Positions 1-63,871 of a DNA stretch of 63,871 nt are shown in pieces. A program made the translations under genes and the position numbers. Position 1 is the first letter of the stretch; the number at the start of each line of letters is the position of its first letter. The notes beneath the pieces were generated by a model. The model did not search any database, was not told where the DNA came from, and saw nothing but the letters and a program-made list of their open reading frames with translations. This DNA is from Terriglobia bacterium. Its GTDB lineage: Bacteria > Acidobacteriota > Terriglobia > Acidiferrales > UBA7541. The DNA is taken from the NCBI GenBank assembly GCA_020073585.1, contig JAIQEV010000018.1:1-63871 (forward strand), written 5' to 3'.

Positions 1-2
1 CG

Positions 3-143
3 GAAAACGATGCGCTGCGGTTTGAAGTGAATCTGTCCGCGGTACAGCGGGCACGTCTCAAGCTCAGCGCGCGGCTGCTCGTGCTCGCGCGCCGCGTTCT
101 TTCGGACCACGGGGAGCTGAAGAGAGCCTGCCAGACATGCTGA
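3..143 (+). CDS. YfiR-family (DUF4154) periplasmic protein, C-terminal end only
   Basis: Only the last 46 codons are in the window; the 5' end lies outside. The open frame contains LRFEVNLSAV and then a basic helix ending LLVLARRVL. This resembles the C-terminus of YfiR/DUF4154 proteins, where a FEVN-x-AA-x-RAGLK-type segment closes the domain. YfiR proteins are periplasmic regulators that restrain a partner signalling enzyme. The stop (141-143) overlaps the start codon of the following kinase at 137, so the two are translationally coupled. YfiR followed by a CHASE8 sensor and a diguanylate cyclase is a familiar c-di-GMP arrangement. The family call rests on a short stretch and is a judgement. 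Confidence 0.6.
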   Translation, partial: ENDALRFEVNLSAVQRARLKLSARLLVLARRVLSDHGELKRACQTC

Positions 144-3100
144 ACCTGCGCAAACTCTCGTTGCGCCGCAGCCTCCTGCTGCACTCGCTGTTCACGGGGG
201 GCCTCGGTGTCGTTTTGGTCTGCGCCGGGTTCCTGGTCTATGACCTCCAACAATATCGCGAGGAGAAAGTAAGCAGCCTGCGGTCCACGGCCGATATGGT
301 GGGGGCCAATTCCGATGCCGCGCTGCTGTTCGATGACCCGGCCGCGGGAGCCCAAGTGCTGAGTGCGCTGCGTACGCAGCCGGAGATCCGGGCCGCCGCC
401 CTGTATCACTCCGACGGCCGGCTGCTGGCCTCCTATCTGCGCAAAGATCTGACGGGAAAACGCACAGTGCCGATGCCGCCGGGGGAGGGCGTCCAGTGGG
501 GCGGTGACAACGTCGCGATCCGGCAGGCCGTGTTCGTCGAAGGGAAGCCCGTCGGCACGCTGTACCTGGAAGCGGAGCATTCCAATCTGCGCGAGGCCGT
601 GATCCTCCACATCTGGACGGCGGCGGTGATGGGCCTGGTCGGTCTGCTGATCGTTTACCCGCTGTCGTCGCGGCTTTCGCGGACGATTTCGAGGCCGATC
701 TACGACCTGGCGTGGATCGCGCGGCTGGTCGCTGCGGGCAAGAACTATGCGCTGCGCTCCCCGGAATTGGGGGGTGAAGAGCTGGGCCAGCTGGGCGCGG
801 ATTTCAATCACATGCTCGATGAGATTGAGCGGCGCGACGCGGCGCTGCGCGAAGCCCGCGACACGCTGGAAGCGCGCGTCGCGGAACGCACGGCGGCGCT
901 GCGGCAGAGCGAAGAGCTTTTCCGGACGCTCAGTGAAGCGGCGCCGGTAGGCATCTTCCGCGCAGATCCAAAGGGCCGTTGTAATTACCTGAACGAGCGT
1001 CTGCTGGAGATGGTTGGTCTGAAGCTGGAAGAGGCTCTCGGTTACGGTTGGCAGAAGTCCATCCATCCCGGCGACCGCGAACGGGTGGGGCGGCACCTGA
1101 GCAGCCTTGTGGGGCAACGAAGAATCGCCCTGGAAAGCCACCGCTACCGGACGCCGGACGGAAGAGAAGGCTGGGCGGAAGGCTACATGAAGGCGCTATC
1201 CGCCGAAGACGGCGCGATCAGCGGATACGTGGGGATCGTGCAGGATGTGACGGAGCGGCGCAAGGCCGAGGAAGAGCTGCGCGAAGCGAAGGAGGCCGCG
1301 GAGGCGGCGAATCGCGCGAAGAGCGATTTTCTGGCGCAGATGAGCCACGAGATTCGCACGCCGATGAACGGCATTCTGGGGATGACGGAGCTGGCGCTGG
1401 GGACGGATCTTTCCGCCGAACAGCGCGAGTACATCAGCATGGTGAAGAGTTCCGCGGACGCACTCCTGGACATCATCAACGACATTCTGGATTTTTCAAA
1501 GATCGAAGCCGGCAAGATCGAACTCGAGCGCATCCCTTTCTCGCTGCACACGTGCATCGAAGAGGCCCTCGAGCCGCTGAGCATCCGCGCGCAGGAGAAG
1601 GGGCTGAATCTCGCCTGGGAAGTGGATGCGGAGATCCCCGATGAACTGGCCGGGGATCCGACGCGCTTGCGCCAGGTGCTGTTGAACCTGGCGGGGAACG
1701 GGGTGAAGTTCACGAAGCGCGGAGAAGTGAGCATCCAGGCGCAACTGGCCGTAAACGACGCGAATGGCGTGGCCGTGAAGTTCACGGTAGCGGATACCGG
1801 CGTGGGCATTCCGCCCGAAAAGCTGGAAAAGATCTTCGAAGCGTTTGCGCAGGCGGATATGTCCACCACGCGGGAGTACGGCGGGACAGGGCTGGGTCTG
1901 TCGATTTCCACGCGGCTGGTGCATCTGATGGGGGGCAAGATTCAGGTCGAGAGCGAGCCGGAGAAGGGCAGCCGGTTTTTCTTTACCGCGCATTTCGGGA
2001 AAACGTGCAACCGGGCGCGGACGGGGTGCTGCATTCCGGAAGGAGCCATCCTCCCCGGAAAACGAGTTCTTGCCGCGGACGATTCCGCGATCAACCGGAG
2101 ATTGCTGGAGCAGTTTTTCAAGCGCTGGGAGATGGACGCGCGCGTCGCGGCGAGCGGCCGGGAGGCGCTGGAACTCTTCCGCCAGGCGGAAGAACAAGGA
2201 GCGCCCTTCGACGCCTGCGTGCTGGATTATCACATGCCGGGAATGGACGGGCTGGAACTGGCCGCGCGCCTTCGGGAAATCGCCCGGAACAAGCCGCCGG
2301 TCCTGCTCTTGCTGGCGTCCTCCAACCTTCCCGGGGAGCGGCGCGAATGCCAGCGGGCCGGGATCCAGCACACGATGCGCAAGCCGATTCGCATGTGCGT
2401 ACTGTGCACGGCATTGAATGGCGCGCTCGGCCGGCGTGCGTCGGAGCAAGATTCGCAAACGGGGAAGAGCCGCGCCACCGCGGGCGGCAGTCTGCGAATC
2501 CTTCTCGCCGAAGACAATCCCGTGAATCGGAAGCTGGCCGTGCGCATCCTGGAGAAATCCGGACATCGCGTTGCGGTGGCGAATGACGGCCAGGAGGCCG
2601 TGGCGCGAACCGCGGCAGAGGAGTTCGACCTGGTGCTGATGGACGTGCAAATGCCGGTGATGGGCGGGTTGGTAGCCACCCAACGCATCCGCGAGCGGGA
2701 ACAGCGCACCGGCTTGCACGTGCCGATCATTGCCATGACCGCGCATGCCCTGAACAAAGACCGAGAGCGGTGCCGGGAGGCAGGAATGGACGGATACACG
2801 ACGAAACCCATCCGGCCGAGTGAGCTGGAGGCGGAAATCAGGCGCGTGTACGAGGCGGCCGGGCCGCGCACAAGCGCGGCGGGGCCTCCAGCCGGCTCCG
2901 TCAATGGAGGTGATCTGCTCAACCGGGTGGATGGCGACCGCGCCCTGGTCGCGGAGCTGTTGGGGATGTTCCGCCAGGACTACCCCAAGCATCTGCAAGC
3001 GCTGCGCGAAGCGCAGGCGCGGGGCGCCACGGAGGAGATCGAGCACGGGGGGCACGCGCTGAAGGGCATGCTCGCGAATCTGGCCGCACCGAAGGCTTGC

Positions 3101-3256
3101 AAGCTTGCCGCGGAGCTCGAACAGATGGGGAAGCGCCGGGAGACCGGCGGAGCCGCGGCGCTGCTTGCCGCCCTGGAGCAGGAGCTGCGCGGGGTGGAGG
3201 CGGCGCTGGTGTCTTTGGCGCAGGGGGTGCAGCTTGAAAATTCTCGTAGCCGATGA
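137..3256 (+). CDS. Hybrid sensor histidine kinase (CHASE8-HAMP-PAS-HisKA-HATPase-REC-REC-HPt)
   Basis: Inner-membrane hybrid kinase of 1039 residues. TM1 is about 12-35. The periplasmic part (about 36-150) looks like a CHASE8 domain. TM2 is about 152-175, then HAMP, PAS (about 257-375) and HisKA with the H-box MSHEIRTPMNG (His404). The ATPase domain holds the GTGLGLSIS glycine box. Two receiver domains follow, with phospho-acceptors Asp697 (LDYHMPG) and Asp836 (LMDVQMP), and a C-terminal HPt domain with His973 in HALKGM. All relay residues are present, so a full phosphorelay is expected. The start overlaps the YfiR-like stop, and the next gene (REC-GGDEF) starts inside this one. The final receiver of the relay could therefore be the downstream cyclase. 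The signal sensed is unknown. Confidence 0.93.
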   Translation: MLNLRKLSLRRSLLLHSLFTGGLGVVLVCAGFLVYDLQQYREEKVSSLRSTADMVGANSDAALLFDDPAAGAQVLSALRTQPEIRAAALYHSDGRLLASYLRKDLTGKRTVPMPPGEGVQWGGDNVAIRQAVFVEGKPVGTLYLEAEHSNLREAVILHIWTAAVMGLVGLLIVYPLSSRLSRTISRPIYDLAWIARLVAAGKNYALRSPELGGEELGQLGADFNHMLDEIERRDAALREARDTLEARVAERTAALRQSEELFRTLSEAAPVGIFRADPKGRCNYLNERLLEMVGLKLEEALGYGWQKSIHPGDRERVGRHLSSLVGQRRIALESHRYRTPDGREGWAEGYMKALSAEDGAISGYVGIVQDVTERRKAEEELREAKEAAEAANRAKSDFLAQMSHEIRTPMNGILGMTELALGTDLSAEQREYISMVKSSADALLDIINDILDFSKIEAGKIELERIPFSLHTCIEEALEPLSIRAQEKGLNLAWEVDAEIPDELAGDPTRLRQVLLNLAGNGVKFTKRGEVSIQAQLAVNDANGVAVKFTVADTGVGIPPEKLEKIFEAFAQADMSTTREYGGTGLGLSISTRLVHLMGGKIQVESEPEKGSRFFFTAHFGKTCNRARTGCCIPEGAILPGKRVLAADDSAINRRLLEQFFKRWEMDARVAASGREALELFRQAEEQGAPFDACVLDYHMPGMDGLELAARLREIARNKPPVLLLLASSNLPGERRECQRAGIQHTMRKPIRMCVLCTALNGALGRRASEQDSQTGKSRATAGGSLRILLAEDNPVNRKLAVRILEKSGHRVAVANDGQEAVARTAAEEFDLVLMDVQMPVMGGLVATQRIREREQRTGLHVPIIAMTAHALNKDRERCREAGMDGYTTKPIRPSELEAEIRRVYEAAGPRTSAAGPPAGSVNGGDLLNRVDGDRALVAELLGMFRQDYPKHLQALREAQARGATEEIEHGGHALKGMLANLAAPKACKLAAELEQMGKRRETGGAAALLAALEQELRGVEAALVSLAQGVQLENSRSR

Positions 3257-4199
3257 CGACATGATCTCCCGGCGCATGATGGAATCCGTGCTGACCGCGG
3301 AGGGATACGAAGTGCTGACCGCGGTGGATGGCGAAGGAGCGGTGGCCCTTTTGTGCGCCGATGGCGGGCCGCGGCTGGCGCTGCTGGACTGGATGATGCC
3401 CGGCAAGGACGGGCCGAGCGTGTGCCGCGAAGTGCGCCACACGCGCGAACAGCCTTACGTGTACATGGTGCTGCTGACCACGCGCGACGCCAAAGCCGAC
3501 GTCATCGCCGGTCTGGAGGCCGGCGCGGACGACTATCTGACCAAGCCGGTCTATCCCGCGGAGCTGCGCGTGCGGCTGCGCTGCGGAAGACGCATCCTGC
3601 AGCTGGAAGACCGGCTCATCGAAGCCCGCGAGGAGATGCGCCACAAGGCCACGCACGACGCGCTAACTTCGCTCTTGAACCGCGGCTTCATCCTGGAACT
3701 GCTGCAGCGGGAAGTGGATCGCTCCCGCCGCGAACCTACCAGCATCGCCCTGCTGCTCGGCGATCTGGATCATTTCAAGAAGATCAACGACGAGCACGGG
3801 CATCCCGTGGGCGACGAAGTGCTGCGGGAGACGGCGCGGCGCTTGGCCACCGTGGTGCGCCCCTATGATGCCGTGGGACGCTACGGCGGCGAGGAGTTCC
3901 TGGTGGTGCTGGCGGGATGCGACGCGGAGCAGGGCCAGAAGCGCGCGGAGCAGATCCGCGCGGCTATCGCCGGCCAGCCGGTGGCCACCGAAGGGGGCCC
4001 CGTCCCGGTGACCATGAGCATCGGCGTCGTGGCCAGCAGCGATTGGGAGAGTGCCGACGTCGAGCGCCTGCTGCAGGAAGTGGACAAGGCGCTGTACCAG
4101 GCCAAGGCCGCGGGCCGCAATGCGGTCGTCCTCGGCAAGCCCGACAGGCCCCGCACTCCCGCCAAGCACCCCGCCGACTCCTCGGTTTTGTGGCATTGA
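3234..4199 (+). CDS. Response-regulator diguanylate cyclase (REC-GGDEF)
   Basis: Cytoplasmic PleD-like enzyme of about 321 residues that should make c-di-GMP when phosphorylated. The REC domain begins KILVADDD and carries Asp52 (LDWMMPG). The GGDEF domain has the active-site motif GGEEF at 218-222. An RPYD inhibitory I-site lies five residues before it, so product feedback is likely. I chose the TTG at 3234 because it puts the receiver domain at the N-terminus and follows a G-rich ribosome site; the frame stays open further upstream, but that part has no domain character. The gene overlaps the hybrid kinase by 23 bases, which argues that the kinase HPt domain is its phosphodonor. Confidence 0.9.
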   Translation: MKILVADDDMISRRMMESVLTAEGYEVLTAVDGEGAVALLCADGGPRLALLDWMMPGKDGPSVCREVRHTREQPYVYMVLLTTRDAKADVIAGLEAGADDYLTKPVYPAELRVRLRCGRRILQLEDRLIEAREEMRHKATHDALTSLLNRGFILELLQREVDRSRREPTSIALLLGDLDHFKKINDEHGHPVGDEVLRETARRLATVVRPYDAVGRYGGEEFLVVLAGCDAEQGQKRAEQIRAAIAGQPVATEGGPVPVTMSIGVVASSDWESADVERLLQEVDKALYQAKAAGRNAVVLGKPDRPRTPAKHPADSSVLWH

Positions 4200-4238
4200 C
4201 CAACAGGGGCCGGTCTGCCGCAGCCGCGGCGCGCAGGC

Positions 4239-4694
4239 TCAGGCGTTCTTCGATTTCTGGCGCATCTGTTCCATCAACTGGCGCATGGCGGCGCTCGATC
4301 CGGGCGCCTTTTTCTCGCGCCAGGCTTCCAGGCGCTTGCAGGCTTCTTCCAGGTTGGCGAAGACCGTGGGGTTCTTGAAGGCCGCGCGCCAGGGCGGCAC
4401 GATGTTGCGGATGCGGTCCCACACCACCCAGATCTCCCCGTTGCTTTCGAAAAAGAGGTCGTCGTTGATCAGCCCGCGGTTGACGATGCTGGCCACCATG
4501 TCCCAGTAGCTGATGACCATGCGCACGTAGGCGTTCTCCGCGCTGCCCTGGGGATATTTCTGCATCATCTCTTCCGCCGAGGCGGGATGGAAATTTTCGA
4601 GGAACCAGGTGCGCGCCTCGCGCAGCTTGGGCTCGCGCCGCAGCTCGTAGAGCCGCAGCATCAGGTTCACTTCATCGTAGGTGACGGTAGCCAT
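4239..4694 (-). CDS. Conserved hypothetical protein (DUF4760-like)
   Basis: A soluble protein of 151 residues with no signal peptide, rich in charged helices and tryptophan (WDMVASIVNRGL, WVVWDRIRNIVPPW). The pattern resembles DUF4760 proteins, which have no known function; I am not certain of the family. The second ATG (4694) is preferred because GGAGG lies six bases before it, while the ATG at 4700 directly abuts that Shine-Dalgarno. It is convergent with the cyclase gene and lies 27 bases downstream of the MscS gene on the same strand, so the two may be co-transcribed. Confidence 0.7.
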   Translation of the reverse strand: MATVTYDEVNLMLRLYELRREPKLREARTWFLENFHPASAEEMMQKYPQGSAENAYVRMVISYWDMVASIVNRGLINDDLFFESNGEIWVVWDRIRNIVPPWRAAFKNPTVFANLEEACKRLEAWREKKAPGSSAAMRQLMEQMRQKSKNA

Positions 4695-4721
4695 GGGCAT
4701 CCTCCGGGTCGCGGTGTGGGT

Positions 4722-5609
4722 TCAATCCGGCGTGGGGGCGGAAGGCGCAGCGCCCTCGGGCTGGGTGCGCGCGGGCGTGCTCCACTCCACGCGCTGCACG
4801 TCGGCCAGGGGTATCGCCTGCCGCTGAAATTCGAGCTGGATTCTGCGGCGCAGTTCGCAGGCCACTTCGTCCTGCCGAGTGGGCGCGGTGCGCACCAGCA
4901 GGCGCACGGTGCAGCCTCTGCGGTCGAAGGACTGCACGCCGAGAACGCGCGGCCCGTCCACCAGCACCGGGGCCCACGCGGCATCGGCGCGCAGCCCGGC
5001 GGCGGCGCTTTCGAACGCCGCGAGAACTTTTTCCTGGGGGAATTGCGCGGAGAGCGTCACGTCCACGAAGGCCTGCGACCAGTCGCGGCTCAGGTTGCTG
5101 ACCACGCGGATCTCGCCGTTGGCGATGGTCACCACGCCCCCGGCGGGGTCGCGCAGCACGGTGCGGCGCAGCGTGAGGTACTCGACACGGCCGACGGTGG
5201 CGCCGAACTGGATGGTGTCCCCGACCACGTACTGGTCTTCGAGCACGATGTAGAAACCGCTGATGAGGTCGCGCACCACGTTTTGCGCACCGAAGCCCAG
5301 CGCCAGGCTGGCCAGGCCGGCCAGCGCCGCCACCGGCGTGACGTTGATGCCGAATTCCGGCAGCGCCGTCAGGATGGCGATGCCCCAGACGGTCTTGCTG
5401 CCCGCGCTGTAGAGCACGCTGGCCAGGGTGCGCGTCTGCTGCTCGCGGATCTGCGCTACGCGCGTCGGCGCCGCGGCGGGCTTGATGAGCAGGTTGGTCA
5501 TTACCCGCAGCAGGCGGTTGAGGATCAGCGCGAAGAGGAAGATGCCCGCGAGGTGCAGGGCATTTGCCACGGTGAATTCCAGCCAATGGATGTGGAAACT
5601 GGACATCAT
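4722..5609 (-). CDS. MscS-family mechanosensitive ion channel
   Basis: Small-conductance channel that opens on osmotic downshock and sits in the inner membrane. It has 295 residues. An N-terminal TM (about 12-32) and a middle TM (about 72-92) precede the pore helix, recognised by the Ala/Gly-rich stretch AALAGLASLALGFGAQN. The conserved DLISGFYIVLEDQYVVGD region of the MscS beta-domain follows, then a C-terminal alpha/beta cage domain. Length matches compact MscS proteins. The neighbours give no functional link. Either of two adjacent ATG codons could be the start. Confidence 0.93.
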   Translation of the reverse strand: MMSSFHIHWLEFTVANALHLAGIFLFALILNRLLRVMTNLLIKPAAAPTRVAQIREQQTRTLASVLYSAGSKTVWGIAILTALPEFGINVTPVAALAGLASLALGFGAQNVVRDLISGFYIVLEDQYVVGDTIQFGATVGRVEYLTLRRTVLRDPAGGVVTIANGEIRVVSNLSRDWSQAFVDVTLSAQFPQEKVLAAFESAAAGLRADAAWAPVLVDGPRVLGVQSFDRRGCTVRLLVRTAPTRQDEVACELRRRIQLEFQRQAIPLADVQRVEWSTPARTQPEGAAPSAPTPD

Positions 5610-5692
5610 GGTTGCAAGGAGGGAGAGTATAGCATTGGAATGAACCGGGCGGGCGCGGAGCGCGCCACGGCCCCGGTCCGGAGGAGGTTGGC

Positions 5693-6034
5693 ATGACGGA
5701 TTCCCGGCGGCAGTTCGTTTTGGCCCTGGCGGGACTCGCGGGTTCCGCGCTGGCCGGCCCGCGCCTCCTCCGGGCGCAGAATCCCGGCCTGGACCCGAAG
5801 GATCAGGAAGCCGAGCCTCCGGCCATTTCCCCGCGCGATGCCGCCAAAGCGGCGCTGAAAGAGGAGCAGAAGGAGATCAAGAAAAAAGTAAATCGTCTTT
5901 ACGAGCTCGCCGCGGAGCTCAAGGCCGAAGTGGAAAAAACCGATTCCACCGCGGTGCTCTCCCTGAAGCTGCTGAAGAAAACCGAAGAGATCGAAAAGCT
6001 GGCCCGGCAGATCCGCAACCGCGCCAAGGGCTGA
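5693..6034 (+). CDS. Small exported protein with twin-arginine-like signal
   Basis: 113 residues. The N-terminus has SRRQFVLALAG and a hydrophobic Ala/Gly stretch ending in RAQ, which looks like a Tat or Sec export signal. The mature part is short, lysine- and glutamate-rich and strongly helical (KKKVNRLYELAAELKAE, KLLKKTEEIEKLARQI), so a coiled coil is likely. GGAGG stands at the right distance before the ATG. I do not recognise a named family. Similar short exported coiled-coil proteins are frequent in acidobacteria, but no function can be given. Confidence 0.75.
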   Translation: MTDSRRQFVLALAGLAGSALAGPRLLRAQNPGLDPKDQEAEPPAISPRDAAKAALKEEQKEIKKKVNRLYELAAELKAEVEKTDSTAVLSLKLLKKTEEIEKLARQIRNRAKG

Positions 6035-6138
6035 GGCCGCGCGAAGCAGGGAGCCGGGCGGCCGCTTTGTGCTCCGGGCCTGCGCCCGGCCCCGGCACGC
6101 TCCGTGCACACGCTCTGGCGCGCCGCTTTCGATCAGGT

Positions 6139-6144
6139 TACAAT
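6139..6144 (+). promoter_or_regulatory. Possible -10 element for the tRNA-Arg gene
   Basis: TACAAT lies 32 bases before the tRNA 5' end, a plausible position for a -10 hexamer. No good -35 hexamer is seen about 17 bases further upstream. Confidence 0.3.
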
Positions 6145-6176
6145 AATTAAGCGTGGTGCCATTCGCCACGCGCTGC

Positions 6177-6253
6177 GCGCCTGTAGCTCAGATGGATAGA
6201 GCGCTGGTCTCCGGAACCAGAGGTCGGAGGTTCGAACCCTCTCAGGCGCGCCA
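6177..6253 (+). tRNA. tRNA-Arg (anticodon CCG)
   Basis: A complete 77-base cloverleaf can be drawn. The acceptor stem is GCGCCTG paired with CAGGCGC, the D-arm contains TAGCTCAGATGGATAGAGC, the anticodon loop CTCCGGA gives CCG, the T-arm contains GGTTCGAACC, the discriminator is G, and CCA is encoded. CCG reads the arginine codon CGG. The 3' end is followed directly by an integrase remnant, so this tRNA has probably served as an attachment site. Confidence 0.96.
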
Positions 6254-6258
6254 CTTTC

Positions 6259-6441
6259 TTATTGCTTCCACGCCACTTCTTCTTTTCCTTTTTCCACGCC
6301 GGGTGACCACTGGGGTCCGTTAGGGTCCAAAACCACTTTAGCCAGCCGCTCCTCAGTCCGAATTTTAGAATCTGCAATGGCGTGCGTATGGACTTGCAAC
6401 GTCGTCTGCATGTCCGCATGGCCGAGAATCGCCTGCAATGT
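6259..6441 (-). pseudogene. Tyrosine-recombinase (phage-type integrase) C-terminal remnant
   Basis: The minus-strand frame gives 60 residues up to a stop whose complement is only five bases from the tRNA 3' end. It contains LGHADMQTTLQVHTHA. In intact tyrosine recombinases this position reads LGH-x-x-x-x-T-x-x-x-Y-T-H, where Tyr is the catalytic nucleophile. Here the Tyr position is His (VHTH). The frame is closed on its 5' side by an in-frame stop, so everything N-terminal is missing. A tail rich in Lys and Glu follows, as in many integrases. Truncation, the lost Tyr and the position at a tRNA 3' end all point to the scar of an old integrative element. It is not a functional gene. Confidence 0.8.
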
Positions 6442-6476
6442 TCAATGTCAACTGCGCCGATCGCGGCGGCCGTCTT

Positions 6477-8738
6477 CTAGTCCTTCGCGCCGATCACGGC
6501 CTGGCCGAGCGCTAGCCCGCCGTCGTTGGGCGGGACAATTCTGTGCGTCAGCACTTCGAAACCGGCCTGCAGCAGGCGAGCCTTCGTTAACTGCAGGAGG
6601 AGCACATTTTGAAAGACTCCTCCGGTGAGAGCGGCACGCTGAAGTCCGGTTTCTCTGCGCAAGCGCTTGCAGACGCTTACGGCGCAATCCGCGACGCCGG
6701 CGTGAAACCGCGCGGAGATCACGGCCGGCGGAATCCCGCCCTGCAGTTCACGGACGATGGACCGGAGAACCGGGGTTGAGTCCATCACGATCTCACTGCC
6801 CTCGGAAAGAGCGAACGGGTAGCCCTCCACGGGCTGTGATTCCGCGCGCATCTCGAGTTCGATGGCGGCCTGTGCTTCGTAGGATGCGAGGTGGCAGATT
6901 CCCAGCAGCGAGGCCACGGCGTCAAAGAGGCGGCCCATGCTGCTGGCCGGCACGCAGTGAAATCCCGTCTCCATCTGCCGCTGCAGCACTGTGAGTTCTT
7001 GCGCGGAAGCGGCGGCCACGCAAGGCAGGTCCGGGAGCCAGGGGATTCCGGCCGCGTGCAGATGCGTGAGAGCGATGCGGTATGGACGCTTCACGGCGGC
7101 GTCGCCTCCCGGCAGCGGCACATAGTTCAGGCGGGCGGCGCGGCGAAAGGAGGAATAGTCCGCGAGGAGAATCTCGCCGCCCCAGATCGCGCCGTCGGTT
7201 CCGTAGCCGGTGCCGTCGAAAGAAACTCCGATGACCGGTTGCGAACCTTCCAGGCCGTGCTCGGCCATCAGGGAGGCGACGTGGGCGTGATGATGCTGCA
7301 CCTGCAGGAGCGGAATCCCGTTCTCTTGCGAAAACTTCGTGGCCCAGCGCGTGGACAAGTATCCGGGATGGAGGTCGCAAATCACGCGCTGCGGCGTGCA
7401 GCGAAAGATGGACTGCAAATGGGCAAGACTGCGCTCGAAGGCTTGTTGTGTTTCCAGGTTTTCCATGTCGCCGATGTGCGGGCTCAGGTAGGCGTAGCGG
7501 CCTTTTGTCAGGCAGAACGTGGATTTCAACTCCCCACCGACAGCCAGCACGGTCTCCGCGCTCCGGGGAAGCCGCACCGGCAGCGGGGCATAGCCGCGCG
7601 CCCGCCGCAGCGGAAGCTCGCGTCCTTCGTGGATGCGCGTGACGGAGTCGTCGCAGACCACGTGAATTTCGCGGTTGTGCAGAAGGAAGAGATCGGCGAG
7701 CGGGGAGAGCCGCTGGATAGCTTCCTCGTTGACTCTGCAGATCGGTTCATCGCTCAGGTTGCCGGAAGTCATAATCAGGGGCCGGTCCGTGAGCAGGAGA
7801 TGATGGAGCGGAGAGTAAGGCAGCAGGAACCCCAGAAGAGCAGTGCCGGGAGCCACCAGCGGGGATAAAGAGGTGCCTTCCTTTCGCCGCAGGAGGAGGA
7901 TGGGCCGCTCGCGGCTGGTTAAGAGGGCCGCTTCCTCTTCGCTGACTTCCGCGAATTGCCTGACCTGCTCCAGGTTGCGCGCCATGACCGCGAAGGGCTT
8001 GTCACCGCGGCCCTTGCGGGAACGCAATTCCTGGACGGCGTCCGAATTTGTCGCATCACAGGCCAGGTGAAACCCGCCGATGCCCTTGATGGCGACGATG
8101 CGCCCGGCGGCCAGGGCCTGGCGACCGGCCTCCAGTGCGGCTGACCCAGACTGGTTTCCGGGATGTAGCCACACCTGCGGGCCGCAGGCGGGACAGGCGT
8201 TGGGCTGGGCATGATAGCGGCGATTGCGCGGGTCGCGATATTCCGCGGCGCAGGCCGGGCACATCGCAAAGGCAGCCATGGTGGTGAGAGGGCGGTCATA
8301 CGGGATGTCCCGGATTATCGTGAAGCGGGGACCACAGTTGGTGCAATTGATGAAGGGATAGAGATAGCGCCGGTCAGCGGGGTCGAACAACTCCTGTAAA
8401 CAATCCGGACAGGTGGCCACGTCGGGGGAAACGGGAGTGCTCGGCCCCGTCTGCGCCGCGCTCTCGTGAATCTCGAAAGAAGAGTCGCCTTGGGGTGCGA
8501 CGGATTGGACCAGCACGGAATCGATGTGGGCCAGCGGTGGGAGTTGCGACTGCAGATCGGCGTGAAACTGTTCCAGAGCGTCAGGTTGGCCTTCGACCTC
8601 GATGTGGACCCCGTCTGAGCGATTGGCCACAAAGCCGCGCAACCCGTGGCGGGACGCGAGGGTGTAGACAAAAGGCCGGAATCCGACTCCCTGCACGACC
8701 CCCTGCACCTGCAGCCGCCAGCGCGCAATGCCGTTCAT
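6477..8738 (-). CDS. hypF: Carbamoyltransferase HypF, [NiFe]-hydrogenase maturation
   Basis: HypF makes the cyanide ligands of the NiFe site from carbamoyl phosphate and passes the carbamoyl group to HypE. The 753-residue product has the family order: an acylphosphatase domain (QGVVQGVGFRPF near the start), two zinc-finger pairs (CPDC with CTNC; CPAC with CPAC), a YrdC-like domain (about 190-370), and a Kae1-like domain (GVSFDGTGYGTDG) carrying the HHAHVAS metal-binding motif. I place the start at 8738, where the acylphosphatase domain begins. The in-frame extension to 8834 has no domain character. No hydrogenase or other hyp genes are nearby, so it is an orphan here. It sits beside the integrase scar at the tRNA. 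Confidence 0.95.
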   Translation of the reverse strand: MNGIARWRLQVQGVVQGVGFRPFVYTLASRHGLRGFVANRSDGVHIEVEGQPDALEQFHADLQSQLPPLAHIDSVLVQSVAPQGDSSFEIHESAAQTGPSTPVSPDVATCPDCLQELFDPADRRYLYPFINCTNCGPRFTIIRDIPYDRPLTTMAAFAMCPACAAEYRDPRNRRYHAQPNACPACGPQVWLHPGNQSGSAALEAGRQALAAGRIVAIKGIGGFHLACDATNSDAVQELRSRKGRGDKPFAVMARNLEQVRQFAEVSEEEAALLTSRERPILLLRRKEGTSLSPLVAPGTALLGFLLPYSPLHHLLLTDRPLIMTSGNLSDEPICRVNEEAIQRLSPLADLFLLHNREIHVVCDDSVTRIHEGRELPLRRARGYAPLPVRLPRSAETVLAVGGELKSTFCLTKGRYAYLSPHIGDMENLETQQAFERSLAHLQSIFRCTPQRVICDLHPGYLSTRWATKFSQENGIPLLQVQHHHAHVASLMAEHGLEGSQPVIGVSFDGTGYGTDGAIWGGEILLADYSSFRRAARLNYVPLPGGDAAVKRPYRIALTHLHAAGIPWLPDLPCVAAASAQELTVLQRQMETGFHCVPASSMGRLFDAVASLLGICHLASYEAQAAIELEMRAESQPVEGYPFALSEGSEIVMDSTPVLRSIVRELQGGIPPAVISARFHAGVADCAVSVCKRLRRETGLQRAALTGGVFQNVLLLQLTKARLLQAGFEVLTHRIVPPNDGGLALGQAVIGAKD

Positions 8739-8768
8739 GGATGCGGGGCCATGGGAGGGGTGGCTTTG

Positions 8769-8787
8769 AATCGCAAAAATAGCGATT
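8769..8787. promoter_or_regulatory. Inverted repeat upstream of hypF
   Basis: AATCGC and GCGATT are separated by seven A/T-rich bases, about 30 bases upstream of the hypF start. It could be an operator or part of the 5' leader. The rest of the 288-base gap (8739-9026) shows nothing else I can name. Confidence 0.25.
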
Positions 8788-9026
8788 TCCTGCCGTCGAA
8801 CTGGAGACTCGCCCTCGTCATGCTCGGCCCCCAAAGGCAGATTGTGTCATGGCCCCCAATACTACTGCACCGCTTTCTCCTCAGGAACAACCGTAAGCCC
8901 GACGGCCTGATCCGCGAACCGGCGGCGCCCTCGATCTGAGAATCGGGCGGGGCATCGGACGGGAATTCCGCTCTGGCCAGGGAACAAGTGCAGGGCAAAA
9001 GCAAGAACTCGTCGTATCATCTCCCT

Positions 9027-9791
9027 ATGCGGCTGCTGCTGGTGGAAGACGATCCGCGCATCGCGCGCTTCGTGGCCAAAGGCCTGCGCGAGCAGGCCTA
9101 TGCGGTTGATGTGGCCACGACGGGTGACGAAGCTCTGTACCAGGCGGAGATCAACACCTACGACCTGATTATTCTCGACGTCATGCTGCCGGGGCGTGAC
9201 GGCTTCCAAGTGTGCCGGGAGCTGCGCAAAGCCGGCCGCCGCATGCCCATTCTCATGCTGACCGCGCGGGACGCCGTGGAAGACCGGGTCACGGGACTCG
9301 ATCACGGCGCCGACGATTACCTGACCAAGCCGTTCGAATTCCGGGAGTTGCTGGCGCGCTTGCGGGCCCTGCTGCGGCGTACCGGGGAGCTGCGCCCGGC
9401 GCAAATCGCGGTCGCCGATCTGCTGCTGGACACCGCCGCGCAGACGGCCGCCCGCGGGGGCCGGAAAATATCCCTTACGGCCAAGGAATATGCGCTGCTG
9501 GAATTTCTGGCGCGCAATGCGGGCCGCGTCGTGGGCCGCGAAGAGATCGCCGAGCACGTCTGGGATGAATCGTTCGACCCGTTCTCGAACCTCATCGAAG
9601 TCTACGTGAATCGCGTGCGCGGCAAAATTGACGCGGGATCCGCGAAGCCCCTGCTGCATACCCGCCGCGGGGCCGGCTACGTTCTCGGTTCCGCCGAGGA
9701 CGCCCGTGAACCCGAAGCCACAGCGCATCCCGCAAGCCGTGCCTCGCGCCATAAGGGTTCCGGCTCTTCTCCGAGGAAGACCGATGCTTGA
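9027..9791 (+). CDS. OmpR-family two-component response regulator
   Basis: A 254-residue transcription factor. The receiver domain has Asp51 (LIILDVMLPGRDG) and the conserved LTKPF lysine. A winged-helix DNA-binding domain of OmpR/PhoB type follows (about 130-225; SLTAKEYALLEFL, IEVYVNRVRGKID, GAGYVLG). The short basic tail after the wing is low-complexity. The start at 9027 begins directly with RLLLVEDD; the upstream in-frame ATG at 8988 adds nothing. Its stop overlaps the sensor kinase start by eight bases, and an RND efflux operon follows, so it probably controls that efflux system, as CusR-like regulators do. Confidence 0.93.
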   Translation: MRLLLVEDDPRIARFVAKGLREQAYAVDVATTGDEALYQAEINTYDLIILDVMLPGRDGFQVCRELRKAGRRMPILMLTARDAVEDRVTGLDHGADDYLTKPFEFRELLARLRALLRRTGELRPAQIAVADLLLDTAAQTAARGGRKISLTAKEYALLEFLARNAGRVVGREEIAEHVWDESFDPFSNLIEVYVNRVRGKIDAGSAKPLLHTRRGAGYVLGSAEDAREPEATAHPASRASRHKGSGSSPRKTDA

Positions 9792-11259
9792 GTCGGTCCG
9801 TTTCCGCCTGACGCTCTGGTACACCGCGGTCCTTGCGCTGGTCCTCGTCGTGCTCTCCATGGCCGCTTACTTCGTTCTTCGCCAGAGCACGCTGCAGGGG
9901 ACGGACAGCAGCCTCACCGAGATCGCGGACGCATTTCTCACCACCCTGCAGGCCGAACTGAAGGATCAATCGGGGCCCAACGCGTTGCAGCTCGCCGCGG
10001 AGCAAGCCCTGTTCGAGCATCGCTATCGCGACAATCTCTTCGTGATTCTGGATCCGCGCGGCAATGTGGTCATCACCTCCGAGGATCTTCCCGTGCCCAA
10101 CCAGCCGGCGAAGAGCCATGCGGCCGGAATCTTCGCCTCCGGTGCATTCCGTAAGCTCGCTGAAGCGTCCTTGCATGGCGATCGTTTTTTTCAGAATGTG
10201 CCGGGCGGCCCCGATGGCTACCGGGGATTCGTCCGCCAATTTCCCGTGAACGGACAAGGACATATCCTGATCGTTCTGCAATCCCTGCATCGCCAGGCCG
10301 AGCTGCTGAAAGAGATCGCGCGGACGTTTGCCTGGGTCATCCCCATCGCGGTGCTGCTGGCCTGCGCCGGGGGCTATTTTCTGGCGCGCAAGAGCCTCGC
10401 CCCGGTCGTGGATATGGCCACGCAGGCAGGGCGCATCGGCGCCGAGAATCTGCATGAGCGTCTGGCCGTGCGCAATCGGAAGGACGAACTCGGGCACCTC
10501 GCGCTGGCCTTCAACAGTCTTCTCGACCGGCTCAACCTGTCCTTCGAACGCCAGCGGCGCTTCATGGCCGATGCCTCGCACGAACTGCGCACGCCGGTGG
10601 CGATCTTGCGCGGGGAAGCGGACGTGGCGCTCTCCCAGCCCTCGCGCACCCTGGAGGAGTACCGCGAGTCCCTGCTTTTGCTGCGCGATGAGGCCGAGCG
10701 GCTGACGCACATTGTCGAGGACCTCTTTACCCTGGCGCGGGCGGATGCCGGGCAGTATCCGTTGACGCGCAGCGATTTTTATCTGGACGAGCTGGTGGCC
10801 GACTGCACCCGCAACACCCGCACGCTGGCCCTCGCGAAGCGCATCACCCTGGCCGTGGATGCGCCGGCGGAATTGCCCCTGCATGCCGACGAAGGCCTGT
10901 TGCGCCGGATGTTCCTGAATCTGCTGGATAACGCCATTAAGTACACCCCGGAGGGCGGCCGGGTCGCCGTCTCCTGCTGCCGCGCGGGCGCGGAATATGC
11001 CGTGAGCATCACCGACACCGGCCCGGGCATTCCCGCGGAGCTGCAGCCGCGAATCTTCGAGCGTTTTTTCCGCGCCGACGAAGCGCGCTCCCGCGGGGAA
11101 AAAGACGGGGGCGGGGCGGGCCTCGGTCTCTCCATCTCGCGCTGGATCGCGGAAGCCCATCAGGGCCGCCTGGAACTCACTCGCTCCGACTCCTCCGGGA
11201 GCACATTTACCGCCTTTCTGCCCGCCCCGGCGGCGGGTGCGCCCTCTCCGGTCCGTTAA
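9784..11259 (+). CDS. Sensor histidine kinase of the efflux-linked two-component system
   Basis: Inner-membrane kinase of 491 residues. TM1 (about 13-33), a periplasmic domain (about 34-180), TM2 (about 183-202) and HAMP are followed by HisKA with MADASHELRTP (His266). The ATPase domain contains NLLDNAIKYT, DTGPGIP and GAGLGLSIS. The domain pattern and length match CusS/CzcS-type sensors, which often detect metals or envelope stress. The ligand is not evident from the sequence. Translation is coupled to the response regulator (overlap at 9784-9791). Confidence 0.93.
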   Translation: MLESVRFRLTLWYTAVLALVLVVLSMAAYFVLRQSTLQGTDSSLTEIADAFLTTLQAELKDQSGPNALQLAAEQALFEHRYRDNLFVILDPRGNVVITSEDLPVPNQPAKSHAAGIFASGAFRKLAEASLHGDRFFQNVPGGPDGYRGFVRQFPVNGQGHILIVLQSLHRQAELLKEIARTFAWVIPIAVLLACAGGYFLARKSLAPVVDMATQAGRIGAENLHERLAVRNRKDELGHLALAFNSLLDRLNLSFERQRRFMADASHELRTPVAILRGEADVALSQPSRTLEEYRESLLLLRDEAERLTHIVEDLFTLARADAGQYPLTRSDFYLDELVADCTRNTRTLALAKRITLAVDAPAELPLHADEGLLRRMFLNLLDNAIKYTPEGGRVAVSCCRAGAEYAVSITDTGPGIPAELQPRIFERFFRADEARSRGEKDGGGAGLGLSISRWIAEAHQGRLELTRSDSSGSTFTAFLPAPAAGAPSPVR

Positions 11260-11386
11260 TCCTGCGTTTATCTGGGAATCGCTACCTTGCGTGGTGAGTC
11301 TGCTTTCCGCGGACTTGGCCATCTGCCGGGAAACGGCAGCGGCCGCGGCAGACGCCGTCGCCGTAAGAAGCGCCGCTACGAACGCC

Positions 11387-12793
11387 ATGCGAAACAGAAC
11401 TCGATTGACGCATCACACGCTGCGGGGACTCCTCCTGGCAGCCGCAATCCTCGCCGGGACTTGCCCCGGCGCGCGCGCCGGGCAGCAGCAAGCGCCCGCG
11501 GCCGCACCGGTTGCTCCGAATCCTGCTGCCCAGCCGCCGGCAGGCGCCCCGGCCGCTGCGCCGCTGCGCTTGTCTCTGCAAGAGGCCCTGGAGCTTGCGC
11601 GGAAGAACAGCGTGCAGTTCCAGGCGGCGGTGACCGATTCTGCCCTCGCCCACGAAGACCGCATGCAGGCGCGCGACGCGCTGCTGCCCACTGCCAGCTA
11701 CAACCTGCAAGCGCTGTACTCGCCCGCTTCCGGCACCCCCAGCGGAGTCCGCTTCATCGCGGCCAACGCGGTGCACGAATACCTCAGCCAGGGCAATGTG
11801 CATCAGGTGCTCGACCTCGCGACGTTCGCCGGCTTCCGCCGGGCTTCGGCGGCGGCCGCCGCCGCCCGGGCGCGCAAGGAGATCGCTTCGCGCGGGCTCG
11901 TCGTGACCGTCGTGCAGGGTTATTACGCGGTGGCCGCGGCCCAGCAGAAGCTGGAAGCGGCGCGGAAGGCGGCGGAAGAGGGCGAGCGCTTCCTGACGCT
12001 GACGCAGAATCTCGAGCGCGGCGGGGAAGTGGCGCACTACGATGTCATGAAGGCGGAACTGCAGACGCAGGACCGCCGCCGCCAGTTACAGGAAGCGCAA
12101 TTGGCGCTGCTCAACGCGCGGCTCGATCTGGCGGTCCTGCTCTTTCCGGATTTCAACGACAATTTCGAAGTCGCCGACGATCTGCATGCTGCGGTTCCCC
12201 TGCCGACGCTCGCGGAGGTGCAGCAGCTTGCGGCGCGCGACAACCCGGATGTCCGCGCTGCGTTGGCCTCGGCCCAGGCGGCCGGGCACGACGTCACCGG
12301 AGCGCGGGCCGGCTACTTGCCTTCCCTTAGTTTCGATTATTTCTACGGCATCGACGCGGCGCAATTTGCCGTGAAAGACCCCGCCGGCAACTCCAACCTG
12401 GGTTCCGCCGCGACCGCCACCTTGACTCTTCCCCTCTGGAACTGGGGCGCCACGCAGAGCCGCATCAAGCAGGCGGAGCTTCGCCGCACCCAGGCGCAGC
12501 GGGAACTCTCGCTCGCGCAGCGCAAGCTGTTGGCGGAGATCCGCTCGCTCTATGCGGAGGCGGAAACCGCGCTAAACGAACTCGGCGGTCTGAACCGTTC
12601 GGCGGTGCTTGCCGGTGACACCCTGCAGCTGACCATGCTGCGCTACAAGGGCGGCGAAGCCACCGTTCTGGAAGTGGTGGACGCGCAAAGCACCTACAGC
12701 CAGGCGAATTTCGCCTATCAGGATGGCGCGGTCCGCTATCGCGTGGCCCTGGCGAACTTGCAAACTCTGACGGGAGTGCTGACCTCTCCATGA
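11387..12793 (+). CDS. TolC-family outer-membrane efflux protein
   Basis: Outer-membrane channel of 468 residues for tripartite efflux. A signal peptide (LRGLLLAAAILAGTCPGARA) and a Pro/Ala-rich linker precede two repeats of the outer-membrane efflux protein fold, each rich in long amphipathic helices (LSLQEALELARKNS at the first, LRYKGGEATVLEVVDAQSTY near the end). I use the ATG at 11387, just before the signal peptide; the in-frame extension to 11237 reads like leader sequence. ATGA overlaps join it to the membrane-fusion protein. It follows the two-component genes by 127 bases. Confidence 0.92.
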   Translation: MRNRTRLTHHTLRGLLLAAAILAGTCPGARAGQQQAPAAAPVAPNPAAQPPAGAPAAAPLRLSLQEALELARKNSVQFQAAVTDSALAHEDRMQARDALLPTASYNLQALYSPASGTPSGVRFIAANAVHEYLSQGNVHQVLDLATFAGFRRASAAAAAARARKEIASRGLVVTVVQGYYAVAAAQQKLEAARKAAEEGERFLTLTQNLERGGEVAHYDVMKAELQTQDRRRQLQEAQLALLNARLDLAVLLFPDFNDNFEVADDLHAAVPLPTLAEVQQLAARDNPDVRAALASAQAAGHDVTGARAGYLPSLSFDYFYGIDAAQFAVKDPAGNSNLGSAATATLTLPLWNWGATQSRIKQAELRRTQAQRELSLAQRKLLAEIRSLYAEAETALNELGGLNRSAVLAGDTLQLTMLRYKGGEATVLEVVDAQSTYSQANFAYQDGAVRYRVALANLQTLTGVLTSP

Positions 12794-14166
12794 ACCTCAC
12801 GACTCTAGGCGTGACCGCGAAGCGGTCAACGATTACGCGCACGCCGCACCGCGGCTCCGCAATCCCCCTGGCCTGTGCCTTGGCCGCACTGTTGGCCGCG
12901 ATGAGCGGCTGCGGCAGTCAGGAAAAAGAGAAGGAGCCGGTCGTCTCGGTGCAGACCACGCCGGCGCAGCGCGGGCCCATCTCCCGGATTATTTCCGCCG
13001 AGGCCGTGGTCTACCCTCTGCAACAGGCGGTCATCACGACCAAGATCACCTCGACGGTCAGCAAGTTTCTGGTGCAACGCGGCAGCGCCGTGCGCCAGGG
13101 CCAGTTGCTGGCGGTGCTCGAGAATGCGGATCTCGCGGCTGCGGCCGAACAGGGCAAGGGCGAATTCCAGCAGGCGGAAGCGAGTTACGCCACCACGACC
13201 GGGGCCAGCCTCCCGCAGGACCTGCAGAAAGCGGAACTGGACGCGGCCGCGGCCAAGGCCGGCTTCGACGCCCAGCAGAAAGTCTATGACAGCCGCAAAG
13301 AGCTGTTTCAGCAGGGTGCCATCCCGCGGCGTGATCTGGATTCCGCGGACGTCGCCCTGGCGCAGGCACGCAGCCAGCATCGCGTCGCGGAGCGGCAACT
13401 GGACGACCTCAAGCGCCTGGTCCAGCAACAGGCGCTGAAATCCGCTTCGGGCCAGCTTTCCGCGGCAAAAGGGAAGTACCTCGGGGCCAAGGCCCAGCTT
13501 ACCTACTCCGAAATCCGCAGCCCCATCAACGGTGTGGTCACCGACCGGCCGGTCTACCCCGGCGAATTGGCCACCGCGAGCCAGCCGCTGCTCACCGTGA
13601 TGGATACCTCCCGGCTGATCGCCAAGGCGCACATCGCCCAATCGGAGGCCGCGCTGCTCAAGGCCGGCAACCCCGCGGAGCTGAAAATTCCCGGCCTCGA
13701 CGCCACCTTGAAAGGCCGCGTTACCCTGGTGAGTCCTGCGCTCGATCCGGGCAGCACGACCATCGAGGTCTGGGTCGAGGCGCTCAAGGCCGACCCCGCG
13801 CTGAAGCCCGGGATGACCGTGGAACTCTCGATGACGGCGAAAACGGTGAAGGACGCCATTGCCGTGCCCGCTGCCGGCGTGTTCAAAACTCCCGAAGGCG
13901 CCGACTACGTTCTGGTGGCCGGTTCGGATGGGCGCGCGCACACTAAATTGGTGCAGGTGGGCATCCGTAACGCGGAGTTTGCGCAGCTCCTCAGCGGCAT
14001 CAGCGCCGGCGAGCCGGTGATCACTTCCGGCGGCTACGCTCTGCCGGAGAATACCCGGATCAAAATCGAGGCGCCGGCCGCTCCGGAAAAAGCCGCCGGC
14101 GAGAAAGACGACAAGGCGGGCGAGGCCGCAGCTCCGGCCAAATCCAGCGGCAAGGCGAAGGAGTAA
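12790..14166 (+). CDS. RND efflux membrane-fusion protein (HlyD/AcrA-like lipoprotein)
   Basis: Periplasmic adaptor of 458 residues linking the RND pump to the outer-membrane channel. A lipobox is visible (LAAMSGC, Cys about 39), so it should be lipid-anchored. Barrel-sandwich and lipoyl halves flank a long alpha-hairpin (about 110-225), then a beta-barrel domain (GVVTDRPVYPGELATASQPLL) and a Lys/Ala-rich tail. The n-region before the signal is unusually long because the first 15 codons include a copy of a palindromic repeat seen elsewhere in the window (12811-12830). The ATGA overlap with the TolC-like gene supports the start at 12790. Confidence 0.92.
   Translation: MNLTTLGVTAKRSTITRTPHRGSAIPLACALAALLAAMSGCGSQEKEKEPVVSVQTTPAQRGPISRIISAEAVVYPLQQAVITTKITSTVSKFLVQRGSAVRQGQLLAVLENADLAAAAEQGKGEFQQAEASYATTTGASLPQDLQKAELDAAAAKAGFDAQQKVYDSRKELFQQGAIPRRDLDSADVALAQARSQHRVAERQLDDLKRLVQQQALKSASGQLSAAKGKYLGAKAQLTYSEIRSPINGVVTDRPVYPGELATASQPLLTVMDTSRLIAKAHIAQSEAALLKAGNPAELKIPGLDATLKGRVTLVSPALDPGSTTIEVWVEALKADPALKPGMTVELSMTAKTVKDAIAVPAAGVFKTPEGADYVLVAGSDGRAHTKLVQVGIRNAEFAQLLSGISAGEPVITSGGYALPENTRIKIEAPAAPEKAAGEKDDKAGEAAAPAKSSGKAKE
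12811..12830 (+). repeat. Dispersed palindromic repeat, copy 1
   Basis: GTGACCGCGAAGCGGTCAAC: a 7-bp stem TGACCGC/GCGGTCA around a 3-base loop. It lies inside the first codons of the membrane-fusion protein gene. Related copies are at 35078, 36522 and, reversed, at 60027. Confidence 0.65.
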
Positions 14167-14172
14167 GCGCGC

Positions 14173-17100
14173 ATGGATCTCCGGGCTGAAAACCATCGCG
14201 CTGCGGGTTCTTCCGAACGGCCGGATCTTCCCTGGTTTCAGCGATTGTCGCGGCCCATCTTGTTCTTGACGGTGAGCCTGGCTCTTGTCGGCGCCTATCT
14301 CGCCTTCACCATTCCCGTCGCCGTTTTTCCCAGCACCGATTTCCCGCGCATCGTGATCGGCGTGGATAACGGCGTCATGCCCATCGACCAGATGCTGGTC
14401 ACGATCACCCGCCCGCTCGAGGAATCCGTCAACGTCGTGCCCGGCCTGAAACAGGTCAAATCCATCACCAGCCGCGGCTCCGCGGAGATCAATCTCTTCT
14501 TCGACTGGAACGTGGACATGTTCCAGACGCTGCAGCGCGTGGACTCCGCCGTGGCGCGCGTGCAGTCGGAACTTCCCCCGGCGGCGAAGATCGAAACGCA
14601 CCGCTTGACGTTCGCCACTTTCCCCATTCTCGGCTACAGCCTCACCTCGGACACCTTGCCGCAGAACAGGCTCTGGGAAATCGCCACCTATGACATCAAG
14701 CCGCGCATCAATCGCCTGGACGGGGTCGCCACCGTCATCGTGCAGGGCGGCCGAGTCCCTGAATTTCAGGTCACGCCGGACCCGGCGCGGCTGCTGGCCT
14801 CCGGGATCACCGTCACCGACATGCTGGAGGCCATCCGCCGGACGAATCTCGTGGATTCCCCGGGCCTCCTCGAGGACAGTCATCATCTCGTCCTGGGTCT
14901 GGTCACCGGCCAGGTCCGCACCCCGGAGCAGATCGGAAAGATTGTCATCAAGGTTTCGCCCGCCGGGGTTCCGATTCGCCTGGGAGACATTGCCTCGGTG
15001 ACGCCCTCGGTCGCGCCGGTCTACACGATGGTCACGGCCAACGGCAAGCCGGCCGTGCTGCTCAGCGTGAATCGCCAGCCCGATAGCAATACGGTAGCCG
15101 TCGCCAAGGAAGTGAGCGCGCAGATCGAGGAACTCCGCCCGTCGCTCCCGCCCGGCGTGCACATCGAACCCTTCTACGACCAGTCCGTGATCGTCCACGA
15201 ATCCAGCTCCAGCGTGCGCGATGCCGTGGTGCTCGGTCTGATTCTCTCTTCCGTGATTCTGGTTCTCTTCCTGCGCGACTGGGGCACCTCGCTCGTGGCC
15301 GGCCTGGTCATTCCGGCCACCCTGCTCATCACCTTTATCGCCCTCAAGCTTGCCGGGCAGAGCTTCAACCTGATGACCCTCGGCGGCCTCGCCGCCGCTG
15401 TCGGCCTGGTGATCGACAACGCCATCGTGGTCCTCGAAAACATCGTGGTGCACCGCGACGCCGGCCAGGACCGCTTTTCCGCCATCCAAAGCGCGCTCCG
15501 CGAGATGACCGTGCCGCTCATCGGCTCGACGGTCACGCCCATCGTCGTTTTTCTTCCGCTCATCTCCATTACCGGCGTCACGGGAAGTTTCTTCCGGGCG
15601 CTCGCCGTCACCATGACCGTCTCGCTATTCGTGTCCCTGGTCCTGGCCCTCACCTGGACGCCCACCCTGAGCCAGTACTTCGTGCGCCGCAAGCCGGCGG
15701 CCGTTCCCGGGCAGGCCCCGGAAAAATTGGACGCCGCGGCGCTCCTCGCCGCCGAAGAGGCGCACCTTCCCGGATCTTTCGAGCGCGTCATCAACTTTTA
15801 TGGCGACATGATGAAGGCCGTCTTGCGCCGTCCCTGGATCCTGGGCGCGAGCTCCGCCGTGATCGTCGTTCTGGCCATCCTCTGCTACAACGCGCTGGGC
15901 ACCGACCTTCTGCCGGCCATGGACGAAGGCGGATTCATTCTGGACTACTACACGCCTTCCGGCAGTTCCCTTGCCGAATCGGACCGCATTCTCCAGCACA
16001 TCGAAAAAATCCTGCGTTCCGTGCCGGAAGTCGAAAACACTTCGCGCCGCACGGGTCTGCAACTCGGCTTGGCGGCTGTCACGGAGGTCAACCGCGGCGA
16101 CTTCACCGTCAAGCTCAAGCGCGATCGCAAGCGCGACATCGACGACATCATCGCCGACGTACGCAGCCAGATCGAGCAAACGGAGCCCGCCGCCAAAGTC
16201 GAATTCGTGCAGGTTTTGCAGGACATGATCGGCGACCTGACCAGCGCGCCGGAGCCCATCGTCATTAAGCTGTTTTCCCAGGATCCCCAACTCCTGGCGC
16301 AGACCGCGCCGCGCGTGGCCGAGGCCATCGGAAAGGTGCACGGTGTCGTGGACGTTCTGGACGGCATCGAGAACACCATCAGCGGTCCGGCCGTGACCTT
16401 CCGCGTCGATCCGATTGTCGCCGCCCGCGCGGGTTTCACCCCCGAGGAAATCGCCACGGATGCCGCCGTCATCCTCGACGGGGAGCCCGCGGCGACGCCG
16501 GTGGTGGTCAACGATCGCGCCTATACCATTCGCGTGCGCTTTCCGGACAAGAACCGCGCCTCGCTCGAGCGCATCAGCAATACGCTGTTAACCAGTTCCA
16601 CCGGGCGCACCGCCACCCTCGGTTCGCTGGCGGCCCTGAGCACGGACCCCGGCCAGACCGAAATTCGCCGCGAGAATCTGCAGCGCCTCGCCGAAGTCAC
16701 CGGCCGGCTCGAAGGCGTCGATCTCGGCACCGGCATCGCCGCGGTGCAGAAGGCCGTCGCGGATCTGCACCTGCCGTCCTCCATTCGCGTCGAGTACGGC
16801 GGCACGTTCCAGGAGCAGCAGAAATCGTTTCACGACCTGCTGATGGTTCTCCTGCTCGCGCTGGTGCTCTTGTTCGTCGTGCTGCTCTTCGAATTCCCCA
16901 CTTTTTCCGCGCCGGCGGCGATTCTCGCTTCCGCCTTGCTGTCGACCTTCGGGGGCCTGCTCGCCCTGCTGCTGACCCGCACGACCTTCAACGTCGCGTC
17001 CTTCATGGGCATGATCATGGTCATCGGCATTGTCGCCAAGAACGGCATTCTGCTCCTGGATGCCGAGCAGCGCTTCCGGGCCCTCGGTTATTCGCCCGAA

Positions 17101-17334
17101 GAGGCGATGATGCAGGCCGGCCGCCGCCGTCTTCGTCCCATTGTCATGACCGCCATGGCCACCATCGCCGGCATGTTGCCGCTGGCCTTCGCCATCGGCG
17201 CCGGCTCGCAAATGCTCCAGCCCCTGGCCATCACCGTCGTCGGCGGACTCTTCAGTTCTATGGTCTTGTCGCTGGTCTTCACGCCGGCCATTCATTTCTT
17301 CCTGCAGCCCAAAACCAGCGCGGGAGCAGAGTGA
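14173..17334 (+). CDS. RND-superfamily efflux transporter
   Basis: Proton-driven inner-membrane pump of 1053 residues with the family's 12-TM plan: TM1, a large periplasmic loop, TM2-6, TM7, a second loop and TM8-12. The TM4 region reads VGLVIDNAIVVLEN, with a single central Asp-Asn where many drug pumps have Asp-Asp. TM10 reads MGMIMVIGIVAKNGILLLD. The last third is hydrophobic as expected. AAGGAG precedes the ATG, seven bases after the adaptor gene. Together with the two upstream genes it makes a complete tripartite pump under the adjacent two-component system. The substrate (metal or organic) cannot be told from this. Confidence 0.94.
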   Translation: MDLRAENHRAAGSSERPDLPWFQRLSRPILFLTVSLALVGAYLAFTIPVAVFPSTDFPRIVIGVDNGVMPIDQMLVTITRPLEESVNVVPGLKQVKSITSRGSAEINLFFDWNVDMFQTLQRVDSAVARVQSELPPAAKIETHRLTFATFPILGYSLTSDTLPQNRLWEIATYDIKPRINRLDGVATVIVQGGRVPEFQVTPDPARLLASGITVTDMLEAIRRTNLVDSPGLLEDSHHLVLGLVTGQVRTPEQIGKIVIKVSPAGVPIRLGDIASVTPSVAPVYTMVTANGKPAVLLSVNRQPDSNTVAVAKEVSAQIEELRPSLPPGVHIEPFYDQSVIVHESSSSVRDAVVLGLILSSVILVLFLRDWGTSLVAGLVIPATLLITFIALKLAGQSFNLMTLGGLAAAVGLVIDNAIVVLENIVVHRDAGQDRFSAIQSALREMTVPLIGSTVTPIVVFLPLISITGVTGSFFRALAVTMTVSLFVSLVLALTWTPTLSQYFVRRKPAAVPGQAPEKLDAAALLAAEEAHLPGSFERVINFYGDMMKAVLRRPWILGASSAVIVVLAILCYNALGTDLLPAMDEGGFILDYYTPSGSSLAESDRILQHIEKILRSVPEVENTSRRTGLQLGLAAVTEVNRGDFTVKLKRDRKRDIDDIIADVRSQIEQTEPAAKVEFVQVLQDMIGDLTSAPEPIVIKLFSQDPQLLAQTAPRVAEAIGKVHGVVDVLDGIENTISGPAVTFRVDPIVAARAGFTPEEIATDAAVILDGEPAATPVVVNDRAYTIRVRFPDKNRASLERISNTLLTSSTGRTATLGSLAALSTDPGQTEIRRENLQRLAEVTGRLEGVDLGTGIAAVQKAVADLHLPSSIRVEYGGTFQEQQKSFHDLLMVLLLALVLLFVVLLFEFPTFSAPAAILASALLSTFGGLLALLLTRTTFNVASFMGMIMVIGIVAKNGILLLDAEQRFRALGYSPEEAMMQAGRRRLRPIVMTAMATIAGMLPLAFAIGAGSQMLQPLAITVVGGLFSSMVLSLVFTPAIHFFLQPKTSAGAE

Positions 17335-17422
17335 CCCCCACAAGGCGCGGCACCGCTTCTAGCCGCCCCTCTGCGTGAATTGCGGGAATGACATCTTTTG
17401 CGTCAGGTGTTTTCGTGAGGAA

Positions 17423-17451
17423 GCAGACAGCCGCCAGGAGCGGCCGTCTGC
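17423..17451. terminator. Hairpin between convergent genes
   Basis: GCAGACAGCCGC and GCGGCCGTCTGC form a 12-bp stem with one mismatch and a CAGGA loop, 90 bases after the RND gene and 44 bases past the end of the convergent rhodanese gene. There is no clear T-run, so terminator function is only likely from its position. Confidence 0.45.
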
Positions 17452-17494
17452 CCAACATGCGGAGCGGGTTGCGTCACCCGCCGGTCAATACTCT

Positions 17495-18061
17495 TTAGCC
17501 CTCGGCCTCGCTGGGGCTTCCGACGGCAGCCCCGGGCCGCTTGCAATGCCGCGCTCCATTCCACGGCATCTTTCCCAGCAGGATCCCCATCGGGCAAAAA
17601 TCCGTCAGTCCCGCAAACGTAAGCCCCGTCCCGACAAATCCCGACAGATACAGCCAGCGATAATTCACCACAAACCCCAGCGCCACACCCAGCACCACCA
17701 GGAGTCCCGCAGCCAGCCGCACCTGGCGCTCCAGTGACCAGCGCGTTTTCGCGCTCGCCACCAGCGGCAGTCCGGCCTTTACCCAGGCGTTCGTGCCCCC
17801 TTCCAGCACCGCCACGTCGTCCCGGCACGGCTTCAACTGCTCCGCCACGATCCGCGCCCGCGTTCCTCCCTGGCAGATCAACACCACCGGAAGCTCGCGG
17901 CTCATATCGTCCAGGCGCGTCTCCATCTGGTCCATCGGAATATTTACCGCACCCGGCACGTGTCCCGCGGCGTACTCCGAGGCCGAGCGCACGTCCACCC
18001 ATTGCGCCCGGCAGTTTCCCGTGGTCGCCGCCTGCAATTCCGAAACGCTGATCTCCTTCAT
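17495..18061 (-). CDS. Rhodanese-domain protein with C-terminal DUF2892 membrane segment (YgaP-like)
   Basis: 188 residues. The N-terminal rhodanese domain (1-105) has the active-site loop CQGGTRA (Cys63) for sulfane-sulfur transfer. The C-terminal part (about 110-165) is a DUF2892 pair of membrane helices ending GLTDFCPMGILLGKMPWN, typical of YgaP-type sulfurtransferases. It should sit on the cytoplasmic face of the inner membrane. A G-rich Shine-Dalgarno (GGGAGAGG) precedes the ATG. No sulfur genes adjoin it; cysK-cysE are 12 kb away. Confidence 0.9.
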   Translation of the reverse strand: MKEISVSELQAATTGNCRAQWVDVRSASEYAAGHVPGAVNIPMDQMETRLDDMSRELPVVLICQGGTRARIVAEQLKPCRDDVAVLEGGTNAWVKAGLPLVASAKTRWSLERQVRLAAGLLVVLGVALGFVVNYRWLYLSGFVGTGLTFAGLTDFCPMGILLGKMPWNGARHCKRPGAAVGSPSEAEG

Positions 18062-18090
18062 GCCGCCTCTCCCTTTTTTGACAGGCTATC

Positions 18091-18118
18091 AGTATATAAG
18101 AAAGAGCCATCTTGTCTC
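18091..18118 (-). promoter_or_regulatory. Candidate promoter of the rhodanese gene
   Basis: On the minus strand GAGACA and TATACT are separated by 16 bases and lie about 30-55 bases before the rhodanese start codon. Both hexamers match sigma-70 consensus at four or five of six positions. Confidence 0.4.
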
Positions 18119-18281
18119 CCCAATATCGAACCTCTGTGGATCGCCCGGAAAATGGCCACACCGCCTGGTCCCGCGGTGTCCCCGCATGGGGCGTTGCGCG
18201 CAATGACCAGGCCCGCTTGGAAACTGCAGAATTGGTGTGACTATTGGGCGGCACCTGAATGAAAATACAGAAGGGAAATCA

Positions 18282-19733
18282 ATGGGCTCCGCTCCCGGAT
18301 GGGATCACATGAAAGCAAAAGTGCAGGTCATGAAGTTTGGCGGTACCTCGGTTGGCGATGCCGCCTGCATCGCCCGCTCGGCGCAGATCGCCGCCGGCGC
18401 GGCGAAGGACAGTGCCGTCGTCGTGGTGGTTTCGGCCATGAGCGGCGTGACCAACCGCCTGATTGACGCCGCCCGGCGCGCGGAAACCGGCGATCGCCAG
18501 GCGGGCGCCGCTCTCCTCGACACTTTGCGTCAGCAGCATGAGGCCGTGCTCGCCGCGCTGGTCGCCGCCCAGGAAGCGCGCCAGCCCGTACTGCGCCGTC
18601 TGCAGGAGATTTTCGCGGAAGGCCAGCGGCTGTATGACGGCACCGCGCTGCTCCGCGAGCTGACGCCGCGCACTCTCGATTCCATCTCCAGCCTCGGCGA
18701 GCGCCTCTCCGCTCCGCTCTTCGCCGGCGCTCTCGCCGCGCTCGGCGTGCGCAGCGAAGCCGTGGAAGCCACCGAATTGATCGTGACCGATGCCTATCAC
18801 GGCGGCGCCGAACCCCGCATGGACCGCACCCGCGAGCGCTGCGAAGCGCGCCTCCGCCCCTTGCTGCAGACGGGCATCGTTCCCGTCGTCACCGGCTTCA
18901 TCGGCGCTACCTCCGAAGGCGTTCTGACCACCCTCGGCCGCGGCGGCTCCGATTATTCCGCCACGATTCTGGGCGCGGCCCTGGGCGCCGGCGAGATCAT
19001 CATCTGGACCGACGTGGACGGCGTTTTGACGGCCGATCCGCGCCTCGTTCCCGAAGCCCGCACCATTCCGGAAATTTCCTACCGCGAAGCCGCCGAGCTC
19101 GCCTACTTCGGCGCCAAGGTCCTGCACCCCAAGACGCTCCGCGAAGTCATCCCCGCGGGCATCCCGGTCTGGATCCGCAACAGCTTTGCCCCCGAGCGCC
19201 CCGGCACGGTGATCACCCGCGAGGGCCGCCGCATCGGCGGGGGCGTCAAGGCGCTCACCGCCATCCGCGACGTGGCCCTCATCAGCGTCGGCGGCCCGGG
19301 CATCGTCGGCGTTCCCGACGTCGTGGGCCGCACCTTTTCCACTACCGCGGAGCTGCGCGCCAGCGTCCTGCTCATCTCCCAGTCCTCCTCCCAGAACGAC
19401 ATCTGCTTCATCGTTTCCGCGGCCGACGCCCAGCGCACCGTCGAGGCCCTGCGCCACGAATTTGCCCAGGACCTGGCGCACCAGGTCGTCGAGCACATCA
19501 CCGTAGATCCGCATATCGCCATCGTGGCCGTCGTCGGCGAAAGAATGCATGGCACGCCGGGCATTGCCGGACAAACCTTCAACGCCCTGGGGCGCGAGAG
19601 CATCAACATCATCGCCATCGCGCAGGGCTCTTCGGAGACCAACATTTCCTTCGTCGTGGAAGACCAGGCCATGAAAGCGGCGCTGCTGGCCACGCATCGC
19701 GAATTCGGCCTGCACTCCCCGCTTTCCGATTGA
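18282..19733 (+). CDS. lysC: Aspartate kinase
   Basis: Phosphorylates aspartate, the first step towards lysine, threonine and methionine. The kinase domain starts VMKFGGTSVGD and includes FIGATSEGVLTTLGRGGSDYSA and the WTDVDGV segment. Two ACT domains follow (about 325-480) for allosteric amino-acid binding (NIIAIAQGSSETNISFVV at the end). Length (about 483) fits monofunctional class III-type aspartokinases. AGAAGG precedes the ATG at 18282. The ATG at 18309, which starts KAKVQVMKFGG, is the alternative and matches the family N-terminus better, so the start is uncertain by nine codons. Confidence 0.94.
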   Translation: MGSAPGWDHMKAKVQVMKFGGTSVGDAACIARSAQIAAGAAKDSAVVVVVSAMSGVTNRLIDAARRAETGDRQAGAALLDTLRQQHEAVLAALVAAQEARQPVLRRLQEIFAEGQRLYDGTALLRELTPRTLDSISSLGERLSAPLFAGALAALGVRSEAVEATELIVTDAYHGGAEPRMDRTRERCEARLRPLLQTGIVPVVTGFIGATSEGVLTTLGRGGSDYSATILGAALGAGEIIIWTDVDGVLTADPRLVPEARTIPEISYREAAELAYFGAKVLHPKTLREVIPAGIPVWIRNSFAPERPGTVITREGRRIGGGVKALTAIRDVALISVGGPGIVGVPDVVGRTFSTTAELRASVLLISQSSSQNDICFIVSAADAQRTVEALRHEFAQDLAHQVVEHITVDPHIAIVAVVGERMHGTPGIAGQTFNALGRESINIIAIAQGSSETNISFVVEDQAMKAALLATHREFGLHSPLSD

Positions 19734-19737
19734 AGAG

Positions 19738-19782
19738 AAAAAATGCTGCCCCGGCCTGTTCCGGATTCGCTCCCGGGGCAGC
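19738..19782 (-). terminator. Rho-independent terminator of the aminotransferase gene
   Basis: GCTGCCCCGG pairs with CCGGGGCAGC around an 18-base loop. Read on the minus strand the stem is followed by ATTTTTT, so it should end transcripts of the minus-strand aminotransferase. It may also act on the convergent aspartokinase message, where the T-run is weak. Confidence 0.7.
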
Positions 19783-19826
19783 TTGTTCGCTAGAGCTGTC
19801 TTTCCGCCCGGCGTTCTGCATCCCTC

Positions 19827-20984
19827 TCAAAAGCTCGCCAGCAGCCGCCGCATCCCCTCCGCAAACTCCCCCTCCGGCGTGATCAGGCTCACCACCAGGT
19901 AGCCTTCGGCGGGAAAGTCGTAGAAGTGGCCGGGATGCACGTACACGTTCTTCTCCGTCAGCAGCGCGATCGCCAGCTCTTCGTCCGAACGCGTCGCCGG
20001 CACCCGCAGCACGGCATACCATCCGCCTTCCACCTCCAGCCGCGCGCACGTTTTCTGTCCCGCCACCTGCCGGTCCAGTTCCGCCAGATTCTCGCGCACC
20101 CGCCCCAGCAACTGCTTCTGAAACCCGTGCCGCTGCTCCAGAAACACCGGCAGCGCCAGTTGCACGGGAGCATTCATCGAAAGATAGGTGTCGGCAATCA
20201 CCTCCAGCCGCGCCAGCGCCTGCCCCTTCGCCGGCGCCGGCCCGCTGGTGATCAGCCACGCCGCCTTCATCTGTGGCAGCCCGGAAATTTTCGAGAGCCC
20301 GCTCAGCGTGAACGTCAGCGCCCCGCCATTCCCGGCGAAACTGCCCGGCGCTGCTCTCCCGAGCGCAAAATCCAGAAACACCTCGTCGGCGATCACCGCC
20401 ATCCCCCGCGCCGCGCAGAGCGCATTCAGCCGCGCCATCTCTTTCGCCTTGCAGAAATGCCCGGTCGGATTGTTCGGGTGCACTACGATCACGCCCCGCG
20501 TGCGCGGCGTGATCGCCTGCTCCAGCGCGTGAAAATCGATCTGCCAGCCGTGGTCGTAGAGCAGCGGATAACGCACCACCCGCACATCCTGGATGTCCGC
20601 GAGGAAGCCGAAGAGCGGATAGCTCGGCTCCGGCGCCAGCAGTTCGTCCCCAGGATTGCACAACGTGCGGAATACGTAAGTGTAGACTTCGCTGGTGCTG
20701 GTGGTGAGAAAGATCTCCTCGGCCGCAACATCTATATTGCGCGCGGCATAGTAGCCGGCCACCGCCCGCCGCGCGCTCTCCAGCCCCCGCGCATCCGGCT
20801 CGTAGCTCAGCGCCGCCGGATTCGCCAGCGCCCCCAGAATCGCCGCGCGGTCGTAATCGAATCCGCACGCCGTGGGATTCGACGCGCTCAAATCCAGCAG
20901 CGGCTTTCCCGCCGCGCGGTGCCGCGCCAGCGCCACGCTCAGCCGGTTCGCCTCCAGGTTCCAGTTGGTGCGCTCAGCAAACAT
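19827..20984 (-). CDS. Pyridoxal-phosphate aminotransferase, class I/II fold
   Basis: 385-residue cytosolic PLP enzyme. The N-terminus has LLDLSASNPT, like LLLDLSxGxP in class I. The cofactor region reads FTLSGLSKISGLPQMK, with SKISG supplying the Schiff-base lysine. VVHPNNPTG is the conserved substrate and cofactor segment. The start at 20984 begins just before the substrate-binding arm; upstream in-frame codons lie in repeat-rich intergenic DNA. The substrate is unknown. Relatives include alanine- and tyrosine-type aminotransferases. A strong minus-strand terminator follows it. Confidence 0.88.
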   Translation of the reverse strand: MFAERTNWNLEANRLSVALARHRAAGKPLLDLSASNPTACGFDYDRAAILGALANPAALSYEPDARGLESARRAVAGYYAARNIDVAAEEIFLTTSTSEVYTYVFRTLCNPGDELLAPEPSYPLFGFLADIQDVRVVRYPLLYDHGWQIDFHALEQAITPRTRGVIVVHPNNPTGHFCKAKEMARLNALCAARGMAVIADEVFLDFALGRAAPGSFAGNGGALTFTLSGLSKISGLPQMKAAWLITSGPAPAKGQALARLEVIADTYLSMNAPVQLALPVFLEQRHGFQKQLLGRVRENLAELDRQVAGQKTCARLEVEGGWYAVLRVPATRSDEELAIALLTEKNVYVHPGHFYDFPAEGYLVVSLITPEGEFAEGMRRLLASF

Positions 20985-21131
20985 GGTGCGTGCGCCTCGC
21001 TGCAGCTCCGCGTTGGGCGGCAGGCCAGGCAATATCCTGCTCCATGGCCCCAGCAACGCGAAAGGGTAACACGGGCCCGCCCGGATCGCCTGCCACCGCC
21101 ACCGCCGGGGCCGCCCCAGCCTGCGGCAGGG

Positions 21132-21156
21132 GGGGTGCACATTTGGTGTACACCCC
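21132..21156. promoter_or_regulatory. Near-perfect 25-bp inverted repeat between divergent genes
   Basis: GGGGTGCACA and TGTACACCCC flank TTTGG with one mismatch. It lies between the divergent aminotransferase (start 20984) and the DUF4440-like gene (start 21273). The symmetry suggests a dimeric repressor or activator site. The 288-base gap also holds a G/C-rich tract; I see no sure promoter. Confidence 0.4.
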
Positions 21157-21272
21157 AGTTCCCGCTGGCGAATCCATAGTAGAGTGAATTCATCATACTC
21201 ATACAAACTTCTCGGACGTCCAGCGGCCTAATTCGATCACGAGCACAATCTCCCTGACGGAGGTCTGAGAAC

Positions 21273-21743
21273 ATGTCGCTACTTTGGAAACGCACTCTGC
21301 TGGCGGTTCTGGCGGGTCTGCTGGTGCTGGGCGCGGCGCTCGCGCAAACCAAAGCGGCGGGCTATGCCGCCACGGAGCAGACCGTAACCAAGCTCGAGCA
21401 GGAGTGGTTCACCCTGCAGCTCGCTCACGATTGGGGCAAGCTCACCAGCATGGTCTCCGACGATTTCATCCTCACCGAGTCCGACGGCAAGCTGGGCAAC
21501 CGCGACTCCATGCTTGCTGGATACAAGGAAGAGGCGGGGATGACGCTCAGCATCAAGATGAACTTCCTGGTTTCCCACGCCGTGGCCGCCAACGTCGTTA
21601 TCGCCACGGGCCTCGACGATATCACTCTCAAGCAAAAAGACGGCCGGATCACCCACCGCTACGAGCGCTTCACCGACACCTGGATTCATCGCGACGCCCG
21701 CTGGCAGTGCGTCGCCGAGCAGCTCACCCTCTCCCACCCCTAG
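21273..21743 (+). CDS. Exported DUF4440/SnoaL-like (NTF2-fold) protein
   Basis: 156 residues with a clear signal peptide (LLAVLAGLLVLGAALAQ). The mature part is a single NTF2-like cone: an N-terminal helix (VTKLEQEWFTLQLAHDWGKL), a SDDFILTESDGK turn and a strand pattern ending FTDTWIHRDARWQCVAEQ. This resembles DUF4440 proteins, found as stand-alone periplasmic domains without a defined reaction. GGAGG precedes the ATG. It is likely transcribed alone; the formate dehydrogenase operon behind it has its own promoter. Confidence 0.8.
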   Translation: MSLLWKRTLLAVLAGLLVLGAALAQTKAAGYAATEQTVTKLEQEWFTLQLAHDWGKLTSMVSDDFILTESDGKLGNRDSMLAGYKEEAGMTLSIKMNFLVSHAVAANVVIATGLDDITLKQKDGRITHRYERFTDTWIHRDARWQCVAEQLTLSHP

Positions 21744-21877
21744 CAAGCAGGGTGCTGCAAGGCGCTCGGAAGACTGTCCCCCGAAGGCCCCGGCGGTTCT
21801 TGCCGAGGCCGGTCGCCGCAACAAATTTCGCATCTCGCGTTTCGATTTTCGTCTTTTGCCTGCTCCCTTTGTAACTG

Positions 21878-21906
21878 TTGACAATCTCTCCAATCGGGAG
21901 TAAATC
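21878..21906 (+). promoter_or_regulatory. Candidate promoter of the formate dehydrogenase operon
   Basis: A perfect TTGACA -35 is followed by 17 bases and TAAATC, about 55 bases before the alpha-subunit start. CTCTCC-aatc-GGGAG forms a small imperfect dyad in the spacer and may be a regulator site. Confidence 0.55.
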
Positions 21907-21959
21907 AAGGGCATTGTTGCTGCCCGTTGCGGCGACTTTTCCCGAAAGAGGTGCGGCCT

Positions 21960-24900
21960 ATGCATCCTACTCGCCGGGACTTCCTGAAAGTCGGCACCAT
22001 CGGTGGCTTGGCGGCATCCGTTCTGGGTTTTGATCTGGCCCCGGCCTATGCCCAGCTCCGCACACTCAAGATCGCCCGCGCCACGGAGACCCGCTCCACC
22101 TGCCCCTACTGCTCGGTGAGCTGCGGCGTCCTCATCTACACCATCGGCGACAAGGCCAAGAACGTCACCCCCCAGGTCATCCACGTCGAGGGCGACCCCG
22201 ACCACCCCATCAATCGCGGCACGCTCTGCCCCAAGGGCGCCTCCCTCGAGCAGGACATCCTGAACGAGCGCCGCCTCACCAAGCCGCAGGTCCGCCGCCC
22301 CGGCTCCGATCACTGGGAAGACATCACCTGGGACGACGCCCTCAACGAGATCGCCCAGCGCGTCAAGAAGACCCGCGACGCCACCTTCATCGAGAAGGAC
22401 GCCGCCGGCCACAGCGTCAACCGCCTCGAATCCATCGCCTGGACCGGCGGCTGCACCGACACCAACGAGTTCAACTACCTCGTCGTCAAGGCCATGCGCA
22501 GCCTCGGCGTCGTGCACTTGGAAAACCAGGCCAGAGTTTGACACGCCCCCACGGTCTCAAGTTTGGGACCAACGTTCGGACGGGGCGCGATGACCAATGG
22601 CTGGGTGGACATCAAGAACACCGACTTGATGCTCATCATGGGCGGCAACCCCGCCGAAAACCATCCCTGTGGCTTCAAGTGGGCCCTCGAGGCCAAGCGC
22701 AACCGCAACGCCAAAATGCTCGTGGTCGATCCGCGCTTCACGCGCACCGCCTCCGTCGCCGATCTCTTCTGCCAGATCCGAGCCGGCGCGGACATCGCCT
22801 TCCTCGGCGGCCTCATCCGCTACGCCATCGAGAACAACCGCATCGCCAAGGACTACCTCCTCCACTACACCAACGCCGCCTTCCTCGTGAAAGAGAGCTT
22901 CAAGCTCCCCGAGGACGGCGTCTTCTCCGGCTTCGACGCCAAGACCCAGTCCTACGACAAATCCAGTTGGAACTATTCCCCCGGCGACGCCTCCGGCAAA
23001 GCCCTCCACGAGCCGCACGCCGCCGCGCCCGCGCATCCCGCCCCCGGCGCGCCTCCGCCGCCTCCTCCGTCCATGCCCGAAAAGGTCGCCTACGACTTCG
23101 CGCTGCACAACCCCAACTGCGTCTTCCAGCTTCTCCGTAAGCACTATTCCCGCTACACCCCGGAGATGGTCGCGCGCATCACCGGCATCCCCCAGGCGGA
23201 GTTCCTGAAGGCCGCCGAGCTCTTCACCTCCATCCGCAAGGACGGCGACATGAAGAAAGTCGCCACCATCATCTACGCCGTCGGCTGGACCCACCATTCC
23301 TTCGGCACCCAGATCATCCGCACCGCCGCCATTCTGCAGCTCCTTCTCGGCAATGTCGGCCGCGCCGGAGGCGGCGTCAACGCCCTCCGCGGCCACTCCA
23401 ACATTCAGGGCGCCACGGATATGGCCGGCATCTTCGACGTTCTCCCCGGCTATCTCAAGGTTCCCACCCCCGCCGACGGCTCCTTCGCCGGCTGGATGAA
23501 GCGCCTCACCCCCAAGCCCGCCAAGCCCGGCCAGTGGGACTCCTTCAACTATTGGAGCAACACCCCCAAATTCGCGGTCAGCTTTCTCAAAGCCCTCTAT
23601 GGCGACGCCGCCACCAAGCAGAACGACTGGGCCTACGACTTCCTCCCCAAAGTGGACCGCAACTTCTCCTGGGTCCACCTCTGGGACAACATGTACAACG
23701 GCATCGTCAAAGGCCTCTTCGCCTTCGGCATGAACGGCGTGGCCATCGGCCCGGACAGCAGCAAGAACATCGACGCCCTCAAGAAAGCCGACTGGCTCGT
23801 CGTCGGCGAAATCTATCCCGACGAAACCAGCGAATTCTGGAAGGCCCCCGGCATCTCCCTCGAGGAGATGAAAAAAATTCAGACCACCGTCTATCGCCTG
23901 CCCTGCGCCGGCTTCGCCGAAAAAGACGGTTCCTTCACCAACTCCGCGCGCTGGCTGCAATGGAAGAACGCCGCCCTGCCCGTGCCCTTCGGCTGCCGCC
24001 TGGACCAGGCCATCCTCGCCCAGCTCTTCCTCAAGGTCCGCGACCTCTACAAAAAGGAGGGCGGCAAGTTCCCCGATCCCATCCTCAAGCTCTCCTGGAA
24101 CTACACCGACCCGGCAAATCCCGCGCTCAGCGAAGTGCTCAAGGAGATCAACGGCAAAGCCCTCGCCGATCTCGAGGACCCCAAGACCAAGCAGCAGATC
24201 AAGACCGGCCAGCAGCTCCCCGGCTTCGCCTGGCTCAAGGACGACGGCGCCACCGCCTGCGGCAACTGGATCTACTCCGGCTCCTTCACCGAAGCCGGCA
24301 ATCTCACCATGCGTCGCGGCACCGAAGATCCCTCCGGTCTGGGCATCTATCCCAACTGGGCCTGGTCCTGGCCCGCCAACCGCCGCGTCCTCTATAACCG
24401 CGCCTCCTGCGATCTCGACGGCAAGCCCTGGGATCCTTCCCGGCGCCAGGTCTGGTGGAGCGAAGCCGCCCAGAAGTGGGCCGGCAACGACGTTCCCGAC
24501 TTCAAGGCCGACTCCGCGCCCAAGGATCATATGGGCCCGTTCATCATGAATCCCGAAGGCGTCGGCCGCATCTTCGCGCCCCTCGCCGCTTTCGCCGATG
24601 GCCCGCTCCCCGAATTCTACGAGCCCATGGAGAGCCCCATCGACAATCCCCTCCATCCCCTGCAGACCCACAGCCCCGTCGTCAAGCGCTTCAAGACCCC
24701 CGCCGACAAGTACGGCTCGCCCAAGGACGGCTACGCCGTCGTCTGCACCACCTACCGCCTCGCCGAGCACTACCACTACTGGACCAAGAATAATCCCGTG
24801 AACGTGCAGCTCGTTCCCGAGCCCTTCGTCGAGATCCCCGTCGAGCTGGCCGGCGACCTGGGCCTGCGCGGCGGCGAAAAAGTCAAAGTCACCAGCGCGC

Positions 24901-25133
24901 GCGGCGAATACATCGCCAAAGCCCTGGTCACCCGCCGCATCAAGCCCATGCTCATCGACGGCAGGAAAACCTATCAGATCGGCGTCCCCATCCACTGGGG
25001 CTACCGCGGCATCGCCGAGGACGCCGGCAAGACCGCGCGGACCCTGGCCAATCTCCTCTCCCCCACGATCATCGATCCCAACGCGCACACCCCGGAGTTC
25101 AAGGGCTTCCTCGTCAAGGTGGAAAGGGTATAG
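21960..25133 (+). CDS. Formate dehydrogenase alpha subunit, selenocysteine-containing (UGA at 22539-22541)
   Basis: Periplasm-facing molybdenum (or tungsten) bis-MGD enzyme of the FdnG/FdoG type that oxidises formate to CO2. Reading the in-frame TGA as selenocysteine gives about 1057 residues with Sec194. The local protein is NQARV-U-HAPTV, matching the NxARVUHxPTV motif of Sec formate dehydrogenases (Sec196 in E. coli FdnG). Both halves are in the same frame. The N-terminus is a Tat signal (TRRDFLKVG). A [4Fe-4S] cluster site is present (CPYCSVSCG with Cys48, Cys51 and Cys55, and Cys90 in LCPKGA). A Pro/Ala-rich insert lies near residue 350. AGAGGT precedes the ATG. The gene heads an operon with beta, gamma and FdhE. 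A conventional gene caller would split it into two at 22541. Confidence 0.95.
22545..22586 (+). promoter_or_regulatory. SECIS-like hairpin for UGA recoding in the formate dehydrogenase mRNA
   Basis: Starting 11 bases after the UGA, GGTCTCA pairs with TGGGACC (seven pairs including one U-G) around the loop AGTT, which carries the GU dinucleotide important for SelB in E. coli. A basal GCCCC/GGGGC pairing (22545-22549 with 22582-22586) can extend it. Position and shape fit a bacterial SECIS; function is inferred. Confidence 0.75.
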
Positions 25134-25135
25134 GC

Positions 25136-26026
25136 ATGAGCCAGGCCACACTGCGCATTCGGAAAATGTCCGGCCATGCCGGCCCGGTTCCCGGCGCGGG
25201 CACCCAGCGCGAGCTGCAGGTCTGCAAGCTGATTGACGTCACCACCTGCATCGGCTGCAAAGCCTGTGAAGTCGCCTGCCTCGAGTGGAACGCCCTCCCC
25301 TACCGCGAGACCCTCTTCGAGAACACCTACCAGACCATGCCCGAAACGGCCTGGAACTTTTGGAACCTCATCAAGTTCAACGAATACGAGCGCCCCGACG
25401 GCTCGCTCATGTGGCTCATGCGCAAGGACCAGTGCATGCACTGCGCCGAGCCCGGCTGCCTGGCGGCCTGTCCCGCCGACGCCGCCATCGTCCAGTACGC
25501 CAACGGCGTCGTCGACTTCCAGCAGGATCATTGCATCGGCTGCGGCTACTGCGTCAGCGGCTGCCCCTTCAACATCCCCAAGTTCAACTCCAGCACCAAA
25601 AAAGTTTTCAAGTGCACGTTCTGTTCCGACCGCGTCTCCGAAGGTCTGGAACCCGCCTGCATCAAGGCCTGTCCCAGCGGCTGCTTGCACTTCGGCACGA
25701 AAGACGACATGAAAGAGCTCGCCGCACAGCGCGCCTCGCAGTTGCGCGAACATTTCGGCTTCCCCAACGCCGGCGTCTATGACCCCCCGGGCGTCGGCGG
25801 CACCGGCGTCATCTACGTCCTGCACGACGCCAGCAACCCCGAACAGTACGGCGGCCTGCCGAAAAATCCCGCCATTCCCTGGGTCGTCAAGCTCTGGAAG
25901 GGCCCCGTCAAGTGGCTCGGCAACCTGGCCATTGCCGGCGGCATCATCGCCGTCACCCTGCACTATCTGCGCTACGGCGCCAAGATCGTCAAGGAAGACA
26001 ACCGCGCGGAAGGAGGCCAGCCATGA
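25136..26026 (+). CDS. Formate dehydrogenase beta subunit (4x[4Fe-4S] ferredoxin)
   Basis: Electron-transfer subunit of 296 residues passing electrons from the alpha subunit to the membrane cytochrome. Four cysteine groups are seen: CIGCKACEVAC; CMHCAEPGCLAACP; CIGCGYCVSGCP; CTFCSDRVSEGLEPACIKACP. These fit four cubane clusters as in FdnH. A C-terminal membrane helix (LAIAGGIIAVTLHYLRYG, about 263-283) anchors it with the bulk outside the cytoplasm. It starts two bases after the alpha stop and its own stop overlaps the gamma start (ATGA). Confidence 0.95.
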   Translation: MSQATLRIRKMSGHAGPVPGAGTQRELQVCKLIDVTTCIGCKACEVACLEWNALPYRETLFENTYQTMPETAWNFWNLIKFNEYERPDGSLMWLMRKDQCMHCAEPGCLAACPADAAIVQYANGVVDFQQDHCIGCGYCVSGCPFNIPKFNSSTKKVFKCTFCSDRVSEGLEPACIKACPSGCLHFGTKDDMKELAAQRASQLREHFGFPNAGVYDPPGVGGTGVIYVLHDASNPEQYGGLPKNPAIPWVVKLWKGPVKWLGNLAIAGGIIAVTLHYLRYGAKIVKEDNRAEGGQP

Positions 26027-26703
26027 GCAGCGGCCGCACTCTGCCTCTGAGTTCCGCCGCCGGCGCATCCGGCCAGCGCCTCCTGCGCTACACCCTTGCC
26101 GAGCGCGTCAACCACTGGATCGCCACCCTCTCCTACATCTATCTCCTTCTCACCGGCCTGGCTTTCTGGTCTCCCTATCTCTTCTGGCTGGTGATTTTTT
26201 CCGGCGGCGGCCCCGCGGCCCGCTTCTGGCATCCCTGGGTGGGACTCCTCTTCACCGCCTCGGTGCTCTATATGTATGCGCTGTGGCGCGGCGACATGCT
26301 GCTCACTCCCGCCGACCTCGTCTGGCGCCGCTCCGTGCTGAGCTACATCCGCAACGAGGACGAGCACCTTCCTCCCGTTGGCCGCTTCAACATGGGCCAG
26401 AAGCAGTTCTTCTGGCTGATGCTGGGCGGCGGCGTCCTCCTGGCCCTCTCCGGCTTCGGCCTCTGGTTCGTCGACGCGCTGCCCTGGAGCCTGCGCTATC
26501 TCCGCTACCTCGCGATCTTCCTCCACGTGGTCTTTGCCCTGGCCACCATCGGCGGCTTCATCGTCCACGTCTATATGGGCACCGCCGTCGTGCGCGGCGG
26601 CTTCACCTCCATTCTCCGCGGCGAAGTCTCCGCCGGCTGGGCTAGGCTCCATCATCGCCTCTGGTACGACCAGGTCACCGGCGCTTCCTCGCGGAAAAAA
26701 TGA
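26023..26703 (+). CDS. Formate dehydrogenase gamma subunit (cytochrome b556)
   Basis: Four-helix membrane cytochrome b of 226 residues that takes electrons from the beta subunit and reduces quinone. TMs are about 30-50, 66-84, 122-142 and 155-178. Histidines suited to haem b are in ERVNHWIATLSYIYLLLTG (TM1) and IFLHVVFALATIGGFIVHVY (last TM). The family match is FdnI/FdoI. ATGA overlaps with both neighbours fix the start and show tight translational coupling. Confidence 0.93.
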   Translation: MSSGRTLPLSSAAGASGQRLLRYTLAERVNHWIATLSYIYLLLTGLAFWSPYLFWLVIFSGGGPAARFWHPWVGLLFTASVLYMYALWRGDMLLTPADLVWRRSVLSYIRNEDEHLPPVGRFNMGQKQFFWLMLGGGVLLALSGFGLWFVDALPWSLRYLRYLAIFLHVVFALATIGGFIVHVYMGTAVVRGGFTSILRGEVSAGWARLHHRLWYDQVTGASSRKK

Positions 26704-27515
26704 AGAAGTTCTCCTGGGACGCGCGCCTCCGCCGCGCCGCACAACTGGCCGCCGCCTATCCCTTCGCCGCGGAAATCCTGTGCTTCTACCAGCCCCTCGC
26801 GCGCTTTCAGAAAGATCTCGACGCCCGCCTCCGCGCCTCCTGCGGCCCCGCGGCGATCTCTCCCGAAGCCGCCGCGCTGCGCCAGCCCTTGGATCTTTCC
26901 CTCCTGCTCCCCCAATTTCCCCTCTTCCTCGCGCTCATCGAAAGCGTCGCTCCCGCCCCGCTCGCCCAACTGGCCCGCGAACTGCTCCTCGAAGGCAGCG
27001 CCCCCTGGGTGCGGCTCCTCAGCGCCTACTGGGACGGCGACCGCCACGGCGAAAATCTCGCCGAGAACCCGCGCTTCTTCTTCGCCCGCGCCTTCCTGCA
27101 GCCCTATGCCGAATTTCTCGCCGAACACGCCGCCAGCCCCGCGCCCGGCTCCGCGCCGCGCTTCTGTCCAATCTGCGGCGGCCTGCCCCAGTGCGGCGTC
27201 CTGCGCCAGGAGGGCGACGGCGCCAAGCGCTCGCTCCTCTGTTCGGTCTGCGCCACCGAATGGGACTTCCGCCGCATCGTCTGCCCCGCCTGCGGGGAAG
27301 AAAACGTGGACCATCTGGCCGTCTACACCGCCGCCGAATTCAAGCACCTCCGCCTCGAAGCCTGCGACACCTGCCGCATCTTCATCACCACCGTGGATCT
27401 CACCAAGGACGGCTTCGCCGTTCCCCAGGTGGATGAGCTGGCCGCCATTCCCCTGAGCTTGTGGGCCCAGGAAAACTCCTACGTCAAATTGCAGCCCAAC
27501 CTCCTGGGCACCTGA
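26700..27515 (+). CDS. fdhE: Formate dehydrogenase accessory protein FdhE
   Basis: Cytoplasmic chaperone of 271 residues needed to activate respiratory formate dehydrogenases; it binds iron by paired cysteines. Motifs seen are CPICGG, CSVCATEWDF, CPACGEEN and CDTCR, in the usual order within the C-terminal half. The N-terminal helical half has the expected length. It overlaps the gamma gene by four bases, so the whole unit alpha-beta-gamma-fdhE is one transcript. No terminator stem is obvious after it. Confidence 0.93.
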   Translation: MKKFSWDARLRRAAQLAAAYPFAAEILCFYQPLARFQKDLDARLRASCGPAAISPEAAALRQPLDLSLLLPQFPLFLALIESVAPAPLAQLARELLLEGSAPWVRLLSAYWDGDRHGENLAENPRFFFARAFLQPYAEFLAEHAASPAPGSAPRFCPICGGLPQCGVLRQEGDGAKRSLLCSVCATEWDFRRIVCPACGEENVDHLAVYTAAEFKHLRLEACDTCRIFITTVDLTKDGFAVPQVDELAAIPLSLWAQENSYVKLQPNLLGT

Positions 27516-27893
27516 CCCCGGCCGCCGCTCGGCAATTTGTGCCTGGGCGGAAAGTTCACCGCTTTGCGCTCACAGAAATGGTTGTGAGTTTTTATCAGCG
27601 TGTCATCCTGTTTTGACGGTACTGCGCCGGGACGCACTTCCTGCGGAGTCTTACTGCGGAGAACGCAAACCCGGTTTCGCAAATTCCGATGGGGCCTCTT
27701 TCGGCAGCGGCACATCCGCTTCCGCTTCTTTCCGGTGCCGCGGAAATTCTGCATACGGCTTGCGCGCCTCGCTCGTCGCCCCCGCCGGCGCCGCCTCCCC
27801 CGCGGGCTGGCAAAAATATGCGCCCGCAAGCCCTGGACGCGCTATAGTGCGCCCAGTACGAGCTCGCATCTTCGCCCTGGAGAGGAGATTGCT
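27516..27893. other. Intergenic region, 378 bases
   Basis: No gene is supported here. It holds TATAGT about 50 bases before the next start (a possible -10) and a repeated CTGCGGAG motif. The codon-like stretches in it have no family resemblance. Confidence 0.4.
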
Positions 27894-28391
27894 ATGGCTT
27901 TCTGTGGAAAATGTGGTGCTTCCGTTCCCGAGGGAACGGCTTTCTGCGGTTCTTGTGGTGGACGCGTCGGTGCCGCCGCCCCGGCTCCGACTGGTGCGGC
28001 AGCAGGGGGACCGGGTGCGCCCGCAGCCGCCAGTCCCGGCTTGCCCATTAACCTCGTCTATGCCTTGACCTACGTATTAGGACTGATCACGGGCATTCTG
28101 TTTTTGGTCCTCGATCCTTACAAGAACGACCGCAAAGTGCGCTTCCACTGCTTCCAGTCGATCTTCTTCCACGTCGTGGTCATCGCCATTTTTGTGGCCG
28201 CCTTCATCGTCGAAGGCATGCTGGCGGCGATCAGCCACGGTGTTCTCGGCCTGCTCTTCTTGCCCATCCATCTGCTCCTCTCGCTGGGCACTTTGTGCAT
28301 TTGGCTCTTCCTGATGTACAAGGCCTACCAGGGCGAGGAGTTCCGCCTTCCCGTCATTGGCGAACTGGCCGCCAAGCAGGCCGGCAGCTAG
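27894..28391 (+). CDS. Zinc-ribbon membrane protein with DUF4870-like domain
   Basis: 165 residues. An N-terminal zinc ribbon (CGKCGASVPEGTAFCGSCGG) and a Pro/Ala/Gly linker precede three hydrophobic segments (about 50-70, 88-110, 112-140) with the pattern GILFLVLDPYKNDRKVRFHCFQSIF, typical of DUF4870 membrane proteins. Function is unknown. AGAGGAG precedes the ATG at 27894; the in-frame extension upstream is not protein-like. A perfect hairpin follows. Confidence 0.85.
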   Translation: MAFCGKCGASVPEGTAFCGSCGGRVGAAAPAPTGAAAGGPGAPAAASPGLPINLVYALTYVLGLITGILFLVLDPYKNDRKVRFHCFQSIFFHVVVIAIFVAAFIVEGMLAAISHGVLGLLFLPIHLLLSLGTLCIWLFLMYKAYQGEEFRLPVIGELAAKQAGS

Positions 28392-28408
28392 TCCCCTCGT
28401 CGTACTGC

Positions 28409-28440
28409 GCGGCGCCGGCCCGCTGGCGGGCCGGCGCCGC
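28409..28440 (+). terminator. Strong hairpin after the zinc-ribbon gene
   Basis: GCGGCGCCGGCCCGC pairs perfectly with GCGGGCCGGCGCCGC around a 2-base centre, 17 bases after the stop. No T-run follows, so it may end transcription weakly or protect the 3' end. Confidence 0.5.
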
Positions 28441-28624
28441 CCTCTGCCTCGGGAGCTGTAGCCGCCCTCTTCGCTTTCGAATCCCAGACCGTAATCTCTT
28501 TCGAATGCATCACCCCAAAAAATCCACAGGATTCTTGCAGTTATCTCTTGAAGTAGCATAACGAATGCGTTATAGTTGTCCGTGAAACGCCGGCAGACAC
28601 TCTCTCCCGAACCCTTTCTCTTCC

Positions 28625-28730
28625 GTAAACCCCGCAGAATCTGCAGTTCCGGAAAATCGCTCTGTAACCCCCGTAGAATCTGCACTTCCAAATCATTGGA
28701 CTTAAACTCCTTTGGAATCCGCACTTACAC
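28625..28730. repeat. Three degenerate 39-bp tandem repeats
   Basis: Units begin at about 28625, 28664 and 28703. The first two share a core close to GTAACCCCGYAGAATCTGCA followed by STTCC. The third is more decayed (TAAACTCC, GGAATCCGCACTT). They lie in the leader region of the helicase gene. No function is known to me. Confidence 0.55.
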
Positions 28731-28926
28731 AAAAGGGGTAGGGGGTGGGGGTGCTTATGTTTACTTCGCCCACCCCCGCAAACTCTCCCATGCGCCAGGC
28801 CGGCCTCCCGGCTGCTTCGGGATCTATTCCGTCCGCCGCGGCGAAAGCACGGCCGCATCCGCGCTGCGCCCTCTTTGTTCTCCGGGAAGGGAATCGGGCG
28901 TATCATGGGTGGGCTCACCTACAGCT

Positions 28927-30201
28927 ATGAAAAATCACCCTCATCACGGACACCACGCGCCGCACGCCCATCCGGCAATCCAGGAAAAAGAGGCGCTCAA
29001 GCCGGCGGCGCATGTACCGCCGCAACCCGCGGGCCCTCCCGCGGCGGTGGAGCAGGCGATTTCGGGCTTTTCCGGGCTGGGGATTGCTCCCGGGCTGCTG
29101 GCCACGCTGGTGCGCCTGGGCTATGTGACCCCCACGCCGATTCAGCAGCAGGCCATTCCCGCGGCGCTGCAGGGCAAAGATATTGTGGGGATCGCGCAGA
29201 CCGGCACGGGGAAGACCCTGGCCTTCGGGATTCCCATGATCCAGCGGCTGGCGCAGGTCAAGGGGCAAGGGCTGGTGGTGCTGCCGACGCGCGAGCTGGC
29301 GCTGCAGGTGGATGAAGCCCTGCGCAAGGCCGGGCAGAGCGTCTCGCTGCGCACCGCGGTGCTGATCGGCGGGGCGGGCATGGGGCCGCAGATGCAGGCG
29401 CTGGCGCGCAAGCCGCACATCATCGTGGCCACGCCGGGGCGGCTGATGGACCACATGCAGCGGCGCACGGCGAAGCTCGACCACGTGCAGATCCTGGTGC
29501 TGGACGAAGCCGACCGCATGCTGGACATGGGCTTTGCCCCGGTGATCGAGAAGATTATCGCTGCGGTGCCGCGCGAGCGCCAGACCCTGCTCTTCTCCGC
29601 GACCATGCCCGCGGGGATCATGAAGATGGCCGCGGCGCACATGAAGCTGCCGCTGCGCGTGGAAGTGGCGCCGGCGGGCACCCCGGCGGAGCGCGTGACC
29701 CAGGAAGTGTTCGTCATTCACAAAGAGGCCAAGAACCGCCTGCTGCAGAATCTCCTCGAGCAGTACCCCGGAACGACGCTCATCTTCACGCGCACCAAGC
29801 ACGGGGCCAAGGCCCTGACCAGGAACTTGCGCGCCATGGGCCACAACGCGGCGGAGATTCACTCCAACCGCTCGCTGGCCCAGCGCCGCGATGCCCTGGA
29901 CGGTTTCAAGTCCGGGCGATACCGCGTGCTGGTGGCCACGGACATCGCTTCACGGGGCATCGACGTGGCGGGCATCGGGCTGGTGCTGAACTACGATCTG
30001 CCGGCCAATCCCGAGGATTACGTGCACCGCATCGGGCGCACGGCCCGCGCGGGCGCCGGCGGCCACGCCATTTCCTTCGCCACCCCGGATCAGAAAGGGG
30101 AGATCCGGCAGATCGAGCGGCTGATCAGCAAGAGCCTGAAGATTTCCCCGGTCCCCAATCTGCTGGCCGACCGGCGGCGGGAGTTTCCCGCGCGGCGCTG
30201 A
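28927..30201 (+). CDS. DEAD-box ATP-dependent RNA helicase
   Basis: 424-residue RhlE/DeaD-like helicase. The N-terminal tail is His/Pro-rich (HPHHGHHAPHAHP). The motifs run in order: Q-motif (GYVTPTPIQQQAIP), AQTGTGKT, PTRELA, TPGR, LDEADRMLD, SAT, then the C-terminal RecA lobe with RGIDVAG and HRIGRTAR. It unwinds structured RNA, for instance in ribosome assembly or decay. It is short, with only a small tail after the second lobe. The start at 28927 comes just before the His-rich tail. It appears monocistronic. Confidence 0.93.
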   Translation: MKNHPHHGHHAPHAHPAIQEKEALKPAAHVPPQPAGPPAAVEQAISGFSGLGIAPGLLATLVRLGYVTPTPIQQQAIPAALQGKDIVGIAQTGTGKTLAFGIPMIQRLAQVKGQGLVVLPTRELALQVDEALRKAGQSVSLRTAVLIGGAGMGPQMQALARKPHIIVATPGRLMDHMQRRTAKLDHVQILVLDEADRMLDMGFAPVIEKIIAAVPRERQTLLFSATMPAGIMKMAAAHMKLPLRVEVAPAGTPAERVTQEVFVIHKEAKNRLLQNLLEQYPGTTLIFTRTKHGAKALTRNLRAMGHNAAEIHSNRSLAQRRDALDGFKSGRYRVLVATDIASRGIDVAGIGLVLNYDLPANPEDYVHRIGRTARAGAGGHAISFATPDQKGEIRQIERLISKSLKISPVPNLLADRRREFPARR

Positions 30202-30309
30202 GTGTGCGCCTGACGCGGCGGCTGGGGTAGAATCGTTTACCCCGCCGGGCAGCCGGCATCGGCCGGCGGCGGGCAGTTCAACGCAAAAGGAGTGGAGGCA
30301 GGGACGCTC

Positions 30310-31266
30310 ATGGCCAATATCTACGCGGACAATTCAAGAAGCATCGGCAGGACGCCGCTGATAAAGCTCAACCGGCTGACGGCGGGCGCACGCGCGACGG
30401 TGTTGGCCAAGATCGAGGGGCGCAATCCGGCCTATTCGGTGAAGTGCCGCATCGGTGCGGCCATGATCTGGGACGCGGAGAAGCGCGGGTTGCTGCGCCC
30501 GGGCGTCGAGATTGTCGAGCCCACCAGCGGAAACACCGGGATCGCGCTGGCCTTCGTGGCCGCGGCGCGCGGCTACAAGCTCACCCTGACCATGCCGGAG
30601 ACCATGTCCCTCGAGCGCCGCCGCGTGCTCGCGGCCTTTGGCGCGACCCTGCATCTCACCCCGGGGCCCGAGGGCATGCCCGGGGCCATCAAGAAGGCCG
30701 CGGAGATCGTGCAGTCCGACCCGAAGCGCTATTTCATGCCCCAGCAGTTCGAGAATCCCGCGAATCCGGACATTCACGAGAAGACCACCGGCCCGGAAAT
30801 CTGGAGCGACACCGACGGGGCGGTGGACGTACTGGTTTCGGGCGTGGGCACCGGCGGCACGATCACCGGCATTTCGCGCTACATCAAGAAGACCAAAGGC
30901 AAGGCCATCGTTTCGGTGGCGGTGGAGCCGGTGGACAGCCCGGTGATCACCCAGCAGCGCGCGGGGCAGCCGCTCAAGCCTGCGCCGCACAAGATTCAGG
31001 GCATCGGCGCGGGATTCATTCCCAAGAACCTCGATCTCTCGCTGGTGGACCGCGTCGAGCAGGTAAGCAACGCCGAGGCCATTGAATTTGCGCGGCGCCT
31101 GGCGCAGGAAGAGGGCATCCTCAGCGGCATCTCCTGCGGCGCGGCCGCGGCGGTGGCCGTGCGCCTGGCCAAGATGGAGGAGTTCGCCGGAAAGACCATC
31201 GTCGCCATCCTGCCGGATTCCGGAGAGCGCTACATCTCTTCGGTGCTGTTCGAGGGCCTCGGATAA
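30310..31266 (+). CDS. cysK: Cysteine synthase (O-acetylserine sulfhydrylase)
   Basis: PLP enzyme that makes cysteine from O-acetylserine and sulfide. It has 318 residues, the usual CysK length. The Schiff-base lysine lies in [11 protein letters not shown] (Lys45), the phosphate and substrate loop is PTSGNTG (71-77), and [10 protein letters not shown] binds the cofactor phosphate. The C-terminal part has [13 protein letters not shown] precedes the ATG at 30310; a GTG at 30292 is an unlikely alternative. cysE follows after 39 bases, so the two steps of cysteine synthesis are an operon. Confidence 0.96.
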
Positions 31267-31305
31267 CGGGCGCCGGGCGGGGAGCGTTGCGGGCGAAAGA
31301 TCATC

Positions 31306-32220
31306 ATGAGCGCTGAAAACCTGAATCGCCTGGCCCGGGAATTCCGCATGGCCCTGGACGCGCAACTCGCCGGGGACCAGCACAGCGAGTTCCAGTTGCC
31401 CAGCCGCGACGTGGTGGCGGACATCTGCCGCCACTATCTGCAGCTTCTTTTTCCCGTCTATTTTGCGCCGCCGGGCGCGGCCCTCCATCCCCCCGAGGGC
31501 GCCTGCTTGCGCGAGATGCAGACCCTGCTCACGGACCAGATCTGCCGCGCGGTGCGCTTCGATTGCCGCAGCAAGGGCAAGCCGGCGCCGCCGGATCCCG
31601 CGCATTGCGTGGAAGAAGTGCTGGGCCCTTTGTTCGAGCAGTTTCCGGATCTGGCGGGGCTGCTGGCCGGCGATCTGCAGGCCGCGTACCACAACGATCC
31701 GGCGGCGGCCTGCCTCGAAGACATCCTGCTGAGCTATCCGTACATTGAGGCCATCACGGTGCAGCGGCTGGCCCACCGGCTCTATCTGCTGGACGTGCCG
31801 TTCATTCCGCGCATGATGACGGAAGTGGCGCACAGCCACACCGGGATCGACATCAGTCCGGGCGCGGCGATCGGCGAATCGTTTTTCATAGATCACGGCA
31901 CCGGCGTGGTGATCGGGGAAACGGCGGTGATCGGGAACCAGGTGACGCTGTATCACGGGGTGACCCTGGGGGCCTTCAATCCGACCCTGCGCGATGCCAG
32001 CGGCACGCTGCAGCGTGGGCGCGAAAACAAGCGCCATCCCGACCTCGAGGACCACGTGACCGTCTATCCCAACGCCACCATCCTCGGCGGGCAGACGCGC
32101 ATCGGCCACCACAGCATCATCGGCGGCAACGTCTGGCTCACGCACTCCGTGGCCCCCTACAGCAAAGTGACCATGAAGGAGCCCGAACTGGTGATCCGCA
32201 GCGGCGAGCCGCAGGAGTGA
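31306..32220 (+). CDS. cysE: Serine O-acetyltransferase
   Basis: Acetylates serine with acetyl-CoA to give the substrate of cysteine synthase. It has 304 residues. A helical N-terminal domain (about 1-165) is followed by a left-handed beta-helix of hexapeptide repeats (about 185-290) with GIDISPGAAIGESFFIDHG and the catalytic H-D in the DH-GTGVVIGETAVIG run. The product is longer than E. coli CysE and resembles the EpsC/SAT type with an extended N-terminus. It sits in an operon with cysK. Confidence 0.94.
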   Translation: MSAENLNRLAREFRMALDAQLAGDQHSEFQLPSRDVVADICRHYLQLLFPVYFAPPGAALHPPEGACLREMQTLLTDQICRAVRFDCRSKGKPAPPDPAHCVEEVLGPLFEQFPDLAGLLAGDLQAAYHNDPAAACLEDILLSYPYIEAITVQRLAHRLYLLDVPFIPRMMTEVAHSHTGIDISPGAAIGESFFIDHGTGVVIGETAVIGNQVTLYHGVTLGAFNPTLRDASGTLQRGRENKRHPDLEDHVTVYPNATILGGQTRIGHHSIIGGNVWLTHSVAPYSKVTMKEPELVIRSGEPQE

Positions 32221-32254
32221 ACGCGGCCGGCGCGGGAATTCGGCCGGCTGAAGC

Positions 32255-32282
32255 TTGTAAAGCATTCGGAAAAGGGTAGAAT
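32255..32282 (+). promoter_or_regulatory. Candidate promoter of the octaheme cytochrome gene
   Basis: TTGTAA and TAGAAT separated by 16 bases, ending about 58 bases before the start codon. It lies after cysE, so the cytochrome has its own promoter. Confidence 0.5.
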
Positions 32283-32340
32283 TCTTCGGTAGCGGCCGCT
32301 TCTGGCCGCGTCCCCCTTCTTTCTCCAAGGAGGTTGTCCC

Positions 32341-33633
32341 ATGGGATTCCGATTTTTCGCTGCTCTTCTTTTCGTTTCAATCCTGAGTATTCCGGCTTTT
32401 GCGCAGACCCCGAAAGTATCCGAGCACGGGCAGAAATGCCTGGACTGCCACGCGGCGACGACGCCCGGCGTGGTGGAACAGTGGCGCGAGAGCGCGCACG
32501 CCAGGAAGGGCGTGGACTGCTACTCCTGCCACCAGGCCGCCGCGGCGGATCCCGCCACCTTCGATCATTACGGGCAGAAGATCGCCGTGATCGTGACGCC
32601 GAACTACTGCGGGCGCTGCCATAAGAAAGAGGTGGAGCAGTTCGAGAAGAGCCACCACGCCAAGGCGGCGCAGTTCATCGGCTCGCTGGACAACATGCTG
32701 GGGGAGATCGTCGAGGGCGGGCCGGCGGCGATGAACGGCTGCCGGCAGTGCCACGGCAGCGAGGTGAAATATCTGGGGGAGGGAAAGTTCGACGCGGCGA
32801 CCTGGCCGAACAGCGGGATCGGGCGGGTAAATCCGGACAAGAGCCTGGGGACGTGCGCGGCCTGCCACGGGCGGCACAGCTTCAGTTCGGCGCTGGCGCG
32901 GCGGCCGGAGAACTGCGGGAAGTGCCACATGGGTCCGGACCATCCGCAGATCGAGATCTACAACGAATCGAAGCACGGGATTCAGTTCCGGGCGAACGAG
33001 GCGAAGATGAAGCTGGAGTCGAAGTCGTGGGTGGTGGGGAAGGACTATTCGGCGGCGCCGACCTGCGCCACCTGCCACATGAGCGCGACTTCGGCGCAAG
33101 CGGTCACGCACGACGTGGGCGACCGCATCAGCTACACGCTGCGGCCGGTGGTGAGCATCAAGCTGGAGAACTGGGAGAAGCGGCGCGGAGCGATGCAGGA
33201 CGTGTGCTCGGCCTGCCACGCGGCGGGCTGGGTGGAAAACTTCTACAAGCAGTACGAAGGAACGATCGAGCTGTACAACGAGAAGTTTGCCAAGCCGGCG
33301 AAGGGGATCATGGACAAGCTGTATGCCGCGGGCAAGCTGACCCGGACGCCGTTCGACGAAAAGCTCGAGTGGACCTACTACGAAATGTGGCACCACCAGG
33401 GGCGGCGGGCGCGCATGGGCACGGCGATGATGGGGCCGGACTACACGCAGTGGCACGGCTTCTACGAAGTAGCCAAAACGTTCTACACCGAATTCATTCC
33501 GGAAGCGGAGCGGCTGTTGCCCGGGGTGACCTCCGAGGTGATGAAGAGCGATTATCACAAGTGGACCGGAGGACTGACGAAGGAACAGATCCAGGAGCAG
33601 ATCGAGTTTTACAAGAAGCGGTATAAGCAGTAG
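32341..33633 (+). CDS. Octaheme c-type cytochrome, hydroxylamine-oxidoreductase (HAO) family
   Basis: Periplasmic protein of 430 residues with a signal peptide. Exactly eight CXXCH haem sites are present, at Cys33, 60, 90, 134, 172, 192, 242 and 289, all with CXXCH. Spacing and the C-terminal region (MWHHQGRRARMG, MMGPDYTQWHGFYE) match the HAO/octaheme family, whose members oxidise hydroxylamine or reduce nitrogen or sulfur oxyanions. Tyr368 in GPDYTQW lies where a catalytic, haem-cross-linked Tyr would be sought; I cannot align it here. AGGAGG precedes the ATG. It is flanked by its own promoter and a strong terminator, and so is monocistronic. It could be an oxidase, or a reductase of nitrite or tetrathionate. 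Confidence 0.85.
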   Translation: MGFRFFAALLFVSILSIPAFAQTPKVSEHGQKCLDCHAATTPGVVEQWRESAHARKGVDCYSCHQAAAADPATFDHYGQKIAVIVTPNYCGRCHKKEVEQFEKSHHAKAAQFIGSLDNMLGEIVEGGPAAMNGCRQCHGSEVKYLGEGKFDAATWPNSGIGRVNPDKSLGTCAACHGRHSFSSALARRPENCGKCHMGPDHPQIEIYNESKHGIQFRANEAKMKLESKSWVVGKDYSAAPTCATCHMSATSAQAVTHDVGDRISYTLRPVVSIKLENWEKRRGAMQDVCSACHAAGWVENFYKQYEGTIELYNEKFAKPAKGIMDKLYAAGKLTRTPFDEKLEWTYYEMWHHQGRRARMGTAMMGPDYTQWHGFYEVAKTFYTEFIPEAERLLPGVTSEVMKSDYHKWTGGLTKEQIQEQIEFYKKRYKQ

Positions 33634-33651
33634 CGCAGCAGCAAAGCAATT

Positions 33652-33696
33652 CATCGCCGTGCCGGAGGAAAACTCCGGCACGGCGATGGTGTTTTT
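33652..33696 (+). terminator. Rho-independent terminator of the octaheme cytochrome
   Basis: A perfect 16-bp stem (CATCGCCGTGCCGGAG with its complement), loop GAAAA, followed by GTGTTTTT, 19 bases after the cytochrome stop. Confidence 0.92.
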
Positions 33697-33725
33697 AGGC
33701 GACGGCTACAGCGGTGGAAGAAAGA

Positions 33726-35069
33726 TCAGCGCGGGGCGGAGTCGCGGAAGGCTTCGGGCGGGTCGAGGAAGCACCGCTGCCAGAAGGCGTCGTCGGAGAG
33801 GGCGCCGGACTGCCACTGCTGGAGGAGGTTGAGAGTGGCGGCGACTTCGCCGCCGTCGGCAGTGTCGAAGAGGATGAGGATGCCGGCGAGAGGCTGGGCG
33901 GAAGAGGAGGTTGCGACTGCGGCTTGGAGGAAGAGGGATTTGGCGAAGCTGCGGCGGGCTTGCGTGGTGGAAACTTTTTCGGATTGGGCGACGGGCTGGA
34001 CCCAGATGATTTTTACGGTTTGGCCCTGCAGAGGTTCCCACTTGCCGGGGAAGGGGCCGGTTTCTTCGCGGGTCACGCGATAGGGCGGCTGGTCCTGCGC
34101 AGTTGGCGCGGGAGGAGCGGAGGGATTGCCGGCGGCGTAGCGCTCGGGAAGCTCGAGTTGCGCGCGGCGAATCCAGCCGCGGCTGGCGCCGGAGATCTGC
34201 ACGTGGACCCAGTCGGGCTGCAGGTCGAGGATTTCAAACTGGTCCTGGGCTTCGGCGGCGAAGAGGACCCGCGCGCCGTCCTGGGGCTTGGCCAGGATGG
34301 GGGCGCCGGTCTTGCGAACGGCGGCGAGATTTGCGGGATGGGCCTGAGTGCGCTGGATTTCCTCGAGGTTGAGGACGGCGGCGTTGAGCTGCTGCATGCG
34401 CTTTTCGGCGGCTTCGCGCTGCTTGCGCAGGGAGTCGATTTCCTGTTCCGCGGGAGAGGAAGGAGCGGGCTGGGATTCCGCGGTGGAAGCGGCGGTGGCC
34501 GGCGCGGGAGCGGAGCCGGCGGCGCCGTAACCGCGGACGTTGGGCACGGGCAGCCGCAGGCGGTAGGCGGGGCGCGCCGGGGCGGCAGCGGCGTCGGCGG
34601 CAGAAGGGGACTTGCCGTCGAGGGCTTCGGCGAGACGGTCGAGGAGGTCGTTTTCGAGGCGGCCGTTGGAGGGCAGGACGCGATAGCCGGCTTCGGCGGG
34701 GTTGGGTGCGGCGTACCAGGCGGAAATCTTGGCGTGGACGCGGACGATGGTGTCGCCGGTGACGCGGGCGGTGAGCTGAAAAGTGCACTGGTAGTAGGCG
34801 CGCTCGAAACGCTCGAGAGGCTGGTCCACGGCACCGATGAAGCCGTCGAGGAGGGGCAAGCGCCCGCTGGCGGAAGCGCGCAGTGGCTGCAAGGCTTTTT
34901 CGACTTCGGGCTTGGTGTGCAGGAAGGTGCGCTCGATGGGCGCGTCCTGCGCAAATGCGGCGCAGGAGGAGAAGAGCGCGAATGCGCAAAAGCAGAGCGA
35001 AAGGAAAAGAGTGCGAGAAGCGTGGCGCGGCGTGCGCTTCGCGGGGTTGATGATTTTCGCACGCGTCAT
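33726..35069 (-). CDS. Exported bacterial-SH3-domain protein
   Basis: About 447 residues. The signal peptide (LFLSLCFCAFALFSSCAAFA) is followed by a region with ERFERAYYQCTFQLTARVTGDTIVRVHAKI, a proline/alanine linker, a coiled coil (EQEIDSLRKQREAAEKRMQQL) and an SH3b-like segment (PDWVHVQISGASRGWIRRAQLELP). A C-terminal Gln/Ala-rich part follows. SH3b domains bind cell-wall peptides or other proteins; function here is unknown. The start at 35069 is preferred because the in-frame extension to 35111 runs through a dispersed repeat. The next gene on the same strand is a paralogue with the same RGWIRR-QLE ending. Confidence 0.7.
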   Translation of the reverse strand: MTRAKIINPAKRTPRHASRTLFLSLCFCAFALFSSCAAFAQDAPIERTFLHTKPEVEKALQPLRASASGRLPLLDGFIGAVDQPLERFERAYYQCTFQLTARVTGDTIVRVHAKISAWYAAPNPAEAGYRVLPSNGRLENDLLDRLAEALDGKSPSAADAAAAPARPAYRLRLPVPNVRGYGAAGSAPAPATAASTAESQPAPSSPAEQEIDSLRKQREAAEKRMQQLNAAVLNLEEIQRTQAHPANLAAVRKTGAPILAKPQDGARVLFAAEAQDQFEILDLQPDWVHVQISGASRGWIRRAQLELPERYAAGNPSAPPAPTAQDQPPYRVTREETGPFPGKWEPLQGQTVKIIWVQPVAQSEKVSTTQARRSFAKSLFLQAAVATSSSAQPLAGILILFDTADGGEVAATLNLLQQWQSGALSDDAFWQRCFLDPPEAFRDSAPR

Positions 35070-35077
35070 CTGTATGC

Positions 35078-35097
35078 GTGACCGCGCAGCGGTCAAC
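35078..35097 (+). repeat. Dispersed palindromic repeat, copy 2
   Basis: GTGACCGCGCAGCGGTCAAC preceded by ATCTGTATGC. It lies directly upstream of the minus-strand SH3 gene start at 35069, between the two SH3 genes. It matches copy 3 (36522) over 29 of about 32 bases including the flank. Confidence 0.65.
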
Positions 35098-35107
35098 GGG
35101 AAGCCGC

Positions 35108-36037
35108 TCATGGCAGGGGCTCCAGTTGGTCGCGGCGGATCCAGCCGCGCTGGCCGCTGGGAATTTCCACGCCATACCAGTAAGGAGTGAGGATCAGGAT
35201 GACGACTTCGGTGTAGGCGGTGAGGGGCTGCAGTGTGGTGGCGCTGCGGAAGGGAGCGGCCTTGAGCTCGCCGGCAGGGGCTTTGACGCGGGCTTCGACG
35301 GCATGGCGGAGGGCCTGGGCGCGCTGTTCGAGTTCGTGGACGGAAGATTGCGCGGCGGCGAGGCGCGCGGATTCGTCGTCGCGGCGGCGCTGCCAGAGCT
35401 TGCGTTCGCTCTCTTCGCGCTCGCGGCTGCTGCGGGCCTCTTCGGCTTCCTGCGCCTGGAGCTGCAGGGCCTGCAGACGCTCCTGGACCGCCTTGTATTC
35501 GCTGGATTCCACGGTGCCGTCGGAGGGATGAGCGACGCGGCGCGCGGCTTCGACGTAGACGGCATCAATGCGCAGCAGGGTGCGCTGCGCGGCGAGGCTT
35601 TGCACGACGAAGCGGACGGCGATGGAACCCTGATCGCCGGTTTCCCGGAAATGGCGCGGGGCGATGACGCCGGCGCGGACTTTGTAGAAGATTTTGCCGG
35701 CGCCCTCCCACTTGGGAAAAAAGGGAGAAGAGGCGGCCTCGGCGGCGCCGGTGAGGGTCTGTTCCTTTTCAAACTGATAGGTGCCGTGGATGGTCTGGTC
35801 GCGGACGACTTCCAGGACGGCTTGCAGAACGTCGGCTTCCGGCGCGGCAATTTCCGCGGCGAAGCCCGGAGAAAGGGGAGTCTTGTCCTTGGGCAGAGGA
35901 AAAGAGAAGAGCGGCGACGCGGCGAAGACGAGGGCGAGAAGTGGCGCGGCGAGCAGGAAGCGCCGGAGGGCTGGCGCGGCGCAGGTTTTCCGGGAGCGAA
36001 AAACGTCCGAGATGCCGGGGTGTATGGCCGTGGGCAT
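35108..36037 (-). CDS. Exported coiled-coil and SH3b-domain protein, paralogue of the downstream gene
   Basis: About 309 residues. The hydrophobic signal (LLAAPLLALVFAASPLFSF) is near the N-terminus. A beta-rich region holds YQFEKEQTLTG and RVAHPSDGTVESSEY, then comes a long coiled coil (QERLQALQLQAQEAEEARSS through RQALRHAVEA) and a C-terminal SH3b segment (YWYGVEIPSGQRGWIRRDQLEPLP). The domain order parallels the next gene, so they are likely tandem duplicates. The start is uncertain: ATG at 36037 puts the signal peptide about 20 residues in, while a TTG at 36133 is also in frame. Confidence 0.65.
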   Translation of the reverse strand: MPTAIHPGISDVFRSRKTCAAPALRRFLLAAPLLALVFAASPLFSFPLPKDKTPLSPGFAAEIAAPEADVLQAVLEVVRDQTIHGTYQFEKEQTLTGAAEAASSPFFPKWEGAGKIFYKVRAGVIAPRHFRETGDQGSIAVRFVVQSLAAQRTLLRIDAVYVEAARRVAHPSDGTVESSEYKAVQERLQALQLQAQEAEEARSSREREESERKLWQRRRDDESARLAAAQSSVHELEQRAQALRHAVEARVKAPAGELKAAPFRSATTLQPLTAYTEVVILILTPYWYGVEIPSGQRGWIRRDQLEPLP

Positions 36038-36270
36038 GGTCCGTGGCGATGGTCGTCGCAATGCGCGCGGGCGAATGCTTCCCAAGCAGAATCCGCAGCG
36101 CGCGAAGACGTTCTTACTCCTGAATGGCGGCAACTGTCAGTGTGAACCATAGCAGGCGGGGAAAAACGATGTAAAGAAAAAGAAGCGGGCGTCTTCCCGG
36201 GGGCCAAGGTGTGCACGGAGAAAGAAGGACGGCAAGAGAGAAAAAGGTCCGCTATTCACGTAAAAAGTTG

Positions 36271-36282
36271 AAGAAATTTCTT
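36271..36282. promoter_or_regulatory. 12-bp palindrome upstream of the respiratory operon
   Basis: AAGAAATTTCTT is a perfect palindrome flanked by TTG and GCAA, which nearly extend the symmetry. It lies 279 bases before the porin-cytochrome start and could be an operator. Confidence 0.3.
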
Positions 36283-36521
36283 GCAATGCCATTGCGCGCG
36301 CAGTAGCATCCGCGCGTTTTTGCTTGCAGGAATTTCAGGCGGAAAACTTCGCGGCGGAGCGAAGTGACCCCGATGGCAATGATGGGTGTGCCGATCGCAC
36401 TCTCGTGGGCTCCGCGTCCCGGCCGGACGAACCGCCAGGCGCTTCAGATATTTCGCTCACAGCCAGAGAATAGTTCGCGGGGCAGAATGAAGGACAGTGC
36501 AGTTACGGATTATCTGTATGG

Positions 36522-36541
36522 GTGACCGCCAAGCGGTCAAC
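36522..36541 (+). repeat. Dispersed palindromic repeat, copy 3
   Basis: GTGACCGCCAAGCGGTCAAC preceded by ATCTGTATGG; it ends 19 bases before the porin-cytochrome start codon and just before its GGAGG. Confidence 0.65.
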
Positions 36542-36560
36542 TGATTGCAGAGGAGGCAGT

Positions 36561-37985
36561 ATGTTGGGAGGGGCTTCCCAGGGCCTTGGAAAGAACAACA
36601 AGTGGTCGCTGTTCACCTCGAGTCTGAGCTTCGCGCTGCTCGTGGTGGCCGTCATTCTCGGAGACAGCCGGCCGGCGTACACGCTGCCGCTGCCGAGGGT
36701 GCAAGCGATCCCCGCGTTCGCGCGGAAATACGGATTGCCCTGCTCGGCGTGCCACGAGGCCTGGCCGAAGCTGAATAATTTCGGGCAGACCTTCAAAGAC
36801 AACGGATACCAGTTGGGGAACGACCGGGACGCTCCCATCTGGCAGCAGCCGACGTACTGGCCGATCGCGCTGCGCATCACGCCGCACTGGCACCGGGAAA
36901 ACACGGACCACATGGGCGTGTACGATCCGGTGACGGACAGCATCGTCAGCCGAAGCGTGACCACGCACGGGTTCGATCTCACGGGCATGGACATGCTCAC
37001 CGCCGGGACGCTCTCCAAGAACATCAGCTTCCTGCTGGTGCCGTCCTCGGACAATACGGGAGCCTTCCACTTCGAATCCGTGAACGTGCGCTTCAGCAAT
37101 CTGTTGAACACCAGCTGGCTGAACGTCAAGGTCGGCAAGTTCGAACTGGACAACATGGTTTCCGAGAAGCGGATCATGACGCTGTCCGCCAACGGCGGCA
37201 TGTTCCAGCTCTACCATTTCCTCCCCGCGGGCGACTATCAGACCAGCGGCGACCCGAGATTCGTCGGCTTCGGGCTGGGCGACAACCAGTTGGGCGTGGA
37301 AGTCAGCGGGCATTCCCGGAACGATTACACGCGCTATTCGGTGGCGCTGCTGAGCAGCAATGACGGCAACGTCAATCTGCCGACCGGCCGCGGCTATGAC
37401 ACCTACCTGACGTTCAGCCAGGCCTTCAATGCGGGCAGCCTCGGTCTGCAGCGGGTGGGCGCGTATACCTACATCGGGCAGGCGCCGACGAACTTCCCGC
37501 TGGACAGTAATTTGAATTTCATTCCCGGGGCGGGCACGGGGAACGAGAAGTTCTACCGCGTGGGGTTCTTCGGGCTGTGGTACATCAAGAAGCTGGATTT
37601 CACGACCATGTTCATGCACGGGTCGGAGAGCGCGTATCTCTACAGCGGCACTCCCTCGGGACAGACGTTGCCTTTCGGGGCGCAGGATCCCAAGTGGAAC
37701 GGCGGGTGGATCGAGACGCACTACACGCTGAATCCGCAGTTCATTCTGATCCAGCGGTACGAGCTGATCCGCATGTCCCAGCAGGGAAATACCGGCAATC
37801 CCTCGAACCTCGGGGACATGGACGCGCTCACGTTCGGGTATCGCTATTACCCGTTCATGACCAGCCGCGCCGGTTTTGCCTTCCACAACGAATATTCGCG
37901 CGTCCGGCAGCGGGGAACCGGCGTGCTGCCGGGGCAGGACCTGACGACCAACAGCGTGTTTGCCGGGCTGGATTTCATTTTCTAG
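36561..37985 (+). CDS. Monoheme cytochrome-porin fusion (Cyc2-like architecture)
   Basis: 474 residues. An export signal (LSFALLVVAVILG) is followed by one haem site (PAFARKYGLPCSACH, Cys61) and FGQTFKDNGYQL. The rest looks like an outer-membrane beta-barrel with alternating strands and C-terminal Phe (AGLDFIF). A single N-terminal CXXCH set in FAR-x-x-G-x-x-C then a barrel is the plan of Cyc2, the outer-membrane iron oxidase of Acidithiobacillus and Zetaproteobacteria. Other porin-cytochromes in soil bacteria share it, so iron oxidation is not shown by the sequence. A strong Shine-Dalgarno (GAGGAGG) precedes the ATG. It heads an operon with cytochrome c, a cupredoxin and cox genes. Confidence 0.7.
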   Translation: MLGGASQGLGKNNKWSLFTSSLSFALLVVAVILGDSRPAYTLPLPRVQAIPAFARKYGLPCSACHEAWPKLNNFGQTFKDNGYQLGNDRDAPIWQQPTYWPIALRITPHWHRENTDHMGVYDPVTDSIVSRSVTTHGFDLTGMDMLTAGTLSKNISFLLVPSSDNTGAFHFESVNVRFSNLLNTSWLNVKVGKFELDNMVSEKRIMTLSANGGMFQLYHFLPAGDYQTSGDPRFVGFGLGDNQLGVEVSGHSRNDYTRYSVALLSSNDGNVNLPTGRGYDTYLTFSQAFNAGSLGLQRVGAYTYIGQAPTNFPLDSNLNFIPGAGTGNEKFYRVGFFGLWYIKKLDFTTMFMHGSESAYLYSGTPSGQTLPFGAQDPKWNGGWIETHYTLNPQFILIQRYELIRMSQQGNTGNPSNLGDMDALTFGYRYYPFMTSRAGFAFHNEYSRVRQRGTGVLPGQDLTTNSVFAGLDFIF

Positions 37986-37997
37986 GAGTGCAGACGC

Positions 37998-38828
37998 ATG
38001 AAGACGAAAGTGCCATCGAAGCGGTTGCTGTGTTTGAGCGCTCTCGCGATTCTGGCGCTCCCCTCGCTGGGCTCGGCGCAGGAGAGCCACATCGGGAAGT
38101 TGACCGGCCATGCGGACTCCGGGAAGCAGCTGTACCGGAGGTTCTGCATCGGGTGTCACGGGCCGCGCGGGGACGGGCAGGGCGAGAATGCGCCGTACGT
38201 GACGCCGCAGCCGCGTAATTTCGTGGCGGCGACGTTCAAGTGCCGGTCGACGGTGACCGGAACGCTGCCGACGGATGAGGACCTGTTCAACGCCATCACG
38301 CGCGGATTCAATACGACGAATATGCCGTCGTGGGCGCCGCTGACCGAGCAGCAGCGCGCGGACCTGGTGGCCTACGTCAAGACGTTCTCGGAGCGCTGGA
38401 AGAACGAGAAGCCGGGGACGCCGATCGAGGTTCCGGCGGAAACGCCGGTGACGCTGGAAAGCATCAACCACGGCAAGGAGCTGTTCCAGAAGCTGGAATG
38501 CTGGAAGTGCCACGGGCCGGAGGGACGCGGAGACGGCCCGGCGGCGTCCACGCTGACCGACAGCAACGACCAGCCGATCCGGCCGTACAATTTTTCGGCG
38601 GGAACGCGGTTCAAGTGCGGGACGACGAACCAGGACCTGTATAAGATCTTCATCACCGGAGTGGACGGGACGCCGATGCCGTCGTTTGCCGACGTGATCA
38701 AGCCGAATGAGGCCTGGGACCTGGTGCATTACCTGCGCACGCTGCAGGTGTCGCGCAAGGGGCCGGAAAGCGATTTGCTGAAAGCGCACGGCGGGGCGGC
38801 GAAGGCTGCGGACAAATCCGGGAAGTAG
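37998..38828 (+). CDS. Diheme cytochrome c
   Basis: 276 residues with a signal peptide. Two cytochrome c domains, each with one CXXCH (CIGCHGPRGDGQG at about 51; CWKCHGPEGRGDGPA at about 163), followed by the methionine ligand regions (TTNMPSWAPL and GTPMPSFADV). This is the shape of periplasmic diheme electron carriers that reduce terminal oxidases, such as Cyc1/c4-type proteins. A basic and Ala-rich tail ends it. It is 12 bases downstream of the porin-cytochrome gene and so surely co-transcribed. Confidence 0.9.
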   Translation: MKTKVPSKRLLCLSALAILALPSLGSAQESHIGKLTGHADSGKQLYRRFCIGCHGPRGDGQGENAPYVTPQPRNFVAATFKCRSTVTGTLPTDEDLFNAITRGFNTTNMPSWAPLTEQQRADLVAYVKTFSERWKNEKPGTPIEVPAETPVTLESINHGKELFQKLECWKCHGPEGRGDGPAASTLTDSNDQPIRPYNFSAGTRFKCGTTNQDLYKIFITGVDGTPMPSFADVIKPNEAWDLVHYLRTLQVSRKGPESDLLKAHGGAAKAADKSGK

Positions 38829-38860
38829 CGGTTGAAAGTTCATAAGGCTCAGGAGGAACG

Positions 38861-39574
38861 ATGAGAAGCAAACATGTCTTCATGGCAGGCGTGGCGGTAT
38901 TGGCGGCGGCGGCGATGGCGGTGGCCGCGCCGAGCGGCGGGACGATCAGCGGCAAAGTGACCTACGAAGGGACGCCGGCGAAGCAGAAGGTGATCGACAT
39001 GTCCAAGGAGCCGAGCTGCGCGAAGCAGTACACCACGCCGCCCACCGGTGAAGCGGTGGTGACCGGCGCGGGCAACTCGCTGCACAACGTGGTGGTGTAC
39101 ATCTCGGCGGGGGCCCCGGACGGCGGGTCGGCGCCGGCGCAGGCGGTGACCTTCACGCAGAAGGGCTGCCGGTACATCCCGCACGTGGCGGTGCTGCAGG
39201 TGAATCAGGAGCTGAAGGTGGTCAACGAGGATCAGACCTCGCACAACATTCATCCGCTGGCGAAGGCCAACCGGGAGTGGAACAAGTCGCAGCCGCCCGG
39301 CTCGCCGGCGATCTCGGAAAAGTTCGATAAGGAAGAGTTCATTCCGGTGAAGTGCAACGTGCATCCGTGGATGCACGGGACGTTCGCGGTGCTGAAGACC
39401 TCGCACTACGCGGTGACCGGGGACAGCGGCGGGTTCACGCTGCCGAATCTTCCTCCGGGCAAGTACACGATCACGGCGTGGCACGAATCCTACGGGACGC
39501 AGACGCAGGACGTGACCATCACCGGCGGTGAGACGAAGAGCGTCAACTTCGTCTTCAAGGCCAAGGCGTATTAA
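38861..39574 (+). CDS. Periplasmic cupredoxin-like protein with carboxypeptidase-regulatory domain
   Basis: 237 residues with a signal peptide. The central part has a possible type-1 copper site: His128 or His131 in DQTSHNIHP, then Cys165, His168 and Met171 in CNVHPWMHG (C-x2-H-x2-M). The C-terminal third (GGFTLPNLPPGKYTITAWH and TQTQDVTITGGETKSV) is a carboxypeptidase-regulatory-like beta-sandwich. It may shuttle electrons between cytochrome c and the oxidase, a position held by rusticyanin in the rus operon. It belongs to the same transcript as the cytochrome genes; a self-palindromic hairpin follows. Confidence 0.75.
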   Translation: MRSKHVFMAGVAVLAAAAMAVAAPSGGTISGKVTYEGTPAKQKVIDMSKEPSCAKQYTTPPTGEAVVTGAGNSLHNVVVYISAGAPDGGSAPAQAVTFTQKGCRYIPHVAVLQVNQELKVVNEDQTSHNIHPLAKANREWNKSQPPGSPAISEKFDKEEFIPVKCNVHPWMHGTFAVLKTSHYAVTGDSGGFTLPNLPPGKYTITAWHESYGTQTQDVTITGGETKSVNFVFKAKAY

Positions 39575-39634
39575 ACCCGCAAGACGGTAACCCCACGCAA
39601 GAAGAGCAAGCAGGCTGGCTGCCGTAGAGCACAG

Positions 39635-39658
39635 GCGGGCCCGCAGGAGCGGGCCCGC
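39635..39658. promoter_or_regulatory. Self-palindromic hairpin between cupredoxin and coxB
   Basis: GCGGGCCCGC occurs twice, separated by AGGA; each half is itself a palindrome, and together they make a 10-bp stem. It sits 60 bases after the cupredoxin gene, without a T-run, and may adjust expression of the downstream cox genes. Confidence 0.45.
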
Positions 39659-39672
39659 AGAGGCGAGGCATC

Positions 39673-40476
39673 ATGGGCAAATTGTTTGCGGTAATCCTGA
39701 CGATCATCGCGCTGGTCTCCGCCGTGCCGATCGTGATGCACACGTGGTGGATGCCGCAGGACATTTCGGCGCACGGGCACGCCATCGACGAGCAGATGTC
39801 GGAGACCATGGCGGAAGCGGGGTTCTCGTTTCTGGCGGCGCAGCTGTTGCTGGCCTTCTTCGTGTGGAAGTTCTCGAACCGCAAGGATGACGGGAAGATC
39901 CGGACGTTTCCGGGCGGGGCGAAAGGGCTGGTGGCCGCGGCCTTCATCCTGGTAGGCACGGAAATGCTGGCGCTGGGAGTGCTGGGACAAAAGGCCTGGG
40001 CCACCGTCTATTTCACGCCGCCGGCGGCCAACGCGCTGCAGGTGCAAGCGCAGGCGGGGCAGTTCGCGTTTTACTTCCGGTATCCGGGGGCGGACGGGAA
40101 GTTCGGGGCGCTGCATCCGGACAAGATCGACGAAGGCAACCAGAACTACTTCGGGCTGGATCCGGCGAACGACGTGGAGGCGCGGGACGACATCGTGACC
40201 GGCGAGCTGGCGGTGCCGGTGAACCGCGAAGTGCACCTGATGATGCATGCCAAGGATGTGGGGCACTCGTTCTATGTGCGGGAACTGCGCATCCAGCAGG
40301 ATTTCGTGCCGGGGCTGGATCTGGCGGTGCATTTCACGGCCGTCAAGACGGGCCGCTACGAGATCGTGTGCACGCAGTTGTGCGGGCTCGGGCACTACAA
40401 CATGAAGGCCTATCTGAACGTGATGACGCAGGAAGATTTCGACCAGTGGATGAAGCAGAAGGCGTCGGAGCAGTAA
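39673..40476 (+). CDS. coxB: Cytochrome c oxidase subunit II
   Basis: CuA subunit of 267 residues. Two TM helices (about 5-25 and 52-66; a third hydrophobic stretch is at about 85-110) and a periplasmic cupredoxin domain. The CuA ligands are in CTQLCGLGHYNM (C-x3-C-x3-H-x2-M). It receives electrons from cytochrome c. No C-terminal cytochrome domain is fused here, so a separate donor is needed, supplied by the upstream diheme gene. ATG at 39673 follows GGCGAGGC. Confidence 0.93.
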   Translation: MGKLFAVILTIIALVSAVPIVMHTWWMPQDISAHGHAIDEQMSETMAEAGFSFLAAQLLLAFFVWKFSNRKDDGKIRTFPGGAKGLVAAAFILVGTEMLALGVLGQKAWATVYFTPPAANALQVQAQAGQFAFYFRYPGADGKFGALHPDKIDEGNQNYFGLDPANDVEARDDIVTGELAVPVNREVHLMMHAKDVGHSFYVRELRIQQDFVPGLDLAVHFTAVKTGRYEIVCTQLCGLGHYNMKAYLNVMTQEDFDQWMKQKASEQ

Positions 40477-40545
40477 CCCAGCCCGGACGACGCTGCGGGG
40501 GTCGGCAGCAGCGAGCGTCCCGGTGTTCCCCTGTGAGGTGAGCAC

Positions 40546-42321
40546 ATGCAAGAAGCATCCGCGCAGCAAGTTCATCAGCACGCACCGCCGGAAGGTTTTA
40601 TCCGGAAGTATGTCTTCAGCCTCGATCACAAGGTGATCGGGAAGCAATACTACGCCCTGGCGCTGGTGGCGGTGTTCATGGGCATGGCGCTGTCCTGGCT
40701 GATGCGCTTCCATCTCATTTGGCCGAATTCCAAAATCTTCGGCCTGGAGCTGCTCTCGAAGGTCGGCGCTCCCGGCGGAGTGATGACGCCGGAGTATTAT
40801 TTGTCGCTGATGACCATGCACGGGACGCTGATGGTGTTCTTCGTGCTGACCAACGCGCCGTTCGCGGCGTTCGGGAACTACTTCCTGCCGATTCAGATCG
40901 GCGCGGAAGACATGGCCTTCCCGCGGTTCAACATGATGTCGTTCTGGACGACGTTCGTGGCCTTTGTGGTGCTGGTGCTGGCGTTCGTGATACCGGACGG
41001 GCCGCCGATCTCGGGGTGGACGGCGTACGCGCCGCTGAGCGCGGTGGGTTCGGATGCCGGGCCGGGCCTGGGCTGGGGCCAAAACCTGTGGGGCATCTCG
41101 ATCGCCATCTTTTGCGTGGGGTCGCTGCTGGGTTCGCTGAATTTCATCGCCACGACGCTGGATCTGCGGACCAAGGGCATGACGCTGATGCGCATGCCGA
41201 TCAGCACGTGGGCGTGGTTCATCACCTCGTGCATCAGCCTGCTGGCCTTTGCGGTGCTGCTGCCGGCTTGCGTGCTGCTGATTCTGGACCGCGTGGCGGG
41301 AACGAGCTTCTTCATCCCCGCGGGGCTGGTGGTCAGCGACCGCTTGCAGCCGCATGCCGGGGGCTCGCCGCTGCTGTGGCAGCATCTGTTCTGGTTCTTC
41401 GGGCACCCCGAGGTGTACATCGCGATTTTGCCGGCCATGGGGATCGTTTCCCACGTCCTGATCGCCAGCATCCGGCGGCCGCTGCTGAGCGCGAAGGTGA
41501 TCATCTACTCGATGATGTCCATCGGCTTCCTGAGCTACATGGTCTGGGGACATCACATGTTCGTGAGCGGAATGAATCCGTTCTCGGCGCTGATGTTTTC
41601 CTTTCCCACGCTGACCATCACGATTCCGGCGACGATCATGACCCTGATCTGGCTGGGGAGCCTCTACGGCGCGAAGATCCGCATCACCCCGGCGTCTCTT
41701 TTCGCCCTGGGCTTCATCTCCATGTTCGTCAGCGGAGGCGTGAGCGGCTTTTTCCTGGCGCAGCCGTCCCTGGACATCGTGCTGCACGCCACATACTTTG
41801 TCGTCGGACACTTCCACATGGTCATGGGCGTGGCGGCGATCTTCGGGGTCTTTGCCGGGACGTACTTCTGGTTTCCGAAGATGACCGGGCGGATGATGAA
41901 CGAAGGCCTCGGGAAGTGGCATTTCTGGCTGACCTTCGCGGGCACCTACTGCATCTTCATGCCCTTCCACTACCTGGGGCTGATCGGAAACGTGCGACGG
42001 TACTCGGCGTTTGTGGACGACTTCCTGGTGCCGCTGCTGCCGCTGCACAAATTCATCACCATCGCGGCGTTCGTCACCGGAGCGGCGCAGTTCCTGTTCC
42101 TCATTAACTTGATCCACAGCCGCTTCTGGGGCCAGGAGGCGCCGGTAAACCCGTGGGAAGCGACGTCGCTGGAGTGGACGGTTCCCTCGCCGCCGCCGTT
42201 CGACAACTTCGGCGGGAAGCACCCGGTGGTCTATCACGACGCGCACCAGTACGGCGTGAAGGGCTCGCGGGGCGATTACGTGATGCAGGATTCGCCGGAG
42301 ACCGTGGTTCCGGAGTCCTAA
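40546..42321 (+). CDS. coxA: Cytochrome c oxidase subunit I
   Basis: Catalytic heme-copper oxidase subunit of 591 residues, about 12 TM helices. WFFGHPEVYIAILPAMG gives the His-Tyr of the binuclear centre, the HHMFVSGM region supplies the CuB histidines, and YFVVGHFHMVMG has the haem-ligand histidines. The N-terminus has a short cytoplasmic tail. The sequence is of the aa3/caa3 (A-type) sort. It reduces O2 to water and pumps protons. It belongs to the long operon starting at 36561. Confidence 0.95.
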   Translation: MQEASAQQVHQHAPPEGFIRKYVFSLDHKVIGKQYYALALVAVFMGMALSWLMRFHLIWPNSKIFGLELLSKVGAPGGVMTPEYYLSLMTMHGTLMVFFVLTNAPFAAFGNYFLPIQIGAEDMAFPRFNMMSFWTTFVAFVVLVLAFVIPDGPPISGWTAYAPLSAVGSDAGPGLGWGQNLWGISIAIFCVGSLLGSLNFIATTLDLRTKGMTLMRMPISTWAWFITSCISLLAFAVLLPACVLLILDRVAGTSFFIPAGLVVSDRLQPHAGGSPLLWQHLFWFFGHPEVYIAILPAMGIVSHVLIASIRRPLLSAKVIIYSMMSIGFLSYMVWGHHMFVSGMNPFSALMFSFPTLTITIPATIMTLIWLGSLYGAKIRITPASLFALGFISMFVSGGVSGFFLAQPSLDIVLHATYFVVGHFHMVMGVAAIFGVFAGTYFWFPKMTGRMMNEGLGKWHFWLTFAGTYCIFMPFHYLGLIGNVRRYSAFVDDFLVPLLPLHKFITIAAFVTGAAQFLFLINLIHSRFWGQEAPVNPWEATSLEWTVPSPPPFDNFGGKHPVVYHDAHQYGVKGSRGDYVMQDSPETVVPES

Positions 42322-42379
42322 GAGCGGGGGCGCGGAGGCGGCAGGGGCGGCCTGCGCGCCGGATTACGGCGGGAAGAGC

Positions 42380-43012
42380 ATGATGGAGTATCCAGGAATG
42401 AGCACACAGGCGAACACAATGACAGCGGCGGGGAAGAGCGGAGCCGCGGAAGCGGCGAAGAGCGGCATCTGGGTGGGGATCGCGGCCATCACGATGTCGT
42501 TCGCGGCGTTCACCAGCGCCATCATCGTGCGCCAGGGCAGCGACGCCTCCTGGCAGCACCTCGCGCTGCCGCCGGTGCTGTACCTCACGACGCTGATCCT
42601 GCTGGGCAGCAGCGTGACCCTGGAGATGTCGCGGCGGGGAATCAGCGCGCTGACCGCGGGCAGCGCAAGCGGAGAAGGCGGGGAAGCTGCGGCGGGGGGC
42701 CTGCGCTGGCTTGGCGGGACGCTGGGGCTGGGGCTGCTGTTCGTGGCCGGACAGTATGTGGCGTGGCAGCAACTGGCCGCGCAGGGAATTTTTCTGGCGA
42801 CGAATCCGAGCAGTTCGTTCTTCTATGTGCTGACGGCCATGCACGGGCTGCACGTGCTGGGCGGGCTGGCGGCGCTGGGGTACGTGCTGCGGAAGCTGGC
42901 CGGAGCGCGGCCGGCGCTGCGCAGGAGCGCGTACGAAGCGGTGTGCGTCTACTGGCACTTCATGGGCGGGCTGTGGGTCTATCTTCTGCTGGTCATGCGG
43001 ATGCGGCTGTAA
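42380..43012 (+). CDS. Heme-copper oxidase subunit III (first copy)
   Basis: 210 residues, five or so TM helices (for example about 30-50, 68-85, 113-133, 148-167, 188-207). The ending VYWHFMGGLWVYLLLVMRM, with His and Trp in the last helix, is the subunit III signature. The N-terminal 25 residues are polar and poorly conserved. It is the first of two tandem subunit III genes. The start codon may be the ATG at 42380, 42383 or 42398. Having a second copy directly behind is unusual. Confidence 0.85.
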   Translation: MMEYPGMSTQANTMTAAGKSGAAEAAKSGIWVGIAAITMSFAAFTSAIIVRQGSDASWQHLALPPVLYLTTLILLGSSVTLEMSRRGISALTAGSASGEGGEAAAGGLRWLGGTLGLGLLFVAGQYVAWQQLAAQGIFLATNPSSSFFYVLTAMHGLHVLGGLAALGYVLRKLAGARPALRRSAYEAVCVYWHFMGGLWVYLLLVMRMRL

Positions 43013-43034
43013 GCGAAACCGACGGGGAGGCGCT

Positions 43035-43664
43035 GTGAGCGAATCGAATCTCAGCATGGGAGCGGGCCACGCCGCTGTGATGGAAGAATCGCCGTACGCG
43101 ATTCCTTCCCGGAAGCTGACGATGTGGCTGTTCATAATCTCGGACGCGGTGACGTTCGGCGCGTTGCTATTTGCCTACGGGTATGTGCGCACCGCGAGCC
43201 CCGATTGGCCGGAGCCCTTCAAGTTTAATCCCAGCATCCTGAACGTGATGATCATGACGTTCATTCTGGTGACCAGCAGCCTGACCATGCTGCTGGCCGT
43301 GGATGCCGCGAAGAACGGCGACAAGCCCAAAACGATGCGCTGGCTGGGCCTGACCATGCTTCTGGGAACGATCTTCGCGGGCTTGCACATCCGCGAGTGG
43401 GTGGGCCTGATTCACGAAGGGGTGCGGCTGTTCCAGAATCCCTGGGGCGCGCCGCTGTTCGGCGCCACGTTCTTCAGCATCACCGGGCTGCACCTGCTGC
43501 ACGTCATCAGCGGCGTCGTGGCGCTGTCGGTCATCGCCCGGGGCTTTGCCCGGGGCCGGCTGACCGCGGGCCACGTGGAAACCGTGGGCCTGTACTGGCA
43601 CTTTGTGGACGTGGTGTGGATGTTTGTCGTGCCGCTCGTGTACCTGGTGAACGTCGCGCGTTAG
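43035..43664 (+). CDS. Heme-copper oxidase subunit III (second copy)
   Basis: 209 residues, starting at GTG with GGGGAGG before it. The first helix is KLTMWLFIISDAVTFGALLFAYGY, the later helices include FGATFFSITGLHLLHVISG and the ending VGLYWHFVDVVWMFVVPLVYL. This is a normal subunit III pattern and closer to the family than the preceding gene, with conserved E-x-x-H-like residues less clear. Tandem duplication and divergence are likely; each may fill a different place in the complex. Confidence 0.9.
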   Translation: MSESNLSMGAGHAAVMEESPYAIPSRKLTMWLFIISDAVTFGALLFAYGYVRTASPDWPEPFKFNPSILNVMIMTFILVTSSLTMLLAVDAAKNGDKPKTMRWLGLTMLLGTIFAGLHIREWVGLIHEGVRLFQNPWGAPLFGATFFSITGLHLLHVISGVVALSVIARGFARGRLTAGHVETVGLYWHFVDVVWMFVVPLVYLVNVAR

Positions 43665-43694
43665 CACGCGGAAACGGAAAGAAGAGGAGCGCTC

Positions 43695-44006
43695 ATGAAT
43701 ACTGCCGGACAGCCGAAGAGCCAGGTACAGCGGTACCTCGTCATCTATCTTTTTCTTCTCGCCCTTGCGGGCGTGCAGTTTATCTTCGCCTACCAGCATG
43801 CGGAAGGCGTGCAGCTTCTGGTGCGCATGCTGGCCGTGGCGGCGGTCCAGGCCGGGCTCGCGGTCATGTACTTCATGCATCTGGCGGACGAGCGGCGCAG
43901 CCTGTTTCTGACGCTGATCCCGGCCACCATCTTCGTGCTGCTGATGATGAACATGATCTGGTCGGACAGTTTCCGGCTGCTGCACTTCCGGCTGCTGGCG
44001 AAGTAG
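43695..44006 (+). CDS. Cytochrome c oxidase subunit IV (prokaryotic type)
   Basis: 103 residues with three TM helices (about 14-33, 45-65, 77-96). The pattern RYLVIYLFLLALAGVQFIFAY and AGLAVMYFMHLADERR is typical of the small COX4_pro subunit, which stabilises the complex. GAGGAGC precedes the ATG. It is in the cox operon. Confidence 0.85.
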   Translation: MNTAGQPKSQVQRYLVIYLFLLALAGVQFIFAYQHAEGVQLLVRMLAVAAVQAGLAVMYFMHLADERRSLFLTLIPATIFVLLMMNMIWSDSFRLLHFRLLAK

Positions 44007-44036
44007 CGGGGCGGGCAGCGCGAGGAGCGAAACGCG

Positions 44037-44279
44037 ATGCTACGGGAGAAAATTCGGGGAGCCGGGAAGGGCCTGGCGCTGCTGGGGGCGCTGCTGGCAC
44101 CGGCGCTGGCGTTCGCGCAGAACTGCGCGCTGTGCTACACGCAGGCGGCGGGGGCGGGCCCGCGGCTGATTCAGGCGCTACGCAGCGGCATTCTCATCCT
44201 GGTCTTCCCGCCGATGGCCATCTGCATCGCGATCGCGGTGGCCGCCTATCGCAAGCGCAATCGGTTCAACGCAGACTGA
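44037..44279 (+). CDS. Small membrane protein at the end of the cox operon
   Basis: 80 residues with an N-terminal hydrophobic segment (GLALLGALLAPALAFA), a short loop CALCYTQAAG with two cysteines, and a second helix (SGILILVFPPMAICIAIAVAAY). The C-x-x-C pair could bind a metal or form a disulfide. I do not recognise a named family; its place after subunit IV suggests an assembly or electron-transfer helper. A strong terminator follows. Confidence 0.65.
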   Translation: MLREKIRGAGKGLALLGALLAPALAFAQNCALCYTQAAGAGPRLIQALRSGILILVFPPMAICIAIAVAAYRKRNRFNAD

Positions 44280-44302
44280 TCCCGATCCCTTGCCGGGAAG
44301 GG

Positions 44303-44330
44303 AGCCTCGCCCTGTTGGCGAGGCTTTTTT
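44303..44330 (+). terminator. Rho-independent terminator of the respiratory operon
   Basis: AGCCTCGCC pairs perfectly with GGCGAGGCT around CTGTT, followed by a run of T. It ends the operon that starts at 36561. Confidence 0.95.
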
Positions 44331-44385
44331 ATCGAGGGAAGGTGCTGCGAAGGCCGGAAGTTCTGCGCTATGATGCCGCGTCCCA

Positions 44386-45765
44386 TTGCGCGGTGATCCC
44401 GAGGCGGCCCTGACAACCGAATTCACGAAAAGCAAGGCGAGCAGGACGCGCGCGCAGGTGCGCAAGGCGGGGCTGTTCTACTTCGTCTTCGTGATGTACG
44501 CGTACGCGACGGCCGGCCCGTTCGGGCTCGAGGATCAGATCACCACCAGCGGGCCCGGGCTGACGCTGCTCTTTCATCTGCTCATCCCGTTTTTCTGGTG
44601 CATCCCCGTATCGCTGGTGGCCGCCGAACTGACTACGGCCGTGCCCGTCGAGGGCGGCTTCTATCGCTGGGTGCGGGCGGGCTACGGAAACTTCTGGGGC
44701 TTCCTGGCCGGGTGGTGGAACTGGTCGGCGTCGTTCATCCTGGGCGGGGCCTACGCGGTGCTCTTCACCGACTACCTCAGCTTCTATTTTCCGGGGCTGG
44801 TGGGCTGGAAACACTACCTGGTGTCCGTGGCGCTGATCGCCATCATCGGCTACGTCAACGTGCGCGGCATTCAGATGGTGGGCGTCGTGGCCACGGTGCT
44901 GGAGATTTTCATTCTGCTGCCCGTAGCCGCGCTGTGCGTCATCGCGGCCACGAAATGGCATCACAACCCGTTCACGCCGTTTGTGCCGCCGCACGTGCCG
45001 CCCTTCCAGGTCTTCGGCGTGGGACTCGCGCTGGGGCTGTGGCTGTACTCCGGCTATGAGCAGTGCTCGACGGTCGCGGAAGAAGTGGAGAATCCGCAGC
45101 GCAGTTATCCCCTGGCGCTGGCCGTGGTGGTGCCGCTGTCCATCGCCACCTATTTTCTGCCGACGCTGCTCTCGCTGGCGGCGCTCGGCAACTGGCAGGA
45201 ATGGCACACGCGCTATTTTTCGGATGCGGCATTCCTGATCGGGGGGCGCTGGCTGGGCTTCTGGATGACCATGGCGGCGATGGTGACGAACATTTCCATC
45301 CTCAACGCCACGGTGCTGACCACGACACGCATGCCGTTCGCGATGGCCGAGGATGGCTATCTGCCGCAGGCGCTGACCCGGAGACACCCGCGGTACGGCA
45401 CGCCGTGGATGGCCATTGTGATTTCGTCGGTGATTTACGCCCTGCTGGCGTTCCACACGCTGACGCAGCTCATCAGCGTCTACATGTGGCTGCGCATCGG
45501 AACGACGGTGCTCACCGTGCTGGCGGGCTGGCGCATGCGCAAGACGCACCCGGAACTGCCGCGGCCCTTCCGCGTTCCCTGGGGGCGTGCCGGGCTTTTC
45601 TATGTGGTGGGAGCCCCGCTGATGATGAGCTGCGTGGCGCTGCTGGGCAGCGACCGCTTCGGGCTGCGCTGGGGGCCGCCGGCGCTGCTGCTCGGGCCGC
45701 TCGCGTATCTGCTGATCCGCATGTGGCCGGGACGCAAGCAGGAGTCCCCTGCGTTGGGCAAGTAG
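44386..45765 (+). CDS. APC-family amino-acid/polyamine permease
   Basis: Inner-membrane transporter of about 459 residues with 12 TM helices. The first helix has the family glycine motif YAYATAGPFGLEDQI, and PVEGGFYRWVRAGYGNFWGFLAGWWNW is a further signature. YSGYEQCSTVAEEVENPQRSYP follows the middle helices. Substrate is an amino acid or amine; it cannot be fixed from sequence. The start is uncertain because the frame begins at TTG 44386 with no clear ribosome site. The convergent gene behind it is an amine-type oxidase, which suggests amine use. Confidence 0.88.
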   Translation: MRGDPEAALTTEFTKSKASRTRAQVRKAGLFYFVFVMYAYATAGPFGLEDQITTSGPGLTLLFHLLIPFFWCIPVSLVAAELTTAVPVEGGFYRWVRAGYGNFWGFLAGWWNWSASFILGGAYAVLFTDYLSFYFPGLVGWKHYLVSVALIAIIGYVNVRGIQMVGVVATVLEIFILLPVAALCVIAATKWHHNPFTPFVPPHVPPFQVFGVGLALGLWLYSGYEQCSTVAEEVENPQRSYPLALAVVVPLSIATYFLPTLLSLAALGNWQEWHTRYFSDAAFLIGGRWLGFWMTMAAMVTNISILNATVLTTTRMPFAMAEDGYLPQALTRRHPRYGTPWMAIVISSVIYALLAFHTLTQLISVYMWLRIGTTVLTVLAGWRMRKTHPELPRPFRVPWGRAGLFYVVGAPLMMSCVALLGSDRFGLRWGPPALLLGPLAYLLIRMWPGRKQESPALGK

Positions 45766-45777
45766 CGGCTGCGAAGT

Positions 45778-47076
45778 TCAACTCACCCAGTCGAGGAACT
45801 TGTAGTAGGCCCCGGCCAGGGGCAGCGCCCAGGTGTGGCCGCAGCGCAGGCCGATGGGGGCGTCGCGGAAGGGAATGGCGGCGAAGGGGTTGTCGCCGGG
45901 CTCACCGCAGATGACGCCGGCGAGCTGCACGCCGAATTGCGTGGCGGCGGCGACGCCGTGGCCGGCGTAGCCGGCGGCGTAATGCATCGCGCCGAGCCGG
46001 CCGGAGTGGGGCATGACGTCGAAGGCGAAATCCAGAGTGCCGCCCCAGACATATTCGACTTTCGTGTCGCGCAGCTGCGGATAGACTTCGATCATGCCGC
46101 GGCGCAGGATCTCGGCACTCTGGCGCACGGTGTGGTCGTTGTCCGGGAAAAATGCGGCGCGGCCGCCGAAGAGCATGCGGCGGTCGGGCGTGAGCCGGTA
46201 GTAAGAGAGGAAGTGTCTGGAGTCGTAGATCATGCGGTTTTTGGGGCTCAGCGCGCGGGCCAGATCCGCGGGCAGGACTTCCGTGGCGATGATGAAGGAT
46301 CCGATAGGGATGATTTTCTTCTGCAGGGCCGGCGTGGCGCCGGTGGTGTAGGCGCCGCTGGCGAGAACGACTTCGCGCGCGGCGAGGGTTCCCTTGGAGG
46401 TGCGCACACGAAACTTTTGCGCGCCGGCGCCGGCTTCCCGCGCCACGTGCAGCACGCGCGTGTGATCGAAGAGAGCCGCGCCGGCGCGCTGCGCCGCGGC
46501 CGCCAAGCCGGCCACGTAGCGCGCCGGATGCACACCGGCACTGATCTCGTCGACCATGCCGCCATGGTAGATGCCGGAGCCGATCTCGCTGTGCAGTTCG
46601 CTTTTCGGGACGATGCGCAGCTCGTGGCCGAATTCGCGCTTGATGAGCGCGGCGGACTCCGCGTAGCCGTCGAAGTGGGCCCGCTTGCAGGCGACTTCGA
46701 GATGGCCGCAGCGGGAAAAATCGCAGTCGATCTTTTCCTCGCGGACGATCCGCTCGACGCAGTCAATGGAGGCCAGCGAGGCGGCGTACATGCGCTGGAC
46801 GAGCTGGCGGCCGTAGCGGGAGATGAGCGTGGGCACCGGCAGCTTCATGCCAGTGAGGACCATGCCGCCGTTGCGCGAACTGCCGCCCCAGCCGAAAGTT
46901 TCGGCTTCGAGGACGGCGACGTGCAGGCCGCGCTTGGCGAGAGTCAGCGCCGCGGCGAGCCCGGTAAAGCCGGCGCCCACGACGGCGACGTCCACGCTTT
47001 CCGGCAAGGGCTGCGCGGGATCGGCGGAGGGAATGGAAACGGTTTCGAGCCAGTAGTTTTTTTCCTGGATTGGCAT
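45778..47076 (-). CDS. FAD-dependent amine or amino-acid oxidase (DAO family, PuuB-like)
   Basis: 432 residues. The N-terminal dinucleotide fold is VAVVGAGFTGLAAALTLAKRG with a second FAD contact at ETFGWGGSSRNGGM, where GASGRNGG is usual in gamma-glutamylputrescine oxidases. A DAO substrate domain follows (about 170-330), with GRAAFFP and the C-terminal FAD contact YAAGYAGHGVAAATQFG. It probably oxidises an amine or glycine-like substrate and makes hydrogen peroxide. It converges with the permease gene and lies 36 bases downstream of the MFS gene, so it may share that transcript. Confidence 0.85.
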   Translation of the reverse strand: MPIQEKNYWLETVSIPSADPAQPLPESVDVAVVGAGFTGLAAALTLAKRGLHVAVLEAETFGWGGSSRNGGMVLTGMKLPVPTLISRYGRQLVQRMYAASLASIDCVERIVREEKIDCDFSRCGHLEVACKRAHFDGYAESAALIKREFGHELRIVPKSELHSEIGSGIYHGGMVDEISAGVHPARYVAGLAAAAQRAGAALFDHTRVLHVAREAGAGAQKFRVRTSKGTLAAREVVLASGAYTTGATPALQKKIIPIGSFIIATEVLPADLARALSPKNRMIYDSRHFLSYYRLTPDRRMLFGGRAAFFPDNDHTVRQSAEILRRGMIEVYPQLRDTKVEYVWGGTLDFAFDVMPHSGRLGAMHYAAGYAGHGVAAATQFGVQLAGVICGEPGDNPFAAIPFRDAPIGLRCGHTWALPLAGAYYKFLDWVS

Positions 47077-47112
47077 CTGTGAGCCCCCGGCAACGGCACG
47101 AATTCTAGCACT

Positions 47113-48333
47113 TCATTGCGCGGCCCGGGGCGGCGAGGCGATCCGGCGCTGCACGATGCGGGTGCTCACGAGGAGCAGGGCGCTGGCCAGCACCACGACC
47201 AGGAATCCCGGCTTGAGCCCGCCGAAGCGCGTCGAGACCGCGCCGACCAGCCAGGGCAATGTGGCGCCGCCGAGGTTGCCGCAGGCAAAGGGCACGCCGC
47301 GCAGGCCCGACTGCGCGAAGCCCGGAAGAGCCGAGAGCCACGCCACGAAGATCGGGAAAACGGCTGCGCAACCCAGGCCCGCCAGCGCGAGTCCGGCGAG
47401 CGCGGCGGGCGTGGCCGCGGCCATCTGCAGGAAGAGGGAACTGGCAAACACGAGAGCCAGTCCGCCCAGCGCGATGCGCAGTTCGGAAACATGCCGCAAC
47501 AGCGCGGGCGCGGCGACCCGCCCCAGCAGCAGCGCGCCCCAGAACAGCGTGGGCGCAAGCTGCGCCATCTGCTGGTGCCCGGACTCCAGGCGTTTCGCAA
47601 ACGAGGTGGCCCAGCCGCCCAGCGCGTTTTCCGTCCCGACGTAGAGGAAGAAAAGAGCCGCCATGCCGGCGAGGCCCGCGAACCGCGAGGAGTTTCCCGG
47701 ACGGCCAGCCGCCGGCGGTTGCGCTTCGGTGGCCGAAGCGCAGCGCGGGGCCCGGGAAGCGGCCAGCGCCAGGAAAAGCATGGCCAGCGCGCCGGCGACG
47801 AGCAGCAGGAACGCCCCGAGTCCCACGCGAGGCACGGTGACGGCGACGAGAAAAGGACAGAGGGCCGCGCCCACGCCCCAGGCCACATTCAGCAGACTGA
47901 GGACGGCGGCGCGGTTTGCCGCGGATCCTGCGGCGACCAGCAGATTGCTCGCGGTAATGACCATACCGAGCGAGGCGCCAGCGAGAAATATGCCCAGAAG
48001 CGAAATCCCGTGCACCCGGGCGGCGAGCAACGCGACGCCGGCGATCATCAGCAGATAGCCGGCGAGAATGATGCCGCGCAATCCCCGGCGGCGCGACAGC
48101 ACGCTGAACGCCCCGACGCCGCTCAGCGAGCCGAGGAACTGCGCCGTAAAAAAGAAGCCGGCCTGCGCATCGTTGAGCGACCAGCGCGCGGAAAGGAACG
48201 GAAGGATGGGGCCGAGGATGGTGGTGACCACGCCGGTGAGCACAAAGCCCGCAAAAACAAGGTTGCGCAGGCGCGCCGCCTCCGGAGCGCCTCCTTCGGC
48301 GGGAAGAGGGTGGGAAGCCCGGGATTCGCTCAT
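47113..48333 (-). CDS. MFS transporter
   Basis: Inner-membrane transporter of 406 residues, 12 TM helices. The first helix pattern is LVFAGFVLTGVVTTILGPILPFL, with FFFTAQFLGSLSG following and a central loop near residue 190 (AASRAPRCASATEAQPPAA). The FucP-like sugar carriers are the closest sort by eye. It is 38 bases downstream of the LacI-type regulator on the same strand and so probably part of the carbohydrate locus. The start is ATG 48333. Confidence 0.85.
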   Translation of the reverse strand: MSESRASHPLPAEGGAPEAARLRNLVFAGFVLTGVVTTILGPILPFLSARWSLNDAQAGFFFTAQFLGSLSGVGAFSVLSRRRGLRGIILAGYLLMIAGVALLAARVHGISLLGIFLAGASLGMVITASNLLVAAGSAANRAAVLSLLNVAWGVGAALCPFLVAVTVPRVGLGAFLLLVAGALAMLFLALAASRAPRCASATEAQPPAAGRPGNSSRFAGLAGMAALFFLYVGTENALGGWATSFAKRLESGHQQMAQLAPTLFWGALLLGRVAAPALLRHVSELRIALGGLALVFASSLFLQMAAATPAALAGLALAGLGCAAVFPIFVAWLSALPGFAQSGLRGVPFACGNLGGATLPWLVGAVSTRFGGLKPGFLVVVLASALLLVSTRIVQRRIASPPRAAQ

Positions 48334-48371
48334 GGATGCAATCAGGAACCGCCCACCCGGCCGGAGCCGCT

Positions 48372-49448
48372 TCAGTCCGCGGCCACGGCGCGCGGCGCGG
48401 GACCCGTGCTGCCGCGGACAATGAATTCCGGCTCGACGGTGATGAGTTTCGGATAGCTCTTTTTCGCCGGAGCGGCGATGCGCTGCAAGAGGGTCTCGGC
48501 GGCGAGCACGCCCATGTGGCGCAGAGGCTGGCGGACGGTGGTCAGGCCGGGATTCTGGAAGGCGGCGCTCTGGATGTCGTCGAAGCCGACGACGGAAACA
48601 TCCTGGGGAACGCGGAGGCCGGCTTCGTGCAGGGCGCGGATCGCGCCAATCGCGGAAATGTCGTTGAAGGCGAAGAGCGCGGTGAACTGCGCGCCGCGGG
48701 CGAGCAGCTTGCGCGCGACTTCGTAGCCGAGTTCGGGCGAGGAGGATTCGCCCTCGAGCTGCGCGGTGAGATCCGGGCGCACCTCGATGCCGTGCTGCCT
48801 GGCGGCGCGGCTGACGGACTCCCAGCGGATCTTGGTGTCGGAACTGAATTCCTGGCCCTTGAGGAGCGCGATGTGGCGATGGCCGAGGCGGACGAGGTGC
48901 TCGATGGCCAGATCGGCGGCGTGGGCGTGGTTGAGGGCGATATTGGTGACGCCGGGAATTTCCTGGTGGCCGGAAACCGCGACCAGGGGAATGTTCACGC
49001 GCTCGGCGCAGGCGGTGTCCACGGCGATCAGGCCTTCGACGGAGCGGGCCTGCAGCAGCCGGGGATATTCGCGGAGCAGGTCGTCGCGGTGGCGGTGGCT
49101 GACGACGAAATAGAAGTAGCCTTCCTGGAGCAGGTGGTCCTCGATGCCGGACATGACCAGCGCGGCGTAACCTTCGCTGATCTCCGGAACGACGACGCCG
49201 ATGGTGAAACTGCGCTGCTGGCGCAGCGAGCGCGCCAGGAAATTGGGGCGATAGTTTAGCTCGCGGGCGGCGGCGCGGACCCGCTCCTGGGTCTTCGCGG
49301 GAATGGATTTGGCGACGGGCGAGCGGTTGATGACCAGGGAAACGGTGGCGGGAGAGAGGTTGAGGTGCGCGGCGAGGGTCTTGAGGCTCACGCCCTGCGA
49401 GGCGGGTTTGGCGAGGGCGCGCGGCTTGGCGGATGTGGGACGTGGCAT
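48372..49448 (-). CDS. LacI-family transcriptional regulator
   Basis: 358 residues. The N-terminal DNA-binding domain reads VSLKTLAAHLNLSPATVSLVIN, with a hinge helix (RVRAAARELNYRPN) and a periplasmic-binding-protein-like sensor domain (about 75-340), including SVVGFDDIQSAAFQNPGLTTVRQPL. Such proteins are sugar-responsive repressors. It is divergent from the TonB receptor gene, and a TAAAACGATTTA operator lies in the shared region. The in-frame extension to 49478 is not part of the domain. Confidence 0.94.
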   Translation of the reverse strand: MPRPTSAKPRALAKPASQGVSLKTLAAHLNLSPATVSLVINRSPVAKSIPAKTQERVRAAARELNYRPNFLARSLRQQRSFTIGVVVPEISEGYAALVMSGIEDHLLQEGYFYFVVSHRHRDDLLREYPRLLQARSVEGLIAVDTACAERVNIPLVAVSGHQEIPGVTNIALNHAHAADLAIEHLVRLGHRHIALLKGQEFSSDTKIRWESVSRAARQHGIEVRPDLTAQLEGESSSPELGYEVARKLLARGAQFTALFAFNDISAIGAIRALHEAGLRVPQDVSVVGFDDIQSAAFQNPGLTTVRQPLRHMGVLAAETLLQRIAAPAKKSYPKLITVEPEFIVRGSTGPAPRAVAAD

Positions 49449-49534
49449 GGGAGTTTCGCCGGGCGTAGTCTCCCACAAGAGCGGGAAGGGAGCAAGGGGC
49501 GCGGGAGGGAGTTTGGGGGGTGGAAAAAATTAGC

Positions 49535-49562
49535 TTGACAGGGCGATTACGCGCGTGATATT
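49535..49562 (+). promoter_or_regulatory. Candidate promoter of the TonB-receptor gene
   Basis: TTGACA, 16 bases, GATATT. The operator at 49581 starts 19 bases past it, so a bound repressor would stop initiation or early elongation. Confidence 0.5.
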
Positions 49563-49580
49563 TGCTCGCTATATTCGGGG

Positions 49581-49592
49581 TAAAACGATTTA
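49581..49592. promoter_or_regulatory. LacI-type operator, site 1 (TonB receptor / lacI-like promoter region)
   Basis: TAAAACGATTTA, a near-palindrome of form TAAAnCGnTTTA with central CG, typical of LacI-family operators. It lies between the divergent regulator and receptor genes. Confidence 0.65.
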
Positions 49593-49636
49593 GTAGGTCC
49601 TAGTACAGCCGACCGTCACATTGAGGTGAACAGCTT

Positions 49637-52600
49637 ATGCGGGCACGCTTCCTTGCAGCTTTGCTTCTTTCCTTGGGCGCCGTTACGGCGCATGCGCAAT
49701 TCAAGGCCAGCATCCAGGGCACGGTTCTGGATGCCAAAGGCGCCGTCATCGCCGGAGCCAAGGTGACCGTCGCCAGTGCGGACACCGGCCTCAGCCGGGA
49801 CACGGTCACGTCCGCCGAAGGGTACTACCGCGTTCCGCAGCTGGCGCCGGGGAAGTACACCGTCTCCGTCGAAGCCGCGGGCTTCCGCAAATTCGTGGCC
49901 AGCGGCGTCGCGGTCGAGGCGGAACAGCCGCGCGGCTTCGATGTCACGCTGGAGGTGGGCGCCGTGACCGAACAGGTGACGGTCACCGCCGCCGCCGCGG
50001 CGCTGCAGACGGAAAACGCCAGCGTCTCCACGACCATTTCCTCGCAGCAGTTCGAACGGCTGCCGCAGGTCGGACGCGACCCCTATGAGTTGCTGCGTTT
50101 GGCTCCCGGCGTCTTTGGCGATGGCGCGCGGTCCGCGAACGGCAGCGCCGCGAATTTTCCAAACTCGGGCGGTCCCGGCGGGTCGAACGCTTCCATCTTC
50201 TCGGTGGAAAACCAGGTGCAGGTGAGCGCCAACGGCCAGCGCAACAGCGGCAATAATTTCATGATTGACGGCACCAGCGTCAACAGCCTCACCTGGGGCG
50301 GCGCCGCGATTCTCACGCCCAACCAGGAGTCCATTCAGGAAGCGACGGTCGTCGCCAACAGCTATTCCGCGGAAGACGGGCGGAACACCGGAGCGCAAAT
50401 CAAGATCGTCTCCAAGAACGGCACCAACGAGTTCCACGGCAGCGGCTTCTTCAAGTACGACGGGCCGGGTCTCAACTCCGAGAACAAGTGGGGCGGGCCG
50501 GACGGCCAGGCCCCGCAGAAAGTGCGCACCAATCTGAAGCAATTTGGCGGCAGCATCGGCGGACCCATCCTGAAGGACAAGCTGTTCTTCTTCTTTTCCT
50601 ATGAAGGGGACCGCACGAGCGACATTCAGTATTCCAATCCGCAGTATGTGGAGACGGCGGCCCTGCAGCAGTGGATCGCCACGAATCGCTCCGGCACGGT
50701 GGTGGGCGATTTGCTGACGGCCAACGGGTGGCAGCCCAGGATCGCGCAAGTGCTGACTCCGAACTGCGCGGATTTTAATTCGACGTGGCCTGCCGCTTCG
50801 GCTTGCAACGTAGTCAACGGAGGAGTGGACCTGGGTTCGCCGGCCTTGAGCTACGGTCAGTACGTGACAATATTTGGGGGGAATACGACCGGAAACGGCC
50901 TCGACGGCGTGCCCGATCTTCAGAAAGTCATCACCTATGCTCCCAGCCACTCCAGCGGCAACCAATACAACGGGCGCGTGGACTACAATCACGGCAAAGA
51001 TCTGATTGCCGGCAGCTTTTACTTCACGCCTCTGAATAGCCTGGGTGGCGACCTCGGCGCCAATGGCCGTCCGATGGCCGACCTCACCTTTGATCCCCGG
51101 AACAAGTATGTCGCCTTGATCTGGAACCGGACCCTCTCCTCGACCATGACCAATGAGGCCCGCGTCAATTGGACGCGTTTCTATGCCAACCAATTTGCCA
51201 CCAACCCCAATGTCCGGTGGAATTTGCCGCGCTTCGAGATCGAAGCCGTCCCCGGTGACCGCATCAAGTACGGCGCAAACCAGGGCACGAACGCCCCGGG
51301 CATCTTCGCGCAGAACCAATACGAATTTCGCGACACCCTCAGCAAACTGATTGGACGCCATGGCCTGAAGACCGGCTTTGTCTTCACCTTGAACCAGGAT
51401 AACCACGACTATGAATTTGGAGCCGCGCGGCCCGTTTACGTGGCCCACGGCATCTGGAACTTCGTGAATGGCGCACCCATCTACGAGGGGATCAATGTGG
51501 ATCCCCGGACGGGCGCTCCCACCGACGTCCACAAATACTACCGCCAGCATGATTTTGCCTTCTTCGGGCAGGATGACATCAAGCTGCGGCCGAATCTGAC
51601 TCTGAATGTGGGCTTGCGTTACGAGTACTTCGCCCCGCTTACCGAGAAATTCGGTCGGCAGAGCAATCTCATCCTGGGTTCCGGTTCCAACGCCCTGCAA
51701 ACCGCGACGCTGCGGGTGGGCGGCTCTCTCTACCCCGCCGACAGGAATAACTTTGCCCCGCGCCTGGGCTTTTCCTGGAGCCCTTCGAAGCTCGGAAACA
51801 AGACGGTCATTCGCGGCGGCTTCGGAGTGGCCTACAACCGCATTACCGACACCATGACAGGCATCAGCCGCGTCAATCCTCCGTTCCTCTTCCGCGAGGG
51901 CGCCTGCTGCGCGATGAGCGTGGCCGACGCTGCGGCTTTGGGCTGGCCTGCTCCGCCCTTTGATAACGGCCTGATCGTTGTCACCGAAGGCCAGAGCAAC
52001 AACCCGCTGAGCTGGCCGGCCAACCCGGCCATCGCCGCCACCTTCGATCCGGTCACGGGCTTGCCGCTCTCCGGCAGCATTGAGATCTGGGGCGCTCCGC
52101 AGACGATTCGCACTCCCTACGTGTACCTGTACTCGGGCGAAGTACAGCGCGAGCTGCCCGGGAATCTGCTCTTGACGGTGGGCTACCAGGGCAGCCAGAG
52201 CCGCAAGATGCTGCGGATCGTGGGCCTCAACCGGGTATTTCCGCAGGTAAACCCGGTTTTGTCGCCCGTCTATTTCCCGACCACGGACGTCAACGGCCAC
52301 TACAACGCGCTTCTCGTCAGTGCCAATCGCCGCTTCTCTCACGGCTTGCAGTTTTTCGGCAAGTACCAATTCGGCCGCAGCATGGACGGAGGCTCGTGGG
52401 AGGGAGCTGGAGGCGAACGGGATCCCTTCTATCCCTTGAACCAGACCTATGACTATGGTCCGTCCGATTTCGATGTGACCCACAGTATGCTGCTCAGCGC
52501 TGTCTACGACATTCCGGTCTTCAAGGACCGCCATGATTTCGCAGGCAAGGCGCTCGGCGGCTGGCAAGTGTCGGGAATCTTCCAGTACCACAGTGGATTC

Positions 52601-53098
52601 CCCTGGTCGCCGATCGCGAACAACAATTGTCCGCCGATCCCTGCGGGCGGCACGCTCTGTCCGGCTCTCCCGACGGCGTACCTCGGCAAGGCCGGGACCG
52701 ACTACAGCACCGATACCTTGATGAAACCCAATGGGAACTTCACGGGCATCGTTACCGGCTGGAACTGCCCGGCGGGCGGCGGACCGACTTCCGCGGGCTA
52801 TCCTTACTTTGATGTCTGCACCCAGGGCCCGCCATTCATCCATCGCAATTCATTCCGCGGGCCCCGGTATCAAACCATGGACATGAGTATCATCAAGTCC
52901 ACGCCGGTGCCCTTCTTCAAGGGCGAACAGGCCAAGCTGGATTTCCGCGTCAATTTCTTCAACCTCTTCAACAAGTTGAACCTGAAGCCCTTCGCTCGCG
53001 GCGCCAACAACGTGTCCATCAACGACTCGCACTTCGGGCAGGCCAGCGGGGCTTTGGCCGGCCGGGTGATCGAGTTCCAGGCGCGACTCTCGTTCTAA
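49637..53098 (+). CDS. TonB-dependent receptor, Oar-like, with carboxypeptidase-regulatory domain
   Basis: Outer-membrane transporter of 1153 residues. A signal peptide (LLLSLGAVTAHAQ) is followed by a carboxypeptidase-regulatory beta-sandwich (about 22-105; SIQGTVLDAKGAVIAGAKVTV), a plug domain (about 120-230; IDGTSVNSLTWGG), then a long beta-barrel that ends in Phe (RLSF). This is the architecture of the large acidobacterial TonB receptors for oligosaccharides. It is controlled by the LacI site in front and probably imports the glycan degraded by the enzymes downstream. The TonB box is not obvious. Confidence 0.93.
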   Translation: MRARFLAALLLSLGAVTAHAQFKASIQGTVLDAKGAVIAGAKVTVASADTGLSRDTVTSAEGYYRVPQLAPGKYTVSVEAAGFRKFVASGVAVEAEQPRGFDVTLEVGAVTEQVTVTAAAAALQTENASVSTTISSQQFERLPQVGRDPYELLRLAPGVFGDGARSANGSAANFPNSGGPGGSNASIFSVENQVQVSANGQRNSGNNFMIDGTSVNSLTWGGAAILTPNQESIQEATVVANSYSAEDGRNTGAQIKIVSKNGTNEFHGSGFFKYDGPGLNSENKWGGPDGQAPQKVRTNLKQFGGSIGGPILKDKLFFFFSYEGDRTSDIQYSNPQYVETAALQQWIATNRSGTVVGDLLTANGWQPRIAQVLTPNCADFNSTWPAASACNVVNGGVDLGSPALSYGQYVTIFGGNTTGNGLDGVPDLQKVITYAPSHSSGNQYNGRVDYNHGKDLIAGSFYFTPLNSLGGDLGANGRPMADLTFDPRNKYVALIWNRTLSSTMTNEARVNWTRFYANQFATNPNVRWNLPRFEIEAVPGDRIKYGANQGTNAPGIFAQNQYEFRDTLSKLIGRHGLKTGFVFTLNQDNHDYEFGAARPVYVAHGIWNFVNGAPIYEGINVDPRTGAPTDVHKYYRQHDFAFFGQDDIKLRPNLTLNVGLRYEYFAPLTEKFGRQSNLILGSGSNALQTATLRVGGSLYPADRNNFAPRLGFSWSPSKLGNKTVIRGGFGVAYNRITDTMTGISRVNPPFLFREGACCAMSVADAAALGWPAPPFDNGLIVVTEGQSNNPLSWPANPAIAATFDPVTGLPLSGSIEIWGAPQTIRTPYVYLYSGEVQRELPGNLLLTVGYQGSQSRKMLRIVGLNRVFPQVNPVLSPVYFPTTDVNGHYNALLVSANRRFSHGLQFFGKYQFGRSMDGGSWEGAGGERDPFYPLNQTYDYGPSDFDVTHSMLLSAVYDIPVFKDRHDFAGKALGGWQVSGIFQYHSGFPWSPIANNNCPPIPAGGTLCPALPTAYLGKAGTDYSTDTLMKPNGNFTGIVTGWNCPAGGGPTSAGYPYFDVCTQGPPFIHRNSFRGPRYQTMDMSIIKSTPVPFFKGEQAKLDFRVNFFNLFNKLNLKPFARGANNVSINDSHFGQASGALAGRVIEFQARLSF

Positions 53099-53176
53099 CC
53101 CCAGTTGCAAAAGTGCCGGGGCGCGGTATATCGTGCCCCGGCGCTACTTCCCTGCGAATTTTCAGGAGCCAGGTCC

Positions 53177-54709
53177 ATGCGCGGTGCCCGTCTGCGAATC
53201 CTAAGTTTGTGTGTAGTGAGCGCCGCCGCGCTGGCGGGTTTGCTCGCGCCGGCGAGCGCGGCGCAGACCGCCCCGCGCGCGGAAACCATCGAGATTGACG
53301 CGCGCGCGGCGGCGCATCCCTTTCCCCATTTTTGGGAGCAGATCTTCGGCTCGGGGCGGGCCATTCTCTCCTTGCGCGAGAGCTACCGGCGCGACCTGCG
53401 GGAGACCAAGCGCATCACCGACTTCCAATACGTGCGCTTCCACGCCATCTTCCAGGACGAGACCGGCTTCTACGGCGAGGACAAGAACGGCCAGGCGGTT
53501 TACAACTTTTCCTACGTGGACCAGATCTACGACGGGCTGCTGGAAAACAAGGTGCGGCCCTTCGTGGAGCTGAGCTTCATGCCCAAAGCGCTCACCTCCA
53601 ACCCCGCGGCGCTGCATGCCTTCTGGTACAAGCAGAACGTGGCCCCGCCCAAGGACTGGGACAAGTGGGAGCAGATGATCGAGCAGTTTGCGCGGCATCT
53701 CGTGGCGCGCTACGGCGAGGACGAAGTCGCGCAGTGGTATTTCGAGGTGTGGAACGAGCCCAACCTCGATTTCTGGGCGGGCGAGCCGAAAGAAGCCACG
53801 TACTACGAGCTCTACGACCGCACGGCGCGCGCCCTGAAACGCGTCAGCCCGCGCTTGCGCGTGGGCGGGCCGGCCACGGCGCAGGCCGCGTGGGTGGACA
53901 AGATGATCGCGCACAGCGTGGAGAAAGGCGTGCCCCTGGATTTCGTCTCCACGCACGTCTACGGCAACGACACTTCCAAGGACGTCTTCGGCACCCATGA
54001 AAATATTCCGCGCACGCAGATGGTGTGCCGCGCGGCGAAAAAAGTGCACGAGCAGATCGCGGCGTCGGCGCGGCCGAAGATGCCGCTGCTGTGGAGCGAA
54101 TTCAACGCCAGCTACATGAACGAGCCGGACGTGACCGACGCGGCCTTCATGGGGCCGTGGCTGGCGGACACCATCCGGCAGTGCGACGGGCTGGTGGACA
54201 GCCTGGCCTACTGGACGTTTTCCGACGTTTTCGAGGAGCAGGGCGTGGTGAAGGAGCCGTTTTACGGCGGCTTCGGGCTGCTCTCGGCGGGAGGCGTGCC
54301 CAAGCCGGCGTTCAACGATTTCGCGCTGCTGCACCGCCTGGGCGAGACGCGGCTGGAAGCCAAATCGGAATCGGTGCTGGTGACGCGCCGCAAGGACGGC
54401 GGGCTGGCGCTGGCGGTGTGGAATCTGTTTTTGCCCGAGGAGCAGGGCGTGACGAAGCGGGTGACGCTGAAAATCGCGGGGCTCGCGGGGAAGCGCACGG
54501 CGCGGGTGACCATCGTGGACGCCGAGCACGGATCGCCGCTGCCGGCCTACGCCAAGATGGGGCGGCCGAAGTATCCGACGCGGGAGCAGTTCGCTGCGCT
54601 GCGCAAGGCCGCGGCGCTGCCCGCGGCGCAGACGGTGGCGGTGCGGGACGGCGCGCTGACGCTGACGCTGGCCCCGCACGCGCTGGCGCTGGTGGAAATC
54701 GCGAAGTAA
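53177..54709 (+). CDS. Glycoside hydrolase, GH39-like (beta-xylosidase/iduronidase fold)
   Basis: 510 residues with a signal peptide (ILSLCVVSAAALAGLLAPASAA). The (beta/alpha)8 barrel has the acid/base in VWNEPNLDFW (Glu194) and the nucleophile in LLWSEFNASY (Glu308), the two motifs of GH39-type enzymes. The C-terminal beta-sandwich (about 400-510) is also usual. Substrate is likely a beta-linked xyloside or uronide, unproven. AGGAGCC precedes the ATG at 53177. It lies 78 bases after the TonB receptor and may be co-transcribed. Confidence 0.82.
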   Translation: MRGARLRILSLCVVSAAALAGLLAPASAAQTAPRAETIEIDARAAAHPFPHFWEQIFGSGRAILSLRESYRRDLRETKRITDFQYVRFHAIFQDETGFYGEDKNGQAVYNFSYVDQIYDGLLENKVRPFVELSFMPKALTSNPAALHAFWYKQNVAPPKDWDKWEQMIEQFARHLVARYGEDEVAQWYFEVWNEPNLDFWAGEPKEATYYELYDRTARALKRVSPRLRVGGPATAQAAWVDKMIAHSVEKGVPLDFVSTHVYGNDTSKDVFGTHENIPRTQMVCRAAKKVHEQIAASARPKMPLLWSEFNASYMNEPDVTDAAFMGPWLADTIRQCDGLVDSLAYWTFSDVFEEQGVVKEPFYGGFGLLSAGGVPKPAFNDFALLHRLGETRLEAKSESVLVTRRKDGGLALAVWNLFLPEEQGVTKRVTLKIAGLAGKRTARVTIVDAEHGSPLPAYAKMGRPKYPTREQFAALRKAAALPAAQTVAVRDGALTLTLAPHALALVEIAK

Positions 54710-54753
54710 CGACGCCGGCCTCCCGACGAGGCCGGGATAAATTCCGGCCCCTC

Positions 54754-56088
54754 CTACACAAAGCCTGCGAGGCTCATTCCGGCTTGCGCCGTGGGGTCCT
54801 GCATGAAGGTGTTCCACACAAACTGCGTGCGCTGGTTTTCCGCCATCAGCATGGAGATGCCGAGGTCAATGCCGATGACGTCGGGATCGTACCAATTGGT
54901 CAGCGGGTTGAAGGCGTCCACGTAGCCGTAGCGCTGCCAGGCCAGCGGGTAGTGGCCGCGAATCCAACGCAGCACCTGAATCGTCTGCGCGGAGAGGAAG
55001 GGCACGGAGCCGGCTGCGGCGCAGGGCACGATGGTGCCGTCAATGGGGCCCATCGCCGGCGGGCCGCCCCAGGCGGTATAGCCATGCGCGGAATCCGACG
55101 AGGTGATGCCCCAGAGGTTGTCGCTGTAGTCGGAGAACTGCGCGGCGAGAGAGAGGCAGAACAGGCGGTGCGCCTGCGTGGCGGAGACGGAATTCTGGAA
55201 ATAGTTGGCGTAGGCGTCCTTCTTGTTGCGGAAGTCGAACCACGCGTGGGAATACTGGTGGGTGAAAAGCGGCGCGCCGGATGAGATGTAGGTGAGGCCC
55301 TGGTAGGTGTAGCTGGGGCGGGCCCAGGCGCTCCAGCTCGCGGGCGGCACCGCGTATCCCGGCGTGGGCGAAGCCATGGCCAGAAGATAGAGCAGCATCA
55401 GCTCGGAGTAGGTGTCCCAGCGCGAGGTGAGGAAGCCGTTTTCCGGAGTCCAGCCCATGGAGAGAGTCGCGCCGCCGTTGAGCATCCAGGCGAAATTGAC
55501 GTTGTTGTAGAACTGCGTGGCCAAGCCGGGGATTTGCGCGTCCGCGGAGAAATGCTGGCGGCAGGCGAGCGCGCCGCAGAGCAGCAGCGCGCTGTCAATG
55601 GAGGAAACTTCGCAGTTCCAGGCGCGCGCCCCGGTGCTCATCTCCACGAAGTGATAGCAGAAGCCGTTCTTGCCCAGCGGCTGGAGCTGGTTGAGCAGGA
55701 AGTTCAGCGTGGCGCGCACCCGGGTGACGATGCTGGCGCTGCTCTGGTAGCCGCGCTGGTCGCCGATGCACAGCGCGGTGAGGCCGAAGCCGGTGGCGGC
55801 GATGCTGGAAACCGTGCGCGGATCGTTCCCGCCCGCGGCCAGCGCGCGATCCTTCACCATTCCCGTGTTGGGATCGGCCTGCTCCCAGAAGAAGAGGAAC
55901 GCGGCCTTCTCGATCTCCTCGAGAAGCTGGTCGTCGGTGCCGGGATAGCCGTCGCCCGACGGAGCGGTGGAAGAGGAGCCGCCTCCGCCGCAGCCCCAAC
56001 CCCAGAGCGCCCCGCCGAGCGCGGGCCCGATGACCGCGGCTTTCCCCAGCTTGGCGAGCAGTTCGCGGCGGTTCAGTTCAGAGGGCAT
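54754..56088 (-). CDS. Glucoamylase-domain (PF10091/GH144-like) enzyme, second copy
   Basis: 444 residues. The N-terminus is a Tat-like signal (LNRRELLAKLGKAAVIGPALGG) with a possible lipobox (GWGCGG). The catalytic part has FLFFWEQADPNTGMVKDR, SSIDSALLLCGAL, MGWTPENGFLTSRWDTYSELMLLY, HAWFDFRNKKDAYANYF and WGITSSDS. This is the glucoamylase-like PF10091 domain; characterised relatives in GH144 act on beta-1,2-glucan. The paralogue directly upstream (56115-57476) has the same motifs. The exact substrate is not known. Confidence 0.83.
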   Translation of the reverse strand: MPSELNRRELLAKLGKAAVIGPALGGALWGWGCGGGGSSSTAPSGDGYPGTDDQLLEEIEKAAFLFFWEQADPNTGMVKDRALAAGGNDPRTVSSIAATGFGLTALCIGDQRGYQSSASIVTRVRATLNFLLNQLQPLGKNGFCYHFVEMSTGARAWNCEVSSIDSALLLCGALACRQHFSADAQIPGLATQFYNNVNFAWMLNGGATLSMGWTPENGFLTSRWDTYSELMLLYLLAMASPTPGYAVPPASWSAWARPSYTYQGLTYISSGAPLFTHQYSHAWFDFRNKKDAYANYFQNSVSATQAHRLFCLSLAAQFSDYSDNLWGITSSDSAHGYTAWGGPPAMGPIDGTIVPCAAAGSVPFLSAQTIQVLRWIRGHYPLAWQRYGYVDAFNPLTNWYDPDVIGIDLGISMLMAENQRTQFVWNTFMQDPTAQAGMSLAGFV

Positions 56089-56114
56089 CGCGGCGCCTCC
56101 CGGGAAAAAATCGC

Positions 56115-57476
56115 TCAGCCGTGAAAGCCGGCGCGCTCCATGCCGCGGCGCGCGTCTTCGTTCTTCTGGAATGTTTCCCAGACGAAGCCCGTGCGCGCGT
56201 TTTCGGCCATCAGCAGGGTGATCCCGGCGTCAATGCCGATGACGTCCGGGTTGTACCAATTCTTGCGCGGGTGGAAGGCGTCCACGAAGCCATAACGCTT
56301 CCAGGCGTGCTCTCCGAATTTTTCGCGGATGTTGCGCAACACGCGCATGCACTCCTGCGGCAGGAAGGGCAGGGAGCCGCCGGCTGCGCAGGGCACCACG
56401 CTGCCGTCAACCGGCCCCATGCGCGGCGGGCCGCCCCAGCCGACGTAGCCATACACGGAATCCGACGAGGTAATGCCCCACAGGTCCTCGCTATAGTCCG
56501 GAAACCGTTTTTTCAGGGACAGGCACCAGGCCTTGTGCACCCGCGTGGCCAGGATCGAGTTCTGGAAATAATCGGCATAGGCGTCGCGCTTGCCCCGGAA
56601 ATCGAACCAGGCGTGGGAAAACTGGTGCACGAAGAGCGGCGCGCGCGAACCGATGAAGCGCATGCCGTAAAAGTCGAAGACCGGGCGAGCCCAGGCCTTC
56701 CAGGTTTCGGCCGGGAGCGGATGGGTGGGCGAGCCCAGCCCCAGGAGGTAGAGCATCATCAGCTCGCAGTATTTGTTCCAGCGCGATCGGAGGAAGCCGC
56801 TTTCCGGATACCAGCCCATCGAGAGGGTCTTGCCGCCATGCAGCATCCACGGCCACTCCACCCGCTCGTAGAGCTGCGTGGCCAGGGCGCGTATCTCGGC
56901 GTCGTCGAAATGGGCGCGGCAGGTGAGCGCGCCGCACAGGAAGATGGCGGTATCGATCGAAGAGACTTCCGAGCGCAGCGCTCGCTCGCCGCTCTGCATG
57001 TTCAGGAAGTGGTAGAAAAATCCGTGCTCTTGCGGGACGCGCGCGGCCGCGAAGCGTAGGGTGTTGCGCACGCGCTCCCGGATTTTCTGCGGGTCTTGCC
57101 AGCCGCGCCGGTCGGCGATGCACAGCGCCGTCAGGCCGAAGCCGGTGGCGGCGATGCTCGCCGTGTCGCGCGGGTCCGGCCCATCCGCCCGGTTGCGGTC
57201 CTTGACCAGCCCGGTTTCGGGATGGGCCGCCTCCCAGAAAAAGAGAAATGTGGCTTGCTGCAGCTCCTCGAGAAAAGCGTCCTGCTCGGGGGTGAAGGGG
57301 GAGGCGTTGCTGTTTGTTGCCGGAGGAGCGGGCAATTGCGCGGCGAGGCGCGCGAAGAATCCGGGGAGCAGCGCAGCGGGGAACGCCAGGGCTAGGCGGG
57401 CCAGCAGGGAGCGCCGGGAAAGCCCGGCAGGCTCAACTAAATCGATTTTCTTAGGGCTTCCGAGGGGTATCGGCAT
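56115..57476 (-). CDS. Glucoamylase-domain (PF10091/GH144-like) enzyme, first copy
   Basis: 453 residues. A Tat-like signal (LSRRSLLARLALAFPAAL) lies at about 18-40. The catalytic part has FLFFWEAAHPETGLVKDR, SSIDTAIFLCGALTC, MGWYPESGFLRSRWNKYCELM, HAWFDFRGKRDAYADYF and WGITSSDSVYGYVGW, mirroring the following gene. Pair identity by eye is high in these motifs. The start at 57476 includes a LacI-type operator (57438-57449) within its first 13 codons; a further ATG at 57488 is in frame. It probably hydrolyses a glucan exported to or found in the periplasm. Confidence 0.83.
   Translation of the reverse strand: MPIPLGSPKKIDLVEPAGLSRRSLLARLALAFPAALLPGFFARLAAQLPAPPATNSNASPFTPEQDAFLEELQQATFLFFWEAAHPETGLVKDRNRADGPDPRDTASIAATGFGLTALCIADRRGWQDPQKIRERVRNTLRFAAARVPQEHGFFYHFLNMQSGERALRSEVSSIDTAIFLCGALTCRAHFDDAEIRALATQLYERVEWPWMLHGGKTLSMGWYPESGFLRSRWNKYCELMMLYLLGLGSPTHPLPAETWKAWARPVFDFYGMRFIGSRAPLFVHQFSHAWFDFRGKRDAYADYFQNSILATRVHKAWCLSLKKRFPDYSEDLWGITSSDSVYGYVGWGGPPRMGPVDGSVVPCAAGGSLPFLPQECMRVLRNIREKFGEHAWKRYGFVDAFHPRKNWYNPDVIGIDAGITLLMAENARTGFVWETFQKNEDARRGMERAGFHG
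57438..57449. promoter_or_regulatory. LacI-type operator, site 2 (GH144-like gene)
   Basis: TAAATCGATTTT matches TAAAnCGnTTTA at all fixed positions but the last. Its core AAATCGATTT is a perfect palindrome. It overlaps the first codons of the GH144-like gene. Confidence 0.5.
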
Positions 57477-57534
57477 GACGCTGCCCATTGTACGAGAGGA
57501 ACCCCGCCCGGGGCCAGAGCGATTTTGCCGCGCC

Positions 57535-58098
57535 TTAGGCGGCCAGCCAGTGCTCGAACAGCGCGCGCGCCTTGGCCCCTTCCATGCGCCGGCGCACCGC
57601 GTCCAACACCCGGCAGCGCAGCGCCCCATCCCGGCCGTAGAACCCCAGCCAGTAGGGCATGTGGAACTCCAGGGGGAGACGGGCCACGGTGAGCTTGGGG
57701 CGGCGCACGCGGAAGAAGCCCTGCTGGAAGACGATGCGCAGAACTTTTTCCGTGAGCAAACTTTCGGCGCGGGCCTCGTCCAGCGTGGCGGCCAGGACAT
57801 TGCGCGTGGCGATGCGCAGGAGCTCGTTTTCGGCGGGCAGGCGCGGGAACTCGAAGAGGTCGAGCGTGCCCTCGACGGCATCGAGCGCGAAGAGGCGGGT
57901 CTGCGCCGGGGCGTTTCCGCTCATGCCTTCGAGGCGAACCTCATAGAGGCGATAGGGCACGTACGCTTCGGCGACCTGGTGGAGGGGATTGCGGCGCGCG
58001 GGAGCGAGCAGGCTGCGGAGGCCGCGCGGCGTGAGAACGCGCACGGCCTCCTCGCGGGTGACGTTGGGCTTCAGCGTGCAGATGGTGGCTGGCGGCAT
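57535..58098 (-). CDS. Conserved hypothetical protein in the carbohydrate locus
   Basis: 187 residues without signal peptide or membrane segment. It starts PPATICTLKPNVTREEAVRVL and has VPYRLYEVRLEG, LFALDAVEGTLDLFEFPRLP and LEFHMPYWLGFYGRDGALRCRVLDAVRRRMEG. I do not recognise the family. The gene starts 13 bases after the symporter stop, on the same strand, so it belongs to that transcript. Its job there is unknown. Confidence 0.6.
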   Translation of the reverse strand: MPPATICTLKPNVTREEAVRVLTPRGLRSLLAPARRNPLHQVAEAYVPYRLYEVRLEGMSGNAPAQTRLFALDAVEGTLDLFEFPRLPAENELLRIATRNVLAATLDEARAESLLTEKVLRIVFQQGFFRVRRPKLTVARLPLEFHMPYWLGFYGRDGALRCRVLDAVRRRMEGAKARALFEHWLAA

Positions 58099-58111
58099 GG
58101 CCCGGCTTCCC

Positions 58112-59797
58112 TTACCGGAAATAGATCCACAGGCCCACGACGGTGGCCAGCAGGAGCGCGGTGAAGGCCAGGTTCAGGCGATGCTCGCGCCGGGTTTCCC
58201 GGGCGAGATGCACAGTGTGCAACTCCGTGGTTTGCAGCTTCTGGTTGACGGTGGCGAAGGTCAAGCCGGCGATTTTCTCGCGCGCGGGCGCGGGATAGAG
58301 CAGGCTGACGCCGATGAGCACCGCGGAGCAGAGCACGAACATGAAGATGGCATAGTGCAGGAAGTTCATGTCCACGGTCCAGCGCACCAGCGGCGATGTG
58401 AAGTGCCGGGTCTTGTCCAGCACCTCGAAAACGAAGCGCGTCGCTCCCAGCACGAAGCCGAAGAGCAGCGAGCTGATGGCGCCCTGGCCGTTGAGGCGCG
58501 GCCACAGGATGCCGAAGACGAAGCAGGCGGCGATCGGCGGGCTGATGTAGGCCTGCACGCTCTGCAGATAGATGTACAGCTGGGCGCTGAGGAGATGAAT
58601 GAAGGGCACCCAGAGAATGCCGAGAACGACCATGGCGCCGGTGGCGATGCGCCCAAAGAAGACCAGTTGCACCTCGGTGGCCTGGGGACGGAACTTCTTG
58701 TAGAAGTCCAGGGTGACCATGGTCGAGGCCGAGTTGAAGACCGAGCTCATGGCGCCCATGAGGGCGGCCAGCAGCGCGGCGATCATCAAGCCGACGAGGC
58801 CCACGGGGAGGAGATTGACGATGAGCGTGGGATAGGCGATGTCGCCGTTGGTCACGTGGCCGTGATCGAGATGGAAGAGGGCCGGGTAGAGCGCGAAAGC
58901 GATGAGGCCGGGGAGCACCAGGATGAACACCGGAAGAATCTTCAGGAAACCGGCGAAGATGGTGCCGGCCTTGGCATGGCCTTCATCCTTGGCGGAAAGC
59001 ACGCGCTGCACGATGACCTGGTCGGTGCACCAGTACCAGATGCCCAGGATGGGCGCGCCGAAGAAGATGCCGGTCCAGGGAAATTCCGCATTGCTGGCGG
59101 GCTTGATCATGTGGAAGTAATCGGCGGGAACCGCGGCGCGCAGCCCGGCGAAGCCGCCGATCTTGTCCATGCCGATGATGGTGAGGATGACCGCGCCGGC
59201 GATGAGGATCAGGGTCTGCACCAGGTCGGTGTAGATGACCGCGGCGAGGCCGCCGGCGATGGTATAGACGCCGGTGGCGATGACCAGGATGATGGCCGCG
59301 GTGAGCGGGCTCCAGCCGACGACGCGCTCCAGAACGATGGCCGCGGCATACAGGTGCACGGAAATCTTGGTGAAGATGTAGGCGATGATGGAGATGCTGG
59401 CGAGGTACGTGGCGCAGTGGCGGTTGAAGCGGCGCTCCAGGAATTCCGGCATGGTGAAGACGTTGGAGCGCAGGTAGAAGGGCACGAAGACCCAGCCGAG
59501 AATGAGCAGGATGAGACAGGCCAGCCATTCGAAGTGCCCGACGGCCAGGCCGGAGGTGGCGCCTGAACCAGCCAAGCCGATGAAGTGCTCGGTGGAGATG
59601 TTGGAGACGAAGAGCGAGGCGCCGATGGCGAACCAGCCCACGTCGCGGCTGGCCAGGAAGTAGTCCTCGGAGGTGCGCTCCTTGCGCGAGAAATAAAAGC
59701 CGATGCCGAAGACGATAGCGAAGTACACGCCGATGATGGCCAGATCCACGGGAGCGAGGGTGCGGTGGGTGACGGCCACCGCCGAAGCCAGGAGCAT
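58112..59797 (-). CDS. Sodium:solute symporter (SSS/SGLT family)
   Basis: Inner-membrane Na+-coupled carrier of 561 residues with about 14 hydrophobic segments. It includes FGIGFYFSRKERTSEDYFLASRDVGWFAIGASLF, the family's glycine-rich N-terminal motif, and GLVGLMIAALLAALMGAMSSVFNSASTM, typical of the sodium/sugar branch. Substrate is likely the sugar or oligosaccharide released by the GH enzymes downstream. It heads the minus-strand transcript. A LacI-type operator lies 57 bases upstream. Confidence 0.92.
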   Translation of the reverse strand: MLLASAVAVTHRTLAPVDLAIIGVYFAIVFGIGFYFSRKERTSEDYFLASRDVGWFAIGASLFVSNISTEHFIGLAGSGATSGLAVGHFEWLACLILLILGWVFVPFYLRSNVFTMPEFLERRFNRHCATYLASISIIAYIFTKISVHLYAAAIVLERVVGWSPLTAAIILVIATGVYTIAGGLAAVIYTDLVQTLILIAGAVILTIIGMDKIGGFAGLRAAVPADYFHMIKPASNAEFPWTGIFFGAPILGIWYWCTDQVIVQRVLSAKDEGHAKAGTIFAGFLKILPVFILVLPGLIAFALYPALFHLDHGHVTNGDIAYPTLIVNLLPVGLVGLMIAALLAALMGAMSSVFNSASTMVTLDFYKKFRPQATEVQLVFFGRIATGAMVVLGILWVPFIHLLSAQLYIYLQSVQAYISPPIAACFVFGILWPRLNGQGAISSLLFGFVLGATRFVFEVLDKTRHFTSPLVRWTVDMNFLHYAIFMFVLCSAVLIGVSLLYPAPAREKIAGLTFATVNQKLQTTELHTVHLARETRREHRLNLAFTALLLATVVGLWIYFR

Positions 59798-59853
59798 CGA
59801 AAACCTCCAGCGAAGATTCCGGCCGCGCGGCCGGCGGGTGCAAGGTGCAATAA

Positions 59854-59865
59854 TAAATCGTTTTA
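59854..59865. promoter_or_regulatory. LacI-type operator, site 3 (symporter promoter region)
   Basis: TAAATCGTTTTA, the reverse complement of site 1 (TAAAACGATTTA), and of the form TAAAnCGnTTTA. It lies upstream of the symporter gene, adjoining a TATAAG-like -10 on the minus strand. Confidence 0.65.
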
Positions 59866-59992
59866 CTTATAAACTAGGCGCCCGGCATCCGCGGGCGGTC
59901 CGGCAATGCTGCGCAGTCTATACCAGGCCCGCGGCAAGCTCAATGCCCAAATCTTCCGCGCCCCGCCGCGCTTCCCGCGGCCCCGCATGGTA

Positions 59993-60017
59993 CCCTAGGA
60001 GCATCGCAACACTAGGG
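59993..60017. repeat. CCCTAG inverted repeat
   Basis: CCCTAG (59993-59998) and CTAGGG (60012-60017) form a 6-bp stem. It sits beside repeat copy 4 in the 281-base gap before the lipoprotein gene. Confidence 0.3.
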
Positions 60018-60026
60018 CGTCAGATC

Positions 60027-60046
60027 GTGGACCGCTTCCCGGTCGC
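60027..60046 (-). repeat. Dispersed palindromic repeat, copy 4 (inverted)
   Basis: Read on the minus strand it is GCGACCGGGAAGCGGTCCAC after GGGTATGA, three mismatches from copy 1. It lies upstream of the lipoprotein gene. In this orientation ATGAGCGACCGGGAAGCGG reads MSDREAV; the corresponding frame of the other copies reads similarly (xDRxAVN). Confidence 0.5.
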
Positions 60047-60078
60047 TCATACCCAAGACGGCGCTCGACGGAGGAACC

Positions 60079-60615
60079 ATGAATTCCCGGACAGTCTGGT
60101 TTTGCGCGGTCGCTCTGCTGGCGCTGACGGCGGGCTGCAAGAAGGCCGCGAATCCCAACGAGGAGATCCGCGCGGCGATCGTGAAACATCTCGGAGCGCA
60201 GGGCACGTTGAATCTTGCGGCGTTCGATACGGAACTCAAGCAGGTGACGCTGCAGGGCGACCACGCGCAGGCGGAGGTGGTCTTCAAGGTGAAGAACGGC
60301 CCCGGCTCGATGCAGCTCGGCTATAACCTGGAAAAGCGCGACGGCGCTTGGGCGGTGGTGGAATCCAAGGCCGTGGGCAGCGACTTCACGCATCCCGGGC
60401 TGGACGCGGGAGCGGGTGGCGCGCCCGGCGCGCCGCCGAGCGGCGGCTCTCCGGTTTCCGGCGCGCTGCAGAATTTCAAGACGCAGACCGGCGCTCTGCC
60501 CGCCGGCCACCCGCCGGTGAGCGGCGGCGCGCCAGCCGCGCCGCAAGGCGCCCTGCCTGCCGGCCATCCTCCGGTCGCCGGCTCCGCGCAGCCCGCACCG
60601 CAAAAAAAACCATAG
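60079..60615 (+). CDS. Lipoprotein with Pro/Gly-rich tail
   Basis: 178 residues. Lipobox LTAGC at about 16-20 (Cys20). The mature domain (21-105) is a short alpha/beta fold (EIRAAIVKHLGAQG, LKQVTLQGDHAQAEVVFKVKNG). The tail is low-complexity and repeats GALPAGHPPV twice. I do not recognise a family. GGAGG precedes the ATG. Function unknown. Confidence 0.75.
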   Translation: MNSRTVWFCAVALLALTAGCKKAANPNEEIRAAIVKHLGAQGTLNLAAFDTELKQVTLQGDHAQAEVVFKVKNGPGSMQLGYNLEKRDGAWAVVESKAVGSDFTHPGLDAGAGGAPGAPPSGGSPVSGALQNFKTQTGALPAGHPPVSGGAPAAPQGALPAGHPPVAGSAQPAPQKKP

Positions 60616-60624
60616 AGGGTAAGG

Positions 60625-60657
60625 GCGCGCCGCCGGAGCCGGACTCCGGCGGCGCGC
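60625..60657 (+). terminator. Strong hairpin after the lipoprotein gene
   Basis: GCGCGCCGCCGGAG pairs perfectly with its complement around CCGGA, 9 bases past the stop. Only GGCTTTCC follows, so the T-run is weak. Confidence 0.6.
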
Positions 60658-60777
60658 GGCTTTCCGGCTGCGTTTCGGTGCATCCCGGCGCCCGGAAAGA
60701 AGAAGTATCCTCGCGGCTGATTCTTTGATACAGTGCCGCGCCAGCCAACGGATTTTGTGCTGGCTCGGGAGGCCGTC

Positions 60778-61641
60778 GTGGAAAATCTGGAGTTGCGTCC
60801 GCTCTCGCTCGGGGAAATCCTGGACCGCACGTTCTCGGTGTACCGCCGGCACTTCCTGCTCTTTGCGGGCATTGCGGCGATCCCGCACCTGCTCGTGCTG
60901 GCCGTGCAGCTCCTGCAGATTTTCCTGAAGGCCGCGCCGGTGCCCGCGGCGCCCCCGGTCACCCAGCAATTGCAAGCCTCCGGAGCCTTGCTGGGCCTGG
61001 GATTTCTGCTGGGAATACTCGGGCTGATCGTCTATGTGGTGGCCATGCTGCTTTCGACCGGGGCCACGGTCTTTGCGGTTTCCGAGCTGTATCTGGGGCG
61101 TGCGATCACCATCGGGGAGGCGCTGCGGCGGATGCGCGGCGAACTGGGGGCCTTGTTCGGGGTCCTGGTGCTGAGCGGGATGGCGATCATGGCGGGATTC
61201 GTTCTTCTGGTGATCCCGGGAATCTATCTGCTCTGCCGTTTCGCGGTTTCGGTGCCCGCAGCGCTGCTGGAGGACCTGGGCCCGCGCAGCGCGCTGGAGC
61301 GCAGCTACGGATTGACCAAGGATTTTGCGAAGCGCGCCTTCCTCATCTATGTCCTGTACTTTGTGCTCATCTTCGCGGCGGCGAGCCTGTTTCAGTGGCC
61401 GTTTCTGTATGGCCTGACGCTGTCGCGGAATGATCCCGCCATGGTTCGCGTTTGGAGCGCGCTCATGCAGGTTGGGGGATTCATCGCGGGGATTCTGGTG
61501 ACGCCGGTGATGACCATCGCCACCTCCCTGTTCTATTACGACCTGCGGGTGCGCAAGGAAGCGTTCGACCTGCAGGTGATGATGAAAGCCGCGGGGGGCA
61601 GCGCCGCGCTCGGCGGCGGCGTGCCGAGCATGTTATCGTAA
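60778..61641 (+). CDS. Multi-pass membrane protein (DUF/glycerophosphodiester-phosphodiesterase membrane-domain-like)
   Basis: About 287 residues with five or six hydrophobic segments. It starts LRPLSLGEILDRTFSVYRRHFLLFAGIAAI, a pattern common to the membrane domains of GDPD-like and DUF-type proteins. The middle holds LGFLLGILGLIVYVVAMLLS and VLLVIPGIYLLCRFAVSVPA. GGGAGG and 5 bases precede GTG 60778; GTG 60733 is also in frame. Function unknown. Confidence 0.75.
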   Translation: MENLELRPLSLGEILDRTFSVYRRHFLLFAGIAAIPHLLVLAVQLLQIFLKAAPVPAAPPVTQQLQASGALLGLGFLLGILGLIVYVVAMLLSTGATVFAVSELYLGRAITIGEALRRMRGELGALFGVLVLSGMAIMAGFVLLVIPGIYLLCRFAVSVPAALLEDLGPRSALERSYGLTKDFAKRAFLIYVLYFVLIFAAASLFQWPFLYGLTLSRNDPAMVRVWSALMQVGGFIAGILVTPVMTIATSLFYYDLRVRKEAFDLQVMMKAAGGSAALGGGVPSMLS

Positions 61642-62119
61642 CCCTCCGGGCCCGAACCCCCAGCGGTCCTGGCGCGTGCCGATGAAACCATGCTTCCTCT
61701 GCCGGGTGTGGCTGCTCCTTGCGCTGCTCCTGCCGGCTGCCCTCTGCGCGTCTCCGGCGGCCCCGGAGCCTGGCAGCGCTGATCCGCCCGCTGCTGCTTC
61801 CTCTTCTCTGGATACGGCTGTCTCGAAGGAGCCGCTGGCTGATGCTGTGGCGCGGCCGATGCTGGCTGCAACTGCGTTGCAGTGTTAACATGCTATCGCT
61901 ATCTGTTCGATCGCGGCTGGGCCAGCTGGCGTCGTCTCCTGTTGAGGCAGCCTCGCACTAGGTTTTCCTCGCTCCCGACGCTGGCAGGACCATAGCGGTC
62001 GCCAGACTGCTCTATCCTGACATCAGAAGGGAGCTTGCAAGTCCTCCTGAATCACCATTGCTTCCTAATTGGTTGTCTCTTCTAACCACCTCAATCTTCT
62101 CAGTTATTGGAGGATAACG
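61642..62119. other. Intergenic region, 478 bases, with composition change
   Basis: Apart from the small frame at 61682 I see no gene. From about 61,890 the bases become less GC-rich and codon-like order stops. No tRNA-Sec could be found in it. The end has GGAGG for the next gene. Confidence 0.45.
61682..61888 (+). CDS. Possible small exported peptide
   Basis: A 68-residue frame with a signal-like start (CRVWLLLALLLPAALCASP), then an Ala/Pro/Ser-rich stretch and nothing recognisable. It ends at the start of the compositionally different segment, so it may be the front part of a truncated gene. A palindrome (61866-61882, CTGCAAC-TGC-GTTGCAG) lies in its last codons. Weak support. Confidence 0.3.
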   Translation: MKPCFLCRVWLLLALLLPAALCASPAAPEPGSADPPAAASSSLDTAVSKEPLADAVARPMLAATALQC

Positions 62120-62458
62120 ATGAAGTCCATTGTCGTTCTGGTGGCCAACGATGGGCTTGGTCACGCTGATCCCGCGTTGCGTCACAAAATGATGAGCATC
62201 TTGCTAAAGTTGTTCGATTCTTCAGGCGTATTGCCCTCAAAAATTTGCTTCTACACAGAAGGCGTGAAACTTGTGGCCGAAGGTTCTCCCGTACTAGCAG
62301 AATTGCGTGCAGTGGAGGCCAAGAACGTAGAGTTGATTGTCTGCCGCACCTGCCTGGAATATTTCGGACTGGAGGACAAGGTCGCCGTGGGAATTGTCGG
62401 TGGGATGACTGACATTGTCGAGGCAATGTGGAAGGCTGACAGTGTCATCACAGTTTGA
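62120..62458 (+). CDS. DsrE-like protein related to selenium-metabolism protein YedF
   Basis: 112 residues. The N-terminus (KSIVVLVANDGLGHADPALR) and TEGVKLVAEGSPVLAELRAVE, then VCRTCLEYFGL (Cys75, Cys78), match the C-terminal DsrE/DsrF-like domain of YedF, a protein linked to selenium delivery. The TusA/SirA-type N-terminal domain of YedF is absent. The start ATG 62120 follows GGAGG with correct spacing. It is 15 bases before selD, in an operon with it. A role in handling reduced selenium or sulfur is inferred. Confidence 0.8.
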   Translation: MKSIVVLVANDGLGHADPALRHKMMSILLKLFDSSGVLPSKICFYTEGVKLVAEGSPVLAELRAVEAKNVELIVCRTCLEYFGLEDKVAVGIVGGMTDIVEAMWKADSVITV

Positions 62459-62473
62459 CCTCTGGAGCGAAAG

Positions 62474-63526
62474 ATGATTAGCGATAACACAGTCCGCTTG
62501 AGTAGCCTGTCTGGTTTTGCTGGTTGAGCGTCCAAGATGAGCCCCGAGGCTCTGGCGTACGTGCTACGCCCGCTGCAAAACTTGTTCGACCCTGCTGAGT
62601 ATCCCGATCTCCTCGTCGGCTTGAGCAGCCCCGACGATGCCGCGGTCTACCGGCTGGATGACCAGCGCGCCCTGATTTTCACCACCGACTTTTTCACGCC
62701 GATTGTGGACGACCCTTACGATTACGGCGCCATCGCGGCGGCGAACGCTCTCTCGGACGTGTACGCGATGGGCGGGCAGCCGCTGCTCGCGCTGAACCTG
62801 GTTGCGTTACCATCCAAACTCCCCGTCGAAATTCTCACCCAAGTGACGCGCGGCATGGCAGAGACAGTGCGGCAAGCCGGCGCGGTTATCGCGGGCGGGC
62901 ATTCGATTCAGGATGATGAGCCCAAGGTTGGGCTGTGCGTCGTCGGCTTGGCGCAACCCAATCACTTGATCACCAAAGCCGGTGCGCGCGATGGCGATGT
63001 GCTCGTGCTGACCAAGCCAATCGGCAGCGGCATCATCACGACGGCTGCCAAGGCGGATCAGGCCGTGCCGGAATACGTCGCGGAGGCAGTACGGTGGATG
63101 AAGCGGCTCAATAAAGTTCCTGCTGAAATCGCAGTAGCGTTGGGCGTGCGCGGCGGGACGGATGTCACGGGCTTTGGTCTCCTGGGACATGCCTGGGAAA
63201 TGGCAGAGGCATCCGATGTGGGCTTGCGAATAGACCTGGGTGCGGTCCCATTCTTGAACAGCGCGCAGCGTTATGCGGATGAAGGTCTCTTCCCCGACGG
63301 ATCGCTCGCGAACCACGCGGCTTTCAAACAGTATGCGCGCTTTGAGGATGACATGTGCGAAGGTGATTGTATGTTACTGTTTGATGCACAGACGAGCGGC
63401 GGCTTGCTGCTCTCCATTCCGCAGGACAAGTTTTCCTCTTTCGAGCAGCAGATGGCAAGCCACGGCGCACCGTACTGGGTTATAGGCGAAGTCATCGGAA
63501 GACAGGATTTCATCGAGGTTGTGTAA
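62474..63526 (+). CDS. selD: Selenide, water dikinase SelD, itself with an in-frame UGA at the catalytic position (62525-62527)
   Basis: Makes selenophosphate from selenide and ATP for selenoprotein synthesis. The frame from ATG 62474 reads VRLSSLSGFAG-U-ASKMSPEALAYVL, so the UGA falls where catalytic Cys17 of E. coli SelD (GAGCGCK) stands: Sec18 here, followed by the essential Lys21. The rest is a normal SelD: DDAAVYRLDDQ, DFFTPIVDDPYDYG, GGHSIQDDEP, GTDVTGFGLLGHA and TSGGLLLS. Total about 350 residues. GGAG precedes the ATG. Starting at the ATG 62537 would leave out the catalytic loop. A hairpin follows the UGA. Lower GC than the left part of the window. Confidence 0.93.
62539..62552 (+). 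promoter_or_regulatory. SECIS-like hairpin in selD
   Basis: GAGCC pairs with GGCTC around CCGA, starting 11 bases after the in-frame UGA. The position fits a bacterial SECIS, but the loop lacks the GU seen in the formate dehydrogenase hairpin, so the call is weaker. Confidence 0.5.
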
Positions 63527-63570
63527 TTGTGTAGCGACGAATGCTTCGTACCTACGAAGGAGATATGGCA

Positions 63571-63786
63571 ATGCACGTAATCGGGACCGCGGGGCACGTT
63601 GATCACGGCAAATCAACTTTGGTCAAAGCGCTCACCGGCATCGACCCAGACCGACTCAAGGAAGAACAAGAACGGGAGATGACAATTGATTTGGGGTTCG
63701 CCTGCCAGTGCGGAACTGGATTTGCTAAGGTTCTTTGGGAAAAATGCTCGGAGGAAGATGATGAGTCTGCCTCTTCCCATTCCTGA
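63571..63786 (+). pseudogene. selB: Selenocysteine-specific elongation factor SelB, truncated after residue 44
   Basis: SelB delivers Sec-tRNA to the ribosome at UGA with SECIS. The first 44 residues match Sel[20 protein letters not shown] (the P-loop [10 protein letters not shown]), then [24 protein letters not shown] normal SelB would go on with the G3 motif (DVPGH), but the frame changes to unrelated [12 protein letters not shown] and stops at 63784. A break near 63703 is likely, by insertion or a joining of sequences. AAGGAG stands 8 bases before ATG 63571. The remaining 550 or so residues are absent. Confidence 0.8.
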
Positions 63787-63871
63787 CGAGTTCTTTGAGG
63801 CGACACCACCCAAGACTGATGATAGGCAAATGACATTGACCTACAACGGCAGCATAAGCTACCTGTATGAT
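63761..63871 (+). CDS. Unidentified open frame running off the window
   Basis: From ATG 63761 (or 63758), with GGAGG just before, 37 codons are open to the window end ([18 protein letters not shown], then [14 protein letters not shown]). The same frame is also open upstream to the break in selB ([16 protein letters not shown]). It may be the first gene of an inserted element or another gene fused here. I do not recognise it. Confidence 0.35.

Follow-up and report, generated by a model that had tools for sequence, protein, structure and literature searches.

A Cyc2-type porin-cytochrome gene followed by aa3 oxidase genes in a Terriglobia bacterium, and its comparison with the rus operon

The closest described counterpart of the gene set considered here is the rus operon of Acidithiobacillus, which offers a route from the outer membrane to an aa3 oxidase. 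Its genes are transcribed together, at a higher level when cells grow on Fe(II) (passages of PMC2754497). The earlier note on this DNA had given the operon as cyc2-cyc1-coxBACD-rus, an order that leaves out the cup gene present between cyc1 and coxB (PMC10654088, section 6). That section traces the Acidithiobacillus CoxA and CoxB to Chloroflexi, Actinobacteria, Firmicutes and Cyanobacteria, and other passages of the paper report that Leptospirillum Cyc572 arose from a cluster that includes homologs of Acidobacteria and Nitrospira. The cup product, AcoP, carries its copper in a C-x6-H-x4-M loop (passages of PMC4059628). Proteins of the Cyc2 type are recognised by the motif AXPXFAR[Q/K][T/Y] 5 aa before CXXCH and by PXL 4 aa after it (passages of PMC8406198). 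A search of the open-licence PMC literature found no description of such an operon in Acidobacteriota.

Here we describe a locus within a stretch of 63,871 nucleotides (the window; contig JAIQEV010000018.1 of assembly GCA_020073585.1), for which we computed gene content, order and conservation, predicted folds, cofactor ligands, the absence of the K-channel lysine and the linkage of two accompanying genes, X and Y. We read it, with a probability of roughly two in three, as a complete and energetically downhill branch of respiration that serves a one-electron donor outside the cell, with dissolved Fe(II) as the likeliest candidate.

Gene content and layout

All nine same-strand reading frames that the earlier note had listed lie where it placed them (Table 1), the gaps between them are indeed small (12-98 bp), and Pfam matches to COX2, COX1, COX3, COX3 and COX4_pro bear out the oxidase genes that it had named. 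What it omitted are the opposite-strand genes X and Y (33726-36133), which belong with the system and overlap each other by 4 bp; X diverges from cyc2 in 57 of 80 named loci. A GAGGAGG stands immediately 5' of the ATG of the porin gene. The single strong terminator claimed for the operon stands as a hairpin with a U-run (the 56-nt stretch 44290-44345 folds at -25.8 kcal/mol, z -2.55), but it is unlisted by the consensus scanner, whose sites numbered 6 against 6.4 in shuffles, i.e. no excess. The promoter scan returned no sigma-70-like match, the divergent intergenic region included, and no cta (heme A) genes occur in the immediate flanks, which hold X, Y and an amino-acid permease. The small protein encoded last is found downstream of cyc2 in 50/80 named loci and also closes ordinary, Cyc2-unlinked aa3 operons of Acidobacteriota.

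Table 1. Features of the locus, with positions in the window.
Feature	Position	Strand	Basis
Cyc2-type fused monoheme cytochrome-porin, 474 aa	36561..37985	+	motif and 16-strand porin model
periplasmic diheme cytochrome c, cyc1 position	37998..38828	+	Cytochrom_C, two stretches
cupredoxin domain inside transthyretin/CarboxypepD_reg-like domain, cup position	38861..39574	+	model; exact borders inferred
coxB, CuA subunit II	39673..40476	+	COX2
coxA, subunit I, with D-channel residues but no K-channel Lys	40546..42321	+	COX1, E 1.1e-129
cox subunit III, copy 1	42380..43012	+	COX3, E 9.9e-9
cox subunit III, copy 2	43035..43664	+	COX3, E 6e-16
cox subunit IV	43695..44006	+	COX4_pro, E 1.5e-11
small protein with membrane-like stretch, last gene	44037..44279	+	no family
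intrinsic terminator	44298..44331	+	RNA fold of 44290-44345
gene X, secreted-looking, true start uncertain, SH3b-like C-terminal end in relatives	35108..36133	-	kept with Cyc2-linked oxidase
gene Y, secreted-looking, SH3b-like domain	33726..35111	-	kept with Cyc2-linked oxidase; SH3_3, E 3e-4
divergent intergenic region, X to cyc2	36134..36560		divergent layout in relatives

The porin-cytochrome, its periplasmic partners and their settings

By the published motif, length and porin criteria, applied to the sequence and to a predicted structure, the product of the first gene (P0001) is of the Cyc2 type. Its heme region, AIPAFARKY-GLP-CSACH-EAW-PKL (AIPAFARKYGLPCSACHEAWPKL), carries both the motif before CXXCH and the PXL after it; the protein ends in Phe, exceeds the minimum of at least 365 aa, and holds one heme motif fused to a predicted 16-strand porin. 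With the fused cytochrome-porins Cyc2 and Cyt572 it thus shares the motif, the single heme motif, the length and an OprO/OprP-like 16-strand porin. The earlier note had asked whether a predicted structure would show a barrel with the heme inside, and would have abandoned its reading had no barrel been predicted. The AlphaFold2 model does form a 16-strand porin (residues 102-473), near PorB, OprP and OprO (OprP E 4.9e-12, OprO Z 23.3), but the heme is unplaced, its segment (residues 35-90) having pLDDT <50. With the motif relaxed, 76 of the 80 named loci have it, 75 of them with a closed frame.

This Cyc2 occurs in 49 of 399 Terriglobia genomes, and gene content and order, whose conservation in relatives had been proposed as a check, are kept in 48 of the 60 homologous loci long enough to be assessed, on which ground we rejected chance neighbours. 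That the cytochrome and cox genes remain together in these 48 loci is no more than a proxy for a shared transcript. The diheme gene follows cyc2 in 60/60 assessable loci; cox genes are missing after cyc2 in 11/60, so the inlet can do without an adjacent oxidase. For CoxA of at least 70% identity, the same contig has a Cyc2 match some 4 kb upstream in 29 of 40 places among the matches listed, counted by eye. A distant relative (L122) has the same inlet with a cbb3 oxidase; with aa3 here and cbb3 there, the inlet is repeatedly combined with an O2 reductase. The phylum has further Cyc2-like proteins, among them a paralog in the present genome, that adjoin cytochrome b and multiheme genes, and at those loci electron flow might be outward. 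A plasmid tblastn with P0001 gave three records, from Caballeronia (2) and Methylocystis (1); two plasmid homologs were included in the Cyc2 tree, on long branches flagged by the tree program as possibly false joins.

The nearest solved relative of the diheme protein is 6h5l chain B (E 1.3e-57; profile 1.3e-74), which we take to be the Kuenenia diheme cytochrome Kustc0457 and which was solved together with a chain (6h5l_A) named as similar to hydroxylamine oxidoreductase. The Cyc1 of the rus operon is a c4-type diheme (CYC41). A profile of the diheme protein studied here matched 26 solved chains at E 0.001, 6h5l_B best and none of them named c4, in a library that may lack CYC41. The heme Cys and His residues are kept in 75/75 orthologs, one Met in 75/75 and the other in 74/75. 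At E 1e-5, none of the 80 named loci matched an HAO-like octaheme gene at 32341-33633, and a link between it and the diheme protein was rejected as coincidence. The gene after that of the diheme protein encodes, as had been noted, a secreted copper protein with C-x2-H-x2-M ligands: plastocyanin-type chains align to its model at 93-178, and carboxypeptidase TTR-like domains align between 27 and 235. Among orthologs, His128, His131 and Cys165 are kept in 67/67, and His168 and Met171 in 66/67, the remaining sequence being gapped. The earlier note had this protein take the place of rusticyanin, whereas by position it occupies the cup/AcoP slot (passages of PMC10654088); its loop nevertheless differs from the C-x6-H-x4-M of AcoP.

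An oxidase without the K-channel lysine, and genes X and Y

The CuA motif of CoxB, C-x-Q-x-C-x3-H-x2-M, is present in 56/56 orthologs. With A-family aa3 oxidases the enzyme shares the heme and copper ligands, CuA and the equivalents of E278, D124 and N131; the K354 site, in contrast, mostly holds I, V, L or M, the D404 site A or G, and the CuA Glu is replaced by Gln. Aligned with Paracoccus 1ar1, the window copy has Met at K354, so that of the features of a two-channel aa3 oxidase it lacks the K-channel Lys, and none of 49 aligned CoxA orthologs has this Lys, one being gapped there. The Lys is absent from 62/62 Cyc2-linked loci as against 5/39 unlinked ones, and a Cyc2-linked oxidase without the K-channel lysine is new here. 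On the CoxA tree, which holds no Acidithiobacillus sequence, the linked CoxA form a clade of their own, nested among those of Acidobacteriota aa3 operons that are plain or have only cup. The tree requires a single loss only, and loss as a repeated adaptation was therefore rejected; since a pair at the base of the linked clade (L158, L159) also lacks the Lys and has no Cyc2, the loss may predate the link.

X and Y are divergently encoded, secreted-looking proteins that accompany the Cyc2-linked oxidase, and they too are new here. The window copy of X matches no family, while a relative's copy gives SH3 matches; the SH3_3 match of Y lies below the curated cut-off. X/Y are present in 43/43 Cyc2 loci with coxA and in 1/10 without it; the Fisher p of 2e-9 overstates independence, as independent pairs (4-5 same, 0 opposite) give a sign p of only 0.06-0.125. 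Among Cyc2-linked CoxA loci, X/Y are missing in 4/62.

Origin, electron donor and significance

In gene types the locus runs cyc2-cyc1-cup-coxBACD, as the rus operon does, with subunit III doubled. Judged from its sequence, the locus is nevertheless not a rus operon: rusticyanin (TIGR03095) is matched neither in the genome, which is 96.66% complete, nor among the nine operon proteins, the cupredoxin has another copper site and a TTR-like domain, the diheme protein is Kustc0457-like, X, Y and the small protein are additional, and the oxidase is of an Acidobacteriota lineage. Horizontal acquisition of a rus operon of the Acidithiobacillus type, followed by loss or replacement of its cupredoxin and rusticyanin, would account for the order, but is very improbable given the cupredoxin loop, the place of CoxA among Acidobacteriota oxidases and the attribution of the Acidithiobacillus CoxA/CoxB to other phyla (passages of PMC10654088). 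The set seems instead to have been assembled separately from that of the mine-water iron bacteria. A fuller history in soil and peat Acidobacteriota, somewhat less likely than not, is that an ordinary aa3 operon would first have gained a cupredoxin and then the Cyc2-diheme inlet and X/Y, its oxidase losing the K-channel lysine meanwhile, yielding a rus-like iron respiration with a single-channel, donor-tied oxidase.

It is also conceivable, if distinctly unlikely, that the porin serves mainly as a channel or as a redox or metal sensor beside an ordinary housekeeping oxidase, with no net extracellular respiration. The oxidase family is common in the class (197/399 genomes), and the authors of the CL21 study suggest Fe(II) sensing by Cyc2 (passages of PMC12442390); yet the linked CoxA is a separate clade without the K-channel Lys and accompanied by X/Y, the diheme gene follows cyc2 in all 60 assessable loci, and some genomes with the operon (G577, G645, G084, G458 and G589) have an ordinary Lys-bearing aa3 oxidase besides. 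Rather unlikely, too, is the same inlet and oxidase working on a donor other than iron, be it Mn(II), reduced humic quinones or an electron shuttle. Cyc2 has been proposed in Mn(II) oxidisers (passages of PMC9040806), Cyc2 homologs are reported from 29 humic-bog MAGs and as largely absent from a clear-water lake (passages of PMC6344600), and palsa, bog or fen appears in several named-locus titles. Mn(II) requires a much higher potential, which counts against it as the donor. Keffer et al. consider the small 16-strand pore suited to dissolved Fe2+ (passages of PMC8406198), and the donor is probably Fe(II).

The path from an external donor through the outer membrane to an aa3 oxidase that had been suggested for these genes thus agrees with the gene content and the Cyc2-type barrel, while its rusticyanin-replacement component does not hold. 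In the respiratory branch as we infer it, the donor would enter the pore and reduce the single heme c at its periplasmic mouth; the electron would cross the periplasm to the CuA of CoxB, carried by the diheme cytochrome c, the cupredoxin or both; and O2 would be reduced by CoxA, with energy conserved via the D-channel. X and Y would be secreted partners of the branch, perhaps scaffold or assembly factors. RuBisCO has no match in this genome, and mixotrophy is therefore likelier here than autotrophy by a RuBisCO pathway; of the 61 genomes of the relatives search, 2 have a RuBisCO match.

If this reading is correct, a common soil phylum would have an ability that has been overlooked, to oxidise iron, or some other donor outside the cell, with O2, and this would have consequences for the cycling of iron and carbon in peat and permafrost. 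If the assembly was independent, the same gene order would have been arrived at twice, and one of the commonest soil phyla would be a widespread mixotrophic Fe(II) oxidiser. The oxidase would offer a natural experiment on the need of aa3 enzymes for the K-channel, and X and Y, two conserved unnamed proteins, provide a testable link to the respiratory branch.

Operon layout and its electron carriers

The near kin of the genome around the window (4.03 Mb, 113 contigs) within the searched collection are Acidobacteriota, many of them assigned to Terriglobia. The earlier note had described a cytochrome-cupredoxin-cox operon here, and that description was right: nine plus-strand ORFs span 36561-44279 with intergenic gaps of 12-98 bp, carry cytochrome and cox Pfam domains, and are followed by a hairpin with a U-run. 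The Pfam search assigned no family to genes 1 and 9.

Features of the window and of other places named in the text
Feature	Position	Strand	Remarks
Formate dehydrogenase-like gene	21927-25133	+	named by eye; in-frame TGA at 22539-22541, probably selenocysteine
Octaheme cytochrome gene	32341-33633	+	HAO-like; closest solved structure 4qo5, E 2.2e-52
Y	35111-33726	-	overlaps X; secretion-like N-terminus (by eye); SH3b-like part, weak match
X	36133-35108	-	overlaps Y; secretion-like N-terminus (by eye); SH3b-like part, weak match
Gene 1, cyc2 (protein P0001)	36561-37985	+	
Gene 2, diheme cytochrome c		+	Pfam: cytochrome c domains
Gene 3, cup (cupredoxin)		+	Pfam: CarboxypepD_reg
Genes 4-8, cox		+	Pfam, in order: COX2, COX1, COX3, COX3, COX4_pro
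Hairpin and U-run	near 44298-44331		3' of operon
Second Cyc2-like locus (L117)	G000:C4:67000-86000	-	window's genome
Gene upstream of second Cyc2-like gene	L117:11239-11667	-	presumably Rrf2-type regulator, by resemblance
Top tRNA-Sec match	G000:C17:17902-17996		window's genome; 66.4 bits
RuBisCO large subunit gene	G422:C52:10605-11528		same-genus genome

The heme region of P0001, AIPAFARKY-GLP-CSACH-EAW-PKL, matches the Cyc2 consensus of Keffer et al., in which AXPXFAR[Q/K][T/Y], a motif termed Cyc2-unique by those authors, stands ahead of CXXCH and is followed by PXL (PMC8406198). An AlphaFold2 model built on 66 aligned sequences (mean pLDDT 78.5) places 16 strands within residues 102-473, while residues 35-90, including the heme motif, have pLDDT values below 50. 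Foldseek matched the model to BpsOmp38, PorB, OprP (E 4.9e-12) and OprO, and VIA-align superposed it on PorB (Z 25.1, 308 residues, 3.2 A) and OprO (Z 23.3, 318 residues, 3.5 A); it is of the same kind as the 16-stranded, OprO/OprP-like fold given for Cyc2 by Keffer et al. (PMC8406198).

The closest solved structure to the diheme protein is 6h5l_B (E 1.3e-57; profile 1.3e-74). The third protein was also modelled (pLDDT 79.5). Its first Foldseek match is amicyanin (E 9.5e-5), and it aligns with plastocyanins at about residues 94-178 (top Z 8.9) and with carboxypeptidase transthyretin-like (TTR-like) domains within 27-235 (Z 11.4); it is predicted to be a cupredoxin domain inserted into a TTR-like domain. 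The ligand residues hardly vary (66-67 of 67 aligned sequences), and the copper loop reads C-x2-H-x2-M, whereas that of AcoP, the cupredoxin of the Acidithiobacillus rus operon, is C-x6-H-x4-M (PMC4059628).

Conservation of the locus and its neighbours

A species-genome scan with alignment A1 yielded 273 relatives; the top 80, comprising 78 Acidobacteriota and two titled Gemmatimonadetes, were retained. After exclusion of 20 loci with less than 7.8 kb past the start of the cyc2 match, the diheme gene was found after cyc2 in 60 of 60 assessed loci and diheme plus cup in 56; with the first subunit III treated as optional, diheme, cup, coxB, coxA, second subunit III, subunit IV and the small gene were all present in 49 and in order in 48. 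P0001-type Cyc2 occurs in 49 of 399 genomes of the class (E 1e-60) and is therefore widespread yet patchy. The Cyc2 relatives in the MAGs titled Gemmatimonadetes (L104, which keeps the order as far as coxA, and L108) may reflect binning error or transfer.

The inlet, that is cyc2 and the diheme gene, is separable from the oxidase, because no cox genes follow cyc2 in 11 of the 60 loci (gene neighbourhoods were viewed at eight loci lacking cox). In a quick, midpoint-rooted tree of 65 Cyc2-like proteins (from 36 of the 80 loci, the window and 26 further loci, with two plasmid homologs), the 40 rows of the window's group formed one clade (SH-aLRT 98), to whose sister pair L007 belongs. The wider locus of L007 (L122, G278:C59) has the order cup - cyc2 - diheme - ccoN - ccoOP, its oxidase being recognised by COX1, FixO and cytochrome c domains with ccoN (E 1.6e-77) below its curated cut-off; here the same inlet module is joined to a cbb3-type oxidase.

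Genes X and Y, for which domain searches found no family name, are divergent and upstream in 57 of the 80 loci and lie on the operon strand, within or after the cluster, in four, with X alone in one locus. Among the 53 loci with enough sequence on each side (27 were excluded), coxA and X/Y occur together in 43, coxA never occurs without X/Y, X/Y occur without coxA in one, and nine have neither. X/Y are absent from four excluded loci (L038, L069, L087, L108) despite at least 3.5 kb upstream, the downstream side being too short for a cox call, and genome G073 (L120) contributes another X/Y locus without cox within the stretch. Phylogenetic pairs comparing cox with X/Y pointed in the same direction, in numbers too small for significance. 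Since X/Y are found at 58 of 62 Cyc2-linked CoxA loci and at 0 of 39 unlinked ones, they accompany the Cyc2-linked oxidase rather than aa3 oxidases at large.

Elsewhere in the window's genome, the genes after the second Cyc2-like one encode a plastocyanin-type cupredoxin, an FAD/4Fe-4S NAD(P) oxidoreductase resembling GltD, cytochrome b proteins and an octaheme cytochrome c. This locus may be a counterpart on the quinone or NAD(P) side, and L129 and L136 have a similar layout. The window's own octaheme gene had no match among the 80 loci at E 1e-5. The tRNA-Sec model gave matches in 14 of 14 control genomes, above cut-off in five.

The linked oxidase and the K-channel lysine

Compared with Paracoccus 1ar1, the window's CoxA retains its metal ligands and has residues equivalent to E278, D124 and N131, with Met at the K354 site and Ala at the D404 site (Paracoccus numbering). 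CoxA matches in 57 of the 80 loci yielded 49 closed ORFs of at least 450 aa, in whose alignment the K354 site is I 14, V 14, L 11, M 8, A 1 and gap 1, and the D404 site A 47 and G 2. The CuA bridging Glu is replaced by Gln in 56 of 56 CoxB.

Across the class, 197 of 399 genomes matched CoxA at E 1e-170. Among the matches listed, 40 places with at least 70% identity were counted by eye: 29 have a Cyc2 match about 4 kb upstream on the same contig, four have the genome's Cyc2 on another contig, one is a second copy, and six come from genomes lacking a Cyc2 match, among them G591, where a truncated cyc2 sits at the contig end. We added 55 CoxA stretches hand-chosen among the matches listed, 46 without and nine with an adjacent Cyc2 match. 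Of 108 CoxA loci, 101 were judgeable, some linked ones being one genome counted twice; the K-channel Lys was found in 0 of 62 with cyc2 upstream, and in 34 of 39 without, the five exceptions being L137, L138, L155, L158 and L159.

Removal of identical rows and those under 480 aa left 57 linked and 39 unlinked CoxA. In a quick tree of 33 linked and 39 unlinked rows, with the K354 and D404 sites masked, the five unlinked rows lacking Lys group with all 33 linked rows in a single clade (SH-aLRT 99); its closest neighbours are seven of 12 cup-only operons, which have Lys, and the other five lie outside together with plain operons. On this tree the Lys was lost in one event, and this loss may predate the link to Cyc2, since the basal pair of the clade (L158, L159) has no Cyc2. 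K-channel variants and inferred losses have been discussed for archaeal COX1 by Degli Esposti et al. (PMC8239418).

Proposed function and relation to the rus operon

The gene set includes each step expected between the cell exterior and O2, and the operon likely functions as an electron inlet, two alternative oxidases beside the inlet pointing to inward flow. The Cyc2 proteins of characterised function, one per cluster, are iron oxidases (PMC8406198, PMC7029218). By analogy, Fe(II) is the likeliest donor, and we give iron better than even odds. The genome also contains a second COX1 (Lys present, without E278), five NrfD-family and three cytochrome b matches, and no RuBisCO match; together these favour a mixotrophic host as more likely than a Calvin-cycle autotroph. 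The same-genus genome with a RuBisCO large subunit also has Cyc2 and a linked CoxA.

The order of gene types is that of the rus operon as given by Li et al. (PMC10654088), which is cotranscribed and Fe(II)-responsive (Quatrini et al., PMC2754497), and the window's operon putatively works like it. Three of the rus features tested are missing, namely rusticyanin, which has no match in the window's genome, the cup type and the cta neighbours, looked for in the immediate flanks. Li et al. trace CoxA/CoxB of Acidithiobacillus to other phyla, whereas the window's CoxA nests in Acidobacteriota, and they place the origin of Leptospirillum Cyc572 in a cluster that includes homologs from Acidobacteria and Nitrospira (PMC10654088). 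Separate assembly of the same gene order seems the better reading, the Acidithiobacillus side being taken from the published description, not from sequences. Within the open PMC set, we came across no account of this operon from Acidobacteriota. The operon is a real, conserved variant of the Cyc2-to-oxidase pathway, probably a convergent one, and what is new in it is two partner proteins, X and Y, and a changed oxidase.
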